DNA of 64,000 nucleotides from Thalassomonas haliotis. Its GTDB lineage: Bacteria; Pseudomonadota; Gammaproteobacteria; Enterobacterales; Alteromonadaceae. The DNA lies in NCBI RefSeq assembly GCF_028657945.1, contig NZ_CP059693.1, positions 124,001 to 188,000 on the forward strand. The letters are read 5' to 3'. Both the position numbers and the translations under genes were made by a program. Shown here piece by piece: positions 1-64,000 of the stretch (positions are counted from its first letter, which is position 1; every line of letters starts with the position of its first letter). The notes below the pieces were generated by a model. That model was not told where the DNA came from. It did not search any database and saw only the letters and a program-made list of their open reading frames with translations.

Positions 1-2
1 CC

Positions 3-278
3 ATGAAACCTAACCTGGAATTGATGTCGAAAGGCCGTATCCAAATGATCGCCTACGACCAGCAGGCGGCCAATAACATGATTATTCAATGGGGCGGGGA
101 TTTAAACGATTACGAAACCGTGTTTGTTTTCCCCACCGCTTTTACCTGCTTTGCCTTTAGCCAACAGGTAGATCCGAAATTGGTGGCGCAATTTCAACAG
201 GTGCTGACCAGGATTGTCGGCACAGAGGAATACCGGCAATTAATGAAACAGTTCTATTCCAAGGCGGAGGCTAACTAA
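3..278 (+). CDS. Periplasmic solute-binding protein (SBP_bac_3-like), C-terminal fragment
   Basis: This is the last ~91 residues of a gene that begins before the window. The pattern is that of the C-terminal lobe of family 3 extracellular solute-binding proteins: a run ending in an aromatic-rich strand (VFVFPTAFTCFAFSQQ), then a helix of the VDPKLVAQFQQVL type and a final EYRQLMKQFY helix. Such proteins bind amino acids or similar small solutes in the periplasm, alone or with an ABC transporter. The methionine at position 3 is probably internal. The substrate cannot be judged from this piece. Confidence 0.6.
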   Translation: MKPNLELMSKGRIQMIAYDQQAANNMIIQWGGDLNDYETVFVFPTAFTCFAFSQQVDPKLVAQFQQVLTRIVGTEEYRQLMKQFYSKAEAN

Positions 279-369
279 GTACTGTGTTATCCCTGCCTGT
301 TTCGTCAAAGTAAGCACATAAACCGGCCCGGAAAATTTAGCCGTGCAGGCGGAATTTTTCCATTTTTAG

Positions 370-386
370 TGTATTATTAATATACA
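370..386. promoter_or_regulatory. AT-rich imperfect palindrome upstream of the HTH gene
   Basis: TGTATTATTAATATACA is a near-palindrome 53 bases before the start of the HTH protein at 439. It could be an autoregulatory operator, as is usual for antitoxin-like HTH proteins. This is inference from position and symmetry only. Confidence 0.3.
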
Positions 387-438
387 AGGTTTACTTTTTT
401 TACTAGTATGTAGTTGTAAAATACGTAAAGGTGGTGGT

Positions 439-1044
439 ATGAGTAATTTGGCGCTAAAAGCAGACAATGCTTTTTTATATAAACGGGTAGAAAACATCCT
501 GCATCATTTAGAAACCGATAATGTTTTAGATATCAATGTCAACGAAGCATCATCCCTGACCGATCAGCAACTGCTGGAACAGCTGTTATCCATTCATACC
601 CGCAGCACCTATAAAAACGACAAACTGATCAAGCGCCTGGAAATGCAGCGCAAAGGGCAAAAAAAGTTTATCAGTTTTTTAGGGACTTATGGCGGCACCG
701 TTACCCAAACCAAATATGCTGAACTCGCCGGGGTAAGCAGGCAAAACATCAGCGCCAAGATCAAAAAAGGCAGTTTAATCGCCATTAACGAAGGCGCCAC
801 CCCACGAATACCGGTATTCCAATTAGACGATAAAACCGGCGCCGAGATCTACGGCTTAGACATAGTGAATTTAGCGCTACAGGCACAAGAAATCGGGCCG
901 TCGATGATGTGTACTTTCTGGTTAAACGGGCACGGCGGCCTGGACAACTTATCTCCCCGCAATTATCTGCAAAAAAATCCCAATAAAGAAGCACTTCAAC
1001 AGGTTATCAAGTATGCCGAGCGGGTAGGGCAAGCGGGTTATTAA
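439..1044 (+). CDS. HTH protein with antitoxin-like C-terminus, partner candidate of the RES gene
   Basis: A 201-residue protein preceded by a good Shine-Dalgarno (AAAGGTGGTG). The middle (about residues 75-120) holds a helix-turn-helix: TQTKYAELAGVSRQNISAKI followed by a short wing. The C-terminal ~60 residues (FWLNGHGGLDNLSPRNYLQKNP, then a helix ending VGQAGY) resemble the toxin-binding segment of Xre/MbcA/ParS antitoxins, where a Trp/Leu-rich loop precedes a P-x-x-L motif. The adjacent convergent gene encodes a RES-domain protein, the usual toxin partner of such antitoxins. Normally the two form an operon with the antitoxin first; here they meet tail to tail. The antitoxin role is inference; the protein could also be a plain regulator. 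Confidence 0.6.
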   Translation: MSNLALKADNAFLYKRVENILHHLETDNVLDINVNEASSLTDQQLLEQLLSIHTRSTYKNDKLIKRLEMQRKGQKKFISFLGTYGGTVTQTKYAELAGVSRQNISAKIKKGSLIAINEGATPRIPVFQLDDKTGAEIYGLDIVNLALQAQEIGPSMMCTFWLNGHGGLDNLSPRNYLQKNPNKEALQQVIKYAERVGQAGY

Positions 1045-1103
1045 GCCAGCCGAAACGCCTGTATTGGCCAGCTATATTTGCCGCTTTCATTATTCAGTAA
1101 AGG

Positions 1104-1778
1104 CTAGCCGGTAAAAGCAAAATTGAGCTGTTCGCACAAAATTTCATAACTATCGGCTCCCTGATATTCAAAATCATCCAGGGGGATTTGCTCTGATATT
1201 TCGATATCCGGGTGGCGCCAGATCGCGGCGCAGTCGCGCAAATCTCCCGACCAGCGGGAAGAATAAAGTATGCCGTGAAAATCTTGGCCAAAATGCAGGT
1301 AAAGGGCATCCGCCAGGGTTTGCGTGATGTGATAAACATCATCCCCTTCAATATCCTGGGCGCTGAGTTTTAGCTGCGGCAGCAAAGCGCGCACATCTAT
1401 CAGGGTTAACGGGCTGACAAAGCTCACCCGGCTCATTTCCCGAGGCATCAGCATCCGGCTATCAAAAAACCTTTCCCCTTTCGGGTTGGGGGTCACATGG
1501 GAAAAGGCTTCGGCAAACGCGCCTTTGGGGCTGTTGGCCAGATAAGTCAGGGCAAAGTCTTGCTGCCTGGCGTTCCAGCGGCCCTTTTGTTGCTCGTTTT
1601 CGGGGCGGAACAGGCTTAATGCGGCACTTTTTTGCTTGCCGTAAAACTGTTGCTGGACCCGGTAGGTAATGGCCATTTCTGCTGTTTTTAACTGGCCGGG
1701 CTGTAGGGACGCCACCAACGCGGTTAGCGCTTTGGCATCGAAATTCCCCCTAGCTTGCTGCTTCCCTGTCTGACTCAT
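1104..1778 (-). CDS. RES-domain protein (putative NAD+-degrading toxin)
   Basis: A 224-residue protein with the RES pattern: an early conserved Arg (ITYRVQQQFY, R40), a Trp-Asn segment (GRWNARQQ), a Glu in GAFAEAF (E90), and a Ser in GILYSSRW (S173/S174) followed by the typical DCAAIW strand. RES toxins of known Xre-RES pairs cleave or phosphorolyse NAD+. The catalytic trio is present, so the protein may be active. It converges on the HTH gene with a 59-base gap. The N-terminal ~35 residues are a helical extension. Activity and toxicity are inferred from family membership. Confidence 0.72.
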   Translation of the reverse strand: MSQTGKQQARGNFDAKALTALVASLQPGQLKTAEMAITYRVQQQFYGKQKSAALSLFRPENEQQKGRWNARQQDFALTYLANSPKGAFAEAFSHVTPNPKGERFFDSRMLMPREMSRVSFVSPLTLIDVRALLPQLKLSAQDIEGDDVYHITQTLADALYLHFGQDFHGILYSSRWSGDLRDCAAIWRHPDIEISEQIPLDDFEYQGADSYEILCEQLNFAFTG

Positions 1779-2006
1779 TGCTGTGCTCTTTAAATTCCTT
1801 AAATTCGCCCTGCTGCTGAAATCTTATAGATTTATCAGCAAGCTCCGGGGGATTTTATCATCAAAGGCCCGTTGATAAGCAAATTGGTTTCGGCTTTTAA
1901 AGAGATTTAGCCTGTTATTGTTGTTTTTTCCACAGAGCAGCCTCATTGATAGCTGTTGTGATGAAATTATCTGTTTTCTCTTAAAAGAGATGGAGCCTGA
2001 TTTTTT

Positions 2007-2873
2007 ATGAATACCCTGAAACTAAGAAAGCCCTTTGCCAGCCCGGCGACAAAAATATATGTTTTTAACTTTCTCAGTGAAAGCGAAAGCGGGGTTGTAC
2101 GGCGGCTGCAAGAGGATATGGTGGTTGCCGCAAACTACTCGTCAGCCAAGGGAAAACTGCCGTCAGAAATTATCGGCATTTTTGATATCAACAATACCGA
2201 GCAATGTTATGACGCTTTTCTCAAGGTGGTTATAGACGCCGAAATGGGCCAGCTGCCTTTGATCCACCTGCAGGGGCACGGCGCCAAAGATAAAGGGCTA
2301 AAATGTACAGATGGCAGCTATCTGCCCTGGCCTGAGCTAATGAGCTTGTTTGAGAAAGTGGTTTATACCACTCAGGGGGAGTTAACTGTGATTGCCGCCG
2401 CCTGCCATTCCTTTGAACTTACGAAACATATTAAGCAAAATGCTAAAACCCCTTATGCCTTTTATTATGGTTATGACCAGGCAATAAGCTTAGGTGAAAT
2501 GGAAAAAGATTTAAGCTCCCTGTATCGAGACTTTATCGTGAATAAGGCGGATATTAGCGGCTCATCTTTAGCCATCAGGGTACATTCAGAATACGATAAC
2601 CTTGAAGCTGTCCGCCAAGCATTGCTGATGCTGACAAACCCGGAGCAAGCAAGAGCCGAAGGGCTTTCAAAAAGCGCATTAAGAAAGAAGTTAGCCCTTG
2701 ATTTACCGGCATCGGAGGCGCGAAAACGCTTCAATCAAATAGTGCAATCTCCAGACCTGGTGGTTGCTGTTGTTAATAATCTCTTTCACCCAAGCATGCG
2801 CAGGCAATTTATTCTTGAAGACATAATGAAATATTGTGACGGTATGGCAAATGGCAAGCTAACCACGGGCTAA
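2007..2873 (+). CDS. Caspase/CHAT-like cysteine peptidase, standalone
   Basis: A 288-residue protein with a caspase-fold signature. The candidate catalytic His lies in LPLIHLQGHGAKDKG (H91), followed by a strand and then TVIAAACHS with the candidate catalytic Cys (C133). The His-Gly then Ala-Cys spacing of about 42 residues fits CHAT and related clan CD peptidases. No signal peptide, TPR or NACHT region is visible; after about residue 190 the chain is helical and Lys/Arg-rich. CHAT proteases often act as effectors in prokaryotic conflict systems, normally with a sensor partner. No obvious partner is next to it: upstream is the RES gene in opposite orientation, downstream is hipBA. Function is inference from the motif pair. 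Confidence 0.55.
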   Translation: MNTLKLRKPFASPATKIYVFNFLSESESGVVRRLQEDMVVAANYSSAKGKLPSEIIGIFDINNTEQCYDAFLKVVIDAEMGQLPLIHLQGHGAKDKGLKCTDGSYLPWPELMSLFEKVVYTTQGELTVIAAACHSFELTKHIKQNAKTPYAFYYGYDQAISLGEMEKDLSSLYRDFIVNKADISGSSLAIRVHSEYDNLEAVRQALLMLTNPEQARAEGLSKSALRKKLALDLPASEARKRFNQIVQSPDLVVAVVNNLFHPSMRRQFILEDIMKYCDGMANGKLTTG

Positions 2874-3046
2874 GCGCAGGGTCCGTTATTACTCCTCTAC
2901 CTGGCGTCAAGTTCTGTATTGGTCGGCGGCATTATTTTAAAGGCTTCACTCTTATATTCGATACCTGAGGTTTTGAAGCTCAAGCTTTGCCGATTTGAAA
3001 GCTAAACACTTGATCGGTATGGACCGGCTCATCTTGCTTTAACAGC

Positions 3047-4378
3047 TTATTTAAAGTCTTCAGTTAGCAACAGCTTACTAATGCTCTTTCTCAAAGGCGC
3101 CGGTACTTCATAGTCTTGCGATAATTTATCCCAAAGCGAGACAGCATCAATGACACTATCAATTATTTCATCTATTTCAGCACGTTTGATTTTCGGAAGG
3201 CAAAGATCTGCAACTGCATATATATCTTTTCTGCTGTGCTCTTTTCTTTTACCATTCATCGCCATCCAGTGCTGCTCAACCCAAGGGTTGCCTGCCGCAT
3301 AGCTAAAGGCAACGTCATACGCAGGCGTAACTCGCCAATGTTTGTCATCAACAAGCATAAAGGCTGTGTTTTTTGAGTGATCATCATTGTTGCGTGCTAC
3401 ATGGTTGAAGACCATGCGTTTAAAAATTTGAATGGCGTCCTCTTTAGGCAGCCCCAACTCTCTGGCCACCTTAAAGACTTGTTCATATGAAAATGCACCC
3501 GGCTGATTATAATTTACATGGGATATTGCTGTTAATGTTTGAATATGGCGCTTTTCGTTGCCGTTAACCCTGTCAAAGCGTTTTGTTACAAAGTGCCTTC
3601 TTTGGCCTTCCGGGAGTAGCTTGCAAGGTTCCATATGAATGCCGGCTTCCAGCGCCATCAGGTGATAAACATACTCCATCACCCCATAGCCCTGGGGATC
3701 ACCAAAAGATTGCTGACTTCTGTCGCGCTCCGTTACCCCGTCAAACTTTAATAAATAATGGCTAAAGCCCTTAGGAGCTTCCGTTTGCCCGGATCTGACC
3801 TGGGTAAAATTCTCGTTAAATGCTAAAACGGCTTTGGGTCTTGCACCACCTGCACTTGTTCCTACAGCCAGGAGGGCTTCAACCATTTCCTTGTCTTCAT
3901 GTACTTCATCAAAAGACACATCCTTCTCAAAACCAGAGCGTTCATCCAAAACCGATTGAGCAACCTTAGTTAAGGTTTCAAGTTCGATGTCATGGGAAGC
4001 ATTAAAGCCTTTGACTCTGCGGGAAGGAAAATACTCCAGCGCCCCCATCCCCCTGGAGCCGGTATATTTTAGCCGTTCTAGAGGAGTAATGCCGTGGGTT
4101 CGATTGACTTGCTTTGCAAGCCACTGATCCAATATCGCATTACCGAAGCTGTCCGGTAATGAATCGGCTACCAGCCCGGGTAAGCCTTTAAACGTGTCTT
4201 TGTCTAACCCTGGAAATTGATAGATACGACTACTTGCCACCGGCATGGTTAATGGCGCTAAAGGGATTTTCTTTTTGATAAATTCAGGGAAATATTCAAA
4301 CTGCCCGGCAGCTGCCCCAGCTTCAAATGAAATAGCGGCAGCTTTTTCACCTTTATATCTAACTTCGATAGTTTCCAT
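3047..4378 (-). CDS. hipA: HipA-family serine/threonine kinase toxin
   Basis: About 443 residues, the usual HipA length. The N-terminal HipA domain is followed by SRGMGALEYFP, a Gly-rich loop (GTSAGGARPKAVLAF), the kinase core with VTKRFDR, and the catalytic loop HVARNNDDHSKN, whose Asp/Asn residues are intact; a metal-binding Asp lies in TPAYDVAFS. Known HipA toxins phosphorylate glutamyl-tRNA synthetase or other targets and cause growth arrest. The ATG at 4378 is preferred over the upstream TTG at 4384 because its first base is the last base of the hipB stop (TGATG), which gives translational coupling. HipB would neutralise and co-repress it. Confidence 0.9.
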   Translation of the reverse strand: METIEVRYKGEKAAAISFEAGAAAGQFEYFPEFIKKKIPLAPLTMPVASSRIYQFPGLDKDTFKGLPGLVADSLPDSFGNAILDQWLAKQVNRTHGITPLERLKYTGSRGMGALEYFPSRRVKGFNASHDIELETLTKVAQSVLDERSGFEKDVSFDEVHEDKEMVEALLAVGTSAGGARPKAVLAFNENFTQVRSGQTEAPKGFSHYLLKFDGVTERDRSQQSFGDPQGYGVMEYVYHLMALEAGIHMEPCKLLPEGQRRHFVTKRFDRVNGNEKRHIQTLTAISHVNYNQPGAFSYEQVFKVARELGLPKEDAIQIFKRMVFNHVARNNDDHSKNTAFMLVDDKHWRVTPAYDVAFSYAAGNPWVEQHWMAMNGKRKEHSRKDIYAVADLCLPKIKRAEIDEIIDSVIDAVSLWDKLSQDYEVPAPLRKSISKLLLTEDFK

Positions 4379-4695
4379 CACCAATCCAGCTCTTGTTTGT
4401 TCTCATTCAAGTTCTTTGATTTTTCACTCGTGTAGGCTCTTTGACGCTTTCTTTTATTTCTCTCAACCAATTGCACCGGTGATATAGCTTCTTCGGGAAA
4501 TGCCGCTTCTAAAGCGTCAATTCTTCCTAAGGCTTTCATTATTGCCAGATAAGTATCTAAGCCACTTAACCCTTTCTCTGCTTTAATGATGGCGGTTCTG
4601 GACAGGCCTGCCAGCTCGGCTAAAGATTCCTGAGAAATGTTTTGGTTAAGCCTGTATTGCTTAACTCTCTCACCTATAGTTTCCGAAGTGATCAT
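4378..4695 (-). CDS. hipB: HipB-type antitoxin / XRE regulator
   Basis: A ~105-residue XRE-family protein with a clear helix-turn-helix (QNISQESLAELAGLSRTAIIKAEKG). It precedes hipA in a coupled operon. Three in-frame ATGs exist, at 4716, 4707 and 4695. The last is favoured because AGG lies about six bases upstream of it and the next residues (ITSETIGERVKQYRLNQN) match the usual start of the family. HipB binds its own promoter and the HipA toxin. The C-terminal ~30 residues are basic and probably disordered. Confidence 0.85.
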   Translation of the reverse strand: MITSETIGERVKQYRLNQNISQESLAELAGLSRTAIIKAEKGLSGLDTYLAIMKALGRIDALEAAFPEEAISPVQLVERNKRKRQRAYTSEKSKNLNENKQELDW

Positions 4696-4716
4696 TTGGT
4701 GCCTCATAGAATACAT

Positions 4717-5132
4717 TAGTTAGATATAATAGCTTTATTGTAGCTTGTAAAATACAAAATGAAAAGTAAGTGTTATTGATGTCTATAGAAGTCAAAAGGG
4801 TGAGAATAGCAAAGTAATGTATTTTTAATAATACAAAGTAATGGTTGAATCAAGCATGTAAGTTGTAGCTTCGCTGTTTTCCACAACCCAAATGAAGTTA
4901 CCTGCTCTTTTTTAATAACAATTGCTAAAGACAATCTTAAGTTTTTAGCCGGTTAAATCGACAAGCCGCTTAATCGGCGTGAGAGTAAAACGACCGCTCC
5001 GCGAGCAAAATATGCCGCTTAAGCCTTAGGGCTTTGTTATCGGTAGCTCCCCTTCAGTAAACTCATCGACCAGGTCCGGTACGCTGACCGGCGATGAAAA
5101 ATAAGTGGTTTTAGATCACTGAGGAGATGTAG
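4717..5132. other. Intergenic region between hipB and the 76-residue ORF
   Basis: AT-rich near hipB, which is where the hipBA promoter and operator should be, then more GC-balanced with several short GCCGCTTAA-type words. No convincing gene or RNA was found. An integron attC site was considered and not supported. Confidence 0.4.
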
Positions 5133-5363
5133 ATGTCAGATAAGCTTAGCCAGTACCAATTCACTATTATGGCGATTGATAACCTGGTGGCCATAAGCGA
5201 GAACCTTATGCAGAAGATAGATGAAAAGAAACAACGTGAGCTTCATCAATCTTATATGGAGCAGTACCGGCAGATAATGAAGGCGGTATATAAACTGTTA
5301 AATGATCTGCCAACATTTGAGCAGGATGTTGTTAGAGCTATGTTAGTCAGTGATATGTTGTAG
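5133..5363 (+). CDS. Small helical protein, unknown function
   Basis: A 76-residue ORF with a strong Shine-Dalgarno (GAGGAG, about seven bases before ATG), which supports real translation. The sequence is predicted almost entirely helical (LSQYQFTIMAIDNLVAISENL, then a Lys/Glu/Gln-rich stretch) without membrane segment, signal or cysteine. It stands alone between hipBA and the LytS-type kinase and shares strand with the latter. I do not recognise a family. Confidence 0.5.
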   Translation: MSDKLSQYQFTIMAIDNLVAISENLMQKIDEKKQRELHQSYMEQYRQIMKAVYKLLNDLPTFEQDVVRAMLVSDML

Positions 5364-5672
5364 GGACTCGTTTTTTACTCCCCGGCAGGTGATAAAAACT
5401 CATTAGCACCAGCCTCTTCGGTTAAGCTGCTTCAAAAGCGTGACTAAGCCTGGTTAACTGAGCAGCTGTTACCGCTTAACCGGCTAATTCGACCGCTGAC
5501 ATTATTTTCGTTCCCGGTACCATGAATTTCTCTGTATATTCGGATTTGATTTTTTACCGGAAATTCACTTGGTGACGGCACACGGCTCCCTTTCTCTCTT
5601 CTACTCAATAACCGTCTGATAAAAGTTTTTGTGCCACCCGAATGATGTTTCCATTAACTGTGTATAGCAATA
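5364..5672. other. Intergenic region before the sensor kinase
   Basis: About 310 bases with no credible ORF. It presumably contains the promoter of the two-component operon. No strong hairpin or repeat was identified. Confidence 0.35.
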
Positions 5673-6746
5673 ATGATGGCTGATAAAGTAAATTCCCACT
5701 GGTGTACCATGCCGGTGTTGCTCGCTATGGGCAAAATATTTATACAGAAATACTGGTTGTCTCGCCATCTGATCTTGTCTGTTTATTTACCGGTTTTTAA
5801 TATCTTGTTTTTTGCATTGATCTTAATGACTAACGGGCAATTTTCAATTGAAGTCTTCTGGCATTTGTCTGCATATATCTGGATTACTTTACTGCTCTGT
5901 TGGCTGGTTAGCACTTGCTATATTGAACTGAAAGTTTTACCCGTTAAAAATGGCTTATATTTTTTCCTGGTATATAGCTGCTGTGTGCTATTTAGCAGCA
6001 TAGCTGCTTATTTTATCATGCTGCTGATCGGCGATGCTCAGGTGACGCAGGGAAAATCCCCGGTAGCTCCCGCTATGCTGGCCCAGGTTGAAGTGCTTTT
6101 GTTTACTGCCTTGTCTTATATTTTTGAGCTGAAGAAACATCAGCTGATGTTGCAGGCAAATTTTAAAATGGCGCGTTTTAAAAGACTGAAATCGCAACTT
6201 AATCCGCATATGCTGTTTAACTCGTTGAACCTGATCACCTCGGAAATAGAAGATAACCCCAAGAAGGCCGTTAAAATAGTGAATGAGCTGGCGGTTTTAT
6301 TGCGTCACTTTCTAAAAAAATCTGATGTGCAGCTGTTGCCTTTAAAGGAAGAAATTTCGTTAATTGAACGATACTTGTTCATCCAGAAAATGCGTTTTGC
6401 AGACAGGCTGAACTATCAAATTGATATTGATGAGTCTTTGAATTCATGGCCTTTTCCGGCATTGACGCTACAACCCCTAATTGAAAACTGCATTGTGCAT
6501 GGCTTTTTAAATAAGCAGGGAACCGGCAATATTCGACTTAGGGTAAGGTCTGTGGCCGGACAATTGTGTGTTGAACTGGAAGATAATGGTGTTGGCTTTG
6601 ACGTTGATAGCAGCAGGCATGGCAAGGGCCTGGATATCGTCAAACAGACCCTGAACTTATTGTTTGGTGACAAGTATGAATTTGCAATAAATTCGCGGGT
6701 GGGGGCGGGCACTTATGTCCGCTTTATGATCCCTGCAAAAGGCTAA
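5673..6746 (+). CDS. LytS/AlgZ-type membrane sensor histidine kinase
   Basis: 357 residues with four hydrophobic N-terminal helices (about 32-52, 63-82, 96-118, 138-153), then the His_kinase domain of the LytS/YpdA family: KSQLNPHMLFNSLNL with the phospho-acceptor His179. A GHKL ATPase domain follows (LQPLIENCIVHGF as N box, LEDNGVGFD as G1, HGKGLDIVKQTL as G2). It signals from the inner membrane to the response regulator that starts five bases after its stop. The stimulus is unknown; the sensor part is only membrane helices. The start is uncertain: the ATG at 5673 has no clear ribosome site, and ATGs at 5709 or 5727 are alternatives. Confidence 0.85.
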   Translation: MMADKVNSHWCTMPVLLAMGKIFIQKYWLSRHLILSVYLPVFNILFFALILMTNGQFSIEVFWHLSAYIWITLLLCWLVSTCYIELKVLPVKNGLYFFLVYSCCVLFSSIAAYFIMLLIGDAQVTQGKSPVAPAMLAQVEVLLFTALSYIFELKKHQLMLQANFKMARFKRLKSQLNPHMLFNSLNLITSEIEDNPKKAVKIVNELAVLLRHFLKKSDVQLLPLKEEISLIERYLFIQKMRFADRLNYQIDIDESLNSWPFPALTLQPLIENCIVHGFLNKQGTGNIRLRVRSVAGQLCVELEDNGVGFDVDSSRHGKGLDIVKQTLNLLFGDKYEFAINSRVGAGTYVRFMIPAKG

Positions 6747-6751
6747 AAGAG

Positions 6752-7588
6752 ATGTCAGTCAAAAACGCCTATGAGCGTATACTTGTGGTGGATGATGAAG
6801 CCGCCGCCCGCAAAAACATTATCAGGGCGCTTTCCGGTTTACTTGTTTGCCCGCACATCAAAGAAGCGGTTGATGGTGAGCAGGCTTTACGCCTGATAGC
6901 GGAATGGCGGCCGGAACTTGTTTTTTTGGATATTCAGCTGCCGGTAAAAAATGGCCTATCCGTCGCCCGACTGACACAAGATATTCCATATCAGCTTATT
7001 TTTGTTACTGCCTATGATGAATATGCTGTTCAGGCTTTTACCACCCATGCCGTTGGCTTTATCTGTAAACCCATTTGCCGGGAACAAGTGGCGACCAGCC
7101 TTAAGCAGCTGGTTGATTTGCCTTACCGTTTGTCAAATCAGCAATTAAAACAACTCTCACAATCAATAAATCCCCAAGCCGAGCAGGCAAGCCTGGTGCT
7201 CAGCTGCGGTGAAGAAACAAAAATTATCTGTCCGGAGCAAATCTTGTTTATCGAATCTACCTGCGGTTATTGCAAGGTGGTACTAAACCCGCAAGGCATC
7301 CAGTTGCACGGCACAGATTCAATTTACTCCGATATGGCGTTAACCCAGATCCACAACAAGCTTTTGGCTGCCGGTTTTTTAAGAGTGCATCGTAATTTTG
7401 TCGTGAATACCCAGGCGGTGCTCGGCTACTTCAGTAAACTGGGACGGAATTATATACGGATAAAACCTGCCGGCGAGACGCTTATTCCGGTTTCCAGGCG
7501 CAATGTAAAATCGGTTAAGCAACACTGGGTTAAGCCTAAAAGCGTAACAGATGTTTGCCGCCTGATATCTAAGATAAAAGAGGGTTAG
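6752..7588 (+). CDS. LytTR-family response regulator
   Basis: 278 residues. The receiver domain (1-125) has the acidic pair D14/D15 in LVVDDE, phospho-acceptor D60 in LVFLDIQLP, the T/S in FVTAYDEYA and Lys in FICKPI. A LytTR DNA-binding domain (about 165-265) follows, with LFIESTCGYCKV, FLRVHRNFVVN and IPVSRRNVK as typical strands. It pairs with the upstream LytS-type kinase in an operon. LytTR regulators bind direct repeats upstream of a small number of targets. The Cys-rich strand in the LytTR domain is slightly unusual. Confidence 0.88.
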   Translation: MSVKNAYERILVVDDEAAARKNIIRALSGLLVCPHIKEAVDGEQALRLIAEWRPELVFLDIQLPVKNGLSVARLTQDIPYQLIFVTAYDEYAVQAFTTHAVGFICKPICREQVATSLKQLVDLPYRLSNQQLKQLSQSINPQAEQASLVLSCGEETKIICPEQILFIESTCGYCKVVLNPQGIQLHGTDSIYSDMALTQIHNKLLAAGFLRVHRNFVVNTQAVLGYFSKLGRNYIRIKPAGETLIPVSRRNVKSVKQHWVKPKSVTDVCRLISKIKEG

Positions 7589-7655
7589 TGACAGTTTTAT
7601 TCGGGTACTTATCTCAGGACGAGACAATAGAGTATAAAAAGGTCATGAAGGTTAA

Positions 7656-7871
7656 GTGTTGTCCTGGCAAGTTTTTTTGCTGGCAATTTATGCCAGTTTG
7701 GCTTTGTTCTTTCTAAATTACCGACTTTTTGATTTGTTGCTTTGTCGAACTGCTGATTTAAGCAATCTGTGTATGGCTTTTATGTTTACCAGTGAGCAAT
7801 ATCCCAATAACCCCTATGGTGCCTGTAGTATTTGTCGTTGGGATGATGACTTTGAAATGATTTATGAGTAG
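7656..7871 (+). CDS. Possible small membrane protein, unknown
   Basis: A 71-residue ORF with GTG/TTG starts, 67 bases after the response regulator. It has one hydrophobic N-terminal helix (VFLLAIYASLALFFLNYRLFDLLLC) and an acidic, Cys-containing C-terminus (GACSICRWDDDFEMIYE). There is no clear ribosome site, and an overlapping 23-codon ORF begins with an ATG at 7645. It could be a target of the two-component system or chance. Low confidence. Confidence 0.3.
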   Translation: MLSWQVFLLAIYASLALFFLNYRLFDLLLCRTADLSNLCMAFMFTSEQYPNNPYGACSICRWDDDFEMIYE

Positions 7872-8281
7872 TTAAATTGATTTTCATGGCAATATTAATG
7901 AGTTCGTTCAGCAAGTGGCTGTGCATCTTGCAGAAGCCAGTTTTTAGCTACAGAAAGTACTTATACAGTCCTAATTAAGCAATTAAATTAATAATAATCA
8001 TAATATTAAGCTAAAAATAAAAAGCCAGCGGCCACAAAAGTGACGGCTGACTTTTCTGCCCACCCTATCCCGTATTCACATGTTATGTTTCAGCTAATCA
8101 GCAGTGCCTTTGGCCTAGCTTAATTCTAAGCAATAACGATGTGCTCCTAAAATTGTTTGAATAGCACTGTGGTAGCGAAGCGGCTAGTCACAGGGCTTAT
8201 CAAAATTGATACTTCAAACGATTGTGGTAACCCACATGTTTTGGCGTTAAGGTGCCAACTTCCTATTGGGGTATCCTAAAT
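7872..8281. other. Intergenic region with several hairpins
   Basis: No ORF stands out. A strong terminator-like hairpin lies at 8020-8055. Closer to the minus-strand gene are shorter inverted repeats: CTGTG with CACAG near 8166-8195, GTGG with CCAC near 8226-8237, and TTGGC with GCCAA near 8240-8258. This could be a structured RNA or gene-end hairpins. No family was recognised. Confidence 0.3.
8020..8055 (+). terminator. Terminator-like hairpin, possibly bidirectional
   Basis: AAAAGCCAGCGGCCAC, loop AAAA, then GTGACGGCTGACTTTT: 13 of 16 positions pair and both ends carry A/T tracts, so it could work on either strand. It lies between the small membrane ORF (plus) and the HTH gene (minus). Confidence 0.55.
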
Positions 8282-8941
8282 TTACCAAATGGCAGGGTAT
8301 TCAACAACCCCGTCTATATCAAAGCCATGATTAAGCAAAGCTTGCCTGGCAATGAAAGGTAAAGTATTCGCGTCAGTCGGATATTCAGCCAAGTGTTCTT
8401 TAGCATAGTTATCAATAACACTCAGCAGTTCAGGTAACTCATATTGTTCAGATACTATTGAATACCAGATGGCATCTTCAATCATTGATTCTAATTCTTC
8501 ATTTGTATGCTCAAAAGTAAGGCGCTTTTGAAAAATAACCCGGAATTTGTTTTCACCTTGATGATGAATAACTAATTTAAGTTGTGGTATTTTTTTTATT
8601 AATTTAGCTCTAGATCTTCTAGCATCATGAAATGCCAGATTTAAAATTACCTTGCCCTCAACTTTGTGAAAGGTTTTTTCCTTAGTTTCTGGGTTTATGC
8701 GCCAATATACTCGAAAAGTGTTTCGTCTTAGTTTATGGCCATAAACATCAAGAAGAGGCTTCAACTGTTGTTCTGTTCCTTGTTTTGAGCCTTTATTCCA
8801 TGCACTAACTACTGATTGTTGAGTTCTACAAGCATCAGCGATTTCTATCTGTGACCAACCATCATTAAGTGCTAGCCTAACCAGTTGTTTAGTTTGCTTG
8901 AATTTACGCTTATTTTTTTTGGGGTTTGTTGTTGCTTCCAT
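8282..8941 (-). CDS. HTH protein of unknown family
   Basis: 219 residues. The basic N-terminus (NPKKNKRKFKQTKQLVRLAL) leads into a helix-turn-helix (GWSQIEIADACRTQQSVVSAW, about 28-48). The rest is an unrecognised domain with a strand-rich centre (TFRVYWRINPETKEKTFHKVEGKVILNL) and a helical end. The ribosome site AAGGGAAAAG directly precedes ATG. It is the second gene after the 43-residue Asn/Gly-rich peptide (8994-9125) with a 52-base gap, so the two probably form an operon. The base composition is AT-rich like a mobile or accessory region. The function is unknown; DNA binding is likely. Confidence 0.6.
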   Translation of the reverse strand: MEATTNPKKNKRKFKQTKQLVRLALNDGWSQIEIADACRTQQSVVSAWNKGSKQGTEQQLKPLLDVYGHKLRRNTFRVYWRINPETKEKTFHKVEGKVILNLAFHDARRSRAKLIKKIPQLKLVIHHQGENKFRVIFQKRLTFEHTNEELESMIEDAIWYSIVSEQYELPELLSVIDNYAKEHLAEYPTDANTLPFIARQALLNHGFDIDGVVEYPAIW

Positions 8942-8993
8942 CTTTTCCCTTAAAATGAGGCTGGTGAATAATCACCGGCCTCTCCATTAATTA

Positions 8994-9125
8994 TTACTTT
9001 TTCTGGTTCGGATTCATTTGCTTACCACGATTACCCTGAACTTTAGCATAAGCAGGGTTAGTCCCTGAAGTTCCTTTATTAGCATTTCCTTGGTTACCTT
9101 TATGGTTATTGTTTTGATTAGACAT
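8994..9125 (-). CDS. 43-residue Asn/Gly/Lys-rich peptide
   Basis: A short ORF with a near-perfect Shine-Dalgarno (AGGAGA, seven bases before ATG) encoding MSNQNNNHKG, a middle with NKGTSGTNPAYAKVQG, and the end NRGKQMNPNQKK. It has no hydrophobic residues to speak of, no Cys and a high basic/Asn content, so it is probably disordered. It heads an operon with the downstream HTH gene. I do not recognise it; possibilities include a small nucleic-acid-binding protein or a regulator partner. The strong ribosome site and protein-like end make chance unlikely. Confidence 0.6.
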   Translation of the reverse strand: MSNQNNNHKGNQGNANKGTSGTNPAYAKVQGNRGKQMNPNQKK

Positions 9126-9398
9126 TTTGTTTCTCCTGGTTGATTGCTTGTCTAAATAAATCTTAAGAAAATGTTGAAAAAATAAAATTGATATTATGGT
9201 GATAAAAAATGATATTCAGAGATATTTATAGTTTTTGCTTTAAATTAAGCTGCTTTCTAAGTCTTAATCTTATTTTTCATGGCAAGGGAGGTGATTAAAA
9301 ATTTATTTACAAGCCAATACTCACTGGTTTTCAGAAGGCTAAAAAAGCAAGCTCTTGTTTATCCCTAATTTTCCCATCAAGCTTTTGAGAGCAATAAA

Positions 9399-9559
9399 AT
9401 GACTGACCAAATCATGACCTTGAAAGAGGCTGCCGAGTATTTAAAACTGACAGAAAAAACTCCCTGCCTTTAAAGCGGGGGGGGAGCTGGCGCTTCAAAA
9501 TGACTGACTTAGAAGCATGGATAGAACAACAGAAAGACAAGGTGGCAGATAATGGCTGA
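9399..9559 (+). pseudogene. Broken excisionase/MerR-like HTH gene
   Basis: The ATG at 9399 opens a typical excisionase-type HTH (MTDQIMTLKEAAEYLKLTEKT). The frame then breaks. The second half of such a protein (PAFKAGG, SWRFKMTDLEAWIEQQKDK) is still readable, but in two different frames and without the expected ~10 residues in between. A run of eight G at about 9477-9485 looks one base too long. It therefore carries an internal deletion plus a frameshift. Intact homologues sit just upstream of DUF1016 (YhcG) genes, as here. Confidence 0.7.
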
Positions 9560-10034
9560 ATTAAGAGCAAAAGCTTTACTATTGGTCGACATCCAAGATT
9601 TAATCACTCAAGCTAAACAACAAGTTACGGTTGCGGTCAATGTTACCTTAGCTCAGCAGCTAACCAATGAATTTGGTAAAGTATTCTCAGAGGAAGAACT
9701 ACGCAGAATCATGAAATTTGCTGAGGTTTTTCTTGACGCAGAGATTGTCGCTACACTGTGGCGACAATTAAGTTGGAGTCACTTTAAATTACTTATTTCA
9801 TTAAAAGAGTCATCAGCTCGTGAATTTTATGCGCAAATGTGTGCGAGTGAAAATTGGAGTGTTCGTACTATACATGAGCGTATTGACAGCATGTTATTTG
9901 AACGAACGGCTTTATCTAAAAAACCAGAAGAGCTAATCGAAACAGAGTTACAACAATTAGCTGAACAAGGGCGTGTAACAGAAAACTTAGTACTTAAAGA
10001 CCCCTCTGTGTCAAACTACAATGTTTCAATCTAA
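9552..10034 (+). pseudogene. Truncated DUF1016/YhcG-like gene (nuclease domain missing)
   Basis: 160 codons match the N-terminal DUF1016 region: QAKQQVTVAVNVTL, RQLSWSHFKLLISLK, EFYAQMCASENWSVRTIHERIDSMLFERTALSKKPEELI, LVLKDPSV. Intact family members are about 340 residues with a C-terminal PDDEXK nuclease. Here the chain ends right after the LKDP motif, so the nuclease is gone. A segment of about 40 residues between VNVTL and AQQLTNEFGK also appears deleted. With the damaged HTH gene before it, this is a decaying remnant. Its stop is directly next to the stop of the convergent flavoprotein gene. Confidence 0.7.
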
Positions 10035-11240
10035 TTAACAAACACCACCACAAGCCCAGCCGCTGCTCCAGGCAAATTGAAAATTATATCCCCCTAGCCA
10101 GCCGGTAACATCGATCACTTCGCCAATGAAATAAAGTCCCGGGGCCTTTTTCGCTTCAAAGGTTTTTGATGATAATTCGTCGGTATCTATCCCGCCTAAA
10201 GTGACTTCTGCGGTTCTATAACCTTCGGTGCCATTGGGTTTTATGAGCCAGTTGTGGATGTAGTCGTGCAGGGCTTTTATTTCGCTGTGGCTGAGCTGGC
10301 CAAGGGTTTTATCCGGAATTTCATTTGCGGTGATCATGGCTTCAATAAAACGTTTTGGCATCAGCTGTGCCAGGGTGTTTTTTAGTGATTTCTGGCCGTG
10401 TTCTTTACGTCCTTGTTCGATCTCTTCACTTAAGTTGTGGTCCGGTAGCAGGTTGATGGTTACTGCTTGGCCTGCGCGCCAGAAGGAGGATATTTGCAGT
10501 ATTGCCGGGCCGGAGAGGCCTCGGTGGGTGAAGAGGATATTCTCGCGGAACTCGGTGCCGTCTTCGCTGCTGACCAGGGTTGACAGGCTGATGCCGGATA
10601 GGCCTTCGAAACGTTTTTTGTCGTGGTCGTGCAGGGTTAGCGGTACTAGTGCTGCCATGGTGGGGTGGATGTTCAGGCCGAATTGTTCGGCGACTTTGTA
10701 ACCTATGCTGGTTGCGCCCAGTTTTGGCATGGTCAGGCCGCCTGAGGCTATTACCAGGGATTCGCACTGGTAGGTTTGTTCTGTGGTTTTTACCTGGTAG
10801 CCGTTGTCATTTTTTTCAACGCCCAGTACTTCGCTGCGCAGCTTGGTTTCTACGCCTGCCCATTCGCATTCGGTTTGCAGTATGTCAACTATGTCCTGGG
10901 CGCTTTCATCGCAGAATAGCTGGCCCAGGGTTTTGTGGTGGTAGTTCAGGCCGTGTCTGTCTACCAGGTCGATGAAGTCTTGCTGGGTGTAGCGGCTCAG
11001 GGCGGATTTTACGAAGTGCGGGTTTTGGCACAGGTAGTTTTCCGGGCTGGCGTTTTCGTTGGTGAAGTTGCAACGGCCGCCGCCGCTGATGAGTATTTTA
11101 CGACCGGCTTTTTTGCCCATGTCTACTACGGTGACCTGGCGGCCGCGGTAGCCTGCGGTGGCGGCGCACATCAGGCCGGCGGCGCCGGCGCCTATGATCA
11201 GGACATCAGTTTTTAATACATTCACGGTTTTCTTACTCAA
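10035..11240 (-). CDS. NAD(P)/FAD-dependent oxidoreductase, BaiN/HI0933 (YhiN) family
   Basis: 401 residues, the usual length. The N-terminal Rossmann FAD motif is VLIIGAGAAGLMCAATAGYRG (about 14-34), followed by GRKILISGGGRCNFTN, a family hallmark. A central domain has GLSGPAILQISSFW. The C-terminal FAD-contact segment is ITGWLGGYNFQFAWSSGWACG in type (here VTGWLGGYN). The reaction of most members is not established; related BaiN enzymes reduce steroid or other double bonds. It is probably cytoplasmic. It is transcribed alone, toward the DUF1016 remnant. Confidence 0.88.
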   Translation of the reverse strand: MSKKTVNVLKTDVLIIGAGAAGLMCAATAGYRGRQVTVVDMGKKAGRKILISGGGRCNFTNENASPENYLCQNPHFVKSALSRYTQQDFIDLVDRHGLNYHHKTLGQLFCDESAQDIVDILQTECEWAGVETKLRSEVLGVEKNDNGYQVKTTEQTYQCESLVIASGGLTMPKLGATSIGYKVAEQFGLNIHPTMAALVPLTLHDHDKKRFEGLSGISLSTLVSSEDGTEFRENILFTHRGLSGPAILQISSFWRAGQAVTINLLPDHNLSEEIEQGRKEHGQKSLKNTLAQLMPKRFIEAMITANEIPDKTLGQLSHSEIKALHDYIHNWLIKPNGTEGYRTAEVTLGGIDTDELSSKTFEAKKAPGLYFIGEVIDVTGWLGGYNFQFAWSSGWACGGVC

Positions 11241-11451
11241 ACAGCTGTGGTCGGTTATGGCGGCTATTATAAAGCGATCAAAACCGGGGAGCTATCGGCG
11301 CAGGCCAGTTTTCTTGATTAAAAACAATTTATACTCTGCGGGGCGGCGTTGGTTGCTTGAATTACGCTCTTTTTCAAGGTAGAGTGCCACCGTTAACAGC
11401 CTTACCCTGTAGGGCGATACGGATATTTCAAATAATAACAACGGATGCTTT

Positions 11452-11793
11452 ATGTTTAATCTTTTAATGACAGGCGATGACCTGCGACGTATCAGGCTTT
11501 CTGTCAACCGCTCTACAGAAGAAATGGCCAAAGTAGCTGGTGTACACCGCACCACTTATGAGAAGTGGGAACGAGGTGTCGGTTTTCCCCGTGGCGATAA
11601 ACTATTGCTGATGATGCTCTATTGCCAATTTGATATTTCCCAAATAATCGACGGACTCGATGCACTCAAAAAAGAATTCTCTCAATACAAGGATCTAGAT
11701 GATGATTATCAACCTAATAGCTGCCGCGTTTCAAAAAAGAAAAACCACCTTAGATCTGCTGGGGGAGACGAAGCATTTGACACTGAGTCTTGA
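11452..11793 (+). CDS. XRE-type HTH regulator
   Basis: 113 residues. Helix-turn-helix at about residues 15-45 (LSVNRSTEEMAKVAGVHRTTYEKWERG). The protein continues with a short helical part and a polar tail. Its last 95 bases overlap the ORF of the Gly-Gly repeat peptide in another frame, so the last ~30 residues (CRVSKKKNHLRSAGG) are less certain as functional protein. The next two genes follow on the same strand, so it may be the local regulator of the peptide cluster. Confidence 0.65.
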   Translation: MFNLLMTGDDLRRIRLSVNRSTEEMAKVAGVHRTTYEKWERGVGFPRGDKLLLMMLYCQFDISQIIDGLDALKKEFSQYKDLDDDYQPNSCRVSKKKNHLRSAGGDEAFDTES

Positions 11794-12061
11794 AGACGTT
11801 AAAGAGGTTGCCGCCGGATCTGGTACTGATAATGGGACTAAACCAAGGGTTTTAGCTGCTGGTGAAGTTAACTCTATTGTTGGCGGCAGTTCAGGGCAAA
11901 ATGGGATTAAACCAAATACTCTGATGATTGATGAGCTTAAAGCTGTTAGTGGTGGTTCTGGTGGCCATAACGGACCTGATCCGAAAGCCGTGGCTTTTGT
12001 AGCTCCTATGGCGGATAGCTTTTCTCCACAAAAGAAAGATGAAAACAAGATAACCCCATAA
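11699..12061 (+). CDS. Peptide with three 23-residue Gly-Gly repeats, bacteriocin/RiPP-precursor-like
   Basis: 120 residues from ATG 11699 (AAGGATC upstream), or about 94 from TTG 11777 (GGGGGAG upstream). Three tandem units of exactly 23 residues begin at 11792, 11861 and 11930. Each follows the plan (D/E)-V/L-x-x-V/I-x-x-G-S-x-x-x-N-G-x-x-P. The second and third units contain SIVGGSSGQNG and LKAVSGGSGGHNG, which resemble the end of a double-glycine leader. The segment before the first unit (LTLSLEDVKEV) is also leader-like. A polar tail follows. No hydrophobic core or cysteines are visible. It sits between an XRE regulator and a membrane protein. The function is unknown; a secreted multi-copy peptide is a hypothesis. 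Confidence 0.6.
   Translation: MMIINLIAAAFQKRKTTLDLLGETKHLTLSLEDVKEVAAGSGTDNGTKPRVLAAGEVNSIVGGSSGQNGIKPNTLMIDELKAVSGGSGGHNGPDPKAVAFVAPMADSFSPQKKDENKITP
11792..11998 (+). repeat. Three tandem 69-bp coding repeats
   Basis: Units 11792-11860, 11861-11929 and 11930-11998 encode the three 23-residue repeats. Conservation is stronger at protein than DNA level: G-S, N-G and P are kept at fixed places. This suggests an old duplication under selection. Confidence 0.75.
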
Positions 12062-12091
12062 GCTGGAGCAGTATATAAAGGATAAGATTAC

Positions 12092-12715
12092 ATGGCTAAG
12101 TTAGTATTAATATTTTTAGGTGTCTGTTACGCCGTTGTAAGTAAGAATCCCTTTCATGTTTCAATAATTATAAATGTCTCATTGGTACTAATCATGCTGA
12201 TGAATAGGAAAAATATAAATGTAGTGCATTTGTGTGGGGCGTTATTGGCTGTTTATATCATTGAGATGTTGGTATTCGAATATGTAGTCATAGTTGAAAG
12301 AGGCAGGATGTCGCCCATGTGGCTCAATGCGACTATTTATTTTACGCACTTAGTTGTTGATCTGGTGTTATTTGTTTTAGTGGCGTTACGGGCACCGTTC
12401 ACCAGAGGCCGACTGGCAGCACAGGGCAAACCTCATGATCATGTGTTTATCTATAACAGTGAATTTGGTTTAAAAGGTTTATTTATTGTTTTCATAATCG
12501 TTGATTTTCTGGCGCTTGCGGAAAACTTTATCAGGCATCTGGATGAATTTGGCCTAAACGCTGAAATTGCAGAATTCTTTGCCAACTGGACCATCATTTA
12601 TTACAGCTATAGCCCGGCTAAATTTGTTCTGTTAGGTATCACCTTCCTGTTGATTTGGTCGATGACAACCGACATAGGGCAAGATAAATACAAGAAAAAG
12701 GCTGTGATCTCATAA
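12092..12715 (+). CDS. Multi-pass membrane protein, unknown (possible immunity/transport partner)
   Basis: 207 residues with about six hydrophobic segments (roughly 2-17, 22-36, 46-68, 82-101, 125-142, 172-192) and a short charged end. The ribosome site AAAGGATAAG lies about eight bases before ATG. It starts 30 bases after the Gly-Gly repeat peptide gene and is probably cotranscribed. No transporter or enzyme motif is recognisable. Immunity protein, exporter part or unrelated membrane protein are all possible. Confidence 0.6.
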   Translation: MAKLVLIFLGVCYAVVSKNPFHVSIIINVSLVLIMLMNRKNINVVHLCGALLAVYIIEMLVFEYVVIVERGRMSPMWLNATIYFTHLVVDLVLFVLVALRAPFTRGRLAAQGKPHDHVFIYNSEFGLKGLFIVFIIVDFLALAENFIRHLDEFGLNAEIAEFFANWTIIYYSYSPAKFVLLGITFLLIWSMTTDIGQDKYKKKAVIS

Positions 12716-12868
12716 GTGCTTTTTCTGCGGTATTTTTAAAACCATCACAGGGAACCGGCAAAGGTTCCCTTGTTATTTTTGAAGGGTTGCGCCATCGTCC
12801 CTGACGGCCCCTTACAGCATCCGGGCAAAAGGAGGAAATAAAATCCCGGAGCTTGTATGCTTCCATGC

Positions 12869-13375
12869 TTAGTGTTTGATTATCGGCTTTGTAGGTTTTG
12901 GGGGCGTGTACGCCAGATAATCAAAGTATGCTTTATTGCCTATTCTTTCCCTTGCCGCGAGTTGCTTGAGCACCGTTTTTCTCTGCATAAACTTCGGCTG
13001 CCAAACCGGCTCGTTTTCTTCCGGTAATTTTTTCGAAACATAGTTAAGTTCATACAAGGCATTGAGTACATCCCTTTCTTTATCGCCGGGAAAATAAAAG
13101 CGCAGTTCACTGATACGAAAAACCGGGTGATCAAAGATGAAGCCTCGCAGTTGCCGTTTGAGCGTACCGGGAGAGCACATACCTAAGCCAAGGTTTTCAT
13201 AAACCTCGGCGCGCACTTCTACCTTAACTTGCACCGGCATCTTGTATATACAAGCGTCATTTAATATCTGCTCAATAGTCAGCTGCTTTTGTTTGGGGCG
13301 GTGTTCCTGCTCTTTAAGTATTTGCCTGACAATACGGACTAATTTGGGGATCTGAGGTTTGTTCAATGTTGACAT
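12869..13375 (-). CDS. Unknown protein, paralogue of the divergent gene at 13545
   Basis: 168 residues. Matches the divergent neighbour along its length: VEVRAEVYENLG, FIFDHPVFRISELRFYF, LYELNYVSKKL, EPVWQPKFMQRKTVLKQL and GNKAYFDYL align with VEIRARVLYQLG, FIAAYPVFRWSELRYRF, LHRLKYTSRYL, EYVWAPKRMWTTRVKKSL and GDPAYFDFL. The conserved F-R-x-S-E-L-R-Y/F block may be a winged-helix-like element. I do not recognise the family. It is divergently transcribed from the paralogue with a mirrored promoter region. Confidence 0.6.
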   Translation of the reverse strand: MSTLNKPQIPKLVRIVRQILKEQEHRPKQKQLTIEQILNDACIYKMPVQVKVEVRAEVYENLGLGMCSPGTLKRQLRGFIFDHPVFRISELRFYFPGDKERDVLNALYELNYVSKKLPEENEPVWQPKFMQRKTVLKQLAARERIGNKAYFDYLAYTPPKPTKPIIKH

Positions 13376-13404
13376 CGTCCATGTTGATTTTAAAGAGAAA
13401 TGAT

Positions 13405-13504
13405 TATATTGGCCAGGTTGTGTGAAATCGCTTCAGTAACAAAATTGAGAGAAAAATTTCAGTTTTTTTCTAATGGTGCGATTTCACGCAACTTGCCCGA
13501 TATA
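13405..13504. promoter_or_regulatory. Mirror-image divergent promoters of two paralogues
   Basis: Two 27-base arms, 13405-13431 and 13478-13504, are inverted copies with 23 of 27 identical positions. The core is GCGATTTCACRCAAC. Each arm ends in a -10-like hexamer pointing outward: TATAAT (13403-13408, minus strand) and TATACT (13501-13506, plus strand), about 25-40 bases before the respective ATG. No good TTGACA sits 17 bases upstream, so the conserved block may bind an activator or special sigma factor. The symmetry suggests that gene and promoter were duplicated together. Confidence 0.65.
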
Positions 13505-13544
13505 CTCCGGGAGCATCAGGGAAGCTAAGTATTAACAGGATGCT

Positions 13545-14036
13545 ATGGACAAATTTGATAACAGCGAAGAGCTAATAAAAGTGCTGGTGAATATGGTTAC
13601 CGGCAAGCTGCACCAGGGAAAAACATTAGAGCGAATTCTCAGCGAATCCGGCATGGCCGGTGTCAGTATTTATTCCAGGGTCGAAATCCGGGCCAGGGTG
13701 TTATACCAGCTGGGCGAAAGGGGCACTTCAAGCGAGCAATTAACCGCTGCCCTGGCAGGTTTTATTGCCGCTTACCCGGTATTCAGATGGAGTGAATTAC
13801 GCTACCGCTTTACCAGCAATATCGAGCATGAAATTGAAGCGGTTTTGCATCGCCTCAAATATACCAGCCGTTACCTCGAACAAGAGCAGGAATATGTCTG
13901 GGCGCCGAAAAGAATGTGGACCACCAGGGTTAAAAAGTCTTTGCAGCAGCGGACACAGTTAGGTGACCCGGCCTATTTTGATTTCTTGTGTAATTACCCG
14001 GCAAACCTTTTACTCGACAATTTACGGAAGCAATAA
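13545..14036 (+). CDS. Unknown protein, paralogue of the divergent gene at 12869-13375
   Basis: 163 residues; ribosome site AGGA before ATG. Homologous to the divergent gene over most of its length, with the strongest block FIAAYPVFRWSELRYRF (about 78-94) and a Trp/Arg-rich stretch EYVWAPKRMWTTRVKK. No enzyme motif, signal or membrane segment is visible. It is followed after one base by another unknown gene, so the two are very likely cotranscribed. Function unknown. Confidence 0.6.
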   Translation: MDKFDNSEELIKVLVNMVTGKLHQGKTLERILSESGMAGVSIYSRVEIRARVLYQLGERGTSSEQLTAALAGFIAAYPVFRWSELRYRFTSNIEHEIEAVLHRLKYTSRYLEQEQEYVWAPKRMWTTRVKKSLQQRTQLGDPAYFDFLCNYPANLLLDNLRKQ

Positions 14037-14037
14037 C

Positions 14038-14721
14038 ATGACAAAGCAGCAATTAAGAACGCGTCAGTCGCCAAAGCGCAGAAAAATGCTTGTGGCCAAC
14101 AACAGCCCGGGGCGTGATTTCATTATGCCGATGTCGGTAAAGCCTTACCACATCAGGTTTATAAGGGCCGGGGTGTCGGCCCCCATAGTGCCAGAGAGTG
14201 CTAAAGGCAAAAGGTTGATGAGGGTTGAGGCTTCGCCTTGCGTTTTCGGCCACTTGCCCAAGGTGAAAGTGCTCAGCAAGCACAGCTATGTCATGGTATG
14301 CCAGCAGGTGCAGTGCAACTGTCCGGGGCAGAGCGGGGTAACAGCGCAAAAAAGTTATGCCGAGGCAATATTGGAGTGGAATAAATTTACCCCGGTATAC
14401 AGTACCCGGGACTTATTTCACCCAACGGTGAGGGTAAAGGGGCTGCCGCTAAAAGAAGTCCGGCTCAACCTGCAGGTGGAATGGATGTTCATCAATAAGT
14501 TTCTCGCCTCATTTAGCCGGGACGATTTAATGGCCGACGACCGGGAGGTTTTTATCATCCGTGAAAAATGGCTGGCGCTGCTCAGGCACCAGCTGCACTT
14601 GCTGGAAGCGGCCGGGGCGGCAACAAGCCCCCCTGCCAGGGTAAAAACCTTAGCTAAACAAACCGGGCAAGAGCACTCCAGGCCAATGGTGGGGCCGCTG
14701 CTAAGCAAAGCTTTGGCTTAA
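14038..14721 (+). CDS. Unknown protein downstream of the paralogue pair
   Basis: 227 residues from the ATG at 14038, one base after the previous stop; an upstream in-frame ATG at 13963 would overlap the previous gene and is unlikely. The N-terminus is basic (TKQQLRTRQSPKRRK). The centre has three Cys in VMVCQQVQCNCPGQSG, possibly a metal site, and later VEWMFINKFLASFSRDDL and a Leu-rich helix. The end is a polar tail. I recognise no family. Tight coupling to the paralogue suggests a joint function. Confidence 0.55.
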   Translation: MTKQQLRTRQSPKRRKMLVANNSPGRDFIMPMSVKPYHIRFIRAGVSAPIVPESAKGKRLMRVEASPCVFGHLPKVKVLSKHSYVMVCQQVQCNCPGQSGVTAQKSYAEAILEWNKFTPVYSTRDLFHPTVRVKGLPLKEVRLNLQVEWMFINKFLASFSRDDLMADDREVFIIREKWLALLRHQLHLLEAAGAATSPPARVKTLAKQTGQEHSRPMVGPLLSKALA

Positions 14722-14830
14722 CCTGGGTTGTTTGCCTGATGTGGGCCAGCTCTGCGATATCGGGCATGAGCAATCTTTTGTGCTTGCAGGCAGCGGGAGC
14801 TGTTATTTTTATCAATATGCAGGCATTAAA

Positions 14831-14849
14831 AAGGGGCCGTCGGCCCCTT
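14831..14849 (-). terminator. Rho-independent terminator of ferritin gene
   Basis: AAGGGGCCG, one-base loop region, CGGCCCCTT; read on the minus strand it is followed by TTTTT. It lies 21 bases beyond the ferritin stop and may also end the convergent plus-strand transcript. Confidence 0.75.
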
Positions 14850-14869
14850 AATACTGGCTTAAGCGTTAA

Positions 14870-15394
14870 TTAACCTGCGTCGGTCATAATGCTGGGTGAG
14901 CCGGTTTTCGCCAGTTCAGCCAGGTCTTTATCAATAAAGAACAAGGCTTTGCCGTCGTTGCCGACAAGTTCGATTTTATCGATAATGCCTTTGAATAATT
15001 TCTCTTCTTCATGCTGCTCGGCAACATACCATTGCAGGAAGTTGAAGGTAGAGTAGTCCTGGCAGGTGAAGGCGGCGTGGGCCAGTTCGTTGATTTTACG
15101 GGTCACCAGGCATTCGTGCTCATAGGTGGCTTCAAAAACCTGGCCTAATGAAGAAAATTCGTGCGGCGGCGCTTCTATCGCACCCAACACTGGCATAGAG
15201 CCGGTTTCACTAACATAAGTGAATAAGCGGTTCATATGGGTCATTTCTTCTACCGCATGCTTGCGCATAAATTCTGCGGCGCCTTCAAAACCTTTTTCTT
15301 CACACCAGGCACTCATTTGCAGGTACAGGTTGGAAGAATAAAACTCTAAATTAATTTGAGTATTTAATAACTGAACCATATCCGGTTTTAACAT
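14870..15394 (-). CDS. ftnA: Non-haem ferritin
   Basis: 174 residues, full ferritin length. The ferroxidase residues are recognisable: E in [11 protein letters not shown] (helix A), E-x-x-H in [10 protein letters not shown] (helix B), and E in [10 protein letters not shown], with Q in [10 protein letters not shown] (helix D). The protein forms 24-mer cages that oxidise and store iron in the cytoplasm. It stands alone, next to a peroxiredoxin gene on the same strand but about 200 bases apart. A perfect FNR-type box lies 93 bases upstream of the start. Confidence 0.93.
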
Positions 15395-15486
15395 AGTTTT
15401 GCCTCGTGCTGCTGTTCGAGATGCTTATTTAAAAGCGTTAATGGCTGAGAATTTTGCCTGTTTCACGTGATCTAATCAAGCTTTTA

Positions 15487-15500
15487 TTGATCTAAATCAA
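15487..15500. promoter_or_regulatory. FNR/EtrA-type box upstream of ftnA
   Basis: TTGATCTAAATCAA matches the FNR consensus TTGAT-N4-ATCAA exactly. A weaker relative (TGATCTAATCA) lies about 20 bases closer to ftnA. FNR control of ferritin is known in enterobacteria. Here it is inferred from the site. Confidence 0.55.
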
Positions 15501-15590
15501 AATAAAGTCATTAAAAAACAACGAGATAATTAACGCTAATTGTTTTCATTCGGGTTTAGCTTTTATTCTCATTCAGATTTCGATTTTGCT

Positions 15591-16064
15591 TTACAGCAGC
15601 GCCAGTATCGATTCGGCCGAGCTTACTTTAAATTCTTTCGGCTGTTCAACCTGTAAGCTGGTCACTACGCCGTCTTCGACTATCATGGCGTAACGCACCG
15701 AGCGGTAACCGCCGAAGCTGCCGGTGTCTTTGCCAAGGCCCATGGCTTTGGTGAAGCTGCCGTCGCCATCGCCCAGCATCATCAGTTGTTCGGCATTTTG
15801 TGCCTGGCCCCAGGCTGCCATAACAAAAGCATCGTTTACCGATAAACAAATAATGCTGTCGACACCTTTGGCTTTTATGGTCTCGCTATTAACAACAAAA
15901 CCGGGCAGGTGGGCGGCCGAGCAGGTGGGGGTAAAAGCGCCGGGCAGGGCGAATATCACAACTTTTTTGCCGTTGAATAAATCGCTGCTGCTGTGGCTGA
16001 TGACACTGCCGTCAAGGAGTTGCTGTAATTCACCTTGGGGTAATTTGTCGTTTACTTTGATCAT
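15591..16064 (-). CDS. Prx5-type peroxiredoxin
   Basis: 157 residues of the type II/Prx5 (AhpC-TSA redoxin) family. The peroxidatic Cys48 lies in PGAFTPTCSAAHLPGF, the family signature. C74 (SIICLS) corresponds to a non-resolving position, so glutathione or glutaredoxin is the likely reductant. Further family marks are NDAFVMAAWG, MLGDGDGSFTKAMGL and GYRSVRYAMIV. It reduces peroxides in the cytoplasm. The gene is monocistronic and upstream of ferritin on the same strand, a sensible iron/oxidative stress pairing. Confidence 0.92.
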   Translation of the reverse strand: MIKVNDKLPQGELQQLLDGSVISHSSSDLFNGKKVVIFALPGAFTPTCSAAHLPGFVVNSETIKAKGVDSIICLSVNDAFVMAAWGQAQNAEQLMMLGDGDGSFTKAMGLGKDTGSFGGYRSVRYAMIVEDGVVTSLQVEQPKEFKVSSAESILALL

Positions 16065-16239
16065 AAGAGTCCTTATCGGGCTGGGTTGTCTGGGGTCTTA
16101 TAGTAGGGGATATAAGTGACAGATCACAGAGGAATTTCCGGCTATTTTATTTACCTGGTTATTTACCCGGCTATTCGCCCGGCAAGTGAAGCGGGCCGGG
16201 TTTATGCCTGTGCTATAAATCCGGCCGCGGCTGTGCTGT

Positions 16240-18186
16240 TTAACTGGCGAGTTTTAAGGTGGTGCTGATATCCTTGACCTGGCCGGAAACATCAAGCGAG
16301 ATATTTTCTGCCAGTTCGCTCGACTGTTTCACTTCGTCATTCACCCTGGCCATGGCCTGTTCAAAGGCCTGGTAGTGGCCGCGCTGATCTTTGATTTGCG
16401 CCAGGGTGTCCTGGGCAACCGTGGCGGAGGCCTGGGCCTGTTTTACCACGTCGGCGGCATTGCCGGTCAGCTGTTGGGCGATGTTTTGCTGCTCCTGCGA
16501 CGCCTGTTCAATGCCTGAAATAGTGGTATTGATGGTTTGGCTGGCGTGCTGTAATTGCGCCAGGCGGCCGGTGATTTGTTGCAGGGAGCTTTGGGTTTTG
16601 CCCGCCAGCTGGCGCACTTCGTCGGCCACCACCGAGAAGCCGCGGCCATGTTCGCCGGCGCGTGCCGCCTCTATGGCGGCGTTTAGTGCCAGTAAGTTGG
16701 TTTGCTCGGCAATGGCGCTGATCACATCCACGATAGTGCCGACACTGTCTACCGACTGCCCGAGCACCTCTATTGCTTCTTTACCCGAGCGGGCGGCGCT
16801 GCCGGTGGACTCGGTGGCCTGTAATACCTGTTCAACCTTTTCCTGGCTGTCGAACATGGCCTGTTCGGTGGCGCGGGCATTTTCCGCTACTTGCTGCGAC
16901 AGGTCGTTTACTGTGTCTGTGGCTTGTCCCAGGGCATTCATGATCTCCCTGACCGACTGCACCTGGTCATGGGTATTGGCGGATGAGCGGTGAATATTGT
17001 CCGCCTGCTGCTGCATATTGTTTAAGGCGTTATGCACCAGGTTGAGCTGCTGAGCTTTTTGTTTGTCTTCAAAGCGCAGCTTTTCCACCATTTTGTTGAA
17101 GCTGACGGAGATCTCCCCCAGTTCGGTGCGTTCGCTGATGCCGGTAATATTGCTGATTTTCCCCTGCTCTACCAGCAGCACAAAGCTGTTGCGTAATAAG
17201 CGCAAAGGTTTAAGCACAATTTTGTGTTGCAGGTAGTGGTTGCTGATCAGGTAAATCAGTAAACATAATCCCAGGGTATAAACGATTTGTTTTAGCTGCT
17301 GGTAAATGTCCTGCTGCTCGTCGTCTATCGCCTGTTCATTGCGGAATATCTGCTGCTCCAGTTCGCCCAGGGTGGCTTTGAGTAACTGGCGTCCTTCGTT
17401 GAGTTGTTGTTGCTGTCGGGCAATTTTTCTGATTTCATCGCCGTAGCGGTTGATTAATGAATTAAGCTCGTCGAGGGCTTCTGCACTGAGATCTTCGGCT
17501 TCGTTATCATCGAGTAATAAGTCGTCTTCCGCCAGCAGGTCATCCTCGTCTTCTTGCTCTGGCATTATCGCCAACAGGGGAAATTGCCTCAGCTGGCGGT
17601 AATTGCTTTTGAGATCATTAAGGGCGGCTTTTATGCCTGAATTTGAGTCTAATTCCCGGGCGTGGATGAGCCGGGCAAGGTTGGCGGTCAGTTGCTGGTT
17701 GTTGTGAAGATAGGCTTGCTGCTGGGCGGCGCTTAACTGCTGGCTTTGTCCGGCATAGTCGGCCAGTTGATCGTTGATTGCCAGCATGCCCTGTTCGCTG
17801 TTGCGTACCAATATTTGCGGGTCGCCGCTGAGTTTGCCCAGGGCGCGAAAGCGGGTATCGAGCAGCTGCTGCAACTGGCTGTTTTGCTGTTTAATGCCGA
17901 GATTTAATTCGCTTGGCGGCAGCAGGTCGATAGCAGCATCTACTTTAGCAAATACCTGGGATGACTCGCTTAATAAGGCCGCATCACCGGTGAGTAAATA
18001 GTCACTAATCAGGCGGTTGATATCTACCACTACCAGGGACTTTAATTTCTGGTAGTCCTGGTAATGCTGTCGGCTGGTATTAAGGGTAGTGGCTACCCAA
18101 TATAAGGTCGCCAGAAAAACAACGGCAAACACGACGATGGCTACCGTCGATAATTTGAAAAAGCTGGAAGCGCGCACCTGATGCAT
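16240..18186 (-). CDS. Methyl-accepting chemotaxis protein
   Basis: 648 residues. TM1 at about 13-33, a long periplasmic helical domain with a very acidic loop ([22 protein letters not shown]), TM2 near 300-318 ([19 protein letters not shown]), a HAMP region ([31 protein letters not shown]), then the signalling domain. The hairpin tip [20 protein letters not shown] and [18 protein letters not shown] are intact. The acidic periplasmic loop is unusual and might bind cations. No CheR-docking pentapeptide is visible at the C-terminus. Confidence 0.92.
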
Positions 18187-18376
18187 CCGGTGGTTTTGGG
18201 ATGGATGGATTCTGCCTGCTCAATATTACAATTGGGTGACGTTAAGGTTACGGATTTATGACGCCCGGGTGACAGGGCGTCATGTGGTTGACCAGCTTGC
18301 CTGGATGTTGTTGAAAGTTAAGCTTTTAGGTTTGAATGAGCCGGTTTGTTTTTGGCTTTTACCTTAACTTTTCACC

Positions 18377-19198
18377 TTAACTTTCTACCTTAGGGATGCC
18401 CTGGTTGACATAAACGTCAAAACGGTTCTTTTTCATCTTGATGCTGGTGGACGGTTTTTTCCCGGCTAACGGCGGTGCGTAACTGGGGCGTTTTACCACT
18501 ACCCGGTATTTTGCCAGTGCCAGTGCCGGTGCCAGCAAACCGTCGGCATCGAGATCTTCTCCCACCAGGGTCTGGAAAATGCGCATTTCCTTTTTCACCT
18601 GCGCCGACTTTTCCCGGTGCGGGTACATGGGATCCAGGTAAATCACGTCCGGGGCCTGTGCGTTGTCGAGGTTTTCCAGTGACGAGGTATGGAGCAATGA
18701 CATGTTTTCGGCAATATCTTTAACGTCGCTATTTAGTTTTGCGCGCTCCAGGCCGTCTTCGAGCAGGGCCGCGACGATTGGCATACGTTCGATCATAGTC
18801 ACTTTGCAGCCCAGGCTGGCGAGCACAAAAGAGTCGCGGCCAAGCCCGGCGGTGCCGTCGACCACATGCGGGGTAAAACCGTGTTTTAAGCCTATGGCCT
18901 TGGCGATATCCTGGCCGCGGCCGCCGCCGAATTTTCGCCTGTGGGCCACCGCCCCTTCAACAAAGTCGACCTTGATCGCGCCTAATTTAGGTTCGTCCAG
19001 TTTGCTTAATTCCAGCTGGTGGCAGTTTACCTGCAGCAAAAATGCCAGCTGCGGGTGCTGTTTGGCGGCATTGGCATCGCCGATATATTGCAGCTGCCAT
19101 TTGGCGGCAATTTTTTTGGCGACACCGGCATCTTCGCTGTGGATATAGGCGACGGCGGTTTTATCAAGCATGTCTTGTAGTGCGGAGGTTGCTGACAT
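18377..19198 (-). CDS. rsmJ: 16S rRNA (guanine(1516)-N(2))-methyltransferase RsmJ
   Basis: 273 residues, class I SAM methyltransferase. N-terminal region followed by [28 protein letters not shown], the SAM motif [20 protein letters not shown] and the catalytic-type [22 protein letters not shown], all hallmarks of RsmJ. It methylates G1516 of 16S rRNA. It starts five bases after the tag-like gene and is cotranscribed. In enterobacteria rsmJ follows prlC; here prlC is also just upstream, with the tag-like gene and a terminator between. Confidence 0.93.
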
Positions 19199-19203
19199 AA
19201 AGG

Positions 19204-19899
19204 TTATTCTGCCTGAATATGGTTATCGCCGGTTGCCATGGCAACCAGGCGGCTGAGCTGGCCAAAGGAGAGTCCGCTACTCTGGTGCCACTGGTTAAAG
19301 CTGTCCTGAATCGCTTTAAGGCTGGATTTGCTTTGCACGCCGCCGGTTATAATGTCGTGGGCGCGGAAATAGGCTTCGACGTCGCGGGTAATTAAAAAGG
19401 TGTCTTTACCCATAGCGCGCAGGGCATAGGGGCCGGTATTGCCGCCGAGGCGCTGGCCGTGTTTTTTCAGGTAGGCCCATAAACCGATAATATCTGTGCT
19501 TGGCCATTGGCGGATAAATTCGGCAAAAGAGCATTCGGGGGTTTGCTGCTCAAAGATCATCTGGGCATTGCCCTTGATGGTTTTCACCTTGTTGTAGTTG
19601 CGGATAATGCCGGGGTCGGCGGCTTTGCGCTCAAGCATTTCTTCCGGCATCATCAGGATTTTTTCGATATTAAACTTGAAAAAGTTTTCTTCAAAGTTAG
19701 GCCATTTATTTTCCACCACCCGCCAGACAAAGCCTGACTGGAATACTTTTTTGGTGAAGGCGGCCAAAACCCTGTCGTCGGTTAGTTTTGCCAGCGGTAT
19801 TGCCGGGGCATCAATGTCGAGCAGTTGCTTGAGGCGCTTTTCTCCGCCTTTGCGTTCCTGGGCGCGCTGATACAGGGAGTCGAAACTTTCTAAGGTCAT
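19204..19899 (-). CDS. DNA-3-methyladenine glycosylase I-like protein
   Basis: 231 residues of the Tag/HhH-GPD superfamily. The pattern [30 protein letters not shown] followed by [18 protein letters not shown] matches the Tag core, where substrate purine is held by aromatic residues. The zinc-binding Cys/His residues at both ends of classic E. coli Tag are absent, as in a common divergent subfamily. It probably removes alkylated bases, but enzyme activity is inferred. Cotranscribed with rsmJ. Confidence 0.75.
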
Positions 19900-19927
19900 A
19901 GTTTTTATATTCTTTTAAAAAAGAAAA

Positions 19928-19950
19928 GATAACCGCCTTAAACGGTTATC
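19928..19950 (-). terminator. Rho-independent terminator of prlC
   Basis: GATAACCG, seven-base loop, CGGTTATC, followed on the minus strand by TTTTCTTTTTT. It separates prlC from the tag-like/rsmJ operon, although some readthrough may link them. Confidence 0.8.
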
Positions 19951-19969
19951 TTCTCGGCTTGTTACTGCC

Positions 19970-19991
19970 GGGAAAAACCCGGGTTTTTCCC
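19970..19991. repeat. Perfect 22-bp palindrome after prlC
   Basis: GGGAAAAACCC immediately followed by GGGTTTTTCCC, with no loop. It lies between the prlC stop and the terminator, and could form a second hairpin or a protein-binding site. Confidence 0.5.
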
Positions 19992-20012
19992 TTCTCTTAT
20001 TTACCCGTCAAG

Positions 20013-22055
20013 TTAACCTGTGATGCCGCTGTGACGCAATAAGGCATCTATTTGCGGCTCCCGGCCGCGGAAGGCTTTAAACAGCTCGCTCGGCTCCTGC
20101 GAGCCGCCTTTTTCCAGGATGTTGGTTAAAAAGTCGCGTCCGACCTGTTCGTTGAAGATACCTTCCTGTTCGAAACGGCCAAAGGCGTCGGCAGATAATA
20201 CTTCCGCCCATTTGTAGCTGTAGTAGCCTGCGGCATAACCGCCGCCGAAGATATGACCGAAGCTGTGCTGGAAGCGGTTGAATTCCGGCGCTTTAATGAC
20301 GGCGTATTTTTCCCGTACCTGGTTCAGCACCTGCTGAATTTCGTCTCCTTTGGCGGGGTCGTAGTTGGCATGCATGCTGAAGTCGAAAATACTGAATTCC
20401 AGCTGACGCAACATCTGCATTGCCGACTGGTAGTTTTTCGCCGCCAGCATCTTGTCGAGCATCTCCTGCGGCAGTGGCTCGCCGGTTTCATAGTGGCCGG
20501 AAATAAACGCCAGCGCCTGCGGCTGCCAGCACCAGTTTTCCAGGAACTGGCTCGGCAGTTCTACCGCATCCCAGGGCACACCGTTAATACCGGCAACATC
20601 GGCGGCATTAATCTGGGTCAGCATATGGTGGATACCGTGGCCGAACTCATGGAACAGGGTGACTACTTCGTTATGGGTAAACAGCGCGGGTTTATCGCCA
20701 ATCGGCTGGTTGAAGTTACAGGTTAAATAGGCCACTGGCAACTGCACCGCGTTATCGCTCAGGGCGCGTCGGCCGACACAGTCGTCCATCCAGGCGCCGC
20801 CGCGTTTTTTCGCGCGGGCATACAGATCCAGGTAGAAGCTGCCGCGCAGGTTATTGTCTTTATCGAACACGTCATAGAATTTAACGTCCTGATGCCAGAC
20901 ATCGACGCCGCTGCGCTCTTCTATGCTCAGGCCAAACAGGCGGTGGACCACTTCAAACAAACCTTTCACCACTGTGGCTTCCGGGAAGTAGGGGCGTAAG
21001 TCTTCGTCTGAGATGGCGTAGCGGCTTTGCTTTAGCTTCTCGCTGTAATAGGGGAGATCCCAGGCCTGGAGATCGGTTTTGCCAAATTCTTTTTCGGCAA
21101 ATTCATGCAGCTCTTTGACTTCCTGCTGGCCCTGGGCCTTGGATTTAGTGGCGAGATCTTCCAGGAACTGCAGCACTTCGCCGGTGGAGGCGGCCATCTT
21201 GGTGGCCAGGGATTTTTCCGCGTAGTTGTTAAAGTCTAATAGCTGCGCCAGTTCATGACGTAATTTCAGCAACTCGGCCATAACGGCACCGTTGTCAAAC
21301 TCGCCGCCGTTGGGGCCGGCTTCTGATGCCCGGGTGACATAGGCGCGGTATAATTTTTCACGCAGCTCACTGTTATCGCAGTACATCATTACCGGCAGGT
21401 AGCTGGGGATATCCAGGGTGAATAACCAGCCTGACTTCTCATGTGCTTCGGCCAGGGCTTTAGCGGCGTCCAGGGCGCTTTGCGGTAAACCGGCCAGTTC
21501 GCTTTCGTCGCTGATCAACACATCAAAGGCATGGGTGGCGTCGAGTACATTATTGCTGAATTTCGACCCCAGTTCCGAGAGCTGGGTGGAGATTTCACCG
21601 TAGCGCTTTTTGTCCTCTGCATTTAAGGCGATACCGGATAATTTAAAGTCCCTTAAGGCATTGTCGATCACCTTACGCTGGGCGGTATCTAGCTGTTGAT
21701 ATTCATCGCTTTGTGAGATTTGCTGGTAAGCCTTGAACAAACCTTCATGCTGGCCGACAAAGGTGCCGTATTCCGACAAAAGCGGCAGGCAGGATTCATA
21801 GGCTTGGCGTAATTCGTCGCTGCTGATCACTGAATTCATATGGGAGACGGGTGACCATAAGCGTCCGAGCAGATCATCTGCTTCATTGATCGGCGCCACC
21901 AGGTTGTCCCAGCTGTAGCTGCTGTTCTCGCTTAATACCCGGCTTATTGTGTCTTTACATGTGGTTATAGCCTGCTCAAGGGCAGGTTTTACATGCTCAG
22001 GTTTGATTTTGGAAAATTCGGGAAGTCCTTTTAGTGACAATAATGGATTGCTCAT
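20013..22055 (-). CDS. prlC: Oligopeptidase A (M3 metallopeptidase)
   Basis: 680 residues, same length as E. coli PrlC/OpdA. The zinc site is LFHEFGHGIHH (near residue 470) with the downstream Glu in WDAVELPSQFLENWCW. N-terminal NPLLSLKGLPEFSKIKPEHVKPAL is typical. It is cytoplasmic and cleaves short peptides including signal-peptide remnants. It has its own terminator. All expected domains are present and there is no sign of damage. Confidence 0.96.
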   Translation of the reverse strand: MSNPLLSLKGLPEFSKIKPEHVKPALEQAITTCKDTISRVLSENSSYSWDNLVAPINEADDLLGRLWSPVSHMNSVISSDELRQAYESCLPLLSEYGTFVGQHEGLFKAYQQISQSDEYQQLDTAQRKVIDNALRDFKLSGIALNAEDKKRYGEISTQLSELGSKFSNNVLDATHAFDVLISDESELAGLPQSALDAAKALAEAHEKSGWLFTLDIPSYLPVMMYCDNSELREKLYRAYVTRASEAGPNGGEFDNGAVMAELLKLRHELAQLLDFNNYAEKSLATKMAASTGEVLQFLEDLATKSKAQGQQEVKELHEFAEKEFGKTDLQAWDLPYYSEKLKQSRYAISDEDLRPYFPEATVVKGLFEVVHRLFGLSIEERSGVDVWHQDVKFYDVFDKDNNLRGSFYLDLYARAKKRGGAWMDDCVGRRALSDNAVQLPVAYLTCNFNQPIGDKPALFTHNEVVTLFHEFGHGIHHMLTQINAADVAGINGVPWDAVELPSQFLENWCWQPQALAFISGHYETGEPLPQEMLDKMLAAKNYQSAMQMLRQLEFSIFDFSMHANYDPAKGDEIQQVLNQVREKYAVIKAPEFNRFQHSFGHIFGGGYAAGYYSYKWAEVLSADAFGRFEQEGIFNEQVGRDFLTNILEKGGSQEPSELFKAFRGREPQIDALLRHSGITG

Positions 22056-22482
22056 AATCTTCAGTTTTTAGCGAATGTTGTCTTAGATGTAATACCTCTT
22101 GGGGCTTTATTCAAGCTTTGTCGGTTATTTGCCGGTTATTTACTGTTAATCCGGCTTTTTTTGTAAAATAACTAACCAGATCAACAAAAATAGATGTTAA
22201 TGCAAGGTAATATATTTTTTTTGTCTTAAATATTGTTTGTAAATTTACAGTAAATAAGAGAAATTATTATTCTGAAAGTTATATCCGTGGCAGGCCGGTA
22301 TCCGACTTTGCAAGCGCTTATTGGCGCTTTGGATCATAGAGGGTCCCCACCAGGTGTTATTCATGGATGAATCGGTAGATTTAACCTTTTGTCATTGCCC
22401 GCACTCCGGGAGCGGCTTTGTTATTGACGACTACTGATATTTATCATCCTTTTGTCAGATAAATGTTAGATATAGTGTGAAT
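22056..22482. other. Intergenic region between prlC and the GGDEF/EAL gene
   Basis: Divergent promoters must lie here: an AT-rich stretch at 22140-22270 and a GC-richer half after it. A cyclic-di-GMP riboswitch was looked for because of the downstream gene, but no GEMM-type core was found. Confidence 0.35.
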
Positions 22483-24618
22483 ATGAGCCAGTCAGTTGCC
22501 CCTAAAATATCGATCAAGTATCGTTTGCTTCAAGTGCTGAAGTTTGTTTGTTATACCTTGCTGCTTGGCGGCGGTTATGGCTTTTTGGTGGTGGCTCAGG
22601 ATCAGCAAACGGCTATCGGTCAGCAATTGGGGGCCGGTTTGGGGCAATTTAATACCTTATCGATTTATATTGCTTATACCCTGGTATTGCTGCTGTTGGT
22701 GGGGGTATGGCATTACCGCAGCCAAAAACAAAGGCAGCGGTTGCTGGAAGCCCATGAGCAGGTAAAGTTTCGCGAGCAAAGGTTACAGCTGGCGCTCAGG
22801 GGCAGCGACAGTGAAGTTTGGCTCTGGTATAAAGATCTCGGTAAAATTGTCGCCGTTAATACCCTGGGAGAGCCCACCCGGATCACCGGCTCTTATACCA
22901 ATATCACCCAGTCGCGGGCGGATGAAGAGCGCGCCCAGTATTATGGCGATGCCTTTAAGCTCACCAAAGACTGGGTTTTGATCATAGATGAAAAATTTAA
23001 CCAGGTTACCGCCAACCAGTCGTTGCGGGACGTGTTTGGCTGGGAAGCGGAAGAACTTGCCTTTGAACCCAATACATTAGGCATTACCCCGAAACGGCTG
23101 GCGTTTTACCGGGAATTGTTTTCCACCCTGCAGGAAAACGATCACTGGCGCGGCGAAGAGCTGATCGCCACTAAAACCGGCCAGGAATATCATGTGATCA
23201 TCAATATCAGTGTCAGCCGCAACCGCACCAATAACCGCTTGCATTATATTTTGGTGCTGACGGATATCAGCGCCCAGAAAAATGCCGAAAAAGAGCTGCG
23301 CTACCTGGCCAATTATGATCACCTGACCGAGCTGCCCAACCGGGCGTTATTGCTGGACAGGATCAAACACGCCATTGATTATTCCATCCGTAAAAAAGAC
23401 TCTATCGCTTTGTTTTTTATCGATTTGGACCGCTTTAAGCAGATCAATGATTCTTTGGGGCATGAATGCGGGGATTTATTGCTGAAGGAAATTTCCAACC
23501 GGCTTACGGAAATTTTGCGCGGCGACGATACCGTGGCCCGTATCGGCGGCGATGAATTTGTGGTGTTGCTGGAGTCTTTTCGCAGCAACAGCCACCTGGG
23601 GCGGATTGCGGAAAAAGTGATCCGCGAGGTGGAAAAGCCGATTATGCTCAACAATAACGAGGTGTGCATCGGCGCCAGTATCGGTATTGCCCTGTATCCG
23701 GAAGATGCCGGTACCTCCAGCGAACTGTTAAGAAATGCCGATGTGGCTATGTACCACGCCAAGCAGATCGGCCGTAATACCTTTCAGTTTTTTACCCCGC
23801 GCATGAATTTTGAAGCTAAAGAGCGGTTGAGGAAGGAATCTGAACTTAAGCTGGCGGTGGCTAACAACGAGCTGGTCAACCATTACCAGCCTGTGGTGGA
23901 TGCCTATACCGGTAAGGCTATTGGGGTCGAGCTGTTGATGCGCTGGCGTACCGGTGAAGGCCTGGTTCCGCCGATGGACTTTATTCCCATTGCCGAAGAA
24001 CTGGGTTTGATCATTCCGATGACCGAAAGCGTGTTGTGCAAGGGCTTGGCGGACTTAAAACGCTGGCATGCGGTACGCCCGGGCATCTTTTTGTCGGTGA
24101 ACCTGGCGCCCCAGCATTTTGCCCAGGATAATCTGTTGCCTTATGTGAAAAAACTGCTGGAAGAATATGATTTACCGCCGGGGGCGTTAAAGCTGGAAAT
24201 TACCGAAAGCGCCTTTATTTCCGAGCCGCAAAAGGCGATCCGCACTATGAATGCCCTGTCTAAACTCGGGGTGAAACTGGCGCTGGACGACTTTGGTACC
24301 GGGTATTCTTCACTGTCTTATTTAAAGCAGATGCCGCTGGATATCATTAAAATTGACGGCAGTTTTGTCTCAGGTATCGGCCGGGATAAAACCGACGAGG
24401 CCATAGTCGATGCCACTTTAGTGCTGGCGAAAAGCCTGAATATGGCCTGTATTGCCGAAGGGGTGGAAACCAAGGAGCAGATGTTATACCTGGTGGATCG
24501 CCAGTGCCATTTTATTCAGGGATATTTATACAGCAAGCCGGTAGAAGCCGGGGAGTTAATGGAAATGCTGATGATCAACAATATTGAAGTGACTGCGCCT
24601 GAGCTGGAACTGGTGTAG
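22483..24618 (+). CDS. Membrane GGDEF/EAL cyclic-di-GMP protein with PAS region
   Basis: About 711 residues. Two membrane helices (about 18-40 and 60-80), a linker, a PAS-like domain (about 160-270, DWVLIIDEKFNQVTANQSLRDVFGWEAEEL), GGDEF domain with an intact ARIGGDEFVVLL (near 354), and an EAL domain. The EAL motif reads ELL (GVELLMRW, near 480), a tolerated variant; metal-site DDFGTGYSSL is intact. Both synthesis and breakdown of cyclic-di-GMP are possible. The ATG at 22483 is chosen over GTG 22477; neither has a strong ribosome site. Confidence 0.9.
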   Translation: MSQSVAPKISIKYRLLQVLKFVCYTLLLGGGYGFLVVAQDQQTAIGQQLGAGLGQFNTLSIYIAYTLVLLLLVGVWHYRSQKQRQRLLEAHEQVKFREQRLQLALRGSDSEVWLWYKDLGKIVAVNTLGEPTRITGSYTNITQSRADEERAQYYGDAFKLTKDWVLIIDEKFNQVTANQSLRDVFGWEAEELAFEPNTLGITPKRLAFYRELFSTLQENDHWRGEELIATKTGQEYHVIINISVSRNRTNNRLHYILVLTDISAQKNAEKELRYLANYDHLTELPNRALLLDRIKHAIDYSIRKKDSIALFFIDLDRFKQINDSLGHECGDLLLKEISNRLTEILRGDDTVARIGGDEFVVLLESFRSNSHLGRIAEKVIREVEKPIMLNNNEVCIGASIGIALYPEDAGTSSELLRNADVAMYHAKQIGRNTFQFFTPRMNFEAKERLRKESELKLAVANNELVNHYQPVVDAYTGKAIGVELLMRWRTGEGLVPPMDFIPIAEELGLIIPMTESVLCKGLADLKRWHAVRPGIFLSVNLAPQHFAQDNLLPYVKKLLEEYDLPPGALKLEITESAFISEPQKAIRTMNALSKLGVKLALDDFGTGYSSLSYLKQMPLDIIKIDGSFVSGIGRDKTDEAIVDATLVLAKSLNMACIAEGVETKEQMLYLVDRQCHFIQGYLYSKPVEAGELMEMLMINNIEVTAPELELV

Positions 24619-24913
24619 CATTAAACGATGAGCTAAGCCGGTTGCAGCACTGGGCAGGATAAGTTGATGGCAATGCCGGTGAGCAAGCATATCGAACTAA
24701 GCGCAGCGAAATCAGCGTTTGTCTCACTGCCGTCAAGCCATTGATACAAAAATCATTCGGGTTAAATTGCGTCAAACGCTTGAATCATGACCCGGTTGCG
24801 CCCACATTATAGCGCTAAAGAGCAAGTGAAAGTGATATCTGCCTCGGGCGGTCTTTTCATTTTGCTATTCGTGAAAAATCAGATTCTATTCGATAAATTT
24901 TAAGGGCTACAAG

Positions 24914-26278
24914 ATGACACAACATTTTGACTATATCGCCATAGGCGGCGGCAGCGGCGGTATTGCTTCTGCCAACCGGGCGGCAAAACACGGTAAGAAA
25001 GCCGCGGTGATTGAAGCTAAATATATTGGCGGTACCTGCGTCAATGTTGGTTGTGTGCCGAAAAAAGCCATGTGGTATGCCGGGCAAATTGCCGATGCCA
25101 TGCGCTACGCCCCTGACTACGGTTTTGCCGGTTTCTTAACTGAACAAAAAGCAAGTTTTGACTGGGGCCGTTTGGTGAAAAACCGCGAAGCCTATATTGA
25201 GCGTATTCACGCCGCCTACCAGCGCGGTTTTGATAATAACCATGTTACTGTGATCAAGGGGTTTGCCCGTTTTGTCGATAAAAATACCGTGGAAGTGGAC
25301 GGTACCTTATATACCGCAGATCATATTACTATCGCCACCGGTGGCCGTCCGCAGATCCCAGATATCGAAGGGGCGGAATACGGCATAGACTCAGACGGTT
25401 TTTTTGCCCTGACCGAGCAGCCGGAATCGGTAGCCGTGGTCGGTGCCGGTTATATCGCCGTCGAACTGGCGGGTGTTTTCCAGGGGCTGGGCAGTGAAAC
25501 TCACTTGCTGGTGCGCAAAGAAGGACCGCTGCGTAATTTTGATCCTGTGTTAAAAGACACTTTAGTTGAGCAGATGGCCAAACACGGGCCGACCCTGCAT
25601 ACCCACAGCATTCCTGAGCGGGTGGAAAAATTAGCCGATGGCACTTTAGTGATCCATTTAGCCAACGGCAAAACGGTTGGCCCGGTGCAGCAAGTGGTAT
25701 GGGCCATTGGCCGGGAGCCGGCCACAGACAAGATCAATCTGGAAGCGGCCGGAGTGGAAGTGGACGAGCGCGGCTTTATCCCCACCGACAAATACCAGAA
25801 TACCAATGTCGAAGGCGTATATGCCGTCGGCGACAATACCGGCCGGGCACAGTTAACCCCGGTTGCGGTAGCGGCAGGCCGTCGTTTAAGCGAGCGATTG
25901 TTTAATAATAAACCCCATGAGCATTTAGATTATTCTTGTATTGCCACGGTAGTGTTCAGCCACCCGGTGATCGGCACCGTAGGTTTGACCGAGCCGGAAG
26001 CGATTGCCGAATACGGCGAAGAGCAGGTAAAAGTGTATAACTCCCAGTTTACTGCGCTTTACCAGGCGATCACCGATGAATACCGGGATCCGACCCGGAT
26101 GAAACTGATTTGTGTCGGCAAGGAAGAGAAGATTGTCGGTATCCACAGCATAGGTTTTGGCAGCGATGAGTTGCTGCAGGGCTTTGCCGTGGCGATGAAG
26201 ATGGGGGCGACCAAAAGTGATTTTGATAATACTGTGGCCATTCACCCCACTTCAGCAGAAGAGTTTGTTACTATGTAA
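24914..26278 (+). CDS. gor: Glutathione-disulfide reductase
   Basis: 454 residues, close to E. coli Gor (450). FAD motif [18 protein letters not shown], redox-active C42/C47 in [18 protein letters not shown]-domain [16 protein letters not shown], and the C-terminal active-site His in [14 protein letters not shown]. It keeps glutathione reduced in the cytoplasm. The stop codon lies two bases before the left repeat of the mobile island, so the island sits exactly behind gor without changing its coding end. Confidence 0.97.
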
Positions 26279-26280
26279 TT

Positions 26281-26325
26281 TTTTCTCTGGAAAAGTAAAA
26301 CTTTACATTTGCTAACTCTGGAAAA
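26281..26325. repeat. Left-end island repeats (TCTGGAAAA x2)
   Basis: TCTGGAAAA occurs at 26286-26294 and 26317-26325 in the same orientation, just after the gor stop and before the first recombinase gene. Likely recombinase-binding core sites. Confidence 0.6.
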
Positions 26326-26372
26326 TTATCTAAGCTGATCAATTAACGCACAATAATTGACCAGCTTTTTTT

Positions 26373-27593
26373 ATGCTCACGATTGTTCAATCGGGCGATT
26401 TTGAAACCGAGATCCAAACACCGTTTTGCGAGACGAAATCAAGTATCCAACTAAAAGGCTTCCCCACCTTTTATGAAGATGGTGAATACGTCACACCAAT
26501 AAACCTTTGGATGAATCACCTCATCAATGTAAAACGTGCAAAAAACATCAATTCAAATGTGCGTGCCATCAGTCGATATTGGCGATTTTTAAGAAGTCAT
26601 AAACTATCCTGGAAAGACTTTCCAACCATAAAATCAAATAAACCAACATACATATTTCGCAACCAAGACCTGATGGCCGCAGTGAAAACGGGAGAGTTAA
26701 ATAGCTCAACAGCAGCTATTTACATGAACCATGTTATTAAATTTTACGAGTGGTCATATTACGAGGGCTTAATAGAGTTCTCAAAGGACAATAAACCATT
26801 TGAAGTGGAATTCGTTAGCATTAAAACCACAGGGATGCTGGCGCATATCAATCGCAATTACGTTGTAAGAAGCTCTGATTTGAGAATCAGAGTGCCAAAG
26901 CGGACACCAGAGCAAAGCTTGAATCCTCTCACAGAAGATGAAGTCAAGTTATATTCTCAAGCACTAAGCCAGCAGTGTATTGAATTTCAGATACAGCAGC
27001 TTTTGCAACTCATGTGCGGTCTTCGTATCGAAGAAGCATGTACATTCCCAGCTGATTTGGTGAAAAGGTGCGACCCCGAGAATTATCATGTTCAAGTCAG
27101 AATAGGGCCTCATAACGGCGTACATACGAAGTTTGGTTCAATCAGAACTATCGAAATACCAACCGTGCTAATGAACAAAATGTACCGCTATTTAATTAGT
27201 GAGAGACGCCAAAAAAGAGAGTTGAAAGCTGATCACCCTGTCACCGAATTACTAGTTACCAACCGAGGTAAGCCTTATACCCCCAATGCAATACAGCGTC
27301 ACTTTTACTTAACTCGCGTCTACATCCGCAATGAGCTAAATGCCCACTTCCAACACCGGACTCATGATTTGCGAGCAACTTACGGTACTTTTCGACTTGC
27401 CTCACTCTTGGACGAAAAAATTGGGTTATCGCCATTTGATGCAATGTCATTGATTATGGGGTGGATGGGACATAAAGATGAGAAAACAACCTGGCGATAT
27501 CTTAATTTTATTAACCGAAGTAAAGCATCTATACGCGCCGTTTGTTTTTTAGACCAAATAATGGACTCTGTAATTAATGAGTATGAGGGGTAG
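26373..27593 (+). CDS. Tyrosine recombinase (GmtY/TnpA-like)
   Basis: 406 residues. An N-terminal SAM-like core-binding part (about 40-150) is followed by the catalytic domain with all residues: R218 (MCGLRIEEA), H331 and R334 (HDLRATYG), H367 (GWMGHKDEK) and the nucleophile Y376 (WRYLNF). It should cut and join DNA at the island ends. First gene of a packed four-gene unit; the next ATG is two bases after its stop. The order recombinase, partner, large recombinase, small protein is like Tn554 TnpABC and gamma-mobile-trio elements. The exact family needs a search. Confidence 0.88.
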   Translation: MLTIVQSGDFETEIQTPFCETKSSIQLKGFPTFYEDGEYVTPINLWMNHLINVKRAKNINSNVRAISRYWRFLRSHKLSWKDFPTIKSNKPTYIFRNQDLMAAVKTGELNSSTAAIYMNHVIKFYEWSYYEGLIEFSKDNKPFEVEFVSIKTTGMLAHINRNYVVRSSDLRIRVPKRTPEQSLNPLTEDEVKLYSQALSQQCIEFQIQQLLQLMCGLRIEEACTFPADLVKRCDPENYHVQVRIGPHNGVHTKFGSIRTIEIPTVLMNKMYRYLISERRQKRELKADHPVTELLVTNRGKPYTPNAIQRHFYLTRVYIRNELNAHFQHRTHDLRATYGTFRLASLLDEKIGLSPFDAMSLIMGWMGHKDEKTTWRYLNFINRSKASIRAVCFLDQIMDSVINEYEG

Positions 27594-27595
27594 CA

Positions 27596-29299
27596 ATGAA
27601 TAATAAATCAAAGCTAATTATTGATCTCAGACTTAAGTTAAACATCTATGGTGAACAGTTCGTTTATCCAGACTTTCAACGGTTTAGGTATAAAGGAGTA
27701 CCCAAGGTTTATAAAATGCTTCGAGGTACTTTACTTGAGCGTGATGAACAAGTTATTAAATGGTATCGAGCTTTCAAGGGCAATACCGAGTATACAGACA
27801 CAACACTACATTCGCTGTACAGAGTCTTTACGAAATACGTGAAAATCTGTGACAGTATTCCTGTCAACCCTGACTCAAAAAAAGGTATAAGTGCGTTTGA
27901 AACAGCCTTAGTGCACAATGTTAGAACAGGCGCTAAGAGTTCTAACTCAGCAAAAGGTGAACTCAGTAACCTACGAACAATAATGAGAATGCTTGACCAT
28001 CCTGTTGATGATTGGTTTTCTAAGTTCAAACTATTTAGGAGCCAAATAACCCCCACACAAGCCTACTCAGAGAAAGAATTAAAAACACTAATAAAAATAT
28101 TACAAAGCTTGTACTTTCAACTCTCAAAACAAATACAGCAATCTCCTCAAAAATATATTCAAGCAGGTAGGCGTGATCGATATGCTAGCTTTTCATTCAA
28201 CGAAATAGAAGTTCAAGTAAATGGTGCTATAACCAAATGTTATTGCTCTGCTTACTTTTTACTGGCTTATTACACCTGGGGTAATGCTGGTACATTAAGA
28301 GACATGGGTATTCCCAAGGCTTCTCAAAAGAAAGGGAAGGAAGGCAAATGGTTTGTGCAAACAGTGCTAAAAAAGAGAGCCAATAAGTATGTTACCATTG
28401 AACTCGGCGATAACCTTAGCACAGACATACCAAAGCATGCGCTTAACTTTATTAATGACCTTTTAACCTTAACGCACAGCCTGTTTCCAACCACTAGTCG
28501 CTTACTTCACCAGTGTATAGACGGAATAAATAAACCTCTCTGTCCAAACCATATCCGTTCCAATATGAATTGGTTAATTAGTACCTTTGATTTGACTGAT
28601 GATAATGGCCAAGAATTGAGGCCGGAAGCTAAACGTTTTAGAGCTACCGGCTCAGCGAACTACTTGGCGCTCACGGGAAACTCGCTTGAAACCTCACAGT
28701 TACTCAACAACACACCTGTCGTAGTACAGCGGCATTACAGTAAAGGTAACGAATCAGAGAATAATGCTCAGCTACAGGCCACAGCAAACACGCTGGAAAA
28801 TGCTATCAAATGTGGCGATATTGATAGAGCACGGGAACAAACACTTGAACAAATGAACCTCGAAGTACTTCCCTACGAAGAGTTTGTTAATCGTTATGCT
28901 AAACCTGGAAATGGACAAAAAACACCTTTAGGAACTGGGTGTAAAGACCCTTTTGATAAACATGGTGATCGCTTCCGACGAAAAGCCTCTATCGATAGCG
29001 TAGACATGAGTCACCTCGCATGTGCTGATTTGTTAAATTGCTTTTCTTGCCCAAATCAAGTTTTGGTTGAGGAAGTTGATGACATATGGTGTCTGATGAG
29101 TTTTTATGAGGCATTAAAGGATGCTCGAGAAGATCACCTAAATATGGCTCACTTTAAAACAAACTTTGAACGTGTGCTCAATAAAATAAAGCAAGTGCTT
29201 TTTAGTATTGATTTAAAAGTTCGCAGACAAGCTGAGAAGAAACTGCTGTCTGAAGGGCGCCACCCTTTTTGGCCTAATACTATTAACCTAGTTCTATAG
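27596..29299 (+). CDS. Recombinase-like partner protein
   Basis: 567 residues. The pattern is that of a degenerate tyrosine recombinase: a helical N-terminus, a possible first Arg in TWGNAGTLRDMG, Arg residues in RPEAKRFRAT (about 346-349) and a Tyr in VVVQRHYSKG (Y381). The second His and the flanking logic are not clear. The C-terminal part carries a Cys set (GTGCKDPF, LACADLLNCFSCPNQ, DIWC) that could bind zinc. It lies between two better conserved recombinases and is cotranscribed. Probably required for island transposition; catalytic role uncertain. Confidence 0.65.
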   Translation: MNNKSKLIIDLRLKLNIYGEQFVYPDFQRFRYKGVPKVYKMLRGTLLERDEQVIKWYRAFKGNTEYTDTTLHSLYRVFTKYVKICDSIPVNPDSKKGISAFETALVHNVRTGAKSSNSAKGELSNLRTIMRMLDHPVDDWFSKFKLFRSQITPTQAYSEKELKTLIKILQSLYFQLSKQIQQSPQKYIQAGRRDRYASFSFNEIEVQVNGAITKCYCSAYFLLAYYTWGNAGTLRDMGIPKASQKKGKEGKWFVQTVLKKRANKYVTIELGDNLSTDIPKHALNFINDLLTLTHSLFPTTSRLLHQCIDGINKPLCPNHIRSNMNWLISTFDLTDDNGQELRPEAKRFRATGSANYLALTGNSLETSQLLNNTPVVVQRHYSKGNESENNAQLQATANTLENAIKCGDIDRAREQTLEQMNLEVLPYEEFVNRYAKPGNGQKTPLGTGCKDPFDKHGDRFRRKASIDSVDMSHLACADLLNCFSCPNQVLVEEVDDIWCLMSFYEALKDAREDHLNMAHFKTNFERVLNKIKQVLFSIDLKVRRQAEKKLLSEGRHPFWPNTINLVL

Positions 29300-29311
29300 G
29301 AAGCATTCACC

Positions 29312-31399
29312 ATGAAGCCCTTGCTTTCCATTCCTGAAAATTTACTGCAAGAAAATAATATATTGATTGAAAGAGTAATTGAGCTCTATGAAAAACAAAA
29401 TTTTGAAGAGCTAAAAAAAGTTCCTGCAATGATAGATCAAGACGGGCATACGGTTAGCTTTTTTGGTGATAATGAGTGGGATCTAAGCTGCTATGTAGAC
29501 ACTAAGATTGTCACGAAGAGAAGTGCTACATTTAATCACCTCGAAAGCCCAGCTCTTCTTTTTGAACAAAAACTACTCGCATTTTTAAGCCTTTATGCTG
29601 TTGGATCTTTTAGAAAAGGGGCCATCATAAAACCGACTACATTTCTAAATAGGAATATGCATTTAACTCAAATATATAAGTTCCTTGAGTCTGTCCAAGC
29701 CTCATCGGTAAGTTTTCTTAATCACCCTATCCAGTTTTCTAGATATTGTGAACATCTAAAGTCACTCAAAATGAGCGCAGCATATATATCCAAAATATTC
29801 TCCGTCATTAACTGGATCGAAGGTCTTAGCGAAGAATCTCCCATAAAACTACAAATCGTGAACAAAGAACATAACCGAGAAATGGGAAGAAAATTAGGTT
29901 GTTCAACGAAATTGGTAGAAGAGCAATATTACGCAATTCCATCTCGTTTAATGCAATTAATTTATGCAAAAGCAATCAAATATGTTGAAGATTATCATCC
30001 AATAAGAACTCTCTTGTTGGATATTAACACTGAGCTTTATGAAAACTATCAAATTGCTAAGTCTATTGTTGATGCAAAAATCAGCACCGGCCAATGGAAG
30101 TGGTTAACAAAAAGTTCACCACAATACCGAATTGAGGTTTTTAAAGCCAACCCCCATAAGCCTCAAGACATAGTTAATAGCTATATAAAGGGGACTCCCT
30201 ATGAAAACTTGATTTCTACAGGTAAAGGGAGGTTCTCAGGCTTATATAATCATCTGTTGGTGTGCTGCTTTGTAGTGTGTGGTGCTTTTACTGGGATGAG
30301 AAGATCTGAAATTTTTGGCCTACATGAAAATAGCTTCAAATCTCTTCAGCTAAATGATCAAACATATTATTCACTTCAATCTATGCATAGCAAAATGACC
30401 CCTGCTGTTGCCGAAAAAGCAGAGTGGCTAACTTCACCAATAACGGAAAAAGCCATAGAATTAGCAGCCACCTTAACACAGCATATGCGCATGCAGTTGA
30501 TGCAATCAACGGATAGAGCCGATTACGAGATTGCCTCTAGCATTTGGCTCGTTCAACATCGCAAAAGCGAAATGCCAAATATACTAGGTAGCCCAACTAT
30601 TTTTGGTCATTACAAACGACTAATCATAGAGTCTGATGCCATTGTTAATGAAGCAGACTACGAGGAGTTTGCACTTCTCAATCCCAACCTAAATATACAC
30701 GCTTATAAGCAAAAAATTATCATTGGTAAACCGTGGGCACTAACAACCCACCAACTTAGGCGCACTTTTGCTGTATTTGGTAAACGCTATAACTTGCTTT
30801 CAGACGTTGCTATCAAGCAGCAATATAAACATTTGTATTTACCAATGGCACAGTGGTATGCCGAAGGAGGGGTAGCCTCAAAGATAAAACATGTAAAAGT
30901 CGACTCCGAGCTTAACAATTTACTTCAAGAAGTAGATAGAGAAGTTACTACACAGCTTCTATTTCAGTGGTATAACTCTGATGACAAACTATTTGGGAAG
31001 AAAGGCCTGGATGTTGTTAAAGACAGACAAAATACCGCAGTCAAATACTCAACTTGGGATGCATTATACGCTCAAGTATCCGCAGGTCGAGTTACAATAT
31101 CCGGCACACTTCACTCCTATTGCATGGCAGGATATGAATGCAGAATGGAAAAAGTGGTTTCACCAACCAATTGCTTTAACTGTGAGAACGTTGTCATTGA
31201 TCAAACAAAATCACAAGCTTGGCAAAAAAGGCACCAATGGATTGTTGAAACTATAACTGAAATGGAGGAGCATACTAAGCTATCTCAATCACAGCTAAGC
31301 CACTTTATTACTCAGCTACGTGCGGCTGAAAAAGTTATGGACTACTTTGAGATCGGTTACACTCCATACAAACCCGAAATTGAGATCAGACAGATTTGA
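29312..31399 (+). CDS. Large tyrosine recombinase (GmtZ/TnpB-like)
   Basis: 695 residues. Catalytic residues R330 (GAFTGMRRSEIFG), H480 and R483 (TTHQLRRTF), H507 (YKHLYL) and probable nucleophile Y516 (AQWYAEGG) are in order. A Cys cluster near 604-630 (YCMAGYEC, TNCFNCENVV) may form a zinc knuckle, as in Tn554-type TnpB. The stop overlaps the TTG start of the next gene. Very likely works together with the first recombinase at the TCTGGAAAA sites. Confidence 0.82.
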   Translation: MKPLLSIPENLLQENNILIERVIELYEKQNFEELKKVPAMIDQDGHTVSFFGDNEWDLSCYVDTKIVTKRSATFNHLESPALLFEQKLLAFLSLYAVGSFRKGAIIKPTTFLNRNMHLTQIYKFLESVQASSVSFLNHPIQFSRYCEHLKSLKMSAAYISKIFSVINWIEGLSEESPIKLQIVNKEHNREMGRKLGCSTKLVEEQYYAIPSRLMQLIYAKAIKYVEDYHPIRTLLLDINTELYENYQIAKSIVDAKISTGQWKWLTKSSPQYRIEVFKANPHKPQDIVNSYIKGTPYENLISTGKGRFSGLYNHLLVCCFVVCGAFTGMRRSEIFGLHENSFKSLQLNDQTYYSLQSMHSKMTPAVAEKAEWLTSPITEKAIELAATLTQHMRMQLMQSTDRADYEIASSIWLVQHRKSEMPNILGSPTIFGHYKRLIIESDAIVNEADYEEFALLNPNLNIHAYKQKIIIGKPWALTTHQLRRTFAVFGKRYNLLSDVAIKQQYKHLYLPMAQWYAEGGVASKIKHVKVDSELNNLLQEVDREVTTQLLFQWYNSDDKLFGKKGLDVVKDRQNTAVKYSTWDALYAQVSAGRVTISGTLHSYCMAGYECRMEKVVSPTNCFNCENVVIDQTKSQAWQKRHQWIVETITEMEEHTKLSQSQLSHFITQLRAAEKVMDYFEIGYTPYKPEIEIRQI

Positions 31400-31812
31400 G
31401 CAAGTCAGAAAATACGAGATTAGAGCTTATAAATGCAATTGACAGGATACTTTCTGGCAAAACGATACGTATTGATGCTAAACGTGGTTTAAGTGCCATA
31501 GCTGTCGAAGAAGAAGCGAACCTCGGTAACGGCACTGCATACTACTACAAAGATGTAATCGAAAAAATAAAGCAACTAAAGACAACAGCTATCACGCAAA
31601 AGCAGGCACAGCAAAACTCAGATGTATCAAAACTGCGTGAAAAGCTCGCCAACGAAAAGCGATTAAAAGAAAAGTACCGAAATGAAGTGGCCAGCCTAAA
31701 AGAGCAAATGTCACTTATGGCCGCTACACACAATGCTTTGGCCCTTTCGAATCATCAATTTCTAAAAAGAATAAATGACTTAGAGTGCGAATTGCATTTG
31801 TTAAAGAAATAA
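31396..31812 (+). CDS. Small HTH/coiled-coil recombination accessory protein (GmtX/TnpC-like)
   Basis: 138 residues, TTG start overlapping the preceding TGA by three bases. The N-terminal half looks helix-turn-helix (LSAIAVEEEANLGNGTAYYYKDVIEKI); residues 65-135 form a long coiled coil (KLREKLANEKRLKEKYRNEV and on). This matches the small third protein of Tn554-type and gamma-mobile-trio modules in size, place and structure. Its role there is accessory, perhaps orienting strand exchange. Family identity is inferred. Confidence 0.7.
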   Translation: MSKSENTRLELINAIDRILSGKTIRIDAKRGLSAIAVEEEANLGNGTAYYYKDVIEKIKQLKTTAITQKQAQQNSDVSKLREKLANEKRLKEKYRNEVASLKEQMSLMAATHNALALSNHQFLKRINDLECELHLLKK

Positions 31813-31949
31813 TAACTAATGGCTTTAAACTCGCCCTGGTAAGTTTAGAAAGCTTTCCCTAAGCCTAAATTATTTAAACTTTCGTCATCTCTATAAAAAA
31901 AGCTAGTTGTCGTATACAATCAAACAAAAAAACAACAGCCTCCCAAATA

Positions 31950-33089
31950 ATGGAACTTGCGCAATACTACACGCCAATAACATTCAGTAGTTTATTAATA
32001 CGGAATATGCTTTCCACTAAAGCAGAGTGTGTATTAGATATAGGTTGTGGGCAAGCAAGTTTGTTAGAAGCAGCAAGAGGTAGATGGAGTAATGCCAAGC
32101 TTATCGGGTACGATATCGACCCAATCAATTACAATTTAACAGGAAAAAATCTACACATTGGCTTTGGAAATGGATTAGACCCTGACTTATCAAGTAAGAT
32201 TTTAAACAGCTTTGGAAATATTGATGTATCTGTAGCTAATCCACCATATACTAATGTAGATGTTAATAGCGATATTGTACGCATATTAAAGCTCGCTGAA
32301 TTACACGACTGTTTACCTAGAAACCTTAAAAAACTCCCAGCAGAAATTATATTCTTAGCTCAAAACCTACTAGTTTTAAAAAGCGAAGGTGAACTTGGCG
32401 CTATTCTTCCTGCAAGCCTTATAAGTGGTGAAAAGTGGAAGGGGTTACGAGAGTTCTTAATTACTGAAAAGACAATAGATAAGGTAATCCAACTTCCGAA
32501 TAAAGCATTCAATAAAGCAGAAGCCGCCACGTTCGCGGTAAACTTTACTAATAGAAAGCCGAATAATAACGCGATAAAACTTCTCACATTTGATAATAAC
32601 GAAGCTTTACAAATTAGTGATAAATCAGGAATTAAAAGGTTAGACTATTTTTATCATGCGCATAAAGAATTCTCTAACCGCAGTCCAATACCAAAAGAAG
32701 CAATTATTTTCAGAGGTAATAAATCGTCAAAAGAGCTAAAGTCTGGAACTTCAGAATACATTCATACTTCTGACTTAAAAGAAACCTTCCAAGTCTTACG
32801 ATTTGGTTATTCTAAATACCCACTAGGTACCAAAACAGCTAAAAAAGGTGACTTTGTTGTTTCGCGTGTCGGTTCAAGGTGCATTGGAAAGGCCGCATTC
32901 ATAAATGAAGGTGAAGTGGAAGTCTCAGACTGTATAACTGTATTACGTGATTTTGATACAAAAAAATATACTCCGTTATTCGCTACTGGTAAGTTCTATG
33001 AAAAGACTTCATATATTGCGCTAGGTACCGGAGCCAAATATTTAACTTTCGATATAATCAAGGAAGCATTGGAAACGAATGAGTTTTAA
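31950..33089 (+). CDS. Adenine-specific DNA methyltransferase with specificity-like C-terminus
   Basis: 379 residues. SAM motif I is VLDIGCGQASLLEAA (about 28-42), the amino-methyltransferase motif IV is NPPY (97-100), and the later FLITEKTIDKVIQLPNKAF and ATFAVNF strands are typical of N6-adenine methylases of type I/IIG. From about residue 240 the sequence looks like half of a target-recognition domain (RGNKSSKELKSGTSEYIHTSDL, GDFVVSRVGSRCIGKAAFI), as in HsdS. No nuclease domain is present. It heads a four-gene operon; the next ATG lies inside its end. It may mark self DNA, or act as a sensor or modifier for the other three proteins. Confidence 0.82.
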   Translation: MELAQYYTPITFSSLLIRNMLSTKAECVLDIGCGQASLLEAARGRWSNAKLIGYDIDPINYNLTGKNLHIGFGNGLDPDLSSKILNSFGNIDVSVANPPYTNVDVNSDIVRILKLAELHDCLPRNLKKLPAEIIFLAQNLLVLKSEGELGAILPASLISGEKWKGLREFLITEKTIDKVIQLPNKAFNKAEAATFAVNFTNRKPNNNAIKLLTFDNNEALQISDKSGIKRLDYFYHAHKEFSNRSPIPKEAIIFRGNKSSKELKSGTSEYIHTSDLKETFQVLRFGYSKYPLGTKTAKKGDFVVSRVGSRCIGKAAFINEGEVEVSDCITVLRDFDTKKYTPLFATGKFYEKTSYIALGTGAKYLTFDIIKEALETNEF

Positions 33090-33996
33090 AGCCCCTACTG
33101 GATGGGATCAATACCATAAATCAGTAATATCCAAAACTAGACTGTTGATCAAGCTAGGTGTTTGGGAAGAAATTGATGAATTAAGCCTAAATAGGTGGCT
33201 AACTAACTTCAAAACAGACGAAAGTAAGTATTTAGCAGCCTGTATGTTGGATGCCCTTACATATCGTTCAAAGAAAATGTGCCACTCAATGATGCGTAAA
33301 ATTTTAGGTGAAACAGTTCCTAATTACTGCAGAAGTATAGGTATAGAAAATTTCGAAAAAATATCTGAATGGCAAAACCTTATCAAAAGTGGAAACTCCT
33401 TAGTCCGTTTTACTCCCGTATCTATCTCAGATGGCAAGGTAAAAAGCTCTAGCGTTATTGTTAGACACTTTATTGAAGCTAATGACATTCCACAACGTTG
33501 TGTTCAGCAAACAGAAAACTTAGAACGTGCTATAAAAAATGGTACGCAACTAATTGTATTTTTGGATGATTTCGCAGGAACAGGACTCCAATTCAATAAG
33601 TTTATAAAACAGAAAGAACTAGAGAAGTTTACAGATAGGGTTAACTTTTTATATACGCCATTAGCAGCACATACAGCGGCCATAAAGCGAATTGAATCGA
33701 AACACCCAAGTATTAAAGTTCTACCTGTTGAAATATTGGATGAACAGCATGAATTCTTCCATGAGTGCAAGGATGGTTTTTTTCGAGGCGACCAGACAAA
33801 CACTGTACAGGATGCAAAAAAATATTATGAGAATTATTGTTCAAAGGCATTTGATAACGACAAAGACCTTTTTGGTTTAGAGAATCAATGCCTTACATAT
33901 AGTTTCTTTTTATCTTGTCCAAATAATAACTTAAAGGCACTGTACCATGAGCAACCCCAAGGGTGGAAAAGGCTTTTATTTAGAGGGAGAAATTAA
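33079..33996 (+). CDS. PRTase-CE-like protein (phosphoribosyltransferase fold)
   Basis: 305 residues. The key motif is QLIVFLDDFAGTGLQF (about 157-172), the hydrophobic strand, two acids and TG loop of PRPP-binding phosphoribosyltransferases (D163, D164, G-T-G). The pre-motif part is helical (LAACMLDALTYRSKKMCHSMM) and the tail has GGF-type aromatic and Arg residues. This fits the PRTase-CE group seen in prokaryotic conflict gene neighbourhoods. It overlaps the methylase gene by 11 bases and abuts the ATPase gene with none between. The substrate, possibly a nucleotide or macromolecule, is unknown. Confidence 0.7.
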   Translation: MSFKAPTGWDQYHKSVISKTRLLIKLGVWEEIDELSLNRWLTNFKTDESKYLAACMLDALTYRSKKMCHSMMRKILGETVPNYCRSIGIENFEKISEWQNLIKSGNSLVRFTPVSISDGKVKSSSVIVRHFIEANDIPQRCVQQTENLERAIKNGTQLIVFLDDFAGTGLQFNKFIKQKELEKFTDRVNFLYTPLAAHTAAIKRIESKHPSIKVLPVEILDEQHEFFHECKDGFFRGDQTNTVQDAKKYYENYCSKAFDNDKDLFGLENQCLTYSFFLSCPNNNLKALYHEQPQGWKRLLFRGRN

Positions 33997-36018
33997 ATGA
34001 GCGATTTGCTTTTAGACTCATTCTCAAAAAGTAGAGCTGAGGAGTACCCTCTAGATGTATGGAATAACTTCGTTATCCCTCCAAGGTACAAAGAGTATAG
34101 TAGGTTATTCAATTACCACAGAGCGGTGATGATTGAGGGGGGAAGAGGCTCTGGTAAAACCATGTTTCTTAAATACCATTGTCATAACACTAGATTCAGT
34201 AAAAAAAGAGCGAGTATTCCTTCAGAAGAGCTCAAACATGTAGGTCTTTACTTTAGGCCTGACACTGACTTTGCAGCAATGATAAATGAGTTTAACTTTG
34301 GACCTGACTGGAAGAAAGTTTTCACGCATTATGTTCTACTGGGGCTTTTGGAGGATTTTGCAAACGCACTGCACGGTATCACTAATACGACTTTTGAAGA
34401 CATTAGCTTTTCAATGTCACCTTTAAGCTGTGATACTCCAGACTCTCTCCAGAAAGCGATAGAAGGCTTTCCAGCTAAATTTGACGGATTATTAGCTTTT
34501 CAAAAAAGTGCATTAGCGCGCTTTAATCTTTGGCTAAATGATATCGACTCTTTTGAGAAACCACCATTACTTGAGCCTAGAACTATACTGATCCAGTTAA
34601 TCGAGCAACTTAAGGAATTTGCTCCTGAATTACGAGAGTTATCTTTTTATATTTATTTCGATGAGTTTGAAAACCTTACTACTGCTCAGCAAAAGGTCCT
34701 TAACAATTGGATGAAGCACGGTAAGCACCCTCTTATTTTCAATGCAGCATACAAAAAAGGGGTAAAAGTAAACCGTGAAACTTATAGTAATGAAAAGTTA
34801 GTGCTTAGAAATGATTATAAGGTTGTTGATCTAGAAAAATTCGACAGTCAAGAGTTCAAAACATTTGCATCAGAAGTCTTATTACTTAAGTTAATGGCTG
34901 AAATAAATATTGAGGGTTACGAAGATTTTAAGAAATATTTTTGCAATGAAGATTACTTAGAACTTCGAAGACGAGAGCAATATAAAAAAAATATTTTAAA
35001 AGCTGCACGTGAGTTTTTACCCAGTCACACCTATTCTGAAATAGCAACAATGATTATGGAAGAGCCTTCATTGATAAGAAGGCTGGAAAGGTTTCTTATC
35101 AGCCCAGCCCTTCCTGTAGACTCAAAATACAAAGCAGAGCAATTTATCAATAAAGACTTTCCTGAAGAGTCGTTGATAAATGGATTGCTTCTTAACCGAA
35201 ACACTTCTCCGCATAACTTGCTTAATAAGTTCAACACGTTAATTAGTAGCGGTAACAGAGCCCCATATAAATCCCAAGTAGAGCAATACTTAGTTGGTGC
35301 CATACTTTGGGTATATTTATCAGCATCATGGAAAAAGTGTCCTGCGTATGCTGGTTTTGATAGATTCTGTATGCTTGCAAAAGGCAATATGAGACATTTT
35401 ATTGAGCTATGCTATCAATCCATAAGCCTTGCAGCACTTAACGGGACTCATATTTCCAAAGATGTGATTACCCCCATCCCTCAAGAAATACAATCAGAAG
35501 CAGCTGTTGAAAGTAGTAGGCTTGAGATCGAAAAAGTCGATGAACTTGGGCAACATGGTGAAAAGCTGAGATTTATCGTTAATAGGCTTGGGCTGTTTTT
35601 CCAGCTTATCCAGAAGCGAAAGTCACAAAGTGAAAATGAAGTAAATCACTTCTCAATAAAAGCTTCTGATGATTTGCTTACGGATGAAACGACTAAAACC
35701 TTAATAGATGAAGCTATCATTTGGTCTGTTCTTGTAGAAGAGGTCGGTGATACAAAAAGGAAAAGTGCAAATGAAGCATCGTCAAAAGAATATATGCTTC
35801 ATCCCATTTTTTCTCCCCATTTTGGGATCAGCTACAGACGCAAAAAAAAGTTCGACTTCACGTTAGATGAAATTGACGTCATTTTCTCTGGTAGTGAAAA
35901 AGATTATGTCAATCTTTGCAAAAACTACCAAAAAAAGTGGAAACTAAATACAGATGAGTCAGAAAAAACGGAATCAGCGAGAGTAATTCAACAAGGGCTT
36001 TTCGATGATTTCAATTAA
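33997..36018 (+). CDS. ORC/CDC6-like P-loop ATPase
   Basis: 673 residues. Walker A is GGRGSGKT (48-55), Walker B FYIYFDEFEN (217-226, D222/E223), followed by the sensor-like LIFNAAYKKG. The C-terminal half is helical with a possible winged-helix end (KEYMLHPIFSPHFGISYRRKKKFDF). Such STAND/ORC-type ATPases act as sensors or motor scaffolds in conflict systems. It starts one base after the PRTase stop, and its own end overlaps the next gene by 14 bases, so stoichiometric expression is likely. Confidence 0.75.
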   Translation: MSDLLLDSFSKSRAEEYPLDVWNNFVIPPRYKEYSRLFNYHRAVMIEGGRGSGKTMFLKYHCHNTRFSKKRASIPSEELKHVGLYFRPDTDFAAMINEFNFGPDWKKVFTHYVLLGLLEDFANALHGITNTTFEDISFSMSPLSCDTPDSLQKAIEGFPAKFDGLLAFQKSALARFNLWLNDIDSFEKPPLLEPRTILIQLIEQLKEFAPELRELSFYIYFDEFENLTTAQQKVLNNWMKHGKHPLIFNAAYKKGVKVNRETYSNEKLVLRNDYKVVDLEKFDSQEFKTFASEVLLLKLMAEINIEGYEDFKKYFCNEDYLELRRREQYKKNILKAAREFLPSHTYSEIATMIMEEPSLIRRLERFLISPALPVDSKYKAEQFINKDFPEESLINGLLLNRNTSPHNLLNKFNTLISSGNRAPYKSQVEQYLVGAILWVYLSASWKKCPAYAGFDRFCMLAKGNMRHFIELCYQSISLAALNGTHISKDVITPIPQEIQSEAAVESSRLEIEKVDELGQHGEKLRFIVNRLGLFFQLIQKRKSQSENEVNHFSIKASDDLLTDETTKTLIDEAIIWSVLVEEVGDTKRKSANEASSKEYMLHPIFSPHFGISYRRKKKFDFTLDEIDVIFSGSEKDYVNLCKNYQKKWKLNTDESEKTESARVIQQGLFDDFN

Positions 36019-36916
36019 TGACAACAGAAACATTACTACTGGAGAAATTAAAAGCCTTGCGAACACTCTTTGCTTCGTTGGCCCTTCTATTGACCAAAGG
36101 GGAGACGACTTAACATCTGCACTAAATACAGCAGCTCATATAGTGGAGGTTAGTTTTAATGTACAAGACTATACAGTAGATATTGACGGTACCAAAGTCG
36201 GGACTATTGGGGTGAATAGATATATAAACGATCTAGTCCAACAGAAAAAGTGTGAAAGTATATATATTGAATCAACCACTTTGGGTTTTGTAGAAGTTTT
36301 GTTATTACTAAAATGGTTTTCTCGCTCTGAAATCGATTCATTACAAGTAATTTATGCGGAGCCAAACCAATACAAGTCTAGAACCAATTACATGAATGAC
36401 TTTGGTAAACATGAGTTCGACTTGTCTACCCACACGGAGGGTTTCAAAGCAATTCCTGGTTTTGCCAAAGCTCTCACTCAGTCGAAAAAAGCGATATTAA
36501 TATCTTCTATGGGGTTTGAGCGCTCCAGGTTAGGCCAACTATTGTCGCAGGATGATGGCGCATATATCCACGCTGTCATACCGGTATTTGGAACCCCACC
36601 TTACCAAACCGGTTGGGACAAGCACAGTTTTTTTCAAAATGTAGACGTTTTAAATGACAAGGGGGAAAAACCTCAGTTTGTCGCTGCAAATTCACCAATT
36701 GATATGCTCGAAATGCTCGAATATATTAAGGGTTCATATAGCGAAGATGACGAAATTACTCTTGCACCATTAGGCACTAAACCTCTGAGTATAGCTTCAG
36801 CAGTATTTTTGATTAATAACCCACAAGTAACATTGAAGTATGATCATCCAAAGAGAAAAGGCCGCAGATCTACTGGACTAGGAAAAATCCATTTATATGA
36901 GATAAGCAAGCAGTAA
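36005..36916 (+). CDS. Unknown protein of the methylase/PRTase/ATPase operon
   Basis: 303 residues, start within the end of the ATPase gene. No enzyme motif is recognised. The chain alternates strands and helices, suggesting a Rossmann-like fold: NTLCFVGPSIDQRGD, YIESTTLGFVEVLLLLKW, QVIYAEPN, KKAILISSMGFERSRLGQLL, AVIPVFGTPPYQTGWDKH, and the end ITLAPLGTKPLSIASAVFLI, with a final basic RKGRRSTGLGKIH. The conserved-looking SMGFERSR and PLGTKP turns could bind a nucleotide or phosphate. Position as last gene suggests effector or ligand-processing role, but this is speculation. Confidence 0.65.
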   Translation: MISINDNRNITTGEIKSLANTLCFVGPSIDQRGDDLTSALNTAAHIVEVSFNVQDYTVDIDGTKVGTIGVNRYINDLVQQKKCESIYIESTTLGFVEVLLLLKWFSRSEIDSLQVIYAEPNQYKSRTNYMNDFGKHEFDLSTHTEGFKAIPGFAKALTQSKKAILISSMGFERSRLGQLLSQDDGAYIHAVIPVFGTPPYQTGWDKHSFFQNVDVLNDKGEKPQFVAANSPIDMLEMLEYIKGSYSEDDEITLAPLGTKPLSIASAVFLINNPQVTLKYDHPKRKGRRSTGLGKIHLYEISKQ

Positions 36917-36972
36917 TACTACTTATGGGGCTATAGCACTACCAAACTGAAAACTCTTGGAACGCAAACTCT

Positions 36973-37088
36973 GTCTGGAAAACCATTTTCCAGACCTTAA
37001 TAAAGTCCGAATTTCTTGGCTATTTTACACTTTTTCTGGAAAAGCCTTTTAAGCTAGATGGTGTGTAGATTTCCAGAGCTTTTCCAGA
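36973..37088. repeat. Right-end island repeats (TCTGGAAAA family x4)
   Basis: A perfect inverted repeat (GTCTGGAAAA, CCA, TTTTCCAGAC) at 36973-36995, then TCTGGAAAA at 37035 and its complement at 37080, plus a one-mismatch complement at 37069. Same 9-mer as at the left end. These are candidate recombinase-binding sites and the right island boundary. Confidence 0.6.
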
Positions 37089-37361
37089 TTTAGATGTACA
37101 GAGTACACATTGACGCTAACTTAATGAATTGGCGTGCGGAGTGAGCTTTATCTCCCTGTTGTTGATCGGCAAGGTTATCTAGATATTAGTTTTTCGAGGA
37201 TGCAAGAGGGGGGCTGGCTAGCACCGGCAAACTCAGATTAATCTGAACAGACTGTTATAAAATTGCTCACTGTCAGATTCGTTTTTAATTTCGACATGTC
37301 AAAATGAAGACTGGGCTTTAAGTGCCGGCAGGGGAGTATCATACCCCTGCCATATCAGGTA
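37089..37361. other. Flank right of the island
   Basis: No gene. A hairpin with eight-base stems GGCAGGGG and CCCCTGCC (37327-37351) lies just beyond the stop of the minus-strand gene; it has no T tract, so its termination ability is uncertain. Confidence 0.4.
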
Positions 37362-40300
37362 TCAGGGCGTTTGAGTATCATTCAGCCAAACAACATAAAG
37401 CTGTTCAACAGGTGTTTTCCCGGTCTCGTAGGCATAAAATTTCGCATCAACCTTACAGGGTAGCTCAGCTTCTTTGTTTGTTGCTTTAAGGTAATGAGCG
37501 GGATAGAAATGATGCGCTCTCTCGACATATGTTTGCTTGATATAGCGCTCAAGATCATCGTGATTGGACATTAAATGCATGCCATTGGGCCGTGGAAAAG
37601 CCACTGCGGCCATGTTGTTATCTTGGGCAATTTTGCGGGCAACGTCAAAGAAACCTTCGACAATCGATGAAGCGCTGTGCATTGCCAAGGCATTAGCCAG
37701 TGGGTTGATTGCCCTTATGATCAACGTTGGTTTCGAGGTATTTAATGCCGTGATGTGCTCAAAGTAGAGCAATGCCATGGCGGCAAGGTGTTTCTGCCCG
37801 GGTATGAAAGCCAGCAGGTGTGAGTGCCTTTGCTCATACCACATTTCTGTATTCGCAGCTGTGCAGATATTTGCTCCTTTTTTGGCAAAAAACGCTGCCG
37901 GCGACTTTGAAATCACAGCTTTTAATTTGGTTTTTGCATTTAAATTATTGCCGCCATCCAGAACAAATAACTTTTTCTGCCGGTCAACCCATTGGTAAAA
38001 TAGGCTGTTGATTCTTTGCCTGGCCAGTGCCAGGCCTTGTGCCAGGTTTTCCTTGGCTGTCGTTGAATCTATAGCGGCGTCCAAAGATAGCCTGGAAGCG
38101 AGTATTGAAGCATCGGTATTTGTCAGGGCTTCGATAAAGTCGGCTTGACAGGCATCCAAGGCATCAGGCAAGTTCACGCTAAACAGGGCATGCAGCGATT
38201 CTATCTGCTTGTAAGCGAGTCTTTCATTTTCTGCCATATGTTGAAAGTTATCGCCCCTTCCGATCAGCTCCCGCGCAAAAGTTGTATTTTGTGCAACCAC
38301 CAATAATACGCCGAGATGTCTGGCAAGCGACCATATATCTGCAGCGGGAGCATTTAAGCGTTTGGGACTTAAATGTTTGCAGGCATGGTACATGTCTGTT
38401 TGATACAGCTTTTCGAAGCGTTCAGCAAATTCGACAGCACTAATTAAAGCACGTAACCCCAGGTGATCCAGGGGTTTGTCCAAACGTATCTGATTTTGCT
38501 GCCAATGCATTGAGTAGTCAGCAGGTTCTGTAAGATGAGCAATATCCTCTTCTCGCCCTCTGACCTTGGGCCAAAATTCCAGTACTGTGCTCGGTGTCGT
38601 ACGGTATACCATGGCAATGAGATCTGCCTCAAAGGTGGTTAGAGCATCACCTGAGGGGCCGGCGCCGTTGAGCAAACGGTTAAGGTGCGGAGACAAATCA
38701 TCTATCTTCATTTGCAATTCTCTTTCAGATTTGTCGATTTCGGCAACAAGGCTTTCAAGAAGCAGGCCGTCAGTTTTTTCTAACAGAATTTTCAACTTGC
38801 CGGAAAGTTTTACCTGGAGTTGTTTGCTGAGTACTTCCCGTTTCTTTTGATATAGATTTCTGGTTTTTTCATTGGCTTTATATGGATAGGGTCCCAATGT
38901 TTCATCGACTCGTTTGGTAACGAGTTTTCTAACGCATTCACAATTACCGTGAAACAAAGTAAAATCTTTGCGCTCAAAAGCATCATCTAGAATGACCTGC
39001 TGAAGGGGATCCAGTTCCGATAAAAAGCGAATTTCACCTATGCCTACCGCATTTTTATAATACCAGTGCAGGATAGCATCTATCGTAGTCAATGCGCGTC
39101 GTTCCACCAGATATTGCAGCAGAAAAACTCCCAATGGCGTCAGCTTTAAAGCTTGCTGCAAGTGAGTGAAGCTATGGATCAGCCCAGCGTCGATAAGGTA
39201 ATAAAAGGAGTCCGGATAACCTGACTTGCCTGCATTTAACGTCCAAGCGGCGACAGCATCCTTTGACTGTTCCTTGCCATGTGGGCCGATAATGCCAAGC
39301 CATGAATCCAGCGTCTTAACATGCAAAGAATAACAGCGTAGGAATGCCAAAACGGATTGCGCATCACCATATCCATGTTTGTCGAGCACACGGAGAAAAG
39401 CCGGGAGGTCATCTGGAGATAATAAATACTCTCTGGCCTGAGGTAGTTGTGCGAGGCTTATATTATGTGGCGGCTCTGTTAGCTGTTTGAGTGCTGCCAG
39501 AGGCGGCGGCCCTTTGTGTTCGCCGATCGCCAGCAAAAGTTCCTGGCAGTCTTTTAATTCCTGTTCACTGGCGCCGCCCTTGAGAAGAGCTAAGGCAAAA
39601 GTTTCACAGGGAGCACGTTGAGACTTAAGTAACGGTTTAAAACCATTCATGGCGTGAACCGACTTCACATTCAGTGTTTCCACTAAAAATTGCCAACGTT
39701 TTGTGTCTGCCAGCAGCAGTTCTTCTGCGACCTTATCAAATAACACAGAAAGTTTTTTACCATCCAATGCAAGAAATGCCAAGGTCGCATTCAGTCGCTG
39801 CGCATCGAATTTTTCCACCCTATAAAGAGTCAGCTGCATGATTTTTTCGGGAAATACGCCGGCAGCTAACAAGAGCTGCACAACTTGATGGAAGCGTAGC
39901 AAGTCACCGGCCGTGAGCTTGTCCTGGTAGTTGTAATGGTGAGAGCGCGCCGGTAAAGCTTTTAGCATCTCAGGTGTACTGATCACTTGTCGTTTGACCA
40001 AGGCTAATGCCAGGTCGCCGTAATCATATTGGTGGTGGCCTCTAATAAGGGCTGCCATCTTATCAAGATCACAAACCCCTAAATGATGCCATGCTTTTAC
40101 CCAGTCAAGTCTCACACTTGCTATATATCTGAAATTTTCGTGCTTGCCGGGTGGTTTGAGGTGGCGTAAGGCAAAATCCAGTGAATCTGTCATCTGGCTG
40201 ATGAGCAGCATTCTTTTTATTTGCTGCTTGAAAATAAATTCGCGCCCCTGGGAAGTGCGAACGGGCTGAAGCAGTTTTTTGGCCCTGTTCATGGCTACAC

Positions 40301-40613
40301 TCGTGGGCAGCATGCCGAGCAGCAGCTGGGTAAACTTTTGCAACTTTGCCGGTAACAGCTCAATATGAACTGGGATCCCGAGTGCCCTGCGAAAATGACA
40401 TTCAATTTCAGGCTCTTCCGTCAGCATTCGTTCGCCAGCATACAGAAGATGTGTTCGGAATCCTTTGATCTGTAGACGGTATTTTTTCAACCAATGCACT
40501 TTATCGAGTGAATAATGCCTGAAGGATGATTTTTCTTCCGATATGACTTCTTGAATGATACGTCTTCGGAACGCTCGATAAGACTCTCTGCTACTCTGTG
40601 CTAAATTAATAAT
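37362..40613 (-). CDS. Large helical protein of unknown function, possible AUU start
   Basis: 1,045 residues from GTG 40499, or 1,083 from an ATT at 40613. The upstream frame is open and protein-like (SSRESYRAFRRRIIQEVISE), no ATG/GTG/TTG exists there, and AGGAG stands five bases before ATT, whereas GTG 40499 has no ribosome site. I therefore prefer the ATT, a rare start known from infC and pcnB. The chain is largely helical with Leu-rich segments, like a helical-repeat scaffold; a coiled stretch lies near 560-620. The last ~250 residues look like a separate alpha/beta domain (HSHLLAFIPGQKHLAAMALLYFEHI, MAAVAFPRPNGMHLMSNHDDL). No known family recognised. The composition is chromosomal, not island-like. 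Confidence 0.6.
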   Translation of the reverse strand: MINLAQSSRESYRAFRRRIIQEVISEEKSSFRHYSLDKVHWLKKYRLQIKGFRTHLLYAGERMLTEEPEIECHFRRALGIPVHIELLPAKLQKFTQLLLGMLPTSVAMNRAKKLLQPVRTSQGREFIFKQQIKRMLLISQMTDSLDFALRHLKPPGKHENFRYIASVRLDWVKAWHHLGVCDLDKMAALIRGHHQYDYGDLALALVKRQVISTPEMLKALPARSHHYNYQDKLTAGDLLRFHQVVQLLLAAGVFPEKIMQLTLYRVEKFDAQRLNATLAFLALDGKKLSVLFDKVAEELLLADTKRWQFLVETLNVKSVHAMNGFKPLLKSQRAPCETFALALLKGGASEQELKDCQELLLAIGEHKGPPPLAALKQLTEPPHNISLAQLPQAREYLLSPDDLPAFLRVLDKHGYGDAQSVLAFLRCYSLHVKTLDSWLGIIGPHGKEQSKDAVAAWTLNAGKSGYPDSFYYLIDAGLIHSFTHLQQALKLTPLGVFLLQYLVERRALTTIDAILHWYYKNAVGIGEIRFLSELDPLQQVILDDAFERKDFTLFHGNCECVRKLVTKRVDETLGPYPYKANEKTRNLYQKKREVLSKQLQVKLSGKLKILLEKTDGLLLESLVAEIDKSERELQMKIDDLSPHLNRLLNGAGPSGDALTTFEADLIAMVYRTTPSTVLEFWPKVRGREEDIAHLTEPADYSMHWQQNQIRLDKPLDHLGLRALISAVEFAERFEKLYQTDMYHACKHLSPKRLNAPAADIWSLARHLGVLLVVAQNTTFARELIGRGDNFQHMAENERLAYKQIESLHALFSVNLPDALDACQADFIEALTNTDASILASRLSLDAAIDSTTAKENLAQGLALARQRINSLFYQWVDRQKKLFVLDGGNNLNAKTKLKAVISKSPAAFFAKKGANICTAANTEMWYEQRHSHLLAFIPGQKHLAAMALLYFEHITALNTSKPTLIIRAINPLANALAMHSASSIVEGFFDVARKIAQDNNMAAVAFPRPNGMHLMSNHDDLERYIKQTYVERAHHFYPAHYLKATNKEAELPCKVDAKFYAYETGKTPVEQLYVVWLNDTQTP

Positions 40614-41112
40614 CAGTACTCCTGTTTTTATCCCAATAGAGCTATTTCTTCACGCTCGCAGCGAGCCATGCAACGGCTTTGGGGAGGCGAAAAAGATGTT
40701 GGATGTAATTTAATGAGCGCTCTTTCTCCGGAGGAAATTAATGACGTCACTAGCGATGTCTCCTGTCAGTACTTTCGGATGATCCTTTTGATAGGGCAAA
40801 GAAAAAACGGGTTTACTTTGGGGTTATGTATTGGGGCTTACCAGGGCAAATTAAAGAGTAATTAAGCTAAAGTTAAAACCATAAATGGTGCATGAAAAAA
40901 CTCCCGGGTAACAAGTATCCGTAAGCTCATTGTTTATAGCGCAGCCAATCAATAAAATGAATCGTTAAGCCTTTTAAATAAATCAAGACAGGACATTTCT
41001 GCAGAGCTGGCTAAAAATTCAAGGAGGCCAAGTCTGCGGGTTAACATTTAACTTATTTTGAGCCGGCGGTTTTTGTTATTCCCGTACCGGTTGGCAGTAC
41101 GGGAACAAATTC
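40614..41112. other. Intergenic region between the large unknown gene and rhodanese
   Basis: About 500 bases. A 65-codon ORF at 40668-40865 has no ribosome site or recognisable product and is not called. The region must carry the promoter of the minus-strand gene. Confidence 0.35.
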
Positions 41113-41484
41113 TTATCTTGTCTGCTGCCAGGCGTTAAAACCGCCGCTCAGGGAGTAAACCCGGTCAAAGCCCATTTGCTGTAAAGACAAGGCCGCCAGT
41201 GCCGAGCGCGCCCCCGACTGGCAATAGAGATAAATGTCTTGCTGTGCCAGCTGAGCTAACGGCTCGACTTCATTGGCTACCGCGGGATGATGGGTAATTT
41301 GCATTTCCAGTACCCCGCGGGAAATATGTATCGCCCCGGGAATCGTGCCCGACTCCAGCTCTGCGCTTTCGCGGATATCGATAATAATGCTTGCCTGTGT
41401 TAGCCGGCCGGCAAGTTGTTGGCAGCTGATTTCTTTGATTTGTTTTCTGGCTGCTTGTGCCAGGGTTTTACCATTGATGATCAT
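41113..41484 (-). CDS. Rhodanese-domain sulfurtransferase
   Basis: 123 residues with a single rhodanese domain. The active Cys88 lies in YLYCQSGARSALAA, the standard C-x-x-G-x-R-S loop; substrate-side IIDIRESAELESGTIPGAIHI is typical. It transfers sulfane sulfur in the cytoplasm. It is divergent from the YeeE-like genes with a shared operator at 41536-41556, so it belongs to a sulfur response module. Confidence 0.88.
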   Translation of the reverse strand: MIINGKTLAQAARKQIKEISCQQLAGRLTQASIIIDIRESAELESGTIPGAIHISRGVLEMQITHHPAVANEVEPLAQLAQQDIYLYCQSGARSALAALSLQQMGFDRVYSLSGGFNAWQQTR

Positions 41485-41535
41485 ATTTCCTCGCTTATCG
41501 ATTTTGTTTCTTTGGTTGAAATCTGCATCGTTAAA

Positions 41536-41556
41536 TCGTATATTGCAAATATACGA
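41536..41556. promoter_or_regulatory. BigR/SqrR-type operator
   Basis: A perfect inverted repeat: TCGTATATT, three-base spacer GCA, AATATACGA. It sits in the divergent space between rhodanese and yeeE genes. AT-rich palindromes of this type are bound by ArsR-family persulfide sensors. The local arsR gene is the likely binder. Confidence 0.65.
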
Positions 41557-41614
41557 TATTTAAGGCGCAACTCACAAGAAAAACTTGTCGGTGCCGTTTG
41601 ATGCAGGAATAAAA

Positions 41615-42031
41615 ATGACGGAGTTTACACCCTATAGCGCTATTTTAGGGGGCGCTTTTTTGGGACTGGCAGCCTTGCTGCTGTTAGTGCTTAATGGCCG
41701 GGTCGCCGGTATTTCCGGCATTATCCGCGGTATTTTTACCGCAGGGGATGGTGCGGGAAGCTGGCGTTGGTTTTTTTTACTCGGCTTAGTGCTGGCGCCT
41801 CTATTGGCGCCATCTCCTGTTGAGTTGCCTGAAAATATCCGGGTCAGCTGGTGGTTGATTTTACCGGCGGGATTTCTGGTGGGGCTGGGTAGCGCTTTAG
41901 GGGCCGGCTGTACCAGCGGTCACGGTATTTGCGGTATCGGACGCTTGTCGGGGCGGTCTTTGACGGCGACATTAACTTTTATGGCCACTGCTATGCTGGT
42001 GGTGTATCTGATCAGGCTGCTGATGGCTTAA
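41615..42031 (+). CDS. YeeE/YedE-family sulfur transporter, first half
   Basis: About 138 residues from the ATG at 41615, chosen because AGGA lies eight bases upstream; the in-frame GTG at 41585 would overlap the operator-proximal leader. Four membrane helices with the signature GAGCTSGHGICGIGRLS, whose Cys relays thiosulfate or sulfide in YeeE-type permeases. Works with the next gene as a split transporter in the inner membrane. Confidence 0.87.
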   Translation: MTEFTPYSAILGGAFLGLAALLLLVLNGRVAGISGIIRGIFTAGDGAGSWRWFFLLGLVLAPLLAPSPVELPENIRVSWWLILPAGFLVGLGSALGAGCTSGHGICGIGRLSGRSLTATLTFMATAMLVVYLIRLLMA

Positions 42032-42043
42032 GAGGGGCTTAAC

Positions 42044-42463
42044 ATGCAATTATTGATTTCCTTATGTTGTGGCGTACTTTTTGGTTTGGGGTTAATGGTT
42101 TCGCAAATGGCGAACCCCGAAAAGGTGCTGAACTTTTTGGATATCGGCGGCCGATGGGATCCCAGTTTACTCCTGGTGATGGCCAGTGCTTTACTTGTCT
42201 ATATTCCCGGCTACTTTTTGCTGGTCAAGCGGCGTACCAAGCCGGTTGCTGCCGAGAGTTTTTATTTGCCGCAAAAGCGGCAGATCGATAAACCTTTGCT
42301 GCTGGGGGCGGTTATTTTTGGTTCGGGTTGGGGGCTGGCGGGGATCTGTCCCGGTCCTGCGGTAGTGAATTTATCCGGCGGTGATGTTAAAATTTTTGCC
42401 TTTATTGTATTAATGCTGGCGGGAATGCGGTGCTCCGGATTTATTTCCCGCTTGAAGTCTTGA
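42044..42463 (+). CDS. YeeE/YedE-family sulfur transporter, second half (DUF6691-like)
   Basis: 139 residues, about four membrane helices. The conserved QMANPEKVLNFLDI, the short hydrophilic loop and GWGLAGICPGPAVVNLS are family marks; Cys in GICPGP is the second relay residue. It starts 12 bases after the first half and is cotranscribed. The pair imports or exports sulfur species. Confidence 0.87.
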   Translation: MQLLISLCCGVLFGLGLMVSQMANPEKVLNFLDIGGRWDPSLLLVMASALLVYIPGYFLLVKRRTKPVAAESFYLPQKRQIDKPLLLGAVIFGSGWGLAGICPGPAVVNLSGGDVKIFAFIVLMLAGMRCSGFISRLKS

Positions 42464-42513
42464 GCTTTATGCTTGCCTGAGAGGCGAAGGCATCAGGGTA
42501 ACAGCATAAGCTC
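42462..42513 (+). other. Branched hairpin between yeeE half and arsR
   Basis: Outer stem GAGCTTTATGCT with AGCATAAGCTC (one bulged T); inside is a small GCC/GGC hairpin. It starts at the stop of the transporter gene. It has no T tract. It may modulate arsR readthrough or mRNA stability. Confidence 0.45.
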
Positions 42514-42545
42514 GGGGCTTGAAATGATAGCAGCAGGAGGTAAAA

Positions 42546-42845
42546 GTGCGGGATTATAGTCAGCTGGAAGCCAGCGCCGGGCAGGCGGTCGCGCTGTTAA
42601 AAGCCATGGGCAACCAGCATAGGCTGATGATTTTGTGTGCCTTGCAGGACGGAGAGTTATCGGTATCTGAGCTTAATGCCCTGTTTCCCATACCCCAGTC
42701 TTCGCTGTCGCAACACTTGGCCTGGTTGCGCAATCAGGGTTATGTCAAAACCCGGCGTCAGGCGCAAACTATCTATTATGCCCTGGACAGTGCGGAAGTG
42801 GTGGAGGTGATCGCCGTGCTGCACCGGCTTTATTGCAGTGACTAG
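42546..42845 (+). CDS. ArsR-family persulfide-sensing repressor (BigR/SqrR-like)
   Basis: 99 residues, GTG start with AGGAGG eight bases upstream. Winged HTH (LKAMGNQHRLMILCALQDGELSVSELNALFPIPQSSLSQHLAWLRNQGYV). Two cysteines, C31 and C97, are 66 apart, the same distance as the redox pair C42/C108 of BigR and C41/C107 of SqrR, which form a polysulfide bridge. It follows the transporter genes and likely represses them and rhodanese through the 41536 palindrome. Confidence 0.85.
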   Translation: MRDYSQLEASAGQAVALLKAMGNQHRLMILCALQDGELSVSELNALFPIPQSSLSQHLAWLRNQGYVKTRRQAQTIYYALDSAEVVEVIAVLHRLYCSD

Positions 42846-43058
42846 AGCCTTATTGATTAAATAGCCCCTTTGTCTGGCCGAGCTGTTGTTCCCGACCGGC
42901 ATTTTCTTGTCTTTTCCGCGGTATTTCCGCTTTATGCTGTTTTTTCTCCGATCCGGTTAATTCCCGGTTACTTATCATCTTGGTTATGGTAGTTATAATA
43001 GGGTAGTTAAAATAAGGTACATAAAATAAGCCGCTTTTTAACAAGGAAAGTTAGTGCT

Positions 43059-44129
43059 ATGCAAAATAAAATAAAAAATGTCCTGATAAATAGCAAAAGC
43101 AATGACCTGCACTCGGATGTCGTTACTAAGGTATTGGCTGAAATGGATTGCCGGGTGACCTTATACCAGAGTGAAAAGCTGGCAATAAATTCGGCCGTTA
43201 ATTTTAGTCTTAACGGGCAAAAAAACCATCTGGAATATCATTGGGCAGATCAGCTCAGCGACCTATCTGAAATTGAGGCTGTCTGGCATCGTCGGCCACA
43301 AACCCCTATGGTGCCGGGTTATATTGTCCCTGAAGATAAAATGTTCGTGCAGCAGGAGCTGTGCAGCAGCAACCAGGCGTGCCTGGCCTTACTCGAACAT
43401 GCTTTTTGGCTGAATCCACAGGCGGCCGCCGCCCGGGCGAATATAAAACCGCTACAACTGAGCCTTGCCGACAAAGTGGGGCTTGCTATCCCGGAAACCC
43501 TGATCAGCAATGATCCCAAGGGCATTAAGGCTTTTATCAACTCAGGGCAAGATGCCATCTATAAACCCCTTAATGCCTTGGTCTGGCATGAACAGGGAAG
43601 AAATTACGCCACCTATAACGCCCGGGTAACAACAGAGCATTTGCCTAATGATACCTTGCTAAGCGCCTCTCCCGGGATATATCAGCGCCTGGTGGCCAAG
43701 CAATACGAGGTGCGGGCGCAGTTTTTCGGCCGCAGTTGTTTTGCCGTCAGCATAGACTCTAACCGGTTGCAGTACGGTGAACTCGACTGGCGCTTGCATC
43801 AGCATCAGGGCACTTTATCCAGCCCGGTTGAGTTACCGGATGAGATATACCAGGCGGCCTGCGCCTTGATGGATGAACTGGGGCTGGTGTGCGGCGCTTT
43901 TGACTTTATTGTTACCCGGGACGATGAGTGGGTATTTTTGGAAGTGAACGAGTCGGGACAGTTTTTGTTTCTCGAACAGTGGTGCCCGGAATTACCCGTG
44001 CTGGACGCCTTTTGCAAATGTTTAGTCTCTCAGGATAAAGACTTCGCTTATAAGCGGGTTTTTCAGCCGAGGAAGCTTGCCGATGTCCTGGATGATTACC
44101 AGTTCGACTTAGCGCTTTATCCCGCCTGA
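43059..44129 (+). CDS. ATP-grasp ligase of the MvdC/MvdD (graspetide synthetase) type
   Basis: 356 residues with an AAGGAAAG ribosome site. N-terminal pre-grasp region with IEAVWHRRPQTP, the ATP-grasp core with IYKPLNALVWHE, IYQRLVAKQYEVRAQFFG, FAVSIDS, LDWR and the metal site GAFDFIVTRDDEWVFLEVNESGQFLF, all as in microviridin-type ligases, which join Asp/Glu side chains to Lys, Thr or Ser in a precursor peptide. No precursor was found within the neighbouring 250 bases on either side. It may modify a peptide encoded elsewhere or another protein. Confidence 0.78.
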   Translation: MQNKIKNVLINSKSNDLHSDVVTKVLAEMDCRVTLYQSEKLAINSAVNFSLNGQKNHLEYHWADQLSDLSEIEAVWHRRPQTPMVPGYIVPEDKMFVQQELCSSNQACLALLEHAFWLNPQAAAARANIKPLQLSLADKVGLAIPETLISNDPKGIKAFINSGQDAIYKPLNALVWHEQGRNYATYNARVTTEHLPNDTLLSASPGIYQRLVAKQYEVRAQFFGRSCFAVSIDSNRLQYGELDWRLHQHQGTLSSPVELPDEIYQAACALMDELGLVCGAFDFIVTRDDEWVFLEVNESGQFLFLEQWCPELPVLDAFCKCLVSQDKDFAYKRVFQPRKLADVLDDYQFDLALYPA

Positions 44130-44321
44130 TAAGATTGTATCGCGTAGCCTGGTATGCCACTTTTATGATTTGCTTTGATTTTAAGCAGGTTTGTGTCGGT
44201 TTGATTTGTTTGCCAGTATCGCTTTTTTGATAAAACTGGCGTATTATCAAGCCTTGTTGAACTTAATTTGTTCACTTTTTGGGGCTGTTAAACCCGGTTT
44301 AATTTTTAGGAAACGTTTTTA

Positions 44322-44711
44322 ATGTTGCGAGTTTGGATGTCTTATCTGTTTGCTACCCTGATTGCCTTGCAGTCTGTGGTTGCGATCGCCGATAGTCACC
44401 AGGATCACCAGCAACAAAGCGGGCATCTTGAATTAAGCCAATCCCCCGACTCTTCTTTACATCAGCATGCTGATGGACTTTCACACCAGGACTCATTCTT
44501 CTTTGCTGGCCAAAGCCAGGATCATGAGACAGAGAATGAAGCGGCGCACCCGGATTGTCATCATGGCCATTGCCACCATCCGGTTCAGGTATTTCTCGCG
44601 TTGCAAACGGACAAATTTAAACTTGCTGTGACTTCACAACAACTGGCAGAAACCACTTCAAGTTACCTATCAGCCCTGCTGCCACAAGATCAACGCCCTC
44701 CGATAGCCTAA
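44322..44711 (+). CDS. Exported His-rich protein of the metal efflux operon
   Basis: 129 residues. Signal peptide up to about VVAIADS (residues 1-23), then a His/Asp/Gln-rich stretch (SHQDHQQQSGH, HQHADGLSHQD, HPDCHHGHCHHPVQVF) that should bind zinc, nickel, copper or cobalt in the periplasm. Four His/Cys clusters are visible. It precedes the CzcCBA-type genes by 145 bases and is probably a metallochaperone or sensor part of the efflux system. Confidence 0.7.
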   Translation: MLRVWMSYLFATLIALQSVVAIADSHQDHQQQSGHLELSQSPDSSLHQHADGLSHQDSFFFAGQSQDHETENEAAHPDCHHGHCHHPVQVFLALQTDKFKLAVTSQQLAETTSSYLSALLPQDQRPPIA

Positions 44712-44713
44712 TC

Positions 44714-44780
44714 CTCTTTCCGGGAATGTCTTCTTTTCCGGAATATTCTTGTTTTCAGGAATCCTCTTGTTTTCAGGAAT
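44714..44780 (+). repeat. Four ~18-bp direct repeats before the RND operon
   Basis: GGAAT recurs at 44723, 44740, 44758 and 44776 (spacing 17, 18, 18), each preceded by a T-rich CTTNTTTTC-type word; the last two units share CTTGTTTTCAGGAAT exactly. It could be a regulatory array or slippage repeat in the leader of the outer-membrane factor gene. Confidence 0.55.
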
Positions 44781-44855
44781 AAAAGAATAATCAGTTACAG
44801 GGATAAATCGTCAGATTTTTCCTGGAGTTATTTTGATTTTTGAGGATGAAATTCA

Positions 44856-46163
44856 ATGAAATTTCATAAAAAAACGGCTTTAGCCCTGCTGCTGGCGGGA
44901 GCTTTGCTGCCCGCTTATGCCGGTTCGGCCGCAGCATTGGCAAACAGCAATGCGCAAGTTGTTAGCGAAAGCGGAAACAGCGGACAATCCCAGGTTTCCT
45001 GGGGCCTATGGTTACAACAACAAATTGGGCAACACCCGGATATCATTGCCGCCAAAGCAGCGGTAAATGCCCGGCTGTCAATGGCCGACGGCAAGGATAA
45101 AAGCTTATATAATCCTGAGCTGGCGACGGAATTTGAACAGGAAGGGGCCGATGACAATTTTACTTTGGGCATCAATCAAACCATAGACTGGTGGGATAAG
45201 CGCAGCAGACGCATGAAACAAGGCGAGTATGACCGCCTGGCGGCGCACCAGGAATATAAACAGCTGCTGCAGGAAAAAACCGCCGAGGTGTTGCAAAGCC
45301 TGGTGCAATGGCAGTCGGTGAACTCATTGGCTGAGCTGGCCCGCTCCCAGGAGGCCCAGCTTAATACCTTGCTTAGCCTGGTGGAGCAGCGGCAGGAGTC
45401 AGGTGATTTAAGCCTGGTGGATGCCGAGCTGGCCTACCTTAGTCTGTCGCAAAAGCTCAATAGCACGGCACAGGCGCAGGCACAGCTGCAACAGGTGGAA
45501 GCCGAATTACGTCAGTTATTACCCGGCTGGTCTGCCGGCAGCGGGCAAATTCCCGCAAGCCTGTGGTCTTTGGCTGATGTTAACGGCCAGGTGAACCTGG
45601 ACAAGCACCCGGCCATTTTGGCGGCCAAGGCCAGGTGGCAGGTATTAAAGCAGCAGGCGGATATCGCCCGGTTGGCAACCAGGGCGGATCCTAGCTTTGG
45701 CCTGCGTGCCGGTAAATCCGGCGGCGATGATGTGGTGGCGTTAAGTTTTTCCATGCCGCTTAATATCAACAATGATTTCAGCGACCAGGCCCGCGCCGCC
45801 AACCAGGAAGCGGCGGCGATGGAAGCCTTATATCGCAGTGTTATTCGTAAACAACAATTTTCTTTACAGGCATCACAGGCGGTCTTTCTTGAATATGAAA
45901 AGAAATACCGGCGCTGGTTAGATGTGATGCAGGGGCGCGCCGAGCGCACCAGCCGTTTATTGGCGGCGTTATGGCAAAGTGGCGATCTCAGCACCTCACA
46001 ATATTTACTGGCGTTGCAGCAACGCAGTGAAGGTTTGCAGGCGGGCATTGAGTTACGCACCGCCTATCAAGGGGCAAAGATCGACTGGTTATTACAAACC
46101 GGAGAAATCGATCTTGTTATCAGGCAGCTCGCTGCGGTCAGCCCGTTATCGCCTAATAAGTAA
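44856..46163 (+). CDS. TolC-family outer-membrane factor of metal RND pump (CzcC-like)
   Basis: 435 residues. Signal peptide (ALALLLAGALLPAYAGS), then two long coiled-coil helices per half as in OEP/TolC proteins (YKQLLQEKTAEVLQSLVQWQ, LARSQEAQLNTLLSLVEQ; repeated later). The order outer factor, adaptor, pump matches czcCBA. It forms the outer-membrane channel. Confidence 0.86.
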   Translation: MKFHKKTALALLLAGALLPAYAGSAAALANSNAQVVSESGNSGQSQVSWGLWLQQQIGQHPDIIAAKAAVNARLSMADGKDKSLYNPELATEFEQEGADDNFTLGINQTIDWWDKRSRRMKQGEYDRLAAHQEYKQLLQEKTAEVLQSLVQWQSVNSLAELARSQEAQLNTLLSLVEQRQESGDLSLVDAELAYLSLSQKLNSTAQAQAQLQQVEAELRQLLPGWSAGSGQIPASLWSLADVNGQVNLDKHPAILAAKARWQVLKQQADIARLATRADPSFGLRAGKSGGDDVVALSFSMPLNINNDFSDQARAANQEAAAMEALYRSVIRKQQFSLQASQAVFLEYEKKYRRWLDVMQGRAERTSRLLAALWQSGDLSTSQYLLALQQRSEGLQAGIELRTAYQGAKIDWLLQTGEIDLVIRQLAAVSPLSPNK

Positions 46164-46183
46164 AGCATTTTGGAAGAATAATC

Positions 46184-47449
46184 ATGAAATTAATGAAAAC
46201 TACCCTGATCCCGCTATTAACCCTGTTTACCCTGACGGCGGAGGCGCATGTTACCGCCCAGGAGCAAACAGAGCAGCATGACCACGACCACGGTCAAAAC
46301 GAGCAGCTTGCAAAAGACAAGCACGACGGCCATGAGGCCGATGAAGAAAACGGCCATGGTCAAGCACATGACGCTCATGACGCTCATGATGGTCATGGGC
46401 AAGCAGATGGCCACGGCGAAGAAAGTGAAGGCAGCGAAGTCAGCCTTTCCGGCCAGCAAATCAAATTAGCCGGTATCGAAGTGGAAAATGCCAAGAGCGC
46501 CATTATGGATTACCAGTTATATGCCCCGGGCGAAGTCAAAGCCAACGGTTATACCAGTTATTTGGTCTCCCCCCGGGTGGATTCTGTGGTGCTGCGCCGC
46601 CATGTCGGCCTTGGCGATCATGTCGAGCAAGGCCAGCCTTTGGTGACCCTGTTCAGTGAAACCGTGGCAGAAGCGCAGGCGGGCTTTCGTGTTGCCAGCT
46701 CAGAATGGCAGCGCATCCAGAAATTAGGCAAGAAATCCGTCGGCGATAAGCGTTATATCAGCGGGCAGTCGGCTTATAACGCCGCCCTTGGGCGTTTACA
46801 GGCCTATGGTTTATCCAAAGAGGCGATTGCTTCTCTGGCAAAAAGCTCTCAGCCGCTGGGAGAATATACCTTGTCCGCCATCAGCGACGGAGCGATTTTA
46901 TCGGATGATTTCCAGCAGGGGCAAAGGGTGGAATCCGGCGAATCCCTGATGGTGGTGGCGGATGAACATACCTTGTGGGTCGAGGCCCGTCTGGCCCCCA
47001 ATACCCAGCTGGACTTGCCGGTGGGCACTGTGGCGAAAGTGAAGGTCGGCGATAACTATTTTACCGCCAAGGTGACCCAGGAAGCCCATACCATAGATCT
47101 GATCACCCGTACCCGTATCGTGCGCCTGGAAGTCGCCAATGATAACCACCTGTTGCATTCCGGCATGTTTGCCGATGTATATTTTTCTTTAAAAAGCCGT
47201 AAGCCGGTAGTGGCAGTGCCTGAAACCGCGCTGATGCGCAGCCGCGACGGCGATTGGGTGGTGTTTATTGAAGATGAACCTAAATCGTTTTTGATGCAGG
47301 AAGTGGTGCTCGGCCGCTCTTTTAATAATGTTTCCGGCCAGTGGCGTGAAATCAAGGGGGTGGCGTCGGGTAGCCGCATCGTCACCAAAGGGGCGTTTTT
47401 TATTGCCTCGCAGTTGGCCAAAGGCGGTTTCGACCCGCATAACCACTAA
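46184..47449 (+). CDS. RND periplasmic adaptor (CzcB/CusB-like) with His-rich N-terminus
   Basis: 421 residues. Signal peptide, then a His/Asp/Glu-rich tract (HDHDHGQNEQ, HDGHEADEENGHGQAHDAHDAHDGHG), the probable metal-loading arm. Membrane-fusion core follows: VVLRRHVGLGDHVEQGQPLVTL (biotinyl-lipoyl like), a hairpin with SEWQRIQKLGKKSV, and TLWVEARLAPNTQ/GMFADVYFSL beta-barrel strands. It bridges the pump and outer factor; 20-23 bases between genes. Confidence 0.88.
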   Translation: MKLMKTTLIPLLTLFTLTAEAHVTAQEQTEQHDHDHGQNEQLAKDKHDGHEADEENGHGQAHDAHDAHDGHGQADGHGEESEGSEVSLSGQQIKLAGIEVENAKSAIMDYQLYAPGEVKANGYTSYLVSPRVDSVVLRRHVGLGDHVEQGQPLVTLFSETVAEAQAGFRVASSEWQRIQKLGKKSVGDKRYISGQSAYNAALGRLQAYGLSKEAIASLAKSSQPLGEYTLSAISDGAILSDDFQQGQRVESGESLMVVADEHTLWVEARLAPNTQLDLPVGTVAKVKVGDNYFTAKVTQEAHTIDLITRTRIVRLEVANDNHLLHSGMFADVYFSLKSRKPVVAVPETALMRSRDGDWVVFIEDEPKSFLMQEVVLGRSFNNVSGQWREIKGVASGSRIVTKGAFFIASQLAKGGFDPHNH

Positions 47450-47472
47450 TAGATAACCTAAGGAGACAGCTA

Positions 47473-50400
47473 ATGTTGAATCGTTTGATCGACTGGGCGG
47501 TCACCAACCGGTTATTGGTGGTGATTGCCTTACTGACACTGATTGTGAGCAGTGTTTTTATTATCCCGAAATTAAACCTGGATGCCTTTCCGGATGTGAC
47601 GAACGTCCAGGTGGCGATAAATACCGAGGCGCCGGGACTGGCGGCGGAGGAAGTGGAGCAGCTGATCACTTTCCCGATCGAGTCTGTGATGTATGCCTTG
47701 CCGGATGTGGAGGAGGTGCGTTCTATTTCCAAAACCGGTTTGTCCGGCATTACCGTGGTCTTTAAAGAAGGCACAGATATTTATTTTGCCCGCCAGCTGG
47801 TCTTTGAGCGTTTGCAGACGGCGAAAGAGCTGATCCCACAAGGGGTTGGTACGCCGGAAATCGGTCCCAATACCTCGGGACTGGGGCAGGTGTACCAATA
47901 TCTGTTGCTGGCGACACCGGACTCAGGTTATGACGCCATGGCACTGCGCAGCCTTAATGACTGGGTGGTGAAACTGTTGTTGATGCCGGTTGACGGTGTT
48001 ACCGATGTTTTGTCTTTTGGCGGTGATGTTAAACAATACCAGGTTAATGTTAACCCTTCCCGTATGCTCGCCTACCAGTTAAGCCAGGAAGATGTCGTGG
48101 CGGCGCTGGAGCAGAATAACCAAAATGCCGGTGGCTGGTATATGAACCGCGGCCAGGAGCAGTTAGTGATCCGCGGCATGGGCTGGTTAAGCCCCCAGCA
48201 GCAAGGGCTGGCGCAAATTCGCCAGATACCGCTAAAAACCGTTGATGGTGTTGTGGTGACCGTTAATGATGTCGCCAATGTTACCCTGGGCAGTGAAATC
48301 CGGCAGGGGGCGGTCACCATGACCCGGCGGGAAGCCGATGGCCAGGTATCCCCTCTGGGGGAAGTGGTTTCCGGCATCGTATTAAAACGTATGGGGGCCA
48401 ATACCAAGTCGACCATAGACGGCATTAAAACCAGGGAAGCCCTGATCAACCAGGCTTTGCCTGAAGGGGTGCGCTTTGAAGTTTTTTATGATCAGGCGGA
48501 CTTGATCACCCAAGCAGTGGATACTGTGGTTAATGCGCTGCTGCTGGCGTTTGTCTTTATTATTGTCGTGCTGGCGCTGTTTTTAATGAACCTGCGTGCG
48601 ACTTTCCTGGTGCTGATTTCCATCCCGATCTCCATCGGCATTGCCCTGATGATCATGGCCTGGAGCGGCTTGTCGGCTAACCTGATGTCCCTTGGCGGTA
48701 TTGCCGTTGCCATAGGCATGCTGGTGGACGGCTCTGTGGTGATGGTGGAAAACATGTTTAAACACCTGACCCGGGAAGGAAATGCCGATAACGGCAATAA
48801 TGGCTCAGGTGTGGGGTTAAGGCTAAAAGCAGCCGGACAGGAAGTGGTGCGGCCGATCTTTTTTGCCGCCGCCATCATCCTGGTGGTGTTTATGCCGTTA
48901 TTCAGCTTTGAGGGGGTGGAAGCCAAGTTATTCCAGCCGATGGCCGTCAGCATTATGCTGGCGATCGTGGCGGCGGTACTGGTTGCCCTGATTGTGGTGC
49001 CGGCCCTGGCCACCTACCTGTTTAAAAATGGCGTCACCCAGCGGGAAAGTCTGTTGTTAAACCCTTTAGATAAGCTCTATAAAAAGACGCTTGCTTTGGC
49101 GCTGACCAAAACCCAAGTGGTGGTCGGTTTTGCTTTGCTGTTATTGCTGTCGGCCTTAGCGCTAGTGCCTAAGTTAGGCACGGAATTTGTGCCTGAGCTG
49201 GAAGAGGGCACCATAAATTTACGGGTGACGCTGGCGCCGTCTTCGAGCCTGGAAACCGCATTGTCGGTGGCGCCTGAGCTGGAAAAGATGCTGCTGGAAT
49301 TCCCGGAAGTCAATTATGCCCTGAGCCGGATTGGCCGGGCAGAAATCGGCGGTGATCCCGAGCCGGTGAACAATATCGAGATTTATTTGGGTCTTAAGCC
49401 GATAAGCCAGTGGAGCAGCGCTGAAAACCGCTATCAGCTGCAAGCCTTGATGGAAATGAAGCTGGAGCAATATCCCGGCCTATTGTTGAACTTTTCCCAG
49501 CCGATAGCCACCCGGGTGGATGAGCTATTATCCGGGGTTAAGGCACAGTTGGCGATCAAGTTATTCGGCTCTGATCTGAAGGTACTGGCGGCCAAAGGCC
49601 AGGAAATCGAGCAGGCGGTGAAAACCGTGACCGGTGCTAAAGATGTTGCCATGGAGCAGATTGCCGGTGAAGCCCAGCTAGTGATCAAACCTAAACGCCA
49701 GCAATTATCCCGCTATGGCCTATCTGTAGGTGATGTGATGGAAGTGGTCAGCGACGGCTTGGGGGGCAGGGAAGCCGGGCAGATCATCAATGCCAATGAA
49801 AGATATGATATTTATGTGCGCCTGGCAGAAAGTTTCCGCAAAGATCAGCAGGCGATTTCTGAGCTCAGGTTGCAATCGCCTACCGGCGCCTGGGTGCGCT
49901 TGGCGGATGTTGCCGAGGTCAGCATAGAGGCGGGACCGCCGCAGGTGCGCCGGGACGATGTCCAGCGTCGGGTGGTGGTACAGGCCAATGTCCAGGGGCG
50001 GGATATGGGCAGCGTGGTTGCGGATATCCGCCGGGTGATTGCGGCTCAGGTTGAACTGCCGTCGGGTTATTCTGTGGATATCGGCGGCCAGTTTGAAAGT
50101 CAGCAAAGGGCGCAAAAGCGCCTGTCGCTGGTGGTGCCGGTATCGCTGGCGCTGATCGCCTTGCTGCTGTACTTTGCCTTTAACTCTTTCGGTCAGGCAA
50201 TGTTGATCCTGGTGAATGTGCCGCTGGCGGTGATCGGCGGAATTTTCTCTTTATATATTTCCGGCCAGTATCTGTCGGTGCCTAGCTCGGTTGGTTTTAT
50301 TACCTTGTTCGGTGTTGCCGTACTTAACGGCGTGGTGATGGTGGAAAGCATTAACCAGAGGGTTAAAGATGGCCTGGCCATTGAGGTGGCGGTTTTTGAC

Positions 50401-50622
50401 GGCGCCAGCTCACGTTTGCGCCCGGTATTGATGACGGCGATTACCTCGGCCTTAGGTTTGATCCCTATGTTGTTATCCAGCGGGGTTGGTGCGGAAATAC
50501 AAAAGCCCCTGGCAACCGTGATTGTCGGCGGTCTGGTGACGGCCACCTTATTAACCTTGTTTGTGTTGCCTGTGTTGTATACCCGGTTCTCTCAAGGCAA
50601 GCTAGCGGATATGCGCCGTTAA
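47473..50622 (+). CDS. Heavy-metal efflux RND pump (CzcA/CusA family)
   Basis: 1,049 residues, full HME-RND length with 12 membrane helices expected. Helix 4 motif GGIAVAIGMLVDGSVVMVENMFKHL gives the proton-relay Asp; only this acid is clear in the segment, so it is nearer the HME3/HME4 groups than CzcA proper. Methionines for Cu(I) shuttling cannot be placed confidently, so Zn/Co/Ni/Cd are as likely. It forms the tripartite pump with the two preceding genes; the 23-base gap means one operon. Confidence 0.92.
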   Translation: MLNRLIDWAVTNRLLVVIALLTLIVSSVFIIPKLNLDAFPDVTNVQVAINTEAPGLAAEEVEQLITFPIESVMYALPDVEEVRSISKTGLSGITVVFKEGTDIYFARQLVFERLQTAKELIPQGVGTPEIGPNTSGLGQVYQYLLLATPDSGYDAMALRSLNDWVVKLLLMPVDGVTDVLSFGGDVKQYQVNVNPSRMLAYQLSQEDVVAALEQNNQNAGGWYMNRGQEQLVIRGMGWLSPQQQGLAQIRQIPLKTVDGVVVTVNDVANVTLGSEIRQGAVTMTRREADGQVSPLGEVVSGIVLKRMGANTKSTIDGIKTREALINQALPEGVRFEVFYDQADLITQAVDTVVNALLLAFVFIIVVLALFLMNLRATFLVLISIPISIGIALMIMAWSGLSANLMSLGGIAVAIGMLVDGSVVMVENMFKHLTREGNADNGNNGSGVGLRLKAAGQEVVRPIFFAAAIILVVFMPLFSFEGVEAKLFQPMAVSIMLAIVAAVLVALIVVPALATYLFKNGVTQRESLLLNPLDKLYKKTLALALTKTQVVVGFALLLLLSALALVPKLGTEFVPELEEGTINLRVTLAPSSSLETALSVAPELEKMLLEFPEVNYALSRIGRAEIGGDPEPVNNIEIYLGLKPISQWSSAENRYQLQALMEMKLEQYPGLLLNFSQPIATRVDELLSGVKAQLAIKLFGSDLKVLAAKGQEIEQAVKTVTGAKDVAMEQIAGEAQLVIKPKRQQLSRYGLSVGDVMEVVSDGLGGREAGQIINANERYDIYVRLAESFRKDQQAISELRLQSPTGAWVRLADVAEVSIEAGPPQVRRDDVQRRVVVQANVQGRDMGSVVADIRRVIAAQVELPSGYSVDIGGQFESQQRAQKRLSLVVPVSLALIALLLYFAFNSFGQAMLILVNVPLAVIGGIFSLYISGQYLSVPSSVGFITLFGVAVLNGVVMVESINQRVKDGLAIEVAVFDGASSRLRPVLMTAITSALGLIPMLLSSGVGAEIQKPLATVIVGGLVTATLLTLFVLPVLYTRFSQGKLADMRR

Positions 50623-51343
50623 ATGACGGCTCCCCCTAATACCTGGTGAGAAGCCTGGTGAGAAGCCTGATGAAGAAAATCTGGTGAAGAAAAACTGATG
50701 AAGCGCCAGGTTAAAAATGCCGGGTCGGGGGGAGCCAGGTTATTGCAATTTTTTTGAGCATTTAGTCAATTTATTATGATTGAAATCAAGTGTTAATTAT
50801 TTTTTCGGGTGAAAATACTTATGGGGATAAGACAACAACTATGCGTATACTGTATACGATTTGTGCTGAAAAAGTGTTGATTTACTTAACCAACTGGTCA
50901 AACAGTTATGCAGCCCGGTAATGATCGACTTATGTTTTTTTGTTATTTCAGAAGCGGATTTATTGCTAAAAAATAATTTAATAATTTGCTGGTAATAACA
51001 GCGTTATCTGGTAATCTTTAGCTCGCCCGAACTCAATTTGGATGTTTTTTATACAGTCCGGGGCTGAAGCAAATCGGAAGCATTAAGTTTTTATCCACAT
51101 ACAAAAAAGAATAATAATTGTGCGGTAAAAGGCTGACCTGACCACCTTTTATCAACAAAATCATGCCTTTAATTTATAAATAAACATATCGGTTTTTAAT
51201 TGATGTGGATTCGCCTGCATCTTTTCAACAAAGTTATCCACAGATGCTGACCAGAATATTGCGCTAATTCCCTGTTGCCGGTAGAGACAAATTACGGAAT
51301 ATGGCATGCTAGCGTCACTTTTATTTTCAACCGTAAAAAAATC
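50623..51343. other. Long AT-rich region before polA
   Basis: 720 bases without a gene. Holds a 15-bp palindrome (CGTATAC-T-GTATACG, 50844-50858), an AT-rich stretch and several DnaA-box-like words listed separately. The polA promoter must lie here. Confidence 0.5.
51091..51242. promoter_or_regulatory. DnaA-box cluster upstream of polA
   Basis: Perfect TTATCCACA at 51091-51099 and 51234-51242; a one-mismatch TTATCAACA at 51149-51157. Three boxes in 150 bases of AT-rich DNA directly upstream of polA. Could mean DnaA control of polA or a DnaA-titration site. Confidence 0.5.
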
Positions 51344-54088
51344 ATGACAACGTCTTCATTATCTCCGCTTATTCTCGTCGATGGCTCCTCTTATTTATTC
51401 CGTGCTTATCATGTTCCTTACCTTCAGGCACTATCGACTGCCGAGGGTCAGCCTACCGGGGCCATTACCGGGGTGTTGAATATGATCAACAGCCTGAAAA
51501 AAGATTATCCCCAAGGCAATGTTGTGGTGGTGTTTGACGCCAAAGGGAAAACTTTCCGTAACGATCTTTATCCTGAATATAAGGCCAACCGTCCGCCGAT
51601 GCCGGAAGATTTACGCAGCCAGATAGCGCCTATCCACGAGATCATCGGCGCCATGGGACTGCCTTTACTGGTGATTGAAGGGGTTGAAGCCGATGATGTT
51701 ATCGGTACCCTGGCACGTCAGGCCTGTGATCTGGGGATAGAAACGGTGATTTCTACCGGTGATAAAGATATGGCCCAGCTGGTGAGTCCGAATGTCAGGT
51801 TGATCAATACCATGACCAATGTCGAGATGGATGAAGCCGGGGTGGTGGAAAAGTTCGGGGTAAAGCCTGATCGCATCATAGATTATCTGGCGCTGATGGG
51901 GGATAAGGTGGATAACATCCCGGGAGTGGAGAAATGCGGCCCGAAAACTGCGGTTAAGTGGCTGACCGCCTATGACAGTTTAGACGGGGTCATTGCCAAT
52001 GCCGACCAGGTAAAAGGCAAGGTAGGTGAAAACCTGCGGGCGGCGCTGAGCCAGCTGCCGTTATCTTATGAACTGGCTACCATCAAACTTGATGTTGAAC
52101 TGGAGCAGGGGGTTGCCGAGTTGCAGCCGAAAGAGGCGGATGTTGAGGCGCTGAGTTCTCTTTATCAAAAATTTGAATTACGGCGTTTACTGGCGGAGTT
52201 AACTTCCGGTAAGGGCGCGGATAAAAGCGCTGCCGGTGATGCCGCGGAAGCCGAGCCACAAGCTGAGCAGCAAGTGGCAGCCGACTATGACATTATTTAC
52301 GAACAGGCCGCTTTTGAAGCCTGGCTGAAAGAGCTGACGGCAGCGGATTATTTTGCCTTTGATACCGAAACCACCAGTATCGATTATATGAAAGCCGAGC
52401 TGGTCGGTTTATCTTTTGCCTGCCAGGCAGGTAAAGCCGCCTATGTGCCGTTAAAGCATGACTATGAAGATGCCCCAGAGCAACTGGATATCGACTATGT
52501 GCTCGGCAAGTTAAAGCCTTTGTTGGAAGATAAAAACAAAGCCAAGCTTGGCCAGAACCTGAAATATGATGCCAATGTGCTTTCCCATTATGATATCGAG
52601 CTGCAAGGCGTTGCTTTTGATACCATGATCGAGTCTTACTGTTTAAACAGTGTCGCCACCCGTCACAATATGGATGCCTTGGCGGAAAAATACCTGGGTT
52701 ATAAAACCGTGCATTTTGAAGACATTGCCGGTAAGGGGGCCAAGCAGCTGACCTTTAACCAGATAGCGATCGAAAAAGCCGGTTTTTATGCCGCCGAAGA
52801 TGCCGACATTACCTTACGTCTGCACCAGGCTATTTACCCGCAGCTGGAAAAGTCCCCGAATCAGTTAAGTGTTTATAACGACATTGAATTGCCGCTGATG
52901 CCGGTGCTGGCGAAAATGGAGCAGCACGGGGTATTGATCGATTGTGATCTGCTGGACCAGCAAAGCCAGACCTTAGGTAAGCGGCTGGAAGAGCTGGAAG
53001 TTCAGGCCCATAACCTGGCAGGAAAATCCTTTAATCTCGGCTCGCCGAAACAGCTGCAGCAAATTTTATTTGAAGAGCTGAAAATCCCGGTGATCAAGAA
53101 AACGCCTAAAGGCGCCCCTTCTACCGCGGAAGAAGTATTGCAGGAGCTGGCGCTGGATTATCCGCTGCCAAAACTTATCCTGGAAAACCGCGGCTTAAGT
53201 AAGCTTAAATCGACCTATACGGATAAGTTGCCCCTAATGGTTGCCGGGAAAACCAACCGGGTGCATACCTCCTATCATCAGGCGGTAGCGGCCACCGGGC
53301 GTTTGTCTTCCACCGATCCTAACCTGCAGAATATTCCGATCCGCAGTGAAGAAGGACGTAAGATCCGTGAGGCCTTTATCGCCCCGCAAGACCATAAAAT
53401 AGTCGCCATCGATTACTCGCAAATTGAATTGCGTATTATGGCACACCTGTCCGGCGATGCCGGTCTGGTGAGCGCCTTTGCCCAGGGACGTGATGTTCAC
53501 CGGGCAACGGCGGCAGAAATTTTTGCCGTAGATCTGGGTGAGGTCACCAGCGATCAGCGCCGCAGCGCCAAGGCCATTAACTTTGGTTTGATTTACGGCA
53601 TGTCGGCGTTTGGTTTGTCGAAACAGCTGGATATCGGTCGCCACCAGGCGCAGCAATATATGGATAAATATTTTGAACGTTATCCTGGCGTACTGACCTA
53701 TATGGAAGATACCCGGGCCCAGGCTACCGAGCAGGGTTATGTTGAAACCCTGTTTGGCCGTCGTTTATACCTGCCGGATATCAAATCGAAAAACCAGATG
53801 CGCAAAAAAGGTGCCGAGCGCGCCGCGATCAATGCCCCCATGCAGGGCACGGCGGCAGACATCATCAAGAAGGCGATGCTGGCGGTAGACAGCTGGATCA
53901 CAGCGCAAAACGATGCGCGTATTAAAATGACCATGCAGGTACACGATGAACTGATTTTTGAAATTCATCAGGATATCGTGGAAGAAACCACTGCCAAGCT
54001 GGTGGAGATCATGAACAATGCCGTTGAATTGGATGTGCCGTTAATTGCCGAAGCCGGTATCGGCGATAACTGGCATCAAGCCCATTAA
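51344..54088 (+). CDS. polA: DNA polymerase I
   Basis: 914 residues from ATG 51344; the in-frame TTG at 51275 adds 23 non-conserved residues and is rejected. N-terminal 5'-3' exonuclease (LILVDGSSYLFRAYHV, GDKVDNIPGVEKCGPKTA), an acidic linker, 3'-5' exonuclease with the active FAFDTETTSID, and the polymerase with motif A DYSQIELRIMAHLSGD, motif B RRSAKAINFGLIYGMS and motif C MQVHDELIFEI. All active sites look intact. Repairs and processes Okazaki fragments. Confidence 0.97.
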   Translation: MTTSSLSPLILVDGSSYLFRAYHVPYLQALSTAEGQPTGAITGVLNMINSLKKDYPQGNVVVVFDAKGKTFRNDLYPEYKANRPPMPEDLRSQIAPIHEIIGAMGLPLLVIEGVEADDVIGTLARQACDLGIETVISTGDKDMAQLVSPNVRLINTMTNVEMDEAGVVEKFGVKPDRIIDYLALMGDKVDNIPGVEKCGPKTAVKWLTAYDSLDGVIANADQVKGKVGENLRAALSQLPLSYELATIKLDVELEQGVAELQPKEADVEALSSLYQKFELRRLLAELTSGKGADKSAAGDAAEAEPQAEQQVAADYDIIYEQAAFEAWLKELTAADYFAFDTETTSIDYMKAELVGLSFACQAGKAAYVPLKHDYEDAPEQLDIDYVLGKLKPLLEDKNKAKLGQNLKYDANVLSHYDIELQGVAFDTMIESYCLNSVATRHNMDALAEKYLGYKTVHFEDIAGKGAKQLTFNQIAIEKAGFYAAEDADITLRLHQAIYPQLEKSPNQLSVYNDIELPLMPVLAKMEQHGVLIDCDLLDQQSQTLGKRLEELEVQAHNLAGKSFNLGSPKQLQQILFEELKIPVIKKTPKGAPSTAEEVLQELALDYPLPKLILENRGLSKLKSTYTDKLPLMVAGKTNRVHTSYHQAVAATGRLSSTDPNLQNIPIRSEEGRKIREAFIAPQDHKIVAIDYSQIELRIMAHLSGDAGLVSAFAQGRDVHRATAAEIFAVDLGEVTSDQRRSAKAINFGLIYGMSAFGLSKQLDIGRHQAQQYMDKYFERYPGVLTYMEDTRAQATEQGYVETLFGRRLYLPDIKSKNQMRKKGAERAAINAPMQGTAADIIKKAMLAVDSWITAQNDARIKMTMQVHDELIFEIHQDIVEETTAKLVEIMNNAVELDVPLIAEAGIGDNWHQAH

Positions 54089-54229
54089 TTCGTTGTTTAT
54101 TGCCATTGGCCGTGATAAGAGGTGCTTGATTTCGCCGGGAGATGCAATATTTTATTTGCTGTGAAATTATCTTAGTGCAGAGCGGTTCCTATTAAATGAA
54201 CTACCTTTTATTTCTGAAAGTTTTTAAAG

Positions 54230-54250
54230 CCCCGTTTCGGGGTTTTTTTT
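54230..54250 (+). terminator. Rho-independent terminator downstream of polA
   Basis: CCCCG, loop TTT, CGGGG, then eight T. Ends polA or a short RNA in the 54150-54250 interval. Confidence 0.85.
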
Positions 54251-54251
54251 T

Positions 54252-54388
54252 ATGCTCAGGATGAGTTGTATGCCATGATCACATGGATGTGAATAAATGG
54301 CGATGCTCAGGATGAGTTGTATGTCATGATCACAAGATTACAAGCACAAGGATGTGAATAAATGGTGATGCTCGGGATGAGTTGTCAG
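54252..54388. repeat. Imperfect tandem repeat, 2.3 units
   Basis: Units start with ATGCTCAGGATGAGTTGTAT at 54252 and 54303; a third partial copy (ATGCTCGGGATGAGTTGT) begins at 54368. Unit 1 is 51 bases; unit 2 is 65 because of a 14-base insertion. Both end GGATGTGAATAAATGG. Confidence 0.8.
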
Positions 54389-54644
54389 TTTATATGCTCC
54401 AGGCGCAAACTCACCGGTTAAGTTGATACCCTCTATGAGTTTGTATGTTCAAAATTCCAGCATAAGCCCAGGTTGCTAAAAGTCTTAGTTGCTATGACTC
54501 ATTTTGGTTATTTTCTTACAAAAAAAGATAAAAACCTGTGATCCAGGCCTTATTCCAGTTGCTCATGTAATAAAAACACACAAAATGTAAAAAAATTACA
54601 TTTTGTGCTTTACTTTCCTAGAGTGCTTACTCTATAATGAACTT

Positions 54645-54734
54645 GTTCCTAACGCGAACGCTTGTTGTAATTTTTTGTATATTCTAGCTTTCCTCATAGC
54701 TATATGCCGATAGTCTGACTGTCGGCTTTTTTTT
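54645..54734 (+). ncRNA. Candidate small RNA downstream of polA
   Basis: TTTACT (54609-54614), 18-base spacer and TATAAT (54633-54638) form a sigma-70 promoter. About 90 bases later GCCGATAG, TCTGA, CTGTCGGC and eight T form a terminator (54706-54734). Between are a GTTC/GAAC hairpin and a CTAGC/TAGCT-flanked loop with CTTTCCTC, a typical anti-Shine-Dalgarno seed. No ORF. The place, after polA, is where spf (Spot 42) lies in relatives, but primary sequence similarity to Spot 42 is not evident. Confidence 0.5.
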
Positions 54735-54823
54735 GTCCAAAATTCAGTAAAATGCCGGTTTAATGAAAATTGATGTTTTATTACATATATTTGTCAGGCA
54801 GGAAAAATAGCAATATCCGTGCT

Positions 54824-55822
54824 CTATTGCTCAGGCTGGTCTCTGGCCTGCTCACTCTCTTTTTGCTGTAGCCGCTGCAGTGCCTGGGGAAAGTGGTCAT
54901 CCACCGCTTCTGCTGCGGTAAGCATATTCAGGTGATCGTAATCGAGCTTGTTGCCCGCTTTTTTACTGAGCAGCTGGTAGCTGGCATGTTTCAGGCAAGA
55001 CTCAGACATAAATAATTTCACATCGCTGCGGTGCCCCAGGCTGAAATCCCGGATGGCGGCAAAATAGTGGATCGGCGGCAGCACCAGGTTTTTAGCAGCC
55101 TGGCCGTAATCGAAGTGATCGTCGCTGTCATGCCAGTGATCGTTTTTGACCCAGGAGACACATTGCCTGTGGGTCTTTAAAGTTTCGTTATCGGCGCCGA
55201 ATTTGAGCTTTTTGGCCGGCAGATAACCAAAAGATTTACTGAGCAGCGGGCTAAAGCGGTTCCAGAAAAATTCTATTTTCAACAGGCGTTCGAGGTTTTT
55301 GACCCGGACCCGGCGCTTGCTGCCAAAATAAACGCCGCTGATCACTTTGTCGATCAGCTGGGGAAAGCGCAGCAGCATGGCATTGAGGTAAACCCCGCCC
55401 CAGGAGTGGGCTGCCAGGTGCAGTTTGGGCTGCTGGCTGTGCTCAAGAATAAAATTGATGATCGCCGGTAAATCGTGGCAAATGGTTTCGGTTTGGCCAT
55501 GTAAGCTATGTTTGCTTATTTTGGGCGTGCTTTTGCCGACGCCGCGCAAGTCTGCTACATAGACCTGGTAACCCTGTTTGGCCAGATAGCTGCCGAACCC
55601 TTTGCCGCTGGGGTGATAAAAGATGCGGCCGTCTTCGACCATGCCATGCACCATTAATACCGGCAGGCCTTTTTTATCTTGGCTCCCTGACTTGGCTTTA
55701 TTGATGGACATCAGGTGTAGCCGGCTGCCGCAGGGCAGGGGAAGATAAAGAGATAGATATAACATAACCGTGCTTACCAGGATAAAAATGAAGTGTTCTT
55801 TAGTGCCGGGCTTACGGATCAC
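54824..55822 (-). CDS. Alpha/beta hydrolase, membrane-anchored
   Basis: 332 residues. An N-terminal hydrophobic segment (FIFILVSTVMLYLSLYLPLP) anchors or exports it. Catalytic elbow LAAHSWGGVYLNAML gives the nucleophile Ser; VHGMVEDGRIFYHPSGKGF carries the oxyanion loop; HYFAAIRDFSLG and YDHLNMLTA provide probable Asp and His. Lipase/esterase or acyltransferase activity is likely; the substrate is unknown. No operon partner is clear. Confidence 0.78.
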   Translation of the reverse strand: MIRKPGTKEHFIFILVSTVMLYLSLYLPLPCGSRLHLMSINKAKSGSQDKKGLPVLMVHGMVEDGRIFYHPSGKGFGSYLAKQGYQVYVADLRGVGKSTPKISKHSLHGQTETICHDLPAIINFILEHSQQPKLHLAAHSWGGVYLNAMLLRFPQLIDKVISGVYFGSKRRVRVKNLERLLKIEFFWNRFSPLLSKSFGYLPAKKLKFGADNETLKTHRQCVSWVKNDHWHDSDDHFDYGQAAKNLVLPPIHYFAAIRDFSLGHRSDVKLFMSESCLKHASYQLLSKKAGNKLDYDHLNMLTAAEAVDDHFPQALQRLQQKESEQARDQPEQ

Positions 55823-55932
55823 AGCAGCAAAGAACAGGTACTACCAGTTACTATACTGATTGCCGCTAAAAAGCACAATCACCCTATTCGGGTCTTTGCT
55901 GCTTATGCTGATGTTATCTCGGGGGAAGCCTG

Positions 55933-56388
55933 CTATTTTACCTGCCAGCGTAAATTGTCATTAAGAAAAACCGCGACCTGGCGGTCGGCATTGTCTTCCA
56001 GATCTTCCTGGTCGTCATCCCAGCCGTGATAGCTGTGGTTGTTGATGGCGGTCAGGTTATAAACCTGGCTGTCGTAGGGGAAGGTTTCCCCCGGGGCGGC
56101 ATTCTCTATCATCACGTATTCGTCGTTATCGTCAAAATACTCATTAACTGCGTTCAGCAGCTCTTGCTCTGTGTTGATTTGCTCCAGGTTGAGTTCTGTG
56201 ATGCAGATCTTATCCTTATCTCTGATTTTTATATGCAGCCCCCGGTTATGGGGGCTGTTGAGGGGGTAGCTGACATCCCGGTTAATATTCACCAGCAGTT
56301 CAACATCCTGCGCCTTTATCCGGGTGGGGATAATAGTCGTAGCGTGTACTTTATGGCCGCTGTCATCGATTTTGTAACCTAATTCCAT
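55933..56388 (-). CDS. Unknown acidic protein downstream of chemoreceptor
   Basis: 151 residues; strong ribosome site (AAGGAG, eight bases before ATG). No signal or membrane helix. The end is very acidic (HGWDDDQEDLEDNADRQ). The pattern of beta strands (ATTIIPTRIKAQDVELLVNI, GLHIKIRDKDKICITEL) suggests a small all-beta domain. It starts 27 bases after the chemoreceptor stop, so probably one operon. I do not recognise it. Confidence 0.6.
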   Translation of the reverse strand: MELGYKIDDSGHKVHATTIIPTRIKAQDVELLVNINRDVSYPLNSPHNRGLHIKIRDKDKICITELNLEQINTEQELLNAVNEYFDDNDEYVMIENAAPGETFPYDSQVYNLTAINNHSYHGWDDDQEDLEDNADRQVAVFLNDNLRWQVK

Positions 56389-56415
56389 GGTTGAAGCTCC
56401 TTTGTTATTTCCTCC

Positions 56416-58392
56416 TTATACTTTAAAGGCTCCGGTGACATCCTGCAATGTGGTGGCCAGTTGTGCCTGCTCAATTGCCGTGGCGGCAATCTGGCTGGCG
56501 CCCGTGGTGGAGGCCATAGATTTTTGCTCAATATTGACAACACTTTTAGCCACTTCCTGGCTCACGGTTGCCTGTTCTTCTACCGAAAAGGCAACTTGAT
56601 TGATCATTTCAAAAATGCCGCTGACAGACTCGCTGATCTCCTTCAGGCTTTGTTCTACTTTCATAGAGCCTTCAACGGCCTGGCTGGCTTTGCCTTTACT
56701 GGACTCAATGACACTGAAAGCGGAATTGACGTCGGTTTGCAATGAACCGATAAAGCTTTCTATTTCTGTGGTGGATTCCTGGGTGCGTTGTGCCAGGGTT
56801 CTGACTTCATCGGCAACCACAGCAAAACCACGCCCTTGCTCTCCGGCCCTGGCTGCTTCAATGGCGGCATTCAGGGCCAGCAGGTTAGTCTGTTCTGCCA
56901 CGGATTTGATCACATCAACCACTTGGGTAATATTGGTGCTGCTTTGATGTAATTTCGTCATTCTTTCCGTTAAATGATTGATTTCATTCGCAAGGCTTTC
57001 AATTGCCTGGTAAGACTCCTGTACAACCTGAACCCCTTGCTGTGCCTGTTCATCGCTGGCTTTGGCCGAGTCTGCCGCAAGCTGGGTATTGGCGGCCATT
57101 TCATTGGCATTTGAGGACAGTTCTTCGACTGCGGTGGCGATAACGCCGAGTTCGTCCTGCTGCTCTGCCATGGCGTTTGAATTATGCTCGCAGGTGGTCG
57201 AGGTTTGTTGTGCGGTGGCGGCCAGGGAAGATGTTGAGGATGAAATCTCTCTGATGGCGGCGGTAAATTTCCCCAGGGTGAGATTAAGGTTTGAAGATAT
57301 TTGTCCCAATTCGCTTTTATTGGACAGTTTTGCCTGTACCGTCAGGTCATTGTTGTTCCTGACCTGGGTCATCACTGTGGTCAGGTCAACGACACCTGCG
57401 CTTAATTCCTTGATAATGTAGATGCTTATACCGCTTGCGGCCACAATCAGTACGGTGCTGAGTAAAATATTCAGCAGCATGGATTGTTTGGCGTCATCCC
57501 TGACGGTATTGGTCAATGACATCAGCGAGTCGCTGAGCTGGTTTTCAATTTTTTTCAGTTGGCCGATGCGATTGGTCGATTGGGTAAACCAGTGTTTAGC
57601 ATCGACGGTAAAGGGAGAGGAGTTTTGGTTGGCAATGGCTCTTAAGCGGGTAACCTCTTTGACCGCGGGATTATCCAGCTGCTGCTGATAAAAGCGCTGA
57701 TTTTCGGGATTGGTAAAGGCGTTAAAATTGCTGAAGTAAATGTTTTGTTCCGATACCAGGGTGATAAATTTTGCCAACAGGCCATCAGCGAAATGGCCGC
57801 GGGAAAAGGTGTTGCTCAATACCGCCCGCTCGACACCGGCCCTTTCTTTTCCTTCTAAAAAGTTATAATAGGCAATGGTTTCCCGGGTTACTTCAGGATG
57901 CGAGCTGATTTTTGCAATCAGGGGGGAAACACTGATCAATGCTTTGTTCAGGTTGCCAAAAAACCTTAGTACTTCTGATATCTGAATTGCTTGAGTATCG
58001 ACTCTACGCCTGAGTTGGCGCAGCTGCTCAAGCCGGTCGACTATGTCTGAATTTAACAAATTGACTTGTCGCTGGAATTGGTTGTCTTGCCAATAACGGC
58101 TGTGCTGATCAATTTTGGAGTCTGTAACTTCTCTTTGCTGGCTGAGTTCAGTGGCAAACCGTTTTCCCTTTGAACCGAGGAAGACCGCAGACATGCCGCG
58201 TTCTTTTTGCAGTTCATGCACCAGTTCGCTGTAAACCACGGAAAGTTGAGCGAGCCGGGTCAGCTGTGAAGCTTCATTTGTGGTGGCGGCGCTTTGAATT
58301 ATAGAGGAAAGGCTAAACCATAAGAAACCCAGCAAGGGCAGGGTTAACAGCATGATGATTTTGAGCTTAAACGAAATATCTGAAAATTTCAT
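56416..58392 (-). CDS. Methyl-accepting chemotaxis protein with NIT-type sensor
   Basis: 658 residues. TM1 about 12-32; the periplasmic part contains a NIT domain ([39 protein letters not shown] and [13 protein letters not shown]), a nitrate/nitrite-sensing type. TM2 near 306-326, HAMP, then the methyl-accepting domain with [20 protein letters not shown] and [20 protein letters not shown]. It may sense nitrate or related ligands, but the ligand is unproven. Confidence 0.9.
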
Positions 58393-58753
58393 ATGAATCC
58401 CTTCTATCCGTTGGTGTTGTTGATCTTAGCGAAACGGGTCGACAGCCGTATCTGACCCATGCTAAATGCAAGTTTAGTTGGTATTTGCCATTTGAGGTAA
58501 TGAGTTGGCTTGTTCTTTGTCTGTTTCAGAGTCGCTTTTGCCTAACCTGCTTAATTTATTGCTTTTTAATTGCTGTTGAAAAATTTTTTATTAAAAGTTG
58601 CCAATAATTTAACCCCATTTGCCCTGGTTATGCGTTTAACCTATAAGCAAGCATAACAGCCGGGGGCTTGCCGTGTGATCACACCTCGCTTGATGTTTCA
58701 GGGAAATAAACATCATGAGCTAATCAAGTTAACAAGATTTACGAGGAATCAGC
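58393..58753. other. Divergent intergenic region, chemoreceptor / TonB cluster
   Basis: 360 bases carrying both promoters. A T/A-rich block lies near 58555-58610. No RNA or repeat was recognised. Confidence 0.35.
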
Positions 58754-59353
58754 ATGAAAAGAACAATTGTCTTAATGCCGCTAGCGGGAATGATAACCTT
58801 TGGTTTATTTGCCTTTATGGCTTTTTTAATCCGCAATGATCAGCTTACTCCTATTGTGGAGGAGCCTGTGCCTGTGATTGAGGTGGCGCAAACTCCGGAA
58901 GATTCAGAGGTGGAAACGAAGCCGAAAACAGTATTGCAGCCGCCGGTGCCGCCAACGCCTATGCCGAGAAGCAAGGTGATGCCGACTCAGGCGGGCATGG
59001 ACACTGGTTTTGTCTACCAGCCGGCGACGCTTGATTTAGGAAACAGCGTCAGTACCGGTATTTTTGACGGCGCCCCTGATACCGATGCCAGGCCGATAGT
59101 ACAGATCCCGCCTAAATATCCGATGGCGGCCCTGAGCAGCGGTACTGAAGGTTGGGTATTGCTGGCTTTTGATATCAACCCCTTGGGCGGGGTAGAAAAT
59201 GTTAAAGTGCTGGAGGCAAATCCTAAGCGGATTTTTAACCAGGCGGCGAAGCAGGCATTAAGAAAGTGGAAGTATCGTGCTAAATTAGTCGACGGTACGG
59301 CTGTGGCGCAGAAGAACCTGACGGTGCAATTAGATTTTAATATGGAAACCTGA
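58754..59353 (+). CDS. TonB-family protein (energy-transducer type), first
   Basis: 199 residues; GAGGAATC precedes ATG. A TM helix (about 5-25, IVLMPLAGMITFGLFAFMAFLI), a Pro-rich periplasmic spacer (QPPVPPTPMPRS), and a TonB C-terminal domain (PIVQIPPKYPMAALSSGTEGWVLLAFDINPLGGVENVKVLEANP, LRKWKYRAK). The cytoplasmic N-terminal S-H-L-S type motif of classic TonB is missing. Next gene starts one base after its stop. Confidence 0.85.
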   Translation: MKRTIVLMPLAGMITFGLFAFMAFLIRNDQLTPIVEEPVPVIEVAQTPEDSEVETKPKTVLQPPVPPTPMPRSKVMPTQAGMDTGFVYQPATLDLGNSVSTGIFDGAPDTDARPIVQIPPKYPMAALSSGTEGWVLLAFDINPLGGVENVKVLEANPKRIFNQAAKQALRKWKYRAKLVDGTAVAQKNLTVQLDFNMET

Positions 59354-59354
59354 T

Positions 59355-59921
59355 TTGAAGTTACCTGCAAAAATAAGGGGTTGGTTTAATCCAAGTGCCA
59401 ACCCTGAAAAATTATGGGCTCATTATATTGCCACCAATAACAAGCAGTCGCTGGCGTTATTGGTGGAGCAATTTAACCTGCCGCTTTATCACTACTTAGT
59501 AAGCCAGTCGGATAAAGAGTTGGCGCAAGATGTACTGCAAACCAGCTGGTTAAAGGTTATGAAGGTAACGCAAAGCAGCAAAGCACATACCAATATTAAA
59601 AGCTGGCTGTTCGCCATTGCCCGTAATACGCTGATCGATGAACTTCGCCGTCGGCAAAGGTGGCAATGGCAGGATGTTGAACAGCAGTTGTTAACGGGTG
59701 AGTCACTGGAAAAAGAATATGAATTTAGCGATAGGCTGGTTAAATTTAACCGGGTGGTTGACCAGCTGCCTTTTTTTCAGCGGGAAGTGTTTATTCTCCA
59801 GCAGGAAGGTTTTTCCCTGTTGGAAATTTGTCAGCTGACCGATGAAAGTTTTGAAACGGTGAAAAGCCGTTTACGTTATGCCCGGAGCAATATTAAAAAA
59901 CTAATGGGGCCTGAGCTATGA
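59355..59921 (+). CDS. ECF sigma factor
   Basis: 188 residues from TTG 59355, right after the previous stop (translational coupling). Region 2: LAQDVLQTSWLKVMKVTQ and IKSWLFAIARNTLIDELRRRQRWQW. Region 4: VDQLPFFQREVFILQQEGFSLLEICQLTDESFETVKSRLRYARSNIKKLM. It probably directs a small stress or uptake regulon. Its stop overlaps the next ATG. Confidence 0.88.
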   Translation: MKLPAKIRGWFNPSANPEKLWAHYIATNNKQSLALLVEQFNLPLYHYLVSQSDKELAQDVLQTSWLKVMKVTQSSKAHTNIKSWLFAIARNTLIDELRRRQRWQWQDVEQQLLTGESLEKEYEFSDRLVKFNRVVDQLPFFQREVFILQQEGFSLLEICQLTDESFETVKSRLRYARSNIKKLMGPEL

Positions 59922-60697
59922 AGGGGGCGGAGAACACATTTGCCAAGGGTCAAGGTAAAGACATGAACAATGACAGCGAACAAGGGGGGCTGGCTTTTGA
60001 GCAGGAAATACACGCCCTGTACCGGCAGAGGAAAAATCAGTTGCAGCCTCCTGAGATCAAGTTATCCGGACAAGGCTTGTCCCGTCGGTATTACCTTGCC
60101 TGGATGCGGCCCCTGATGCTCTTATTGAGCGGCGGTGTTATCTCTTTTGGCTTGATGGCGCTGGTGAGCCATTTTGCCGGTCATCAGCTGCAAACTCAGG
60201 TTTTGCCGGAGTCGGAGCAAAGCATAATCCAGCTGGCACCCGAGCCTGAACCAGAGGAGCAGCAAGCCGTGATTGCGGTTGCAGCACCTTTGCCGCCAAA
60301 AATTGTGCCTCAGCCGCCTGAAGTTTCACCGGCACTGGCGGCGGAGCGCCACCAGCAAGTAGATAACAGCGGGGAATTTAACTGGCAGGTAAATATCGGC
60401 CAGGAAACAGCTTTGCCTGAGCTTGAGCGGCCGGGAATGATATTAACTCCCACCTATAAAGTGATGCCGGCATATTCGCTAAAAGCGCGGAAAAAAGGAC
60501 AGCAAGGGGAGGTGAAGCTTGGCTATAAAATCAATCAAGCCGGACAAGTCACTGATATTGTGGTGATAGATGCCAGCGTTGACCGTGAGCTACAAAAATT
60601 GTCCCGCCAGGCTCTGGCCAAATGGCGTTATCAGGCAGGAAGCGATGCAGGGCGGCAACACCAGGTGGTTTTTGAATTTAAGCTCAATGACGGTTAG
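59918..60697 (+). CDS. TonB-like membrane protein, possible anti-sigma, second
   Basis: 259 residues from ATG 59918 overlapping the sigma stop by four bases, or 244 from ATG 59963 with AAGGTAAAGAC upstream. An N-terminal cytoplasmic part (~60 residues, FEQEIHALYRQRKNQLQPPEI), one TM (about 63-84), a Glu/Pro spacer (PEPEPEEQQA, PPLPPKIVPQPPE) and a TonB C-terminal domain (YSLKARKKGQQGEVKLGYKINQAGQVTDIVV). A cytoplasmic helical piece in front of a TM right after an ECF sigma gene suggests anti-sigma function fused to TonB. Confidence 0.78.
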   Translation: MKGAENTFAKGQGKDMNNDSEQGGLAFEQEIHALYRQRKNQLQPPEIKLSGQGLSRRYYLAWMRPLMLLLSGGVISFGLMALVSHFAGHQLQTQVLPESEQSIIQLAPEPEPEEQQAVIAVAAPLPPKIVPQPPEVSPALAAERHQQVDNSGEFNWQVNIGQETALPELERPGMILTPTYKVMPAYSLKARKKGQQGEVKLGYKINQAGQVTDIVVIDASVDRELQKLSRQALAKWRYQAGSDAGRQHQVVFEFKLNDG

Positions 60698-60813
60698 TTG
60701 AAACCAGGCACAAGCAGATGGGTAAATAGAAGATAAGCAAATAGCTGGCGGTCGATAACAGCTAAAAAATTATTAAGCTTTTGAAAATAAAATTAATCAG
60801 TAAGGATTACATT

Positions 60814-61515
60814 ATGCGTATATTAGTAGGTTTATGTCTGGCTATGTTCAGCTTTTCATCTTTGGCGGCAGCAATCCCGGACTCGCCCCATGTGTATGTG
60901 AAAGGCCGGGGGCAAATTTCAGTTTTGCCGGATCTCGCGGAGATCTCTTTTTCCGTGATCCGCCGCCACAGCGATTTAATTCAGGCAAAAAAAGAAGCCG
61001 ATACCTTATCCGCCAACATCATTAAAATTGCCGAAGAGTATGAAATTGCCAAAGAAGATATTTCCGCGTCAGAGCTGTTTATCCAGCAAGAAATGAAATA
61101 TGACCGTGAAACCGGAAAGCAAGTGATCACCGGCTTTAAGGTCAGCCGGAATATCCAGTTTTATCTTAAGAAAATTGATGTTTACTCTCGTTTGATGCAA
61201 AGCCTGGTGAATGCCGGTATTACCCAGATAAACGGCATCCAGATGATGGCGTCCAATGCCGAAGACCTGCAAAAGCAAGCGCAGAAACTGGCTATTGCCG
61301 ATGCCAGGGCGGCGGCAGAAGAGCTGGCTGACGGTTTTGAAGTGAAAATAGCCAGGCTTTACCGGGCCGCCAAAGAGCCGATCCGCGGAGAACAGCCTTA
61401 TGCCACCATGGAGCGCATGAGGGATTCGGCGCCTGCCAATATAGTTGAAGGGGCGTTTGAACCCGGCTCTATTACCATAGAGCAGGTGGTTTATGCGGTA
61501 TACCTGATCGAATAA
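60814..61515 (+). CDS. SIMPL-domain (DUF541) periplasmic protein
   Basis: 233 residues from ATG 60814, with AAGGA before it; an in-frame TTG at 60781 is not used. Signal peptide (MFSFSSLAAA, about residue 20). SIMPL domain: VYVKGRGQISVLPDLAEISFSVIRRHSDLIQAKKEADTLSANI, and LRTVYAGITQINGIQMMAS-type later strand (NAGITQINGI). Related proteins act in oxidative-stress defence, mechanism unclear. It follows the TonB/sigma cluster on the same strand with an 116-base gap. Confidence 0.85.
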   Translation: MRILVGLCLAMFSFSSLAAAIPDSPHVYVKGRGQISVLPDLAEISFSVIRRHSDLIQAKKEADTLSANIIKIAEEYEIAKEDISASELFIQQEMKYDRETGKQVITGFKVSRNIQFYLKKIDVYSRLMQSLVNAGITQINGIQMMASNAEDLQKQAQKLAIADARAAAEELADGFEVKIARLYRAAKEPIRGEQPYATMERMRDSAPANIVEGAFEPGSITIEQVVYAVYLIE

Positions 61516-61825
61516 GGGATTGGTCCGGTTATGGTGAAATTGTTATAACCGGATCCTGATGTCTGGCAAAGCTGTTTATCGGCAAGCTGTAACTTCCTGT
61601 TAAATTAAGCAGCTGAACCGAATAAATAACAACCAGTTAAATGTGTTGTAACTGTAAGTATTATTTACAATTATTTTACTGATGTTTTTGCTCTTATATT
61701 TAGGTGCTTGTTTTTATTGTTCTTTTTATTTATGGCATTGAAGTTGCCTTGGTGTGATTAAAATGAAACTAAAAGGTTAATCTTTTTGGTTTGTAGTCAA
61801 TTTTATAAAAATAAAGGAACGTCCA
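61516..61825. other. Leader region of PEP-CTERM gene
   Basis: 310 bases, AT-rich, containing the sigma-54 type promoter at 61733-61747. Nothing else was recognised. Confidence 0.5.
61733..61747 (+). promoter_or_regulatory. Sigma-54 (-24/-12) promoter of PEP-CTERM gene
   Basis: TGGCATTGAAGTTGC matches TGGCAY-N5-TTGC; GG and GC are 10 bases apart as required. The predicted start (~61759) leaves a ~67-base leader before the GTG start. PEP-CTERM genes are often RpoN-dependent through PrsR. Confidence 0.65.
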
Positions 61826-62518
61826 GTGAAAAAATTATTTGCCTTAGTTGCCGTATTAGGTTTGAGTAGCCAAGTTAATGCCACCCCGATTGATTTGAGT
61901 AACTGGACAGAAACCCCGGGCGGTGACTGGACATTAGCAGCCGACGGCTCCAGCGTATTTCAGTCCACCAACGGTCAGCCAACCTATTTTTTGAGTGAAA
62001 ATACTTACATCAATACAGAATTCAACGGCACTTTTGGCGTTGAAACCAGCAGCGATGACGACTATATAGGTTTTGTTTTTGGCTATAACAACAGTGATGA
62101 CTATTTGTTATTTGACTGGAAGCAAGGAGAGCAATCTTCTGCCTATTCAGGTTTTACCCTGTCACAAATCAGCGGGTCTAACGTAGATTTATGGAGGCAT
62201 TCCGGCAGTGACCTTACTGTACTGGCATCCGATTACACCACTCGGGACAGTTTCAAAGGCTGGTTGGATAATACCAGTTATAACTTCACCCTGGATTTCA
62301 CCAGTTCCGGTATTCGTATTGATATCGATGGCAGCACTATATTTGATGTCGACGGTTCGTTCAGTGACGGCAAATTTGGTTTTTATAATTATTCACAATC
62401 ACAGGTCCGTTACAGCGGTTTTGAAGAAACTGTGAGTGAAACTGTGCCTGAGCCTTCTACTTTGGCTATATTTGCTTTAGGTATTATGGGGCTGGCTGTG
62501 CGTCGTTTCAGAAAATAA
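61826..62518 (+). CDS. PEP-CTERM sorting-domain protein
   Basis: 230 residues, GTG start with AAAGGAACG upstream. Signal peptide (LFALVAVLGLSSQVNA), a secreted beta-rich domain with many Asp/Ser/Thr/Gly (a jelly-roll or lectin-like look), and the C-terminal sorting signal VPEPSTLAIFALGIMGLAVRRFRK: PEP motif, membrane helix, basic tail. Exosortase would cut at the PEP motif and release or anchor it with exopolysaccharide. Confidence 0.92.
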   Translation: MKKLFALVAVLGLSSQVNATPIDLSNWTETPGGDWTLAADGSSVFQSTNGQPTYFLSENTYINTEFNGTFGVETSSDDDYIGFVFGYNNSDDYLLFDWKQGEQSSAYSGFTLSQISGSNVDLWRHSGSDLTVLASDYTTRDSFKGWLDNTSYNFTLDFTSSGIRIDIDGSTIFDVDGSFSDGKFGFYNYSQSQVRYSGFEETVSETVPEPSTLAIFALGIMGLAVRRFRK

Positions 62519-62544
62519 TCCGATATTTATTTTCTGTCAAAAAA

Positions 62545-62565
62545 AGCACTTTAGGTGCTTTTTTT
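62545..62565 (+). terminator. Rho-independent terminator after PEP-CTERM gene
   Basis: AGCAC, TTTA, GGTGCT followed by seven T; preceded by an A run, so it might act on both strands. Confidence 0.75.
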
Positions 62566-62989
62566 GTGTGACTTCGGCGGACAACTTTATTAAAGGCAGA
62601 TGCTATAAAATAAGCCAGGGTCAGCTCTGAACATAAAACACGCCCGAATGAAATAAGAGCAGCACTCCGAACACTAAGATACGCAACCAATTGAGGTCAT
62701 ATTCCGCTTGGTTTACTGTTGCTGCGCTTTTACGCTTTTGGGGCTTTAAAGTACGCCTTTGCTGGTGAGTGATTCAGTGAGTGCTAATAGTAGAAAATGG
62801 CGGAGAAATCAGACCGGGGCTGCATTTAATATTTATGTCAACCCTTGTTACCCCGGGAGTACTGAAAAAGAGGGATTGTTGGCCTGTTACAGGGCAACAA
62901 CAGGTAACGCAAACATAGCCAGTCACAGGTAAAAATCTTGCCGTCGCTTGCAAAAATACGCTGCTTAGCCAATAGCCGCTAACACATTG
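62566..62989. other. Intergenic region, nothing recognised
   Basis: About 420 bases between the PEP-CTERM terminator and the HxlR gene, without a credible ORF, hairpin or repeat. Confidence 0.4.
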
Positions 62990-63331
62990 TCAGGTTTCCA
63001 CCTTGGCATTTTCCAGATGTTGAATTCCCCATGTGTGCAGGGCATTGATTACAGGGACTAATGTTTTTCCATAGGGGGTCATAGAGTACTCAACTTTGGG
63101 CGGTATTTCCGGGTAGACCGTTCTCAATATTAAATTATCGGCTTCTAATTCCCGAAGCTGTTTGGTCAGCATTCGTTGGGTGATGTCTGGCATCAAGCGA
63201 CGCAGTTCGTTAAAACGATGTGTTTTAGTAAGCAAATGATAAAGAATGACTCCTTTCCACTTCCCTCCTATGGTATCCAGTGTCGCCTCAACAGGACAAC
63301 CTAAGTTGCAATTATAATCGCTGTGTTTCAT
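62990..63331 (-). CDS. HxlR-family transcriptional regulator
   Basis: 113 residues. Conserved CxV start (CPVEATLDTIGGKWKGVILYHLLTKTHRFNELRRLMPDITQRMLTKQLRELEADNLI) with the Cys12 (CPVEATL) typical of redox-sensing HxlR members; winged HTH follows. Divergent from an NAD(P)H oxidoreductase, 111 bases apart, a common regulator-target pairing. Confidence 0.9.
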   Translation of the reverse strand: MKHSDYNCNLGCPVEATLDTIGGKWKGVILYHLLTKTHRFNELRRLMPDITQRMLTKQLRELEADNLILRTVYPEIPPKVEYSMTPYGKTLVPVINALHTWGIQHLENAKVET

Positions 63332-63346
63332 CTTTTTTCACCTCAC

Positions 63347-63371
63347 GGTATACAAAAAGGTACTATATACC
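63347..63371. promoter_or_regulatory. Candidate HxlR operator
   Basis: GGTATA (63347-63352) and TATACC (63366-63371) form an inverted repeat with 13 bases between, in the divergent space. Position suggests HxlR binding. Confidence 0.4.
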
Positions 63372-63442
63372 AAAAATGTGCGTACTTATATTTATCGTGT
63401 ATATACATTATCCTGGCAATACTTTAATAGCCAAGGTGAATT

Positions 63443-64000
63443 ATGAAAACACTCGTTATCTTTGCACATTCTGATGTCAAAAATTCCTCTATAGCAAACA
63501 GCATAATTATCGACAAATTAAAAACAATTAATGATGTTGAAATCAGGGATCTCTACCAGTGCTATCCGGATTTTAAAATTAATGTTGAGGCTGAGCAGCA
63601 GGCGATGATTAGGGCTGATGTTGTTTTGTTTCAGTACCCTTTTCACTGGTACAGCGTACCCGGCATTCTAAAGGAGTGGATAGATAGGGTTTTCGTACGC
63701 GGATTTGCTTATGGCTCGGAAAGAAAGTTAGATGGAAAAGAGTTCCTTGTTTCAACCACTATTGGCGGGCCAAAAGAAAGTTATAACAAGGGGGGAAGTA
63801 ATACTTTTACAGTACGGGAGTTTTTAAAACCGCTAGAACAAATAGCCTGTTTTACCGGCATGAAATTCAACAAACCGATAACCTCTCACAGTATGGTATT
63901 TATACCCGGTGGAGAAACCACTAAAAAAGAAATAGAGCAAAGAGTAGCACAGCATGCCGAAACCATAATAGCGCTTTTAAGTGATCTTTCTGCACAATAT
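63443..64000 (+). CDS. NAD(P)H-dependent oxidoreductase, flavodoxin-like, C-terminal end cut
   Basis: 186 codons open to the window end. KTLVIFAHSDVKNSSIANSI (flavin-binding start), then VVLFQYPFHWYSVPGILKEWIDRVF and GKEFLVSTTIGGP, marks of the KefF/MdaB/YwrO quinone-reductase family. Reduces quinones or related electrophiles. Divergent from HxlR, which likely represses it until electrophile stress. Confidence 0.88.
   Translation, partial: MKTLVIFAHSDVKNSSIANSIIIDKLKTINDVEIRDLYQCYPDFKINVEAEQQAMIRADVVLFQYPFHWYSVPGILKEWIDRVFVRGFAYGSERKLDGKEFLVSTTIGGPKESYNKGGSNTFTVREFLKPLEQIACFTGMKFNKPITSHSMVFIPGGETTKKEIEQRVAQHAETIIALLSDLSAQY

Follow-up and report, generated by a model that had tools for sequence, protein, structure and literature searches.

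A repeated-leader peptide cassette of Thalassomonas haliotis with an XRE-type regulator and a polytopic membrane protein: a candidate peptide-sensing unit

Described peptide systems and the cassette

Receptor-based peptide signalling is a familiar feature of Gram-positive bacteria, while there are hardly any descriptions of it from Gram-negative ones. In Bacillus subtilis, the SdpC/SdpI/SdpR system (with its paralogue yitPOM/yitQ/yizB) brings together at one locus a secreted peptide, an integral membrane protein and a transcriptional regulator. SdpI sequesters SdpR, a regulator of the ArsR type. In the passages of PMC6818787 that deal with this system, sdpRI is described as encoding its own repressor. 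The cassette reported here lies in a stretch of 64 kb (positions 124001-188000; hereafter, the window) of a genome assembled as a single contig of 6.45 Mb, and consists of three genes: (i) an XRE-type regulator; (ii) a peptide precursor with double-glycine (GG) leaders; and (iii) a polytopic membrane protein with six predicted helices (6TM). By analogy of gene content, SdpC/SdpI/SdpR appears to be its nearest working analogue, although the cassette fails the Sdp-family domains tested: the window membrane protein has no Pfam match and, in consequence, no SdpI domain (presumably PF13630) was found in it at E 1. Furthermore, the regulator of the window is of the HTH_3 type instead of the ArsR type; its precursor combines GG leaders with hydrophilic cores, whereas Sdp has a hydrophobic toxin domain of 42 residues; and the relatives of the cassette include forms in which XRE and 6TM are fused.

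Gram-positive GG pheromones and inducers of the ComC/BlpC/EntF type resemble the precursor in their leader. Their receptors are histidine kinases, whereas no histidine kinase is recognised in the cassettes and the cassette host is Gram-negative. Matches to EntF remained below the cut-off in loci L078, L002 and L133, and L133 matched ComC with 20.5 bits (cut-off, 20.4). Rgg/PlcR-type (RRNPP) systems also combine a peptide with an XRE regulator, but RRNPP regulators have a TPR domain, while the cassette regulator has 113 aa with an HTH only and the likely sensor would be the membrane protein. Class II microcins with C39 exporters share with the cassette the GG leader, a membrane protein beside the peptide and a C39 gene in the genome with an HlyD-like neighbour; in contrast to them, the cassette has no exporter at its locus and its cores are repeated and about 10 residues long. 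In addition, one 6TM family is common to all cassette paralogues, whereas, according to excerpts of PMC9746304, no evident resemblance links the microcin immunity proteins that have been verified. Viridisin and thalassomonasin are lanthipeptides with precursors from the same genus whose cysteines, as stated in part of PMC11433236, form lanthionine rings; the window precursor, instead, has no cysteine, and no lanthionine enzyme was recognised by eye in the ORFs of 8000-17000 (seven of which were scanned in Pfam). In a genome report on two Thalassomonas species (PMC4400438), antiSMASH predictions of bacteriocins and lantipeptides are mentioned but not detailed. A search of the open-licence literature in PubMed Central found no description of the cassette system.

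On balance, and with slightly more confidence than doubt, the cassette is read here as an autoregulated peptide-sensing unit whose peptide would be sensed by the 6TM/XRE pair. The observations behind this reading include the cassette family, the variation in unit number, the fit of the leader, the conservation of the core and the XRE-6TM fusions.

Gene layout, repeat array and cassette family

The three ORFs (XRE, peptide and membrane protein) are present where the sequence-only reading of this DNA had placed them, with a single direction of transcription (+ strand). The XRE-type regulator, an HTH protein of 113 aa whose C-terminal tail is conserved in alignment, is encoded at 11452..11793; the precursor (119 aa, three units) at 11702..12061, with an alternative ATG at 11699; and the 6TM protein at 12092..12715. 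The start of the peptide gene overlaps the XRE gene in a different frame, and a Shine-Dalgarno-like AAGGA for it can be read off within the XRE gene (11689..11693, +). On the 3' side of the three genes there is a terminator-like hairpin (12749..12770, +; 8-bp stem and T run), which is a pattern match only (two found against 1.6 in shuffles). An Rfam scan of 10900-13500 returned no RNA. The peptide ORF is open in the orthologue L009 (genome G003), with a dN/dS of 0.48 past the XRE stop (XRE, 0.13; 6TM, 0.23), which indicates that the ORF is coding.

The repeat of the peptide consists of three consecutive units of exactly 23 residues (69 nt), all on the + strand: (i) unit 1, TLSLEDVKEVAAG / SGTDNGTKPR (11780..11848); (ii) unit 2, VLAAGEVNSIVGG / SSGQNGIKPN (11849..11917); and (iii) unit 3, TLMIDELKAVSGG / SGGHNGPDPK (11918..11986), which has the best leader, with L(-12), E(-8), L(-7), V(-4) and GG. 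The earlier description of "three exact 23-residue units" starting at 11792, 11861 and 11930 denotes this same array, four residues downstream of 11780, 11849 and 11918. It is exact as to length and not as to residues, since pairwise identity between the units amounts to 8, 10 and 9 of 23 residues and, at the DNA level, to 35-42 of 69 bases. The S-x-x-x-N-G-x-x-P core that had been assigned to every unit occurs in all three, while the double-glycine leader end, also assigned to each, is GG in units 2 and 3 and AG in unit 1. The period-23 score of the peptide is 144, a value reached by none of 2000 shuffles (maximum, 54); both DNA repeat finders applied missed the array.

Counting itself, the peptide matches eight places in the genome of the window, and a peptide profile returns the same eight places, with no orphan copy. 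The order XRE, peptide, 6TM is found at seven of them; given that the cassette at 362.9 kb has a stop within its 6TM gene, six of these seven cassettes are intact. The eighth place (L005) has no recognisable XRE and the start of its 6TM gene is apparently broken. There is also a 6TM remnant at 5.237 Mb. The 6TM profile A1 matches nine places in the genome of the window and 11, 8 and 7 in the three other genomes of the genus, and was matched in four of 94 further relatives; in 37 of the 39 loci fetched, an ORF of the XRE cluster lies 0.2-1.0 kb upstream of the 6TM gene. With a wider profile, 26 of 295 genomes of the family match, seven of them by short and weak matches (E 1e-4 to 8e-4), whose removal leaves secure matches in 19 genomes of nine genera. 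Wider draws, each counting the own genome, gave 5/394 for the order, 2/369 and 3/369 for the class and 2/319 for the phylum, and the sole match beyond the family of the window in these draws is weak (E 7e-4). As regards mobile elements, tblastn with the 6TM protein returned three Pseudoalteromonas plasmid records (the third one weak) and no phage record. The Pseudoalteromonas plasmid NZ_CP072685.1 bears a cassette, whose peptide ORF is not among the annotated features listed (the annotation is incomplete).

Two other features of the surroundings can be mentioned. A pair of paralogous proteins of about 165 aa is encoded on opposite strands of the window (12869-13375, -; 13545-14036, +), neither copy having a Pfam match at E 1. 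The pair is seen again in the vicinity of 13 of 39 cassettes, at a distance of 0.7-1.6 kb from the 6TM start in 12 cases, and may have been co-duplicated with the cassette. Another cassette copy (L007) is preceded, at about 1 kb, by three CRISPR-like repeats of 37 nt with a spacing of 61 (35-193).

Regulator, membrane protein, leaders and exporters

The XRE protein matches PF01381 (HTH_3) with 29.7 bits (cut-off, 23). In Pfam, HTH families alone were matched along its 113 aa, best at 11-59, with no C-terminal TPR domain. Among the anti-phage defence models of PADLOC, it has weak matches only, to RmrA and control-protein models, and the peptide and the 6TM protein have none. On the 5' side of the cassette, a conserved ACGGA motif (11419..11423, +) is a putative half-site of an XRE operator. 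Of 23 Thalassomonas cassettes, 20 contain ACGGA in the 70 bases that precede XRE, where mononucleotide shuffles give 1.3 (for the genome of the window, five of seven, with 0.45 in shuffles), five of the 23 being cassettes without a recognised start codon for which the stretch was taken to the ORF opening; because the cassettes have a common ancestry, this recurrence reflects conservation and is not independent proof. Two orthologues show a perfect 12-bp dyad around ACGGA, of which the window has the right half only. The XRE protein may bind at ACGGA, and the cassette may be autoregulated.

The 6TM protein carries the signature EN..RHLD.FG at residues 144-154, is 203-216 aa long in the intact copies of the genome and, in the window copy, matches nothing in Pfam, PADLOC, PHROGs or NCBIfam. 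Among 17 members of the family, Pfam recognised only DUF2569, YdjM and two DUFs, in one member each. A profile search of solved structures gave nothing real (best E 0.27), and an AlphaFold model made from the window and L009 proteins only was discarded (pLDDT 46.8). The six helices of the sequence-only reading are plausible: five appear as peaks in a hydropathy scan and the N-terminal one was added by eye. With loop borders hand-set on this basis, the charge is +2.1 to +2.8 for loop 4-5, -0.9 to -1.4 for loop 3-4 and -1.9 to -2.8 for loop 5-6. These values lean towards a topology with both ends inside, while the termini, loop 1-2 and loop 2-3 have too little charge to fix it. The N-terminal XRE of the fused forms, described below, would likewise place the N-terminus of the 6TM domain in the cytosol.

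In 11 ORFs (one truncated) of genomes G305, G185 and G269, the XRE domain is followed by the 6TM domain in a single protein; these fusions were found in one genus only. For the single fusion compared, hhalign gave 98.6% and aligned ENFIRHLDEFG with ENFIRNLDRLG. Locus L129 (4006-10006), on a Pseudoalteromonas replicon of 1.24 Mb, is a run of five fused genes and a single split cassette. Three intervals between neighbouring fused genes measure 44-48 nt and, hence, leave no room for a peptide gene; the split cassette beside them has, by eye, a candidate small GA-type ORF. The fusions are the strongest sign of a joint action of regulator and membrane protein. Together with the recurrence of the core beside 6TM under a changing leader, they suggest that the two proteins probably form a single functional unit, for which the peptide is the likely ligand.

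As to the leader, 38 units were extracted by pattern from 24 Thalassomonas precursors (at least one unit, in L079, was missed). Since the pattern fixed or limited positions -12, -7, -4, -2, -1, +1, +6 and +9, the frequencies of L at -7 (33 units) and of G at -2 (35) and -1 (34) are pattern-limited; at the free positions, -8 is D/E in 32 units, -6 is K in 28 and, in the core, +5 is K/N/T in all 38. The Thalassomonas leader fits the PCAT leader consensus L(-12)xxxE(-8)L(-7)xxxxGG, as given in part of PMC6959990, and shows the form L(-12)xxxE(-8)L(-7)xxV(-4)xGG by which a GG-leader peptide is recognised. TIGR01847, the NCBI bacteriocin-signal model, was passed by two of the four precursors first scanned (L078 and L002); L051 scored 13.4 (cut-off, 15.7), and the window precursor was not among the matches. 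In a later scan, none of eight peptides passed (not all of them GG-type), L133 scoring 14.6. The window peptide has nothing above the cut-off in Pfam, PADLOC, PHROGs or NCBIfam. The leader suggests cleavage at GG-type sites and export of the resulting peptides.

Among 31 distant peptides, chosen by eye beside distant 6TM genes, the following classes can be differentiated: (i) 18 GG-type; (ii) seven Sec-like without GG leader (L064, L065, L084, two in L135, L136 and L138), defined by a hydrophobic start with a mean hydropathy of at least 2.1, none of the seven being GG-type; and (iii) six of neither class (two in L056, L063, L134, L139 and L140). In L133, a hydrophobic stretch occurs together with GG sites. 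Short Gly/Lys/Pro segments are present in GG, Sec-like and leaderless peptides. SGGTKGDP appears twice in Sec-like L064 and L135; other doubled cores of distant peptides are SGDYNGEKPR/SGDYNGDNPR and GGTGAKKPPR (twice); and, among the leaderless peptides, L063 ends in SSDGNGGKPK, L134 in NSSGDRGTRPK and L140 in TGAGGHTGPKPV. A loose core pattern is found in 28 of the 31 peptides (7.3 in shuffles; 19 of 166 other ORFs) and a strict one in 12 (1.8 in shuffles; 5 of 166), counts that are descriptive only because both patterns were drawn up after the peptides had been seen. The leaderless peptides of L134 (4982-5215, -) and L063 have a common TV.IS.EA stretch. L134 bears a faint resemblance to FlgM (TIGR03824, E 0.089, under the cut-off), which makes flagellar export a conceivable third route for them.

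No C39 peptidase is encoded in the window, as had been noted from the sequence, and the search elsewhere that was then proposed found three C39 transporters in the genome (PF03412, 119-122 bits), all outside the window. By eye, each has an HlyD-like ORF nearby, and there is none at the cassette locus. The genome has, therefore, a PCAT and a membrane fusion protein, by which class II microcin systems are recognised. One exporter (L085, about 1.85 Mb; C39 and HlyD-like) stands by eye beside two small GG peptides, in what is likely a class II microcin locus (10283-10604 and 6032-8314). Another (L087, about 3.22 Mb) accompanies, again by eye, radical-SAM-like genes and a GG peptide with a CC..C core, likely a modified-peptide cluster (2-4390 and 6091-9566). 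The third (L086) is an orphan HlyD-like and C39 pair near ilv-like genes (gene identities by eye), with no GG ORF found by pattern in its stretch of 15 kb; the catalytic Cys, His and Asp motifs were seen by eye in its C39 exporter. This orphan exporter is 95-98% identical in three other genomes of the genus, has orthologues in G020 (79%) and G027 (77%; no 6TM match), and was matched in 50 of 98 genomes (E 1e-60), so it is not exclusive to the cassette system. The orphan pair is the best candidate for the exporter of the cassette peptides. All 10 genomes whose cassette peptides are GG-type have a strong C39 domain, as have three of the six whose peptides are not, a co-occurrence not counted as proof in view of the relatedness of the genomes and the omission of G104, G113 and G240 (peptide in neither class or not looked at); G049, G122 and G145 have cassette peptides without GG leader, yet strong C39 domains.

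These leaders and exporters are also what a bacteriocin or microcin with its immunity protein would have, which is the main rival and a somewhat unlikely one. The peptide would kill relatives, 6TM would confer immunity, XRE would be an autoregulator, and the cassettes would form an arsenal. TIGR01847 is above the cut-off in two paralogues and the genome has C39 and HlyD-like exporters; besides, the size of 6TM, its membrane location and its adjacency to the peptide agree with what excerpts of PMC9746304 ask of immunity candidates, and passages of PMC6818787 describe B. subtilis pairs of a regulator and a membrane anti-toxin that adjoin SDP-like toxins. The core itself argues against killing, as it is hydrophilic, rich in Gly/Pro/Lys, of about 10 residues and, by eye, free of long hydrophobic stretches, and its positions are conserved across paralogues; moreover, the type of leader for export varies while the core recurs, and the fusion of 6TM to a DNA-binding domain in one genus would be odd for a pure immunity protein. 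Of the possibilities raised by the sequence-only reading, a GG-leader precursor of several units is supported by TIGR01847 (passed by two of four precursors), by the variable number of units and by the C39 exporters of the genome. For a bacteriocin, nothing specific was found; as for the membrane protein as immunity or export, export loses ground for want of any exporter-family match, and the fusions suggest a partner of the regulator, which may still confer immunity. As a whole, its observation is partly confirmed and its interpretation partly supported.

Unit number and the proposed mechanism

Precursors of the genus have one to five units. Variation of the repeat number among homologues, another point put forward from the sequence, is found inside orthologue groups. 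In the one-member-per-genome groups (taken by tree alone from a maximum-likelihood tree of 33 6TM proteins), the units are 3/3/1 (support, 99/96), 3/1/2 (90/100), 1/1/2/1 (100/99) and 2/2/2/5 (93/95), the 3/1/2 group and that of the five-unit member being less certain owing to their supports. It is unlikely, though compatible with the other readings, that only the last unit and the C-terminal tail (..P.AD...TP) are functional, in which case the earlier units would be decaying duplicates and the repeats would have no multi-peptide meaning. Degraded leader ends fit this idea (AG in unit 1 of the window, GS in unit 2 of the L066 orthologue), as do the single unit of many paralogues and the partly broken copy in L073. 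Against it, the L066 orthologue has the same cores 1 and 2 as the window, whereas its unit 2 leader, its unit 3 with the core and its tail have changed; these identical cores weigh less because the unit 1 leader is also the same, except for the first residue of the unit. Furthermore, all five units of L078 keep GG, and precursors with several cores are also found in the divergent L133, L144, L148 and L140. Given the AG and GS ends, some units may escape cleavage.

An SdpI-like dual role, with 6TM as both immunity protein and receptor and a toxin peptide that induces its own immunity, shares its anatomy with the sensing reading and has a precedent in sdpRI (passages of PMC6818787), but it is very improbable given that no hydrophobic toxin-like core is seen and no toxin-maturation gene was recognised by eye in the cassettes.

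The autoregulated peptide-sensing unit favoured here would operate as follows. The product of the peptide gene would be a precursor of one to five units with GG leaders. A C39 peptidase exporter encoded elsewhere would cut it after the GG-type sites and export the resulting short peptides, which would read S-G-x-x-(K/N)-G-x-x-P-(K). The two ends of the 6TM protein would lie in the cytosol and its EN..RHL signature on the periplasmic side; this protein would bind the peptide and control its partner XRE, which would regulate its own operon. The units of one precursor would provide several ligands, and the dispersed paralogues would be parallel channels with slightly different peptides.

Even if the cassette were a bacteriocin locus, a precursor with repeated leaders and the alternation of GG-type with Sec-like export for a common core would be unusual. 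In a wider sense, it is tentatively proposed, with more doubt than confidence, that the cassettes represent a new class of Gram-negative peptide signalling: C39- or Sec-exported S-G-x-x-K-G-x-x-P-like peptides and an undescribed polytopic receptor, accompanied by or fused to a Cro/C1-type DNA-binding domain, would carry signals from membrane to DNA without a kinase, and in Thalassomonas the system would have expanded into a network of multiple channels (7-11 matches to the receptor gene in each genome, some of them broken), with several different peptides released at once from a precursor. If this is true, marine genomes would contain sets of parallel peptide circuits with a receptor family that is new and a precursor that naturally yields several peptides. 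The XRE-6TM fusions would then be a ready system for studying how a membrane sensor acts on DNA.
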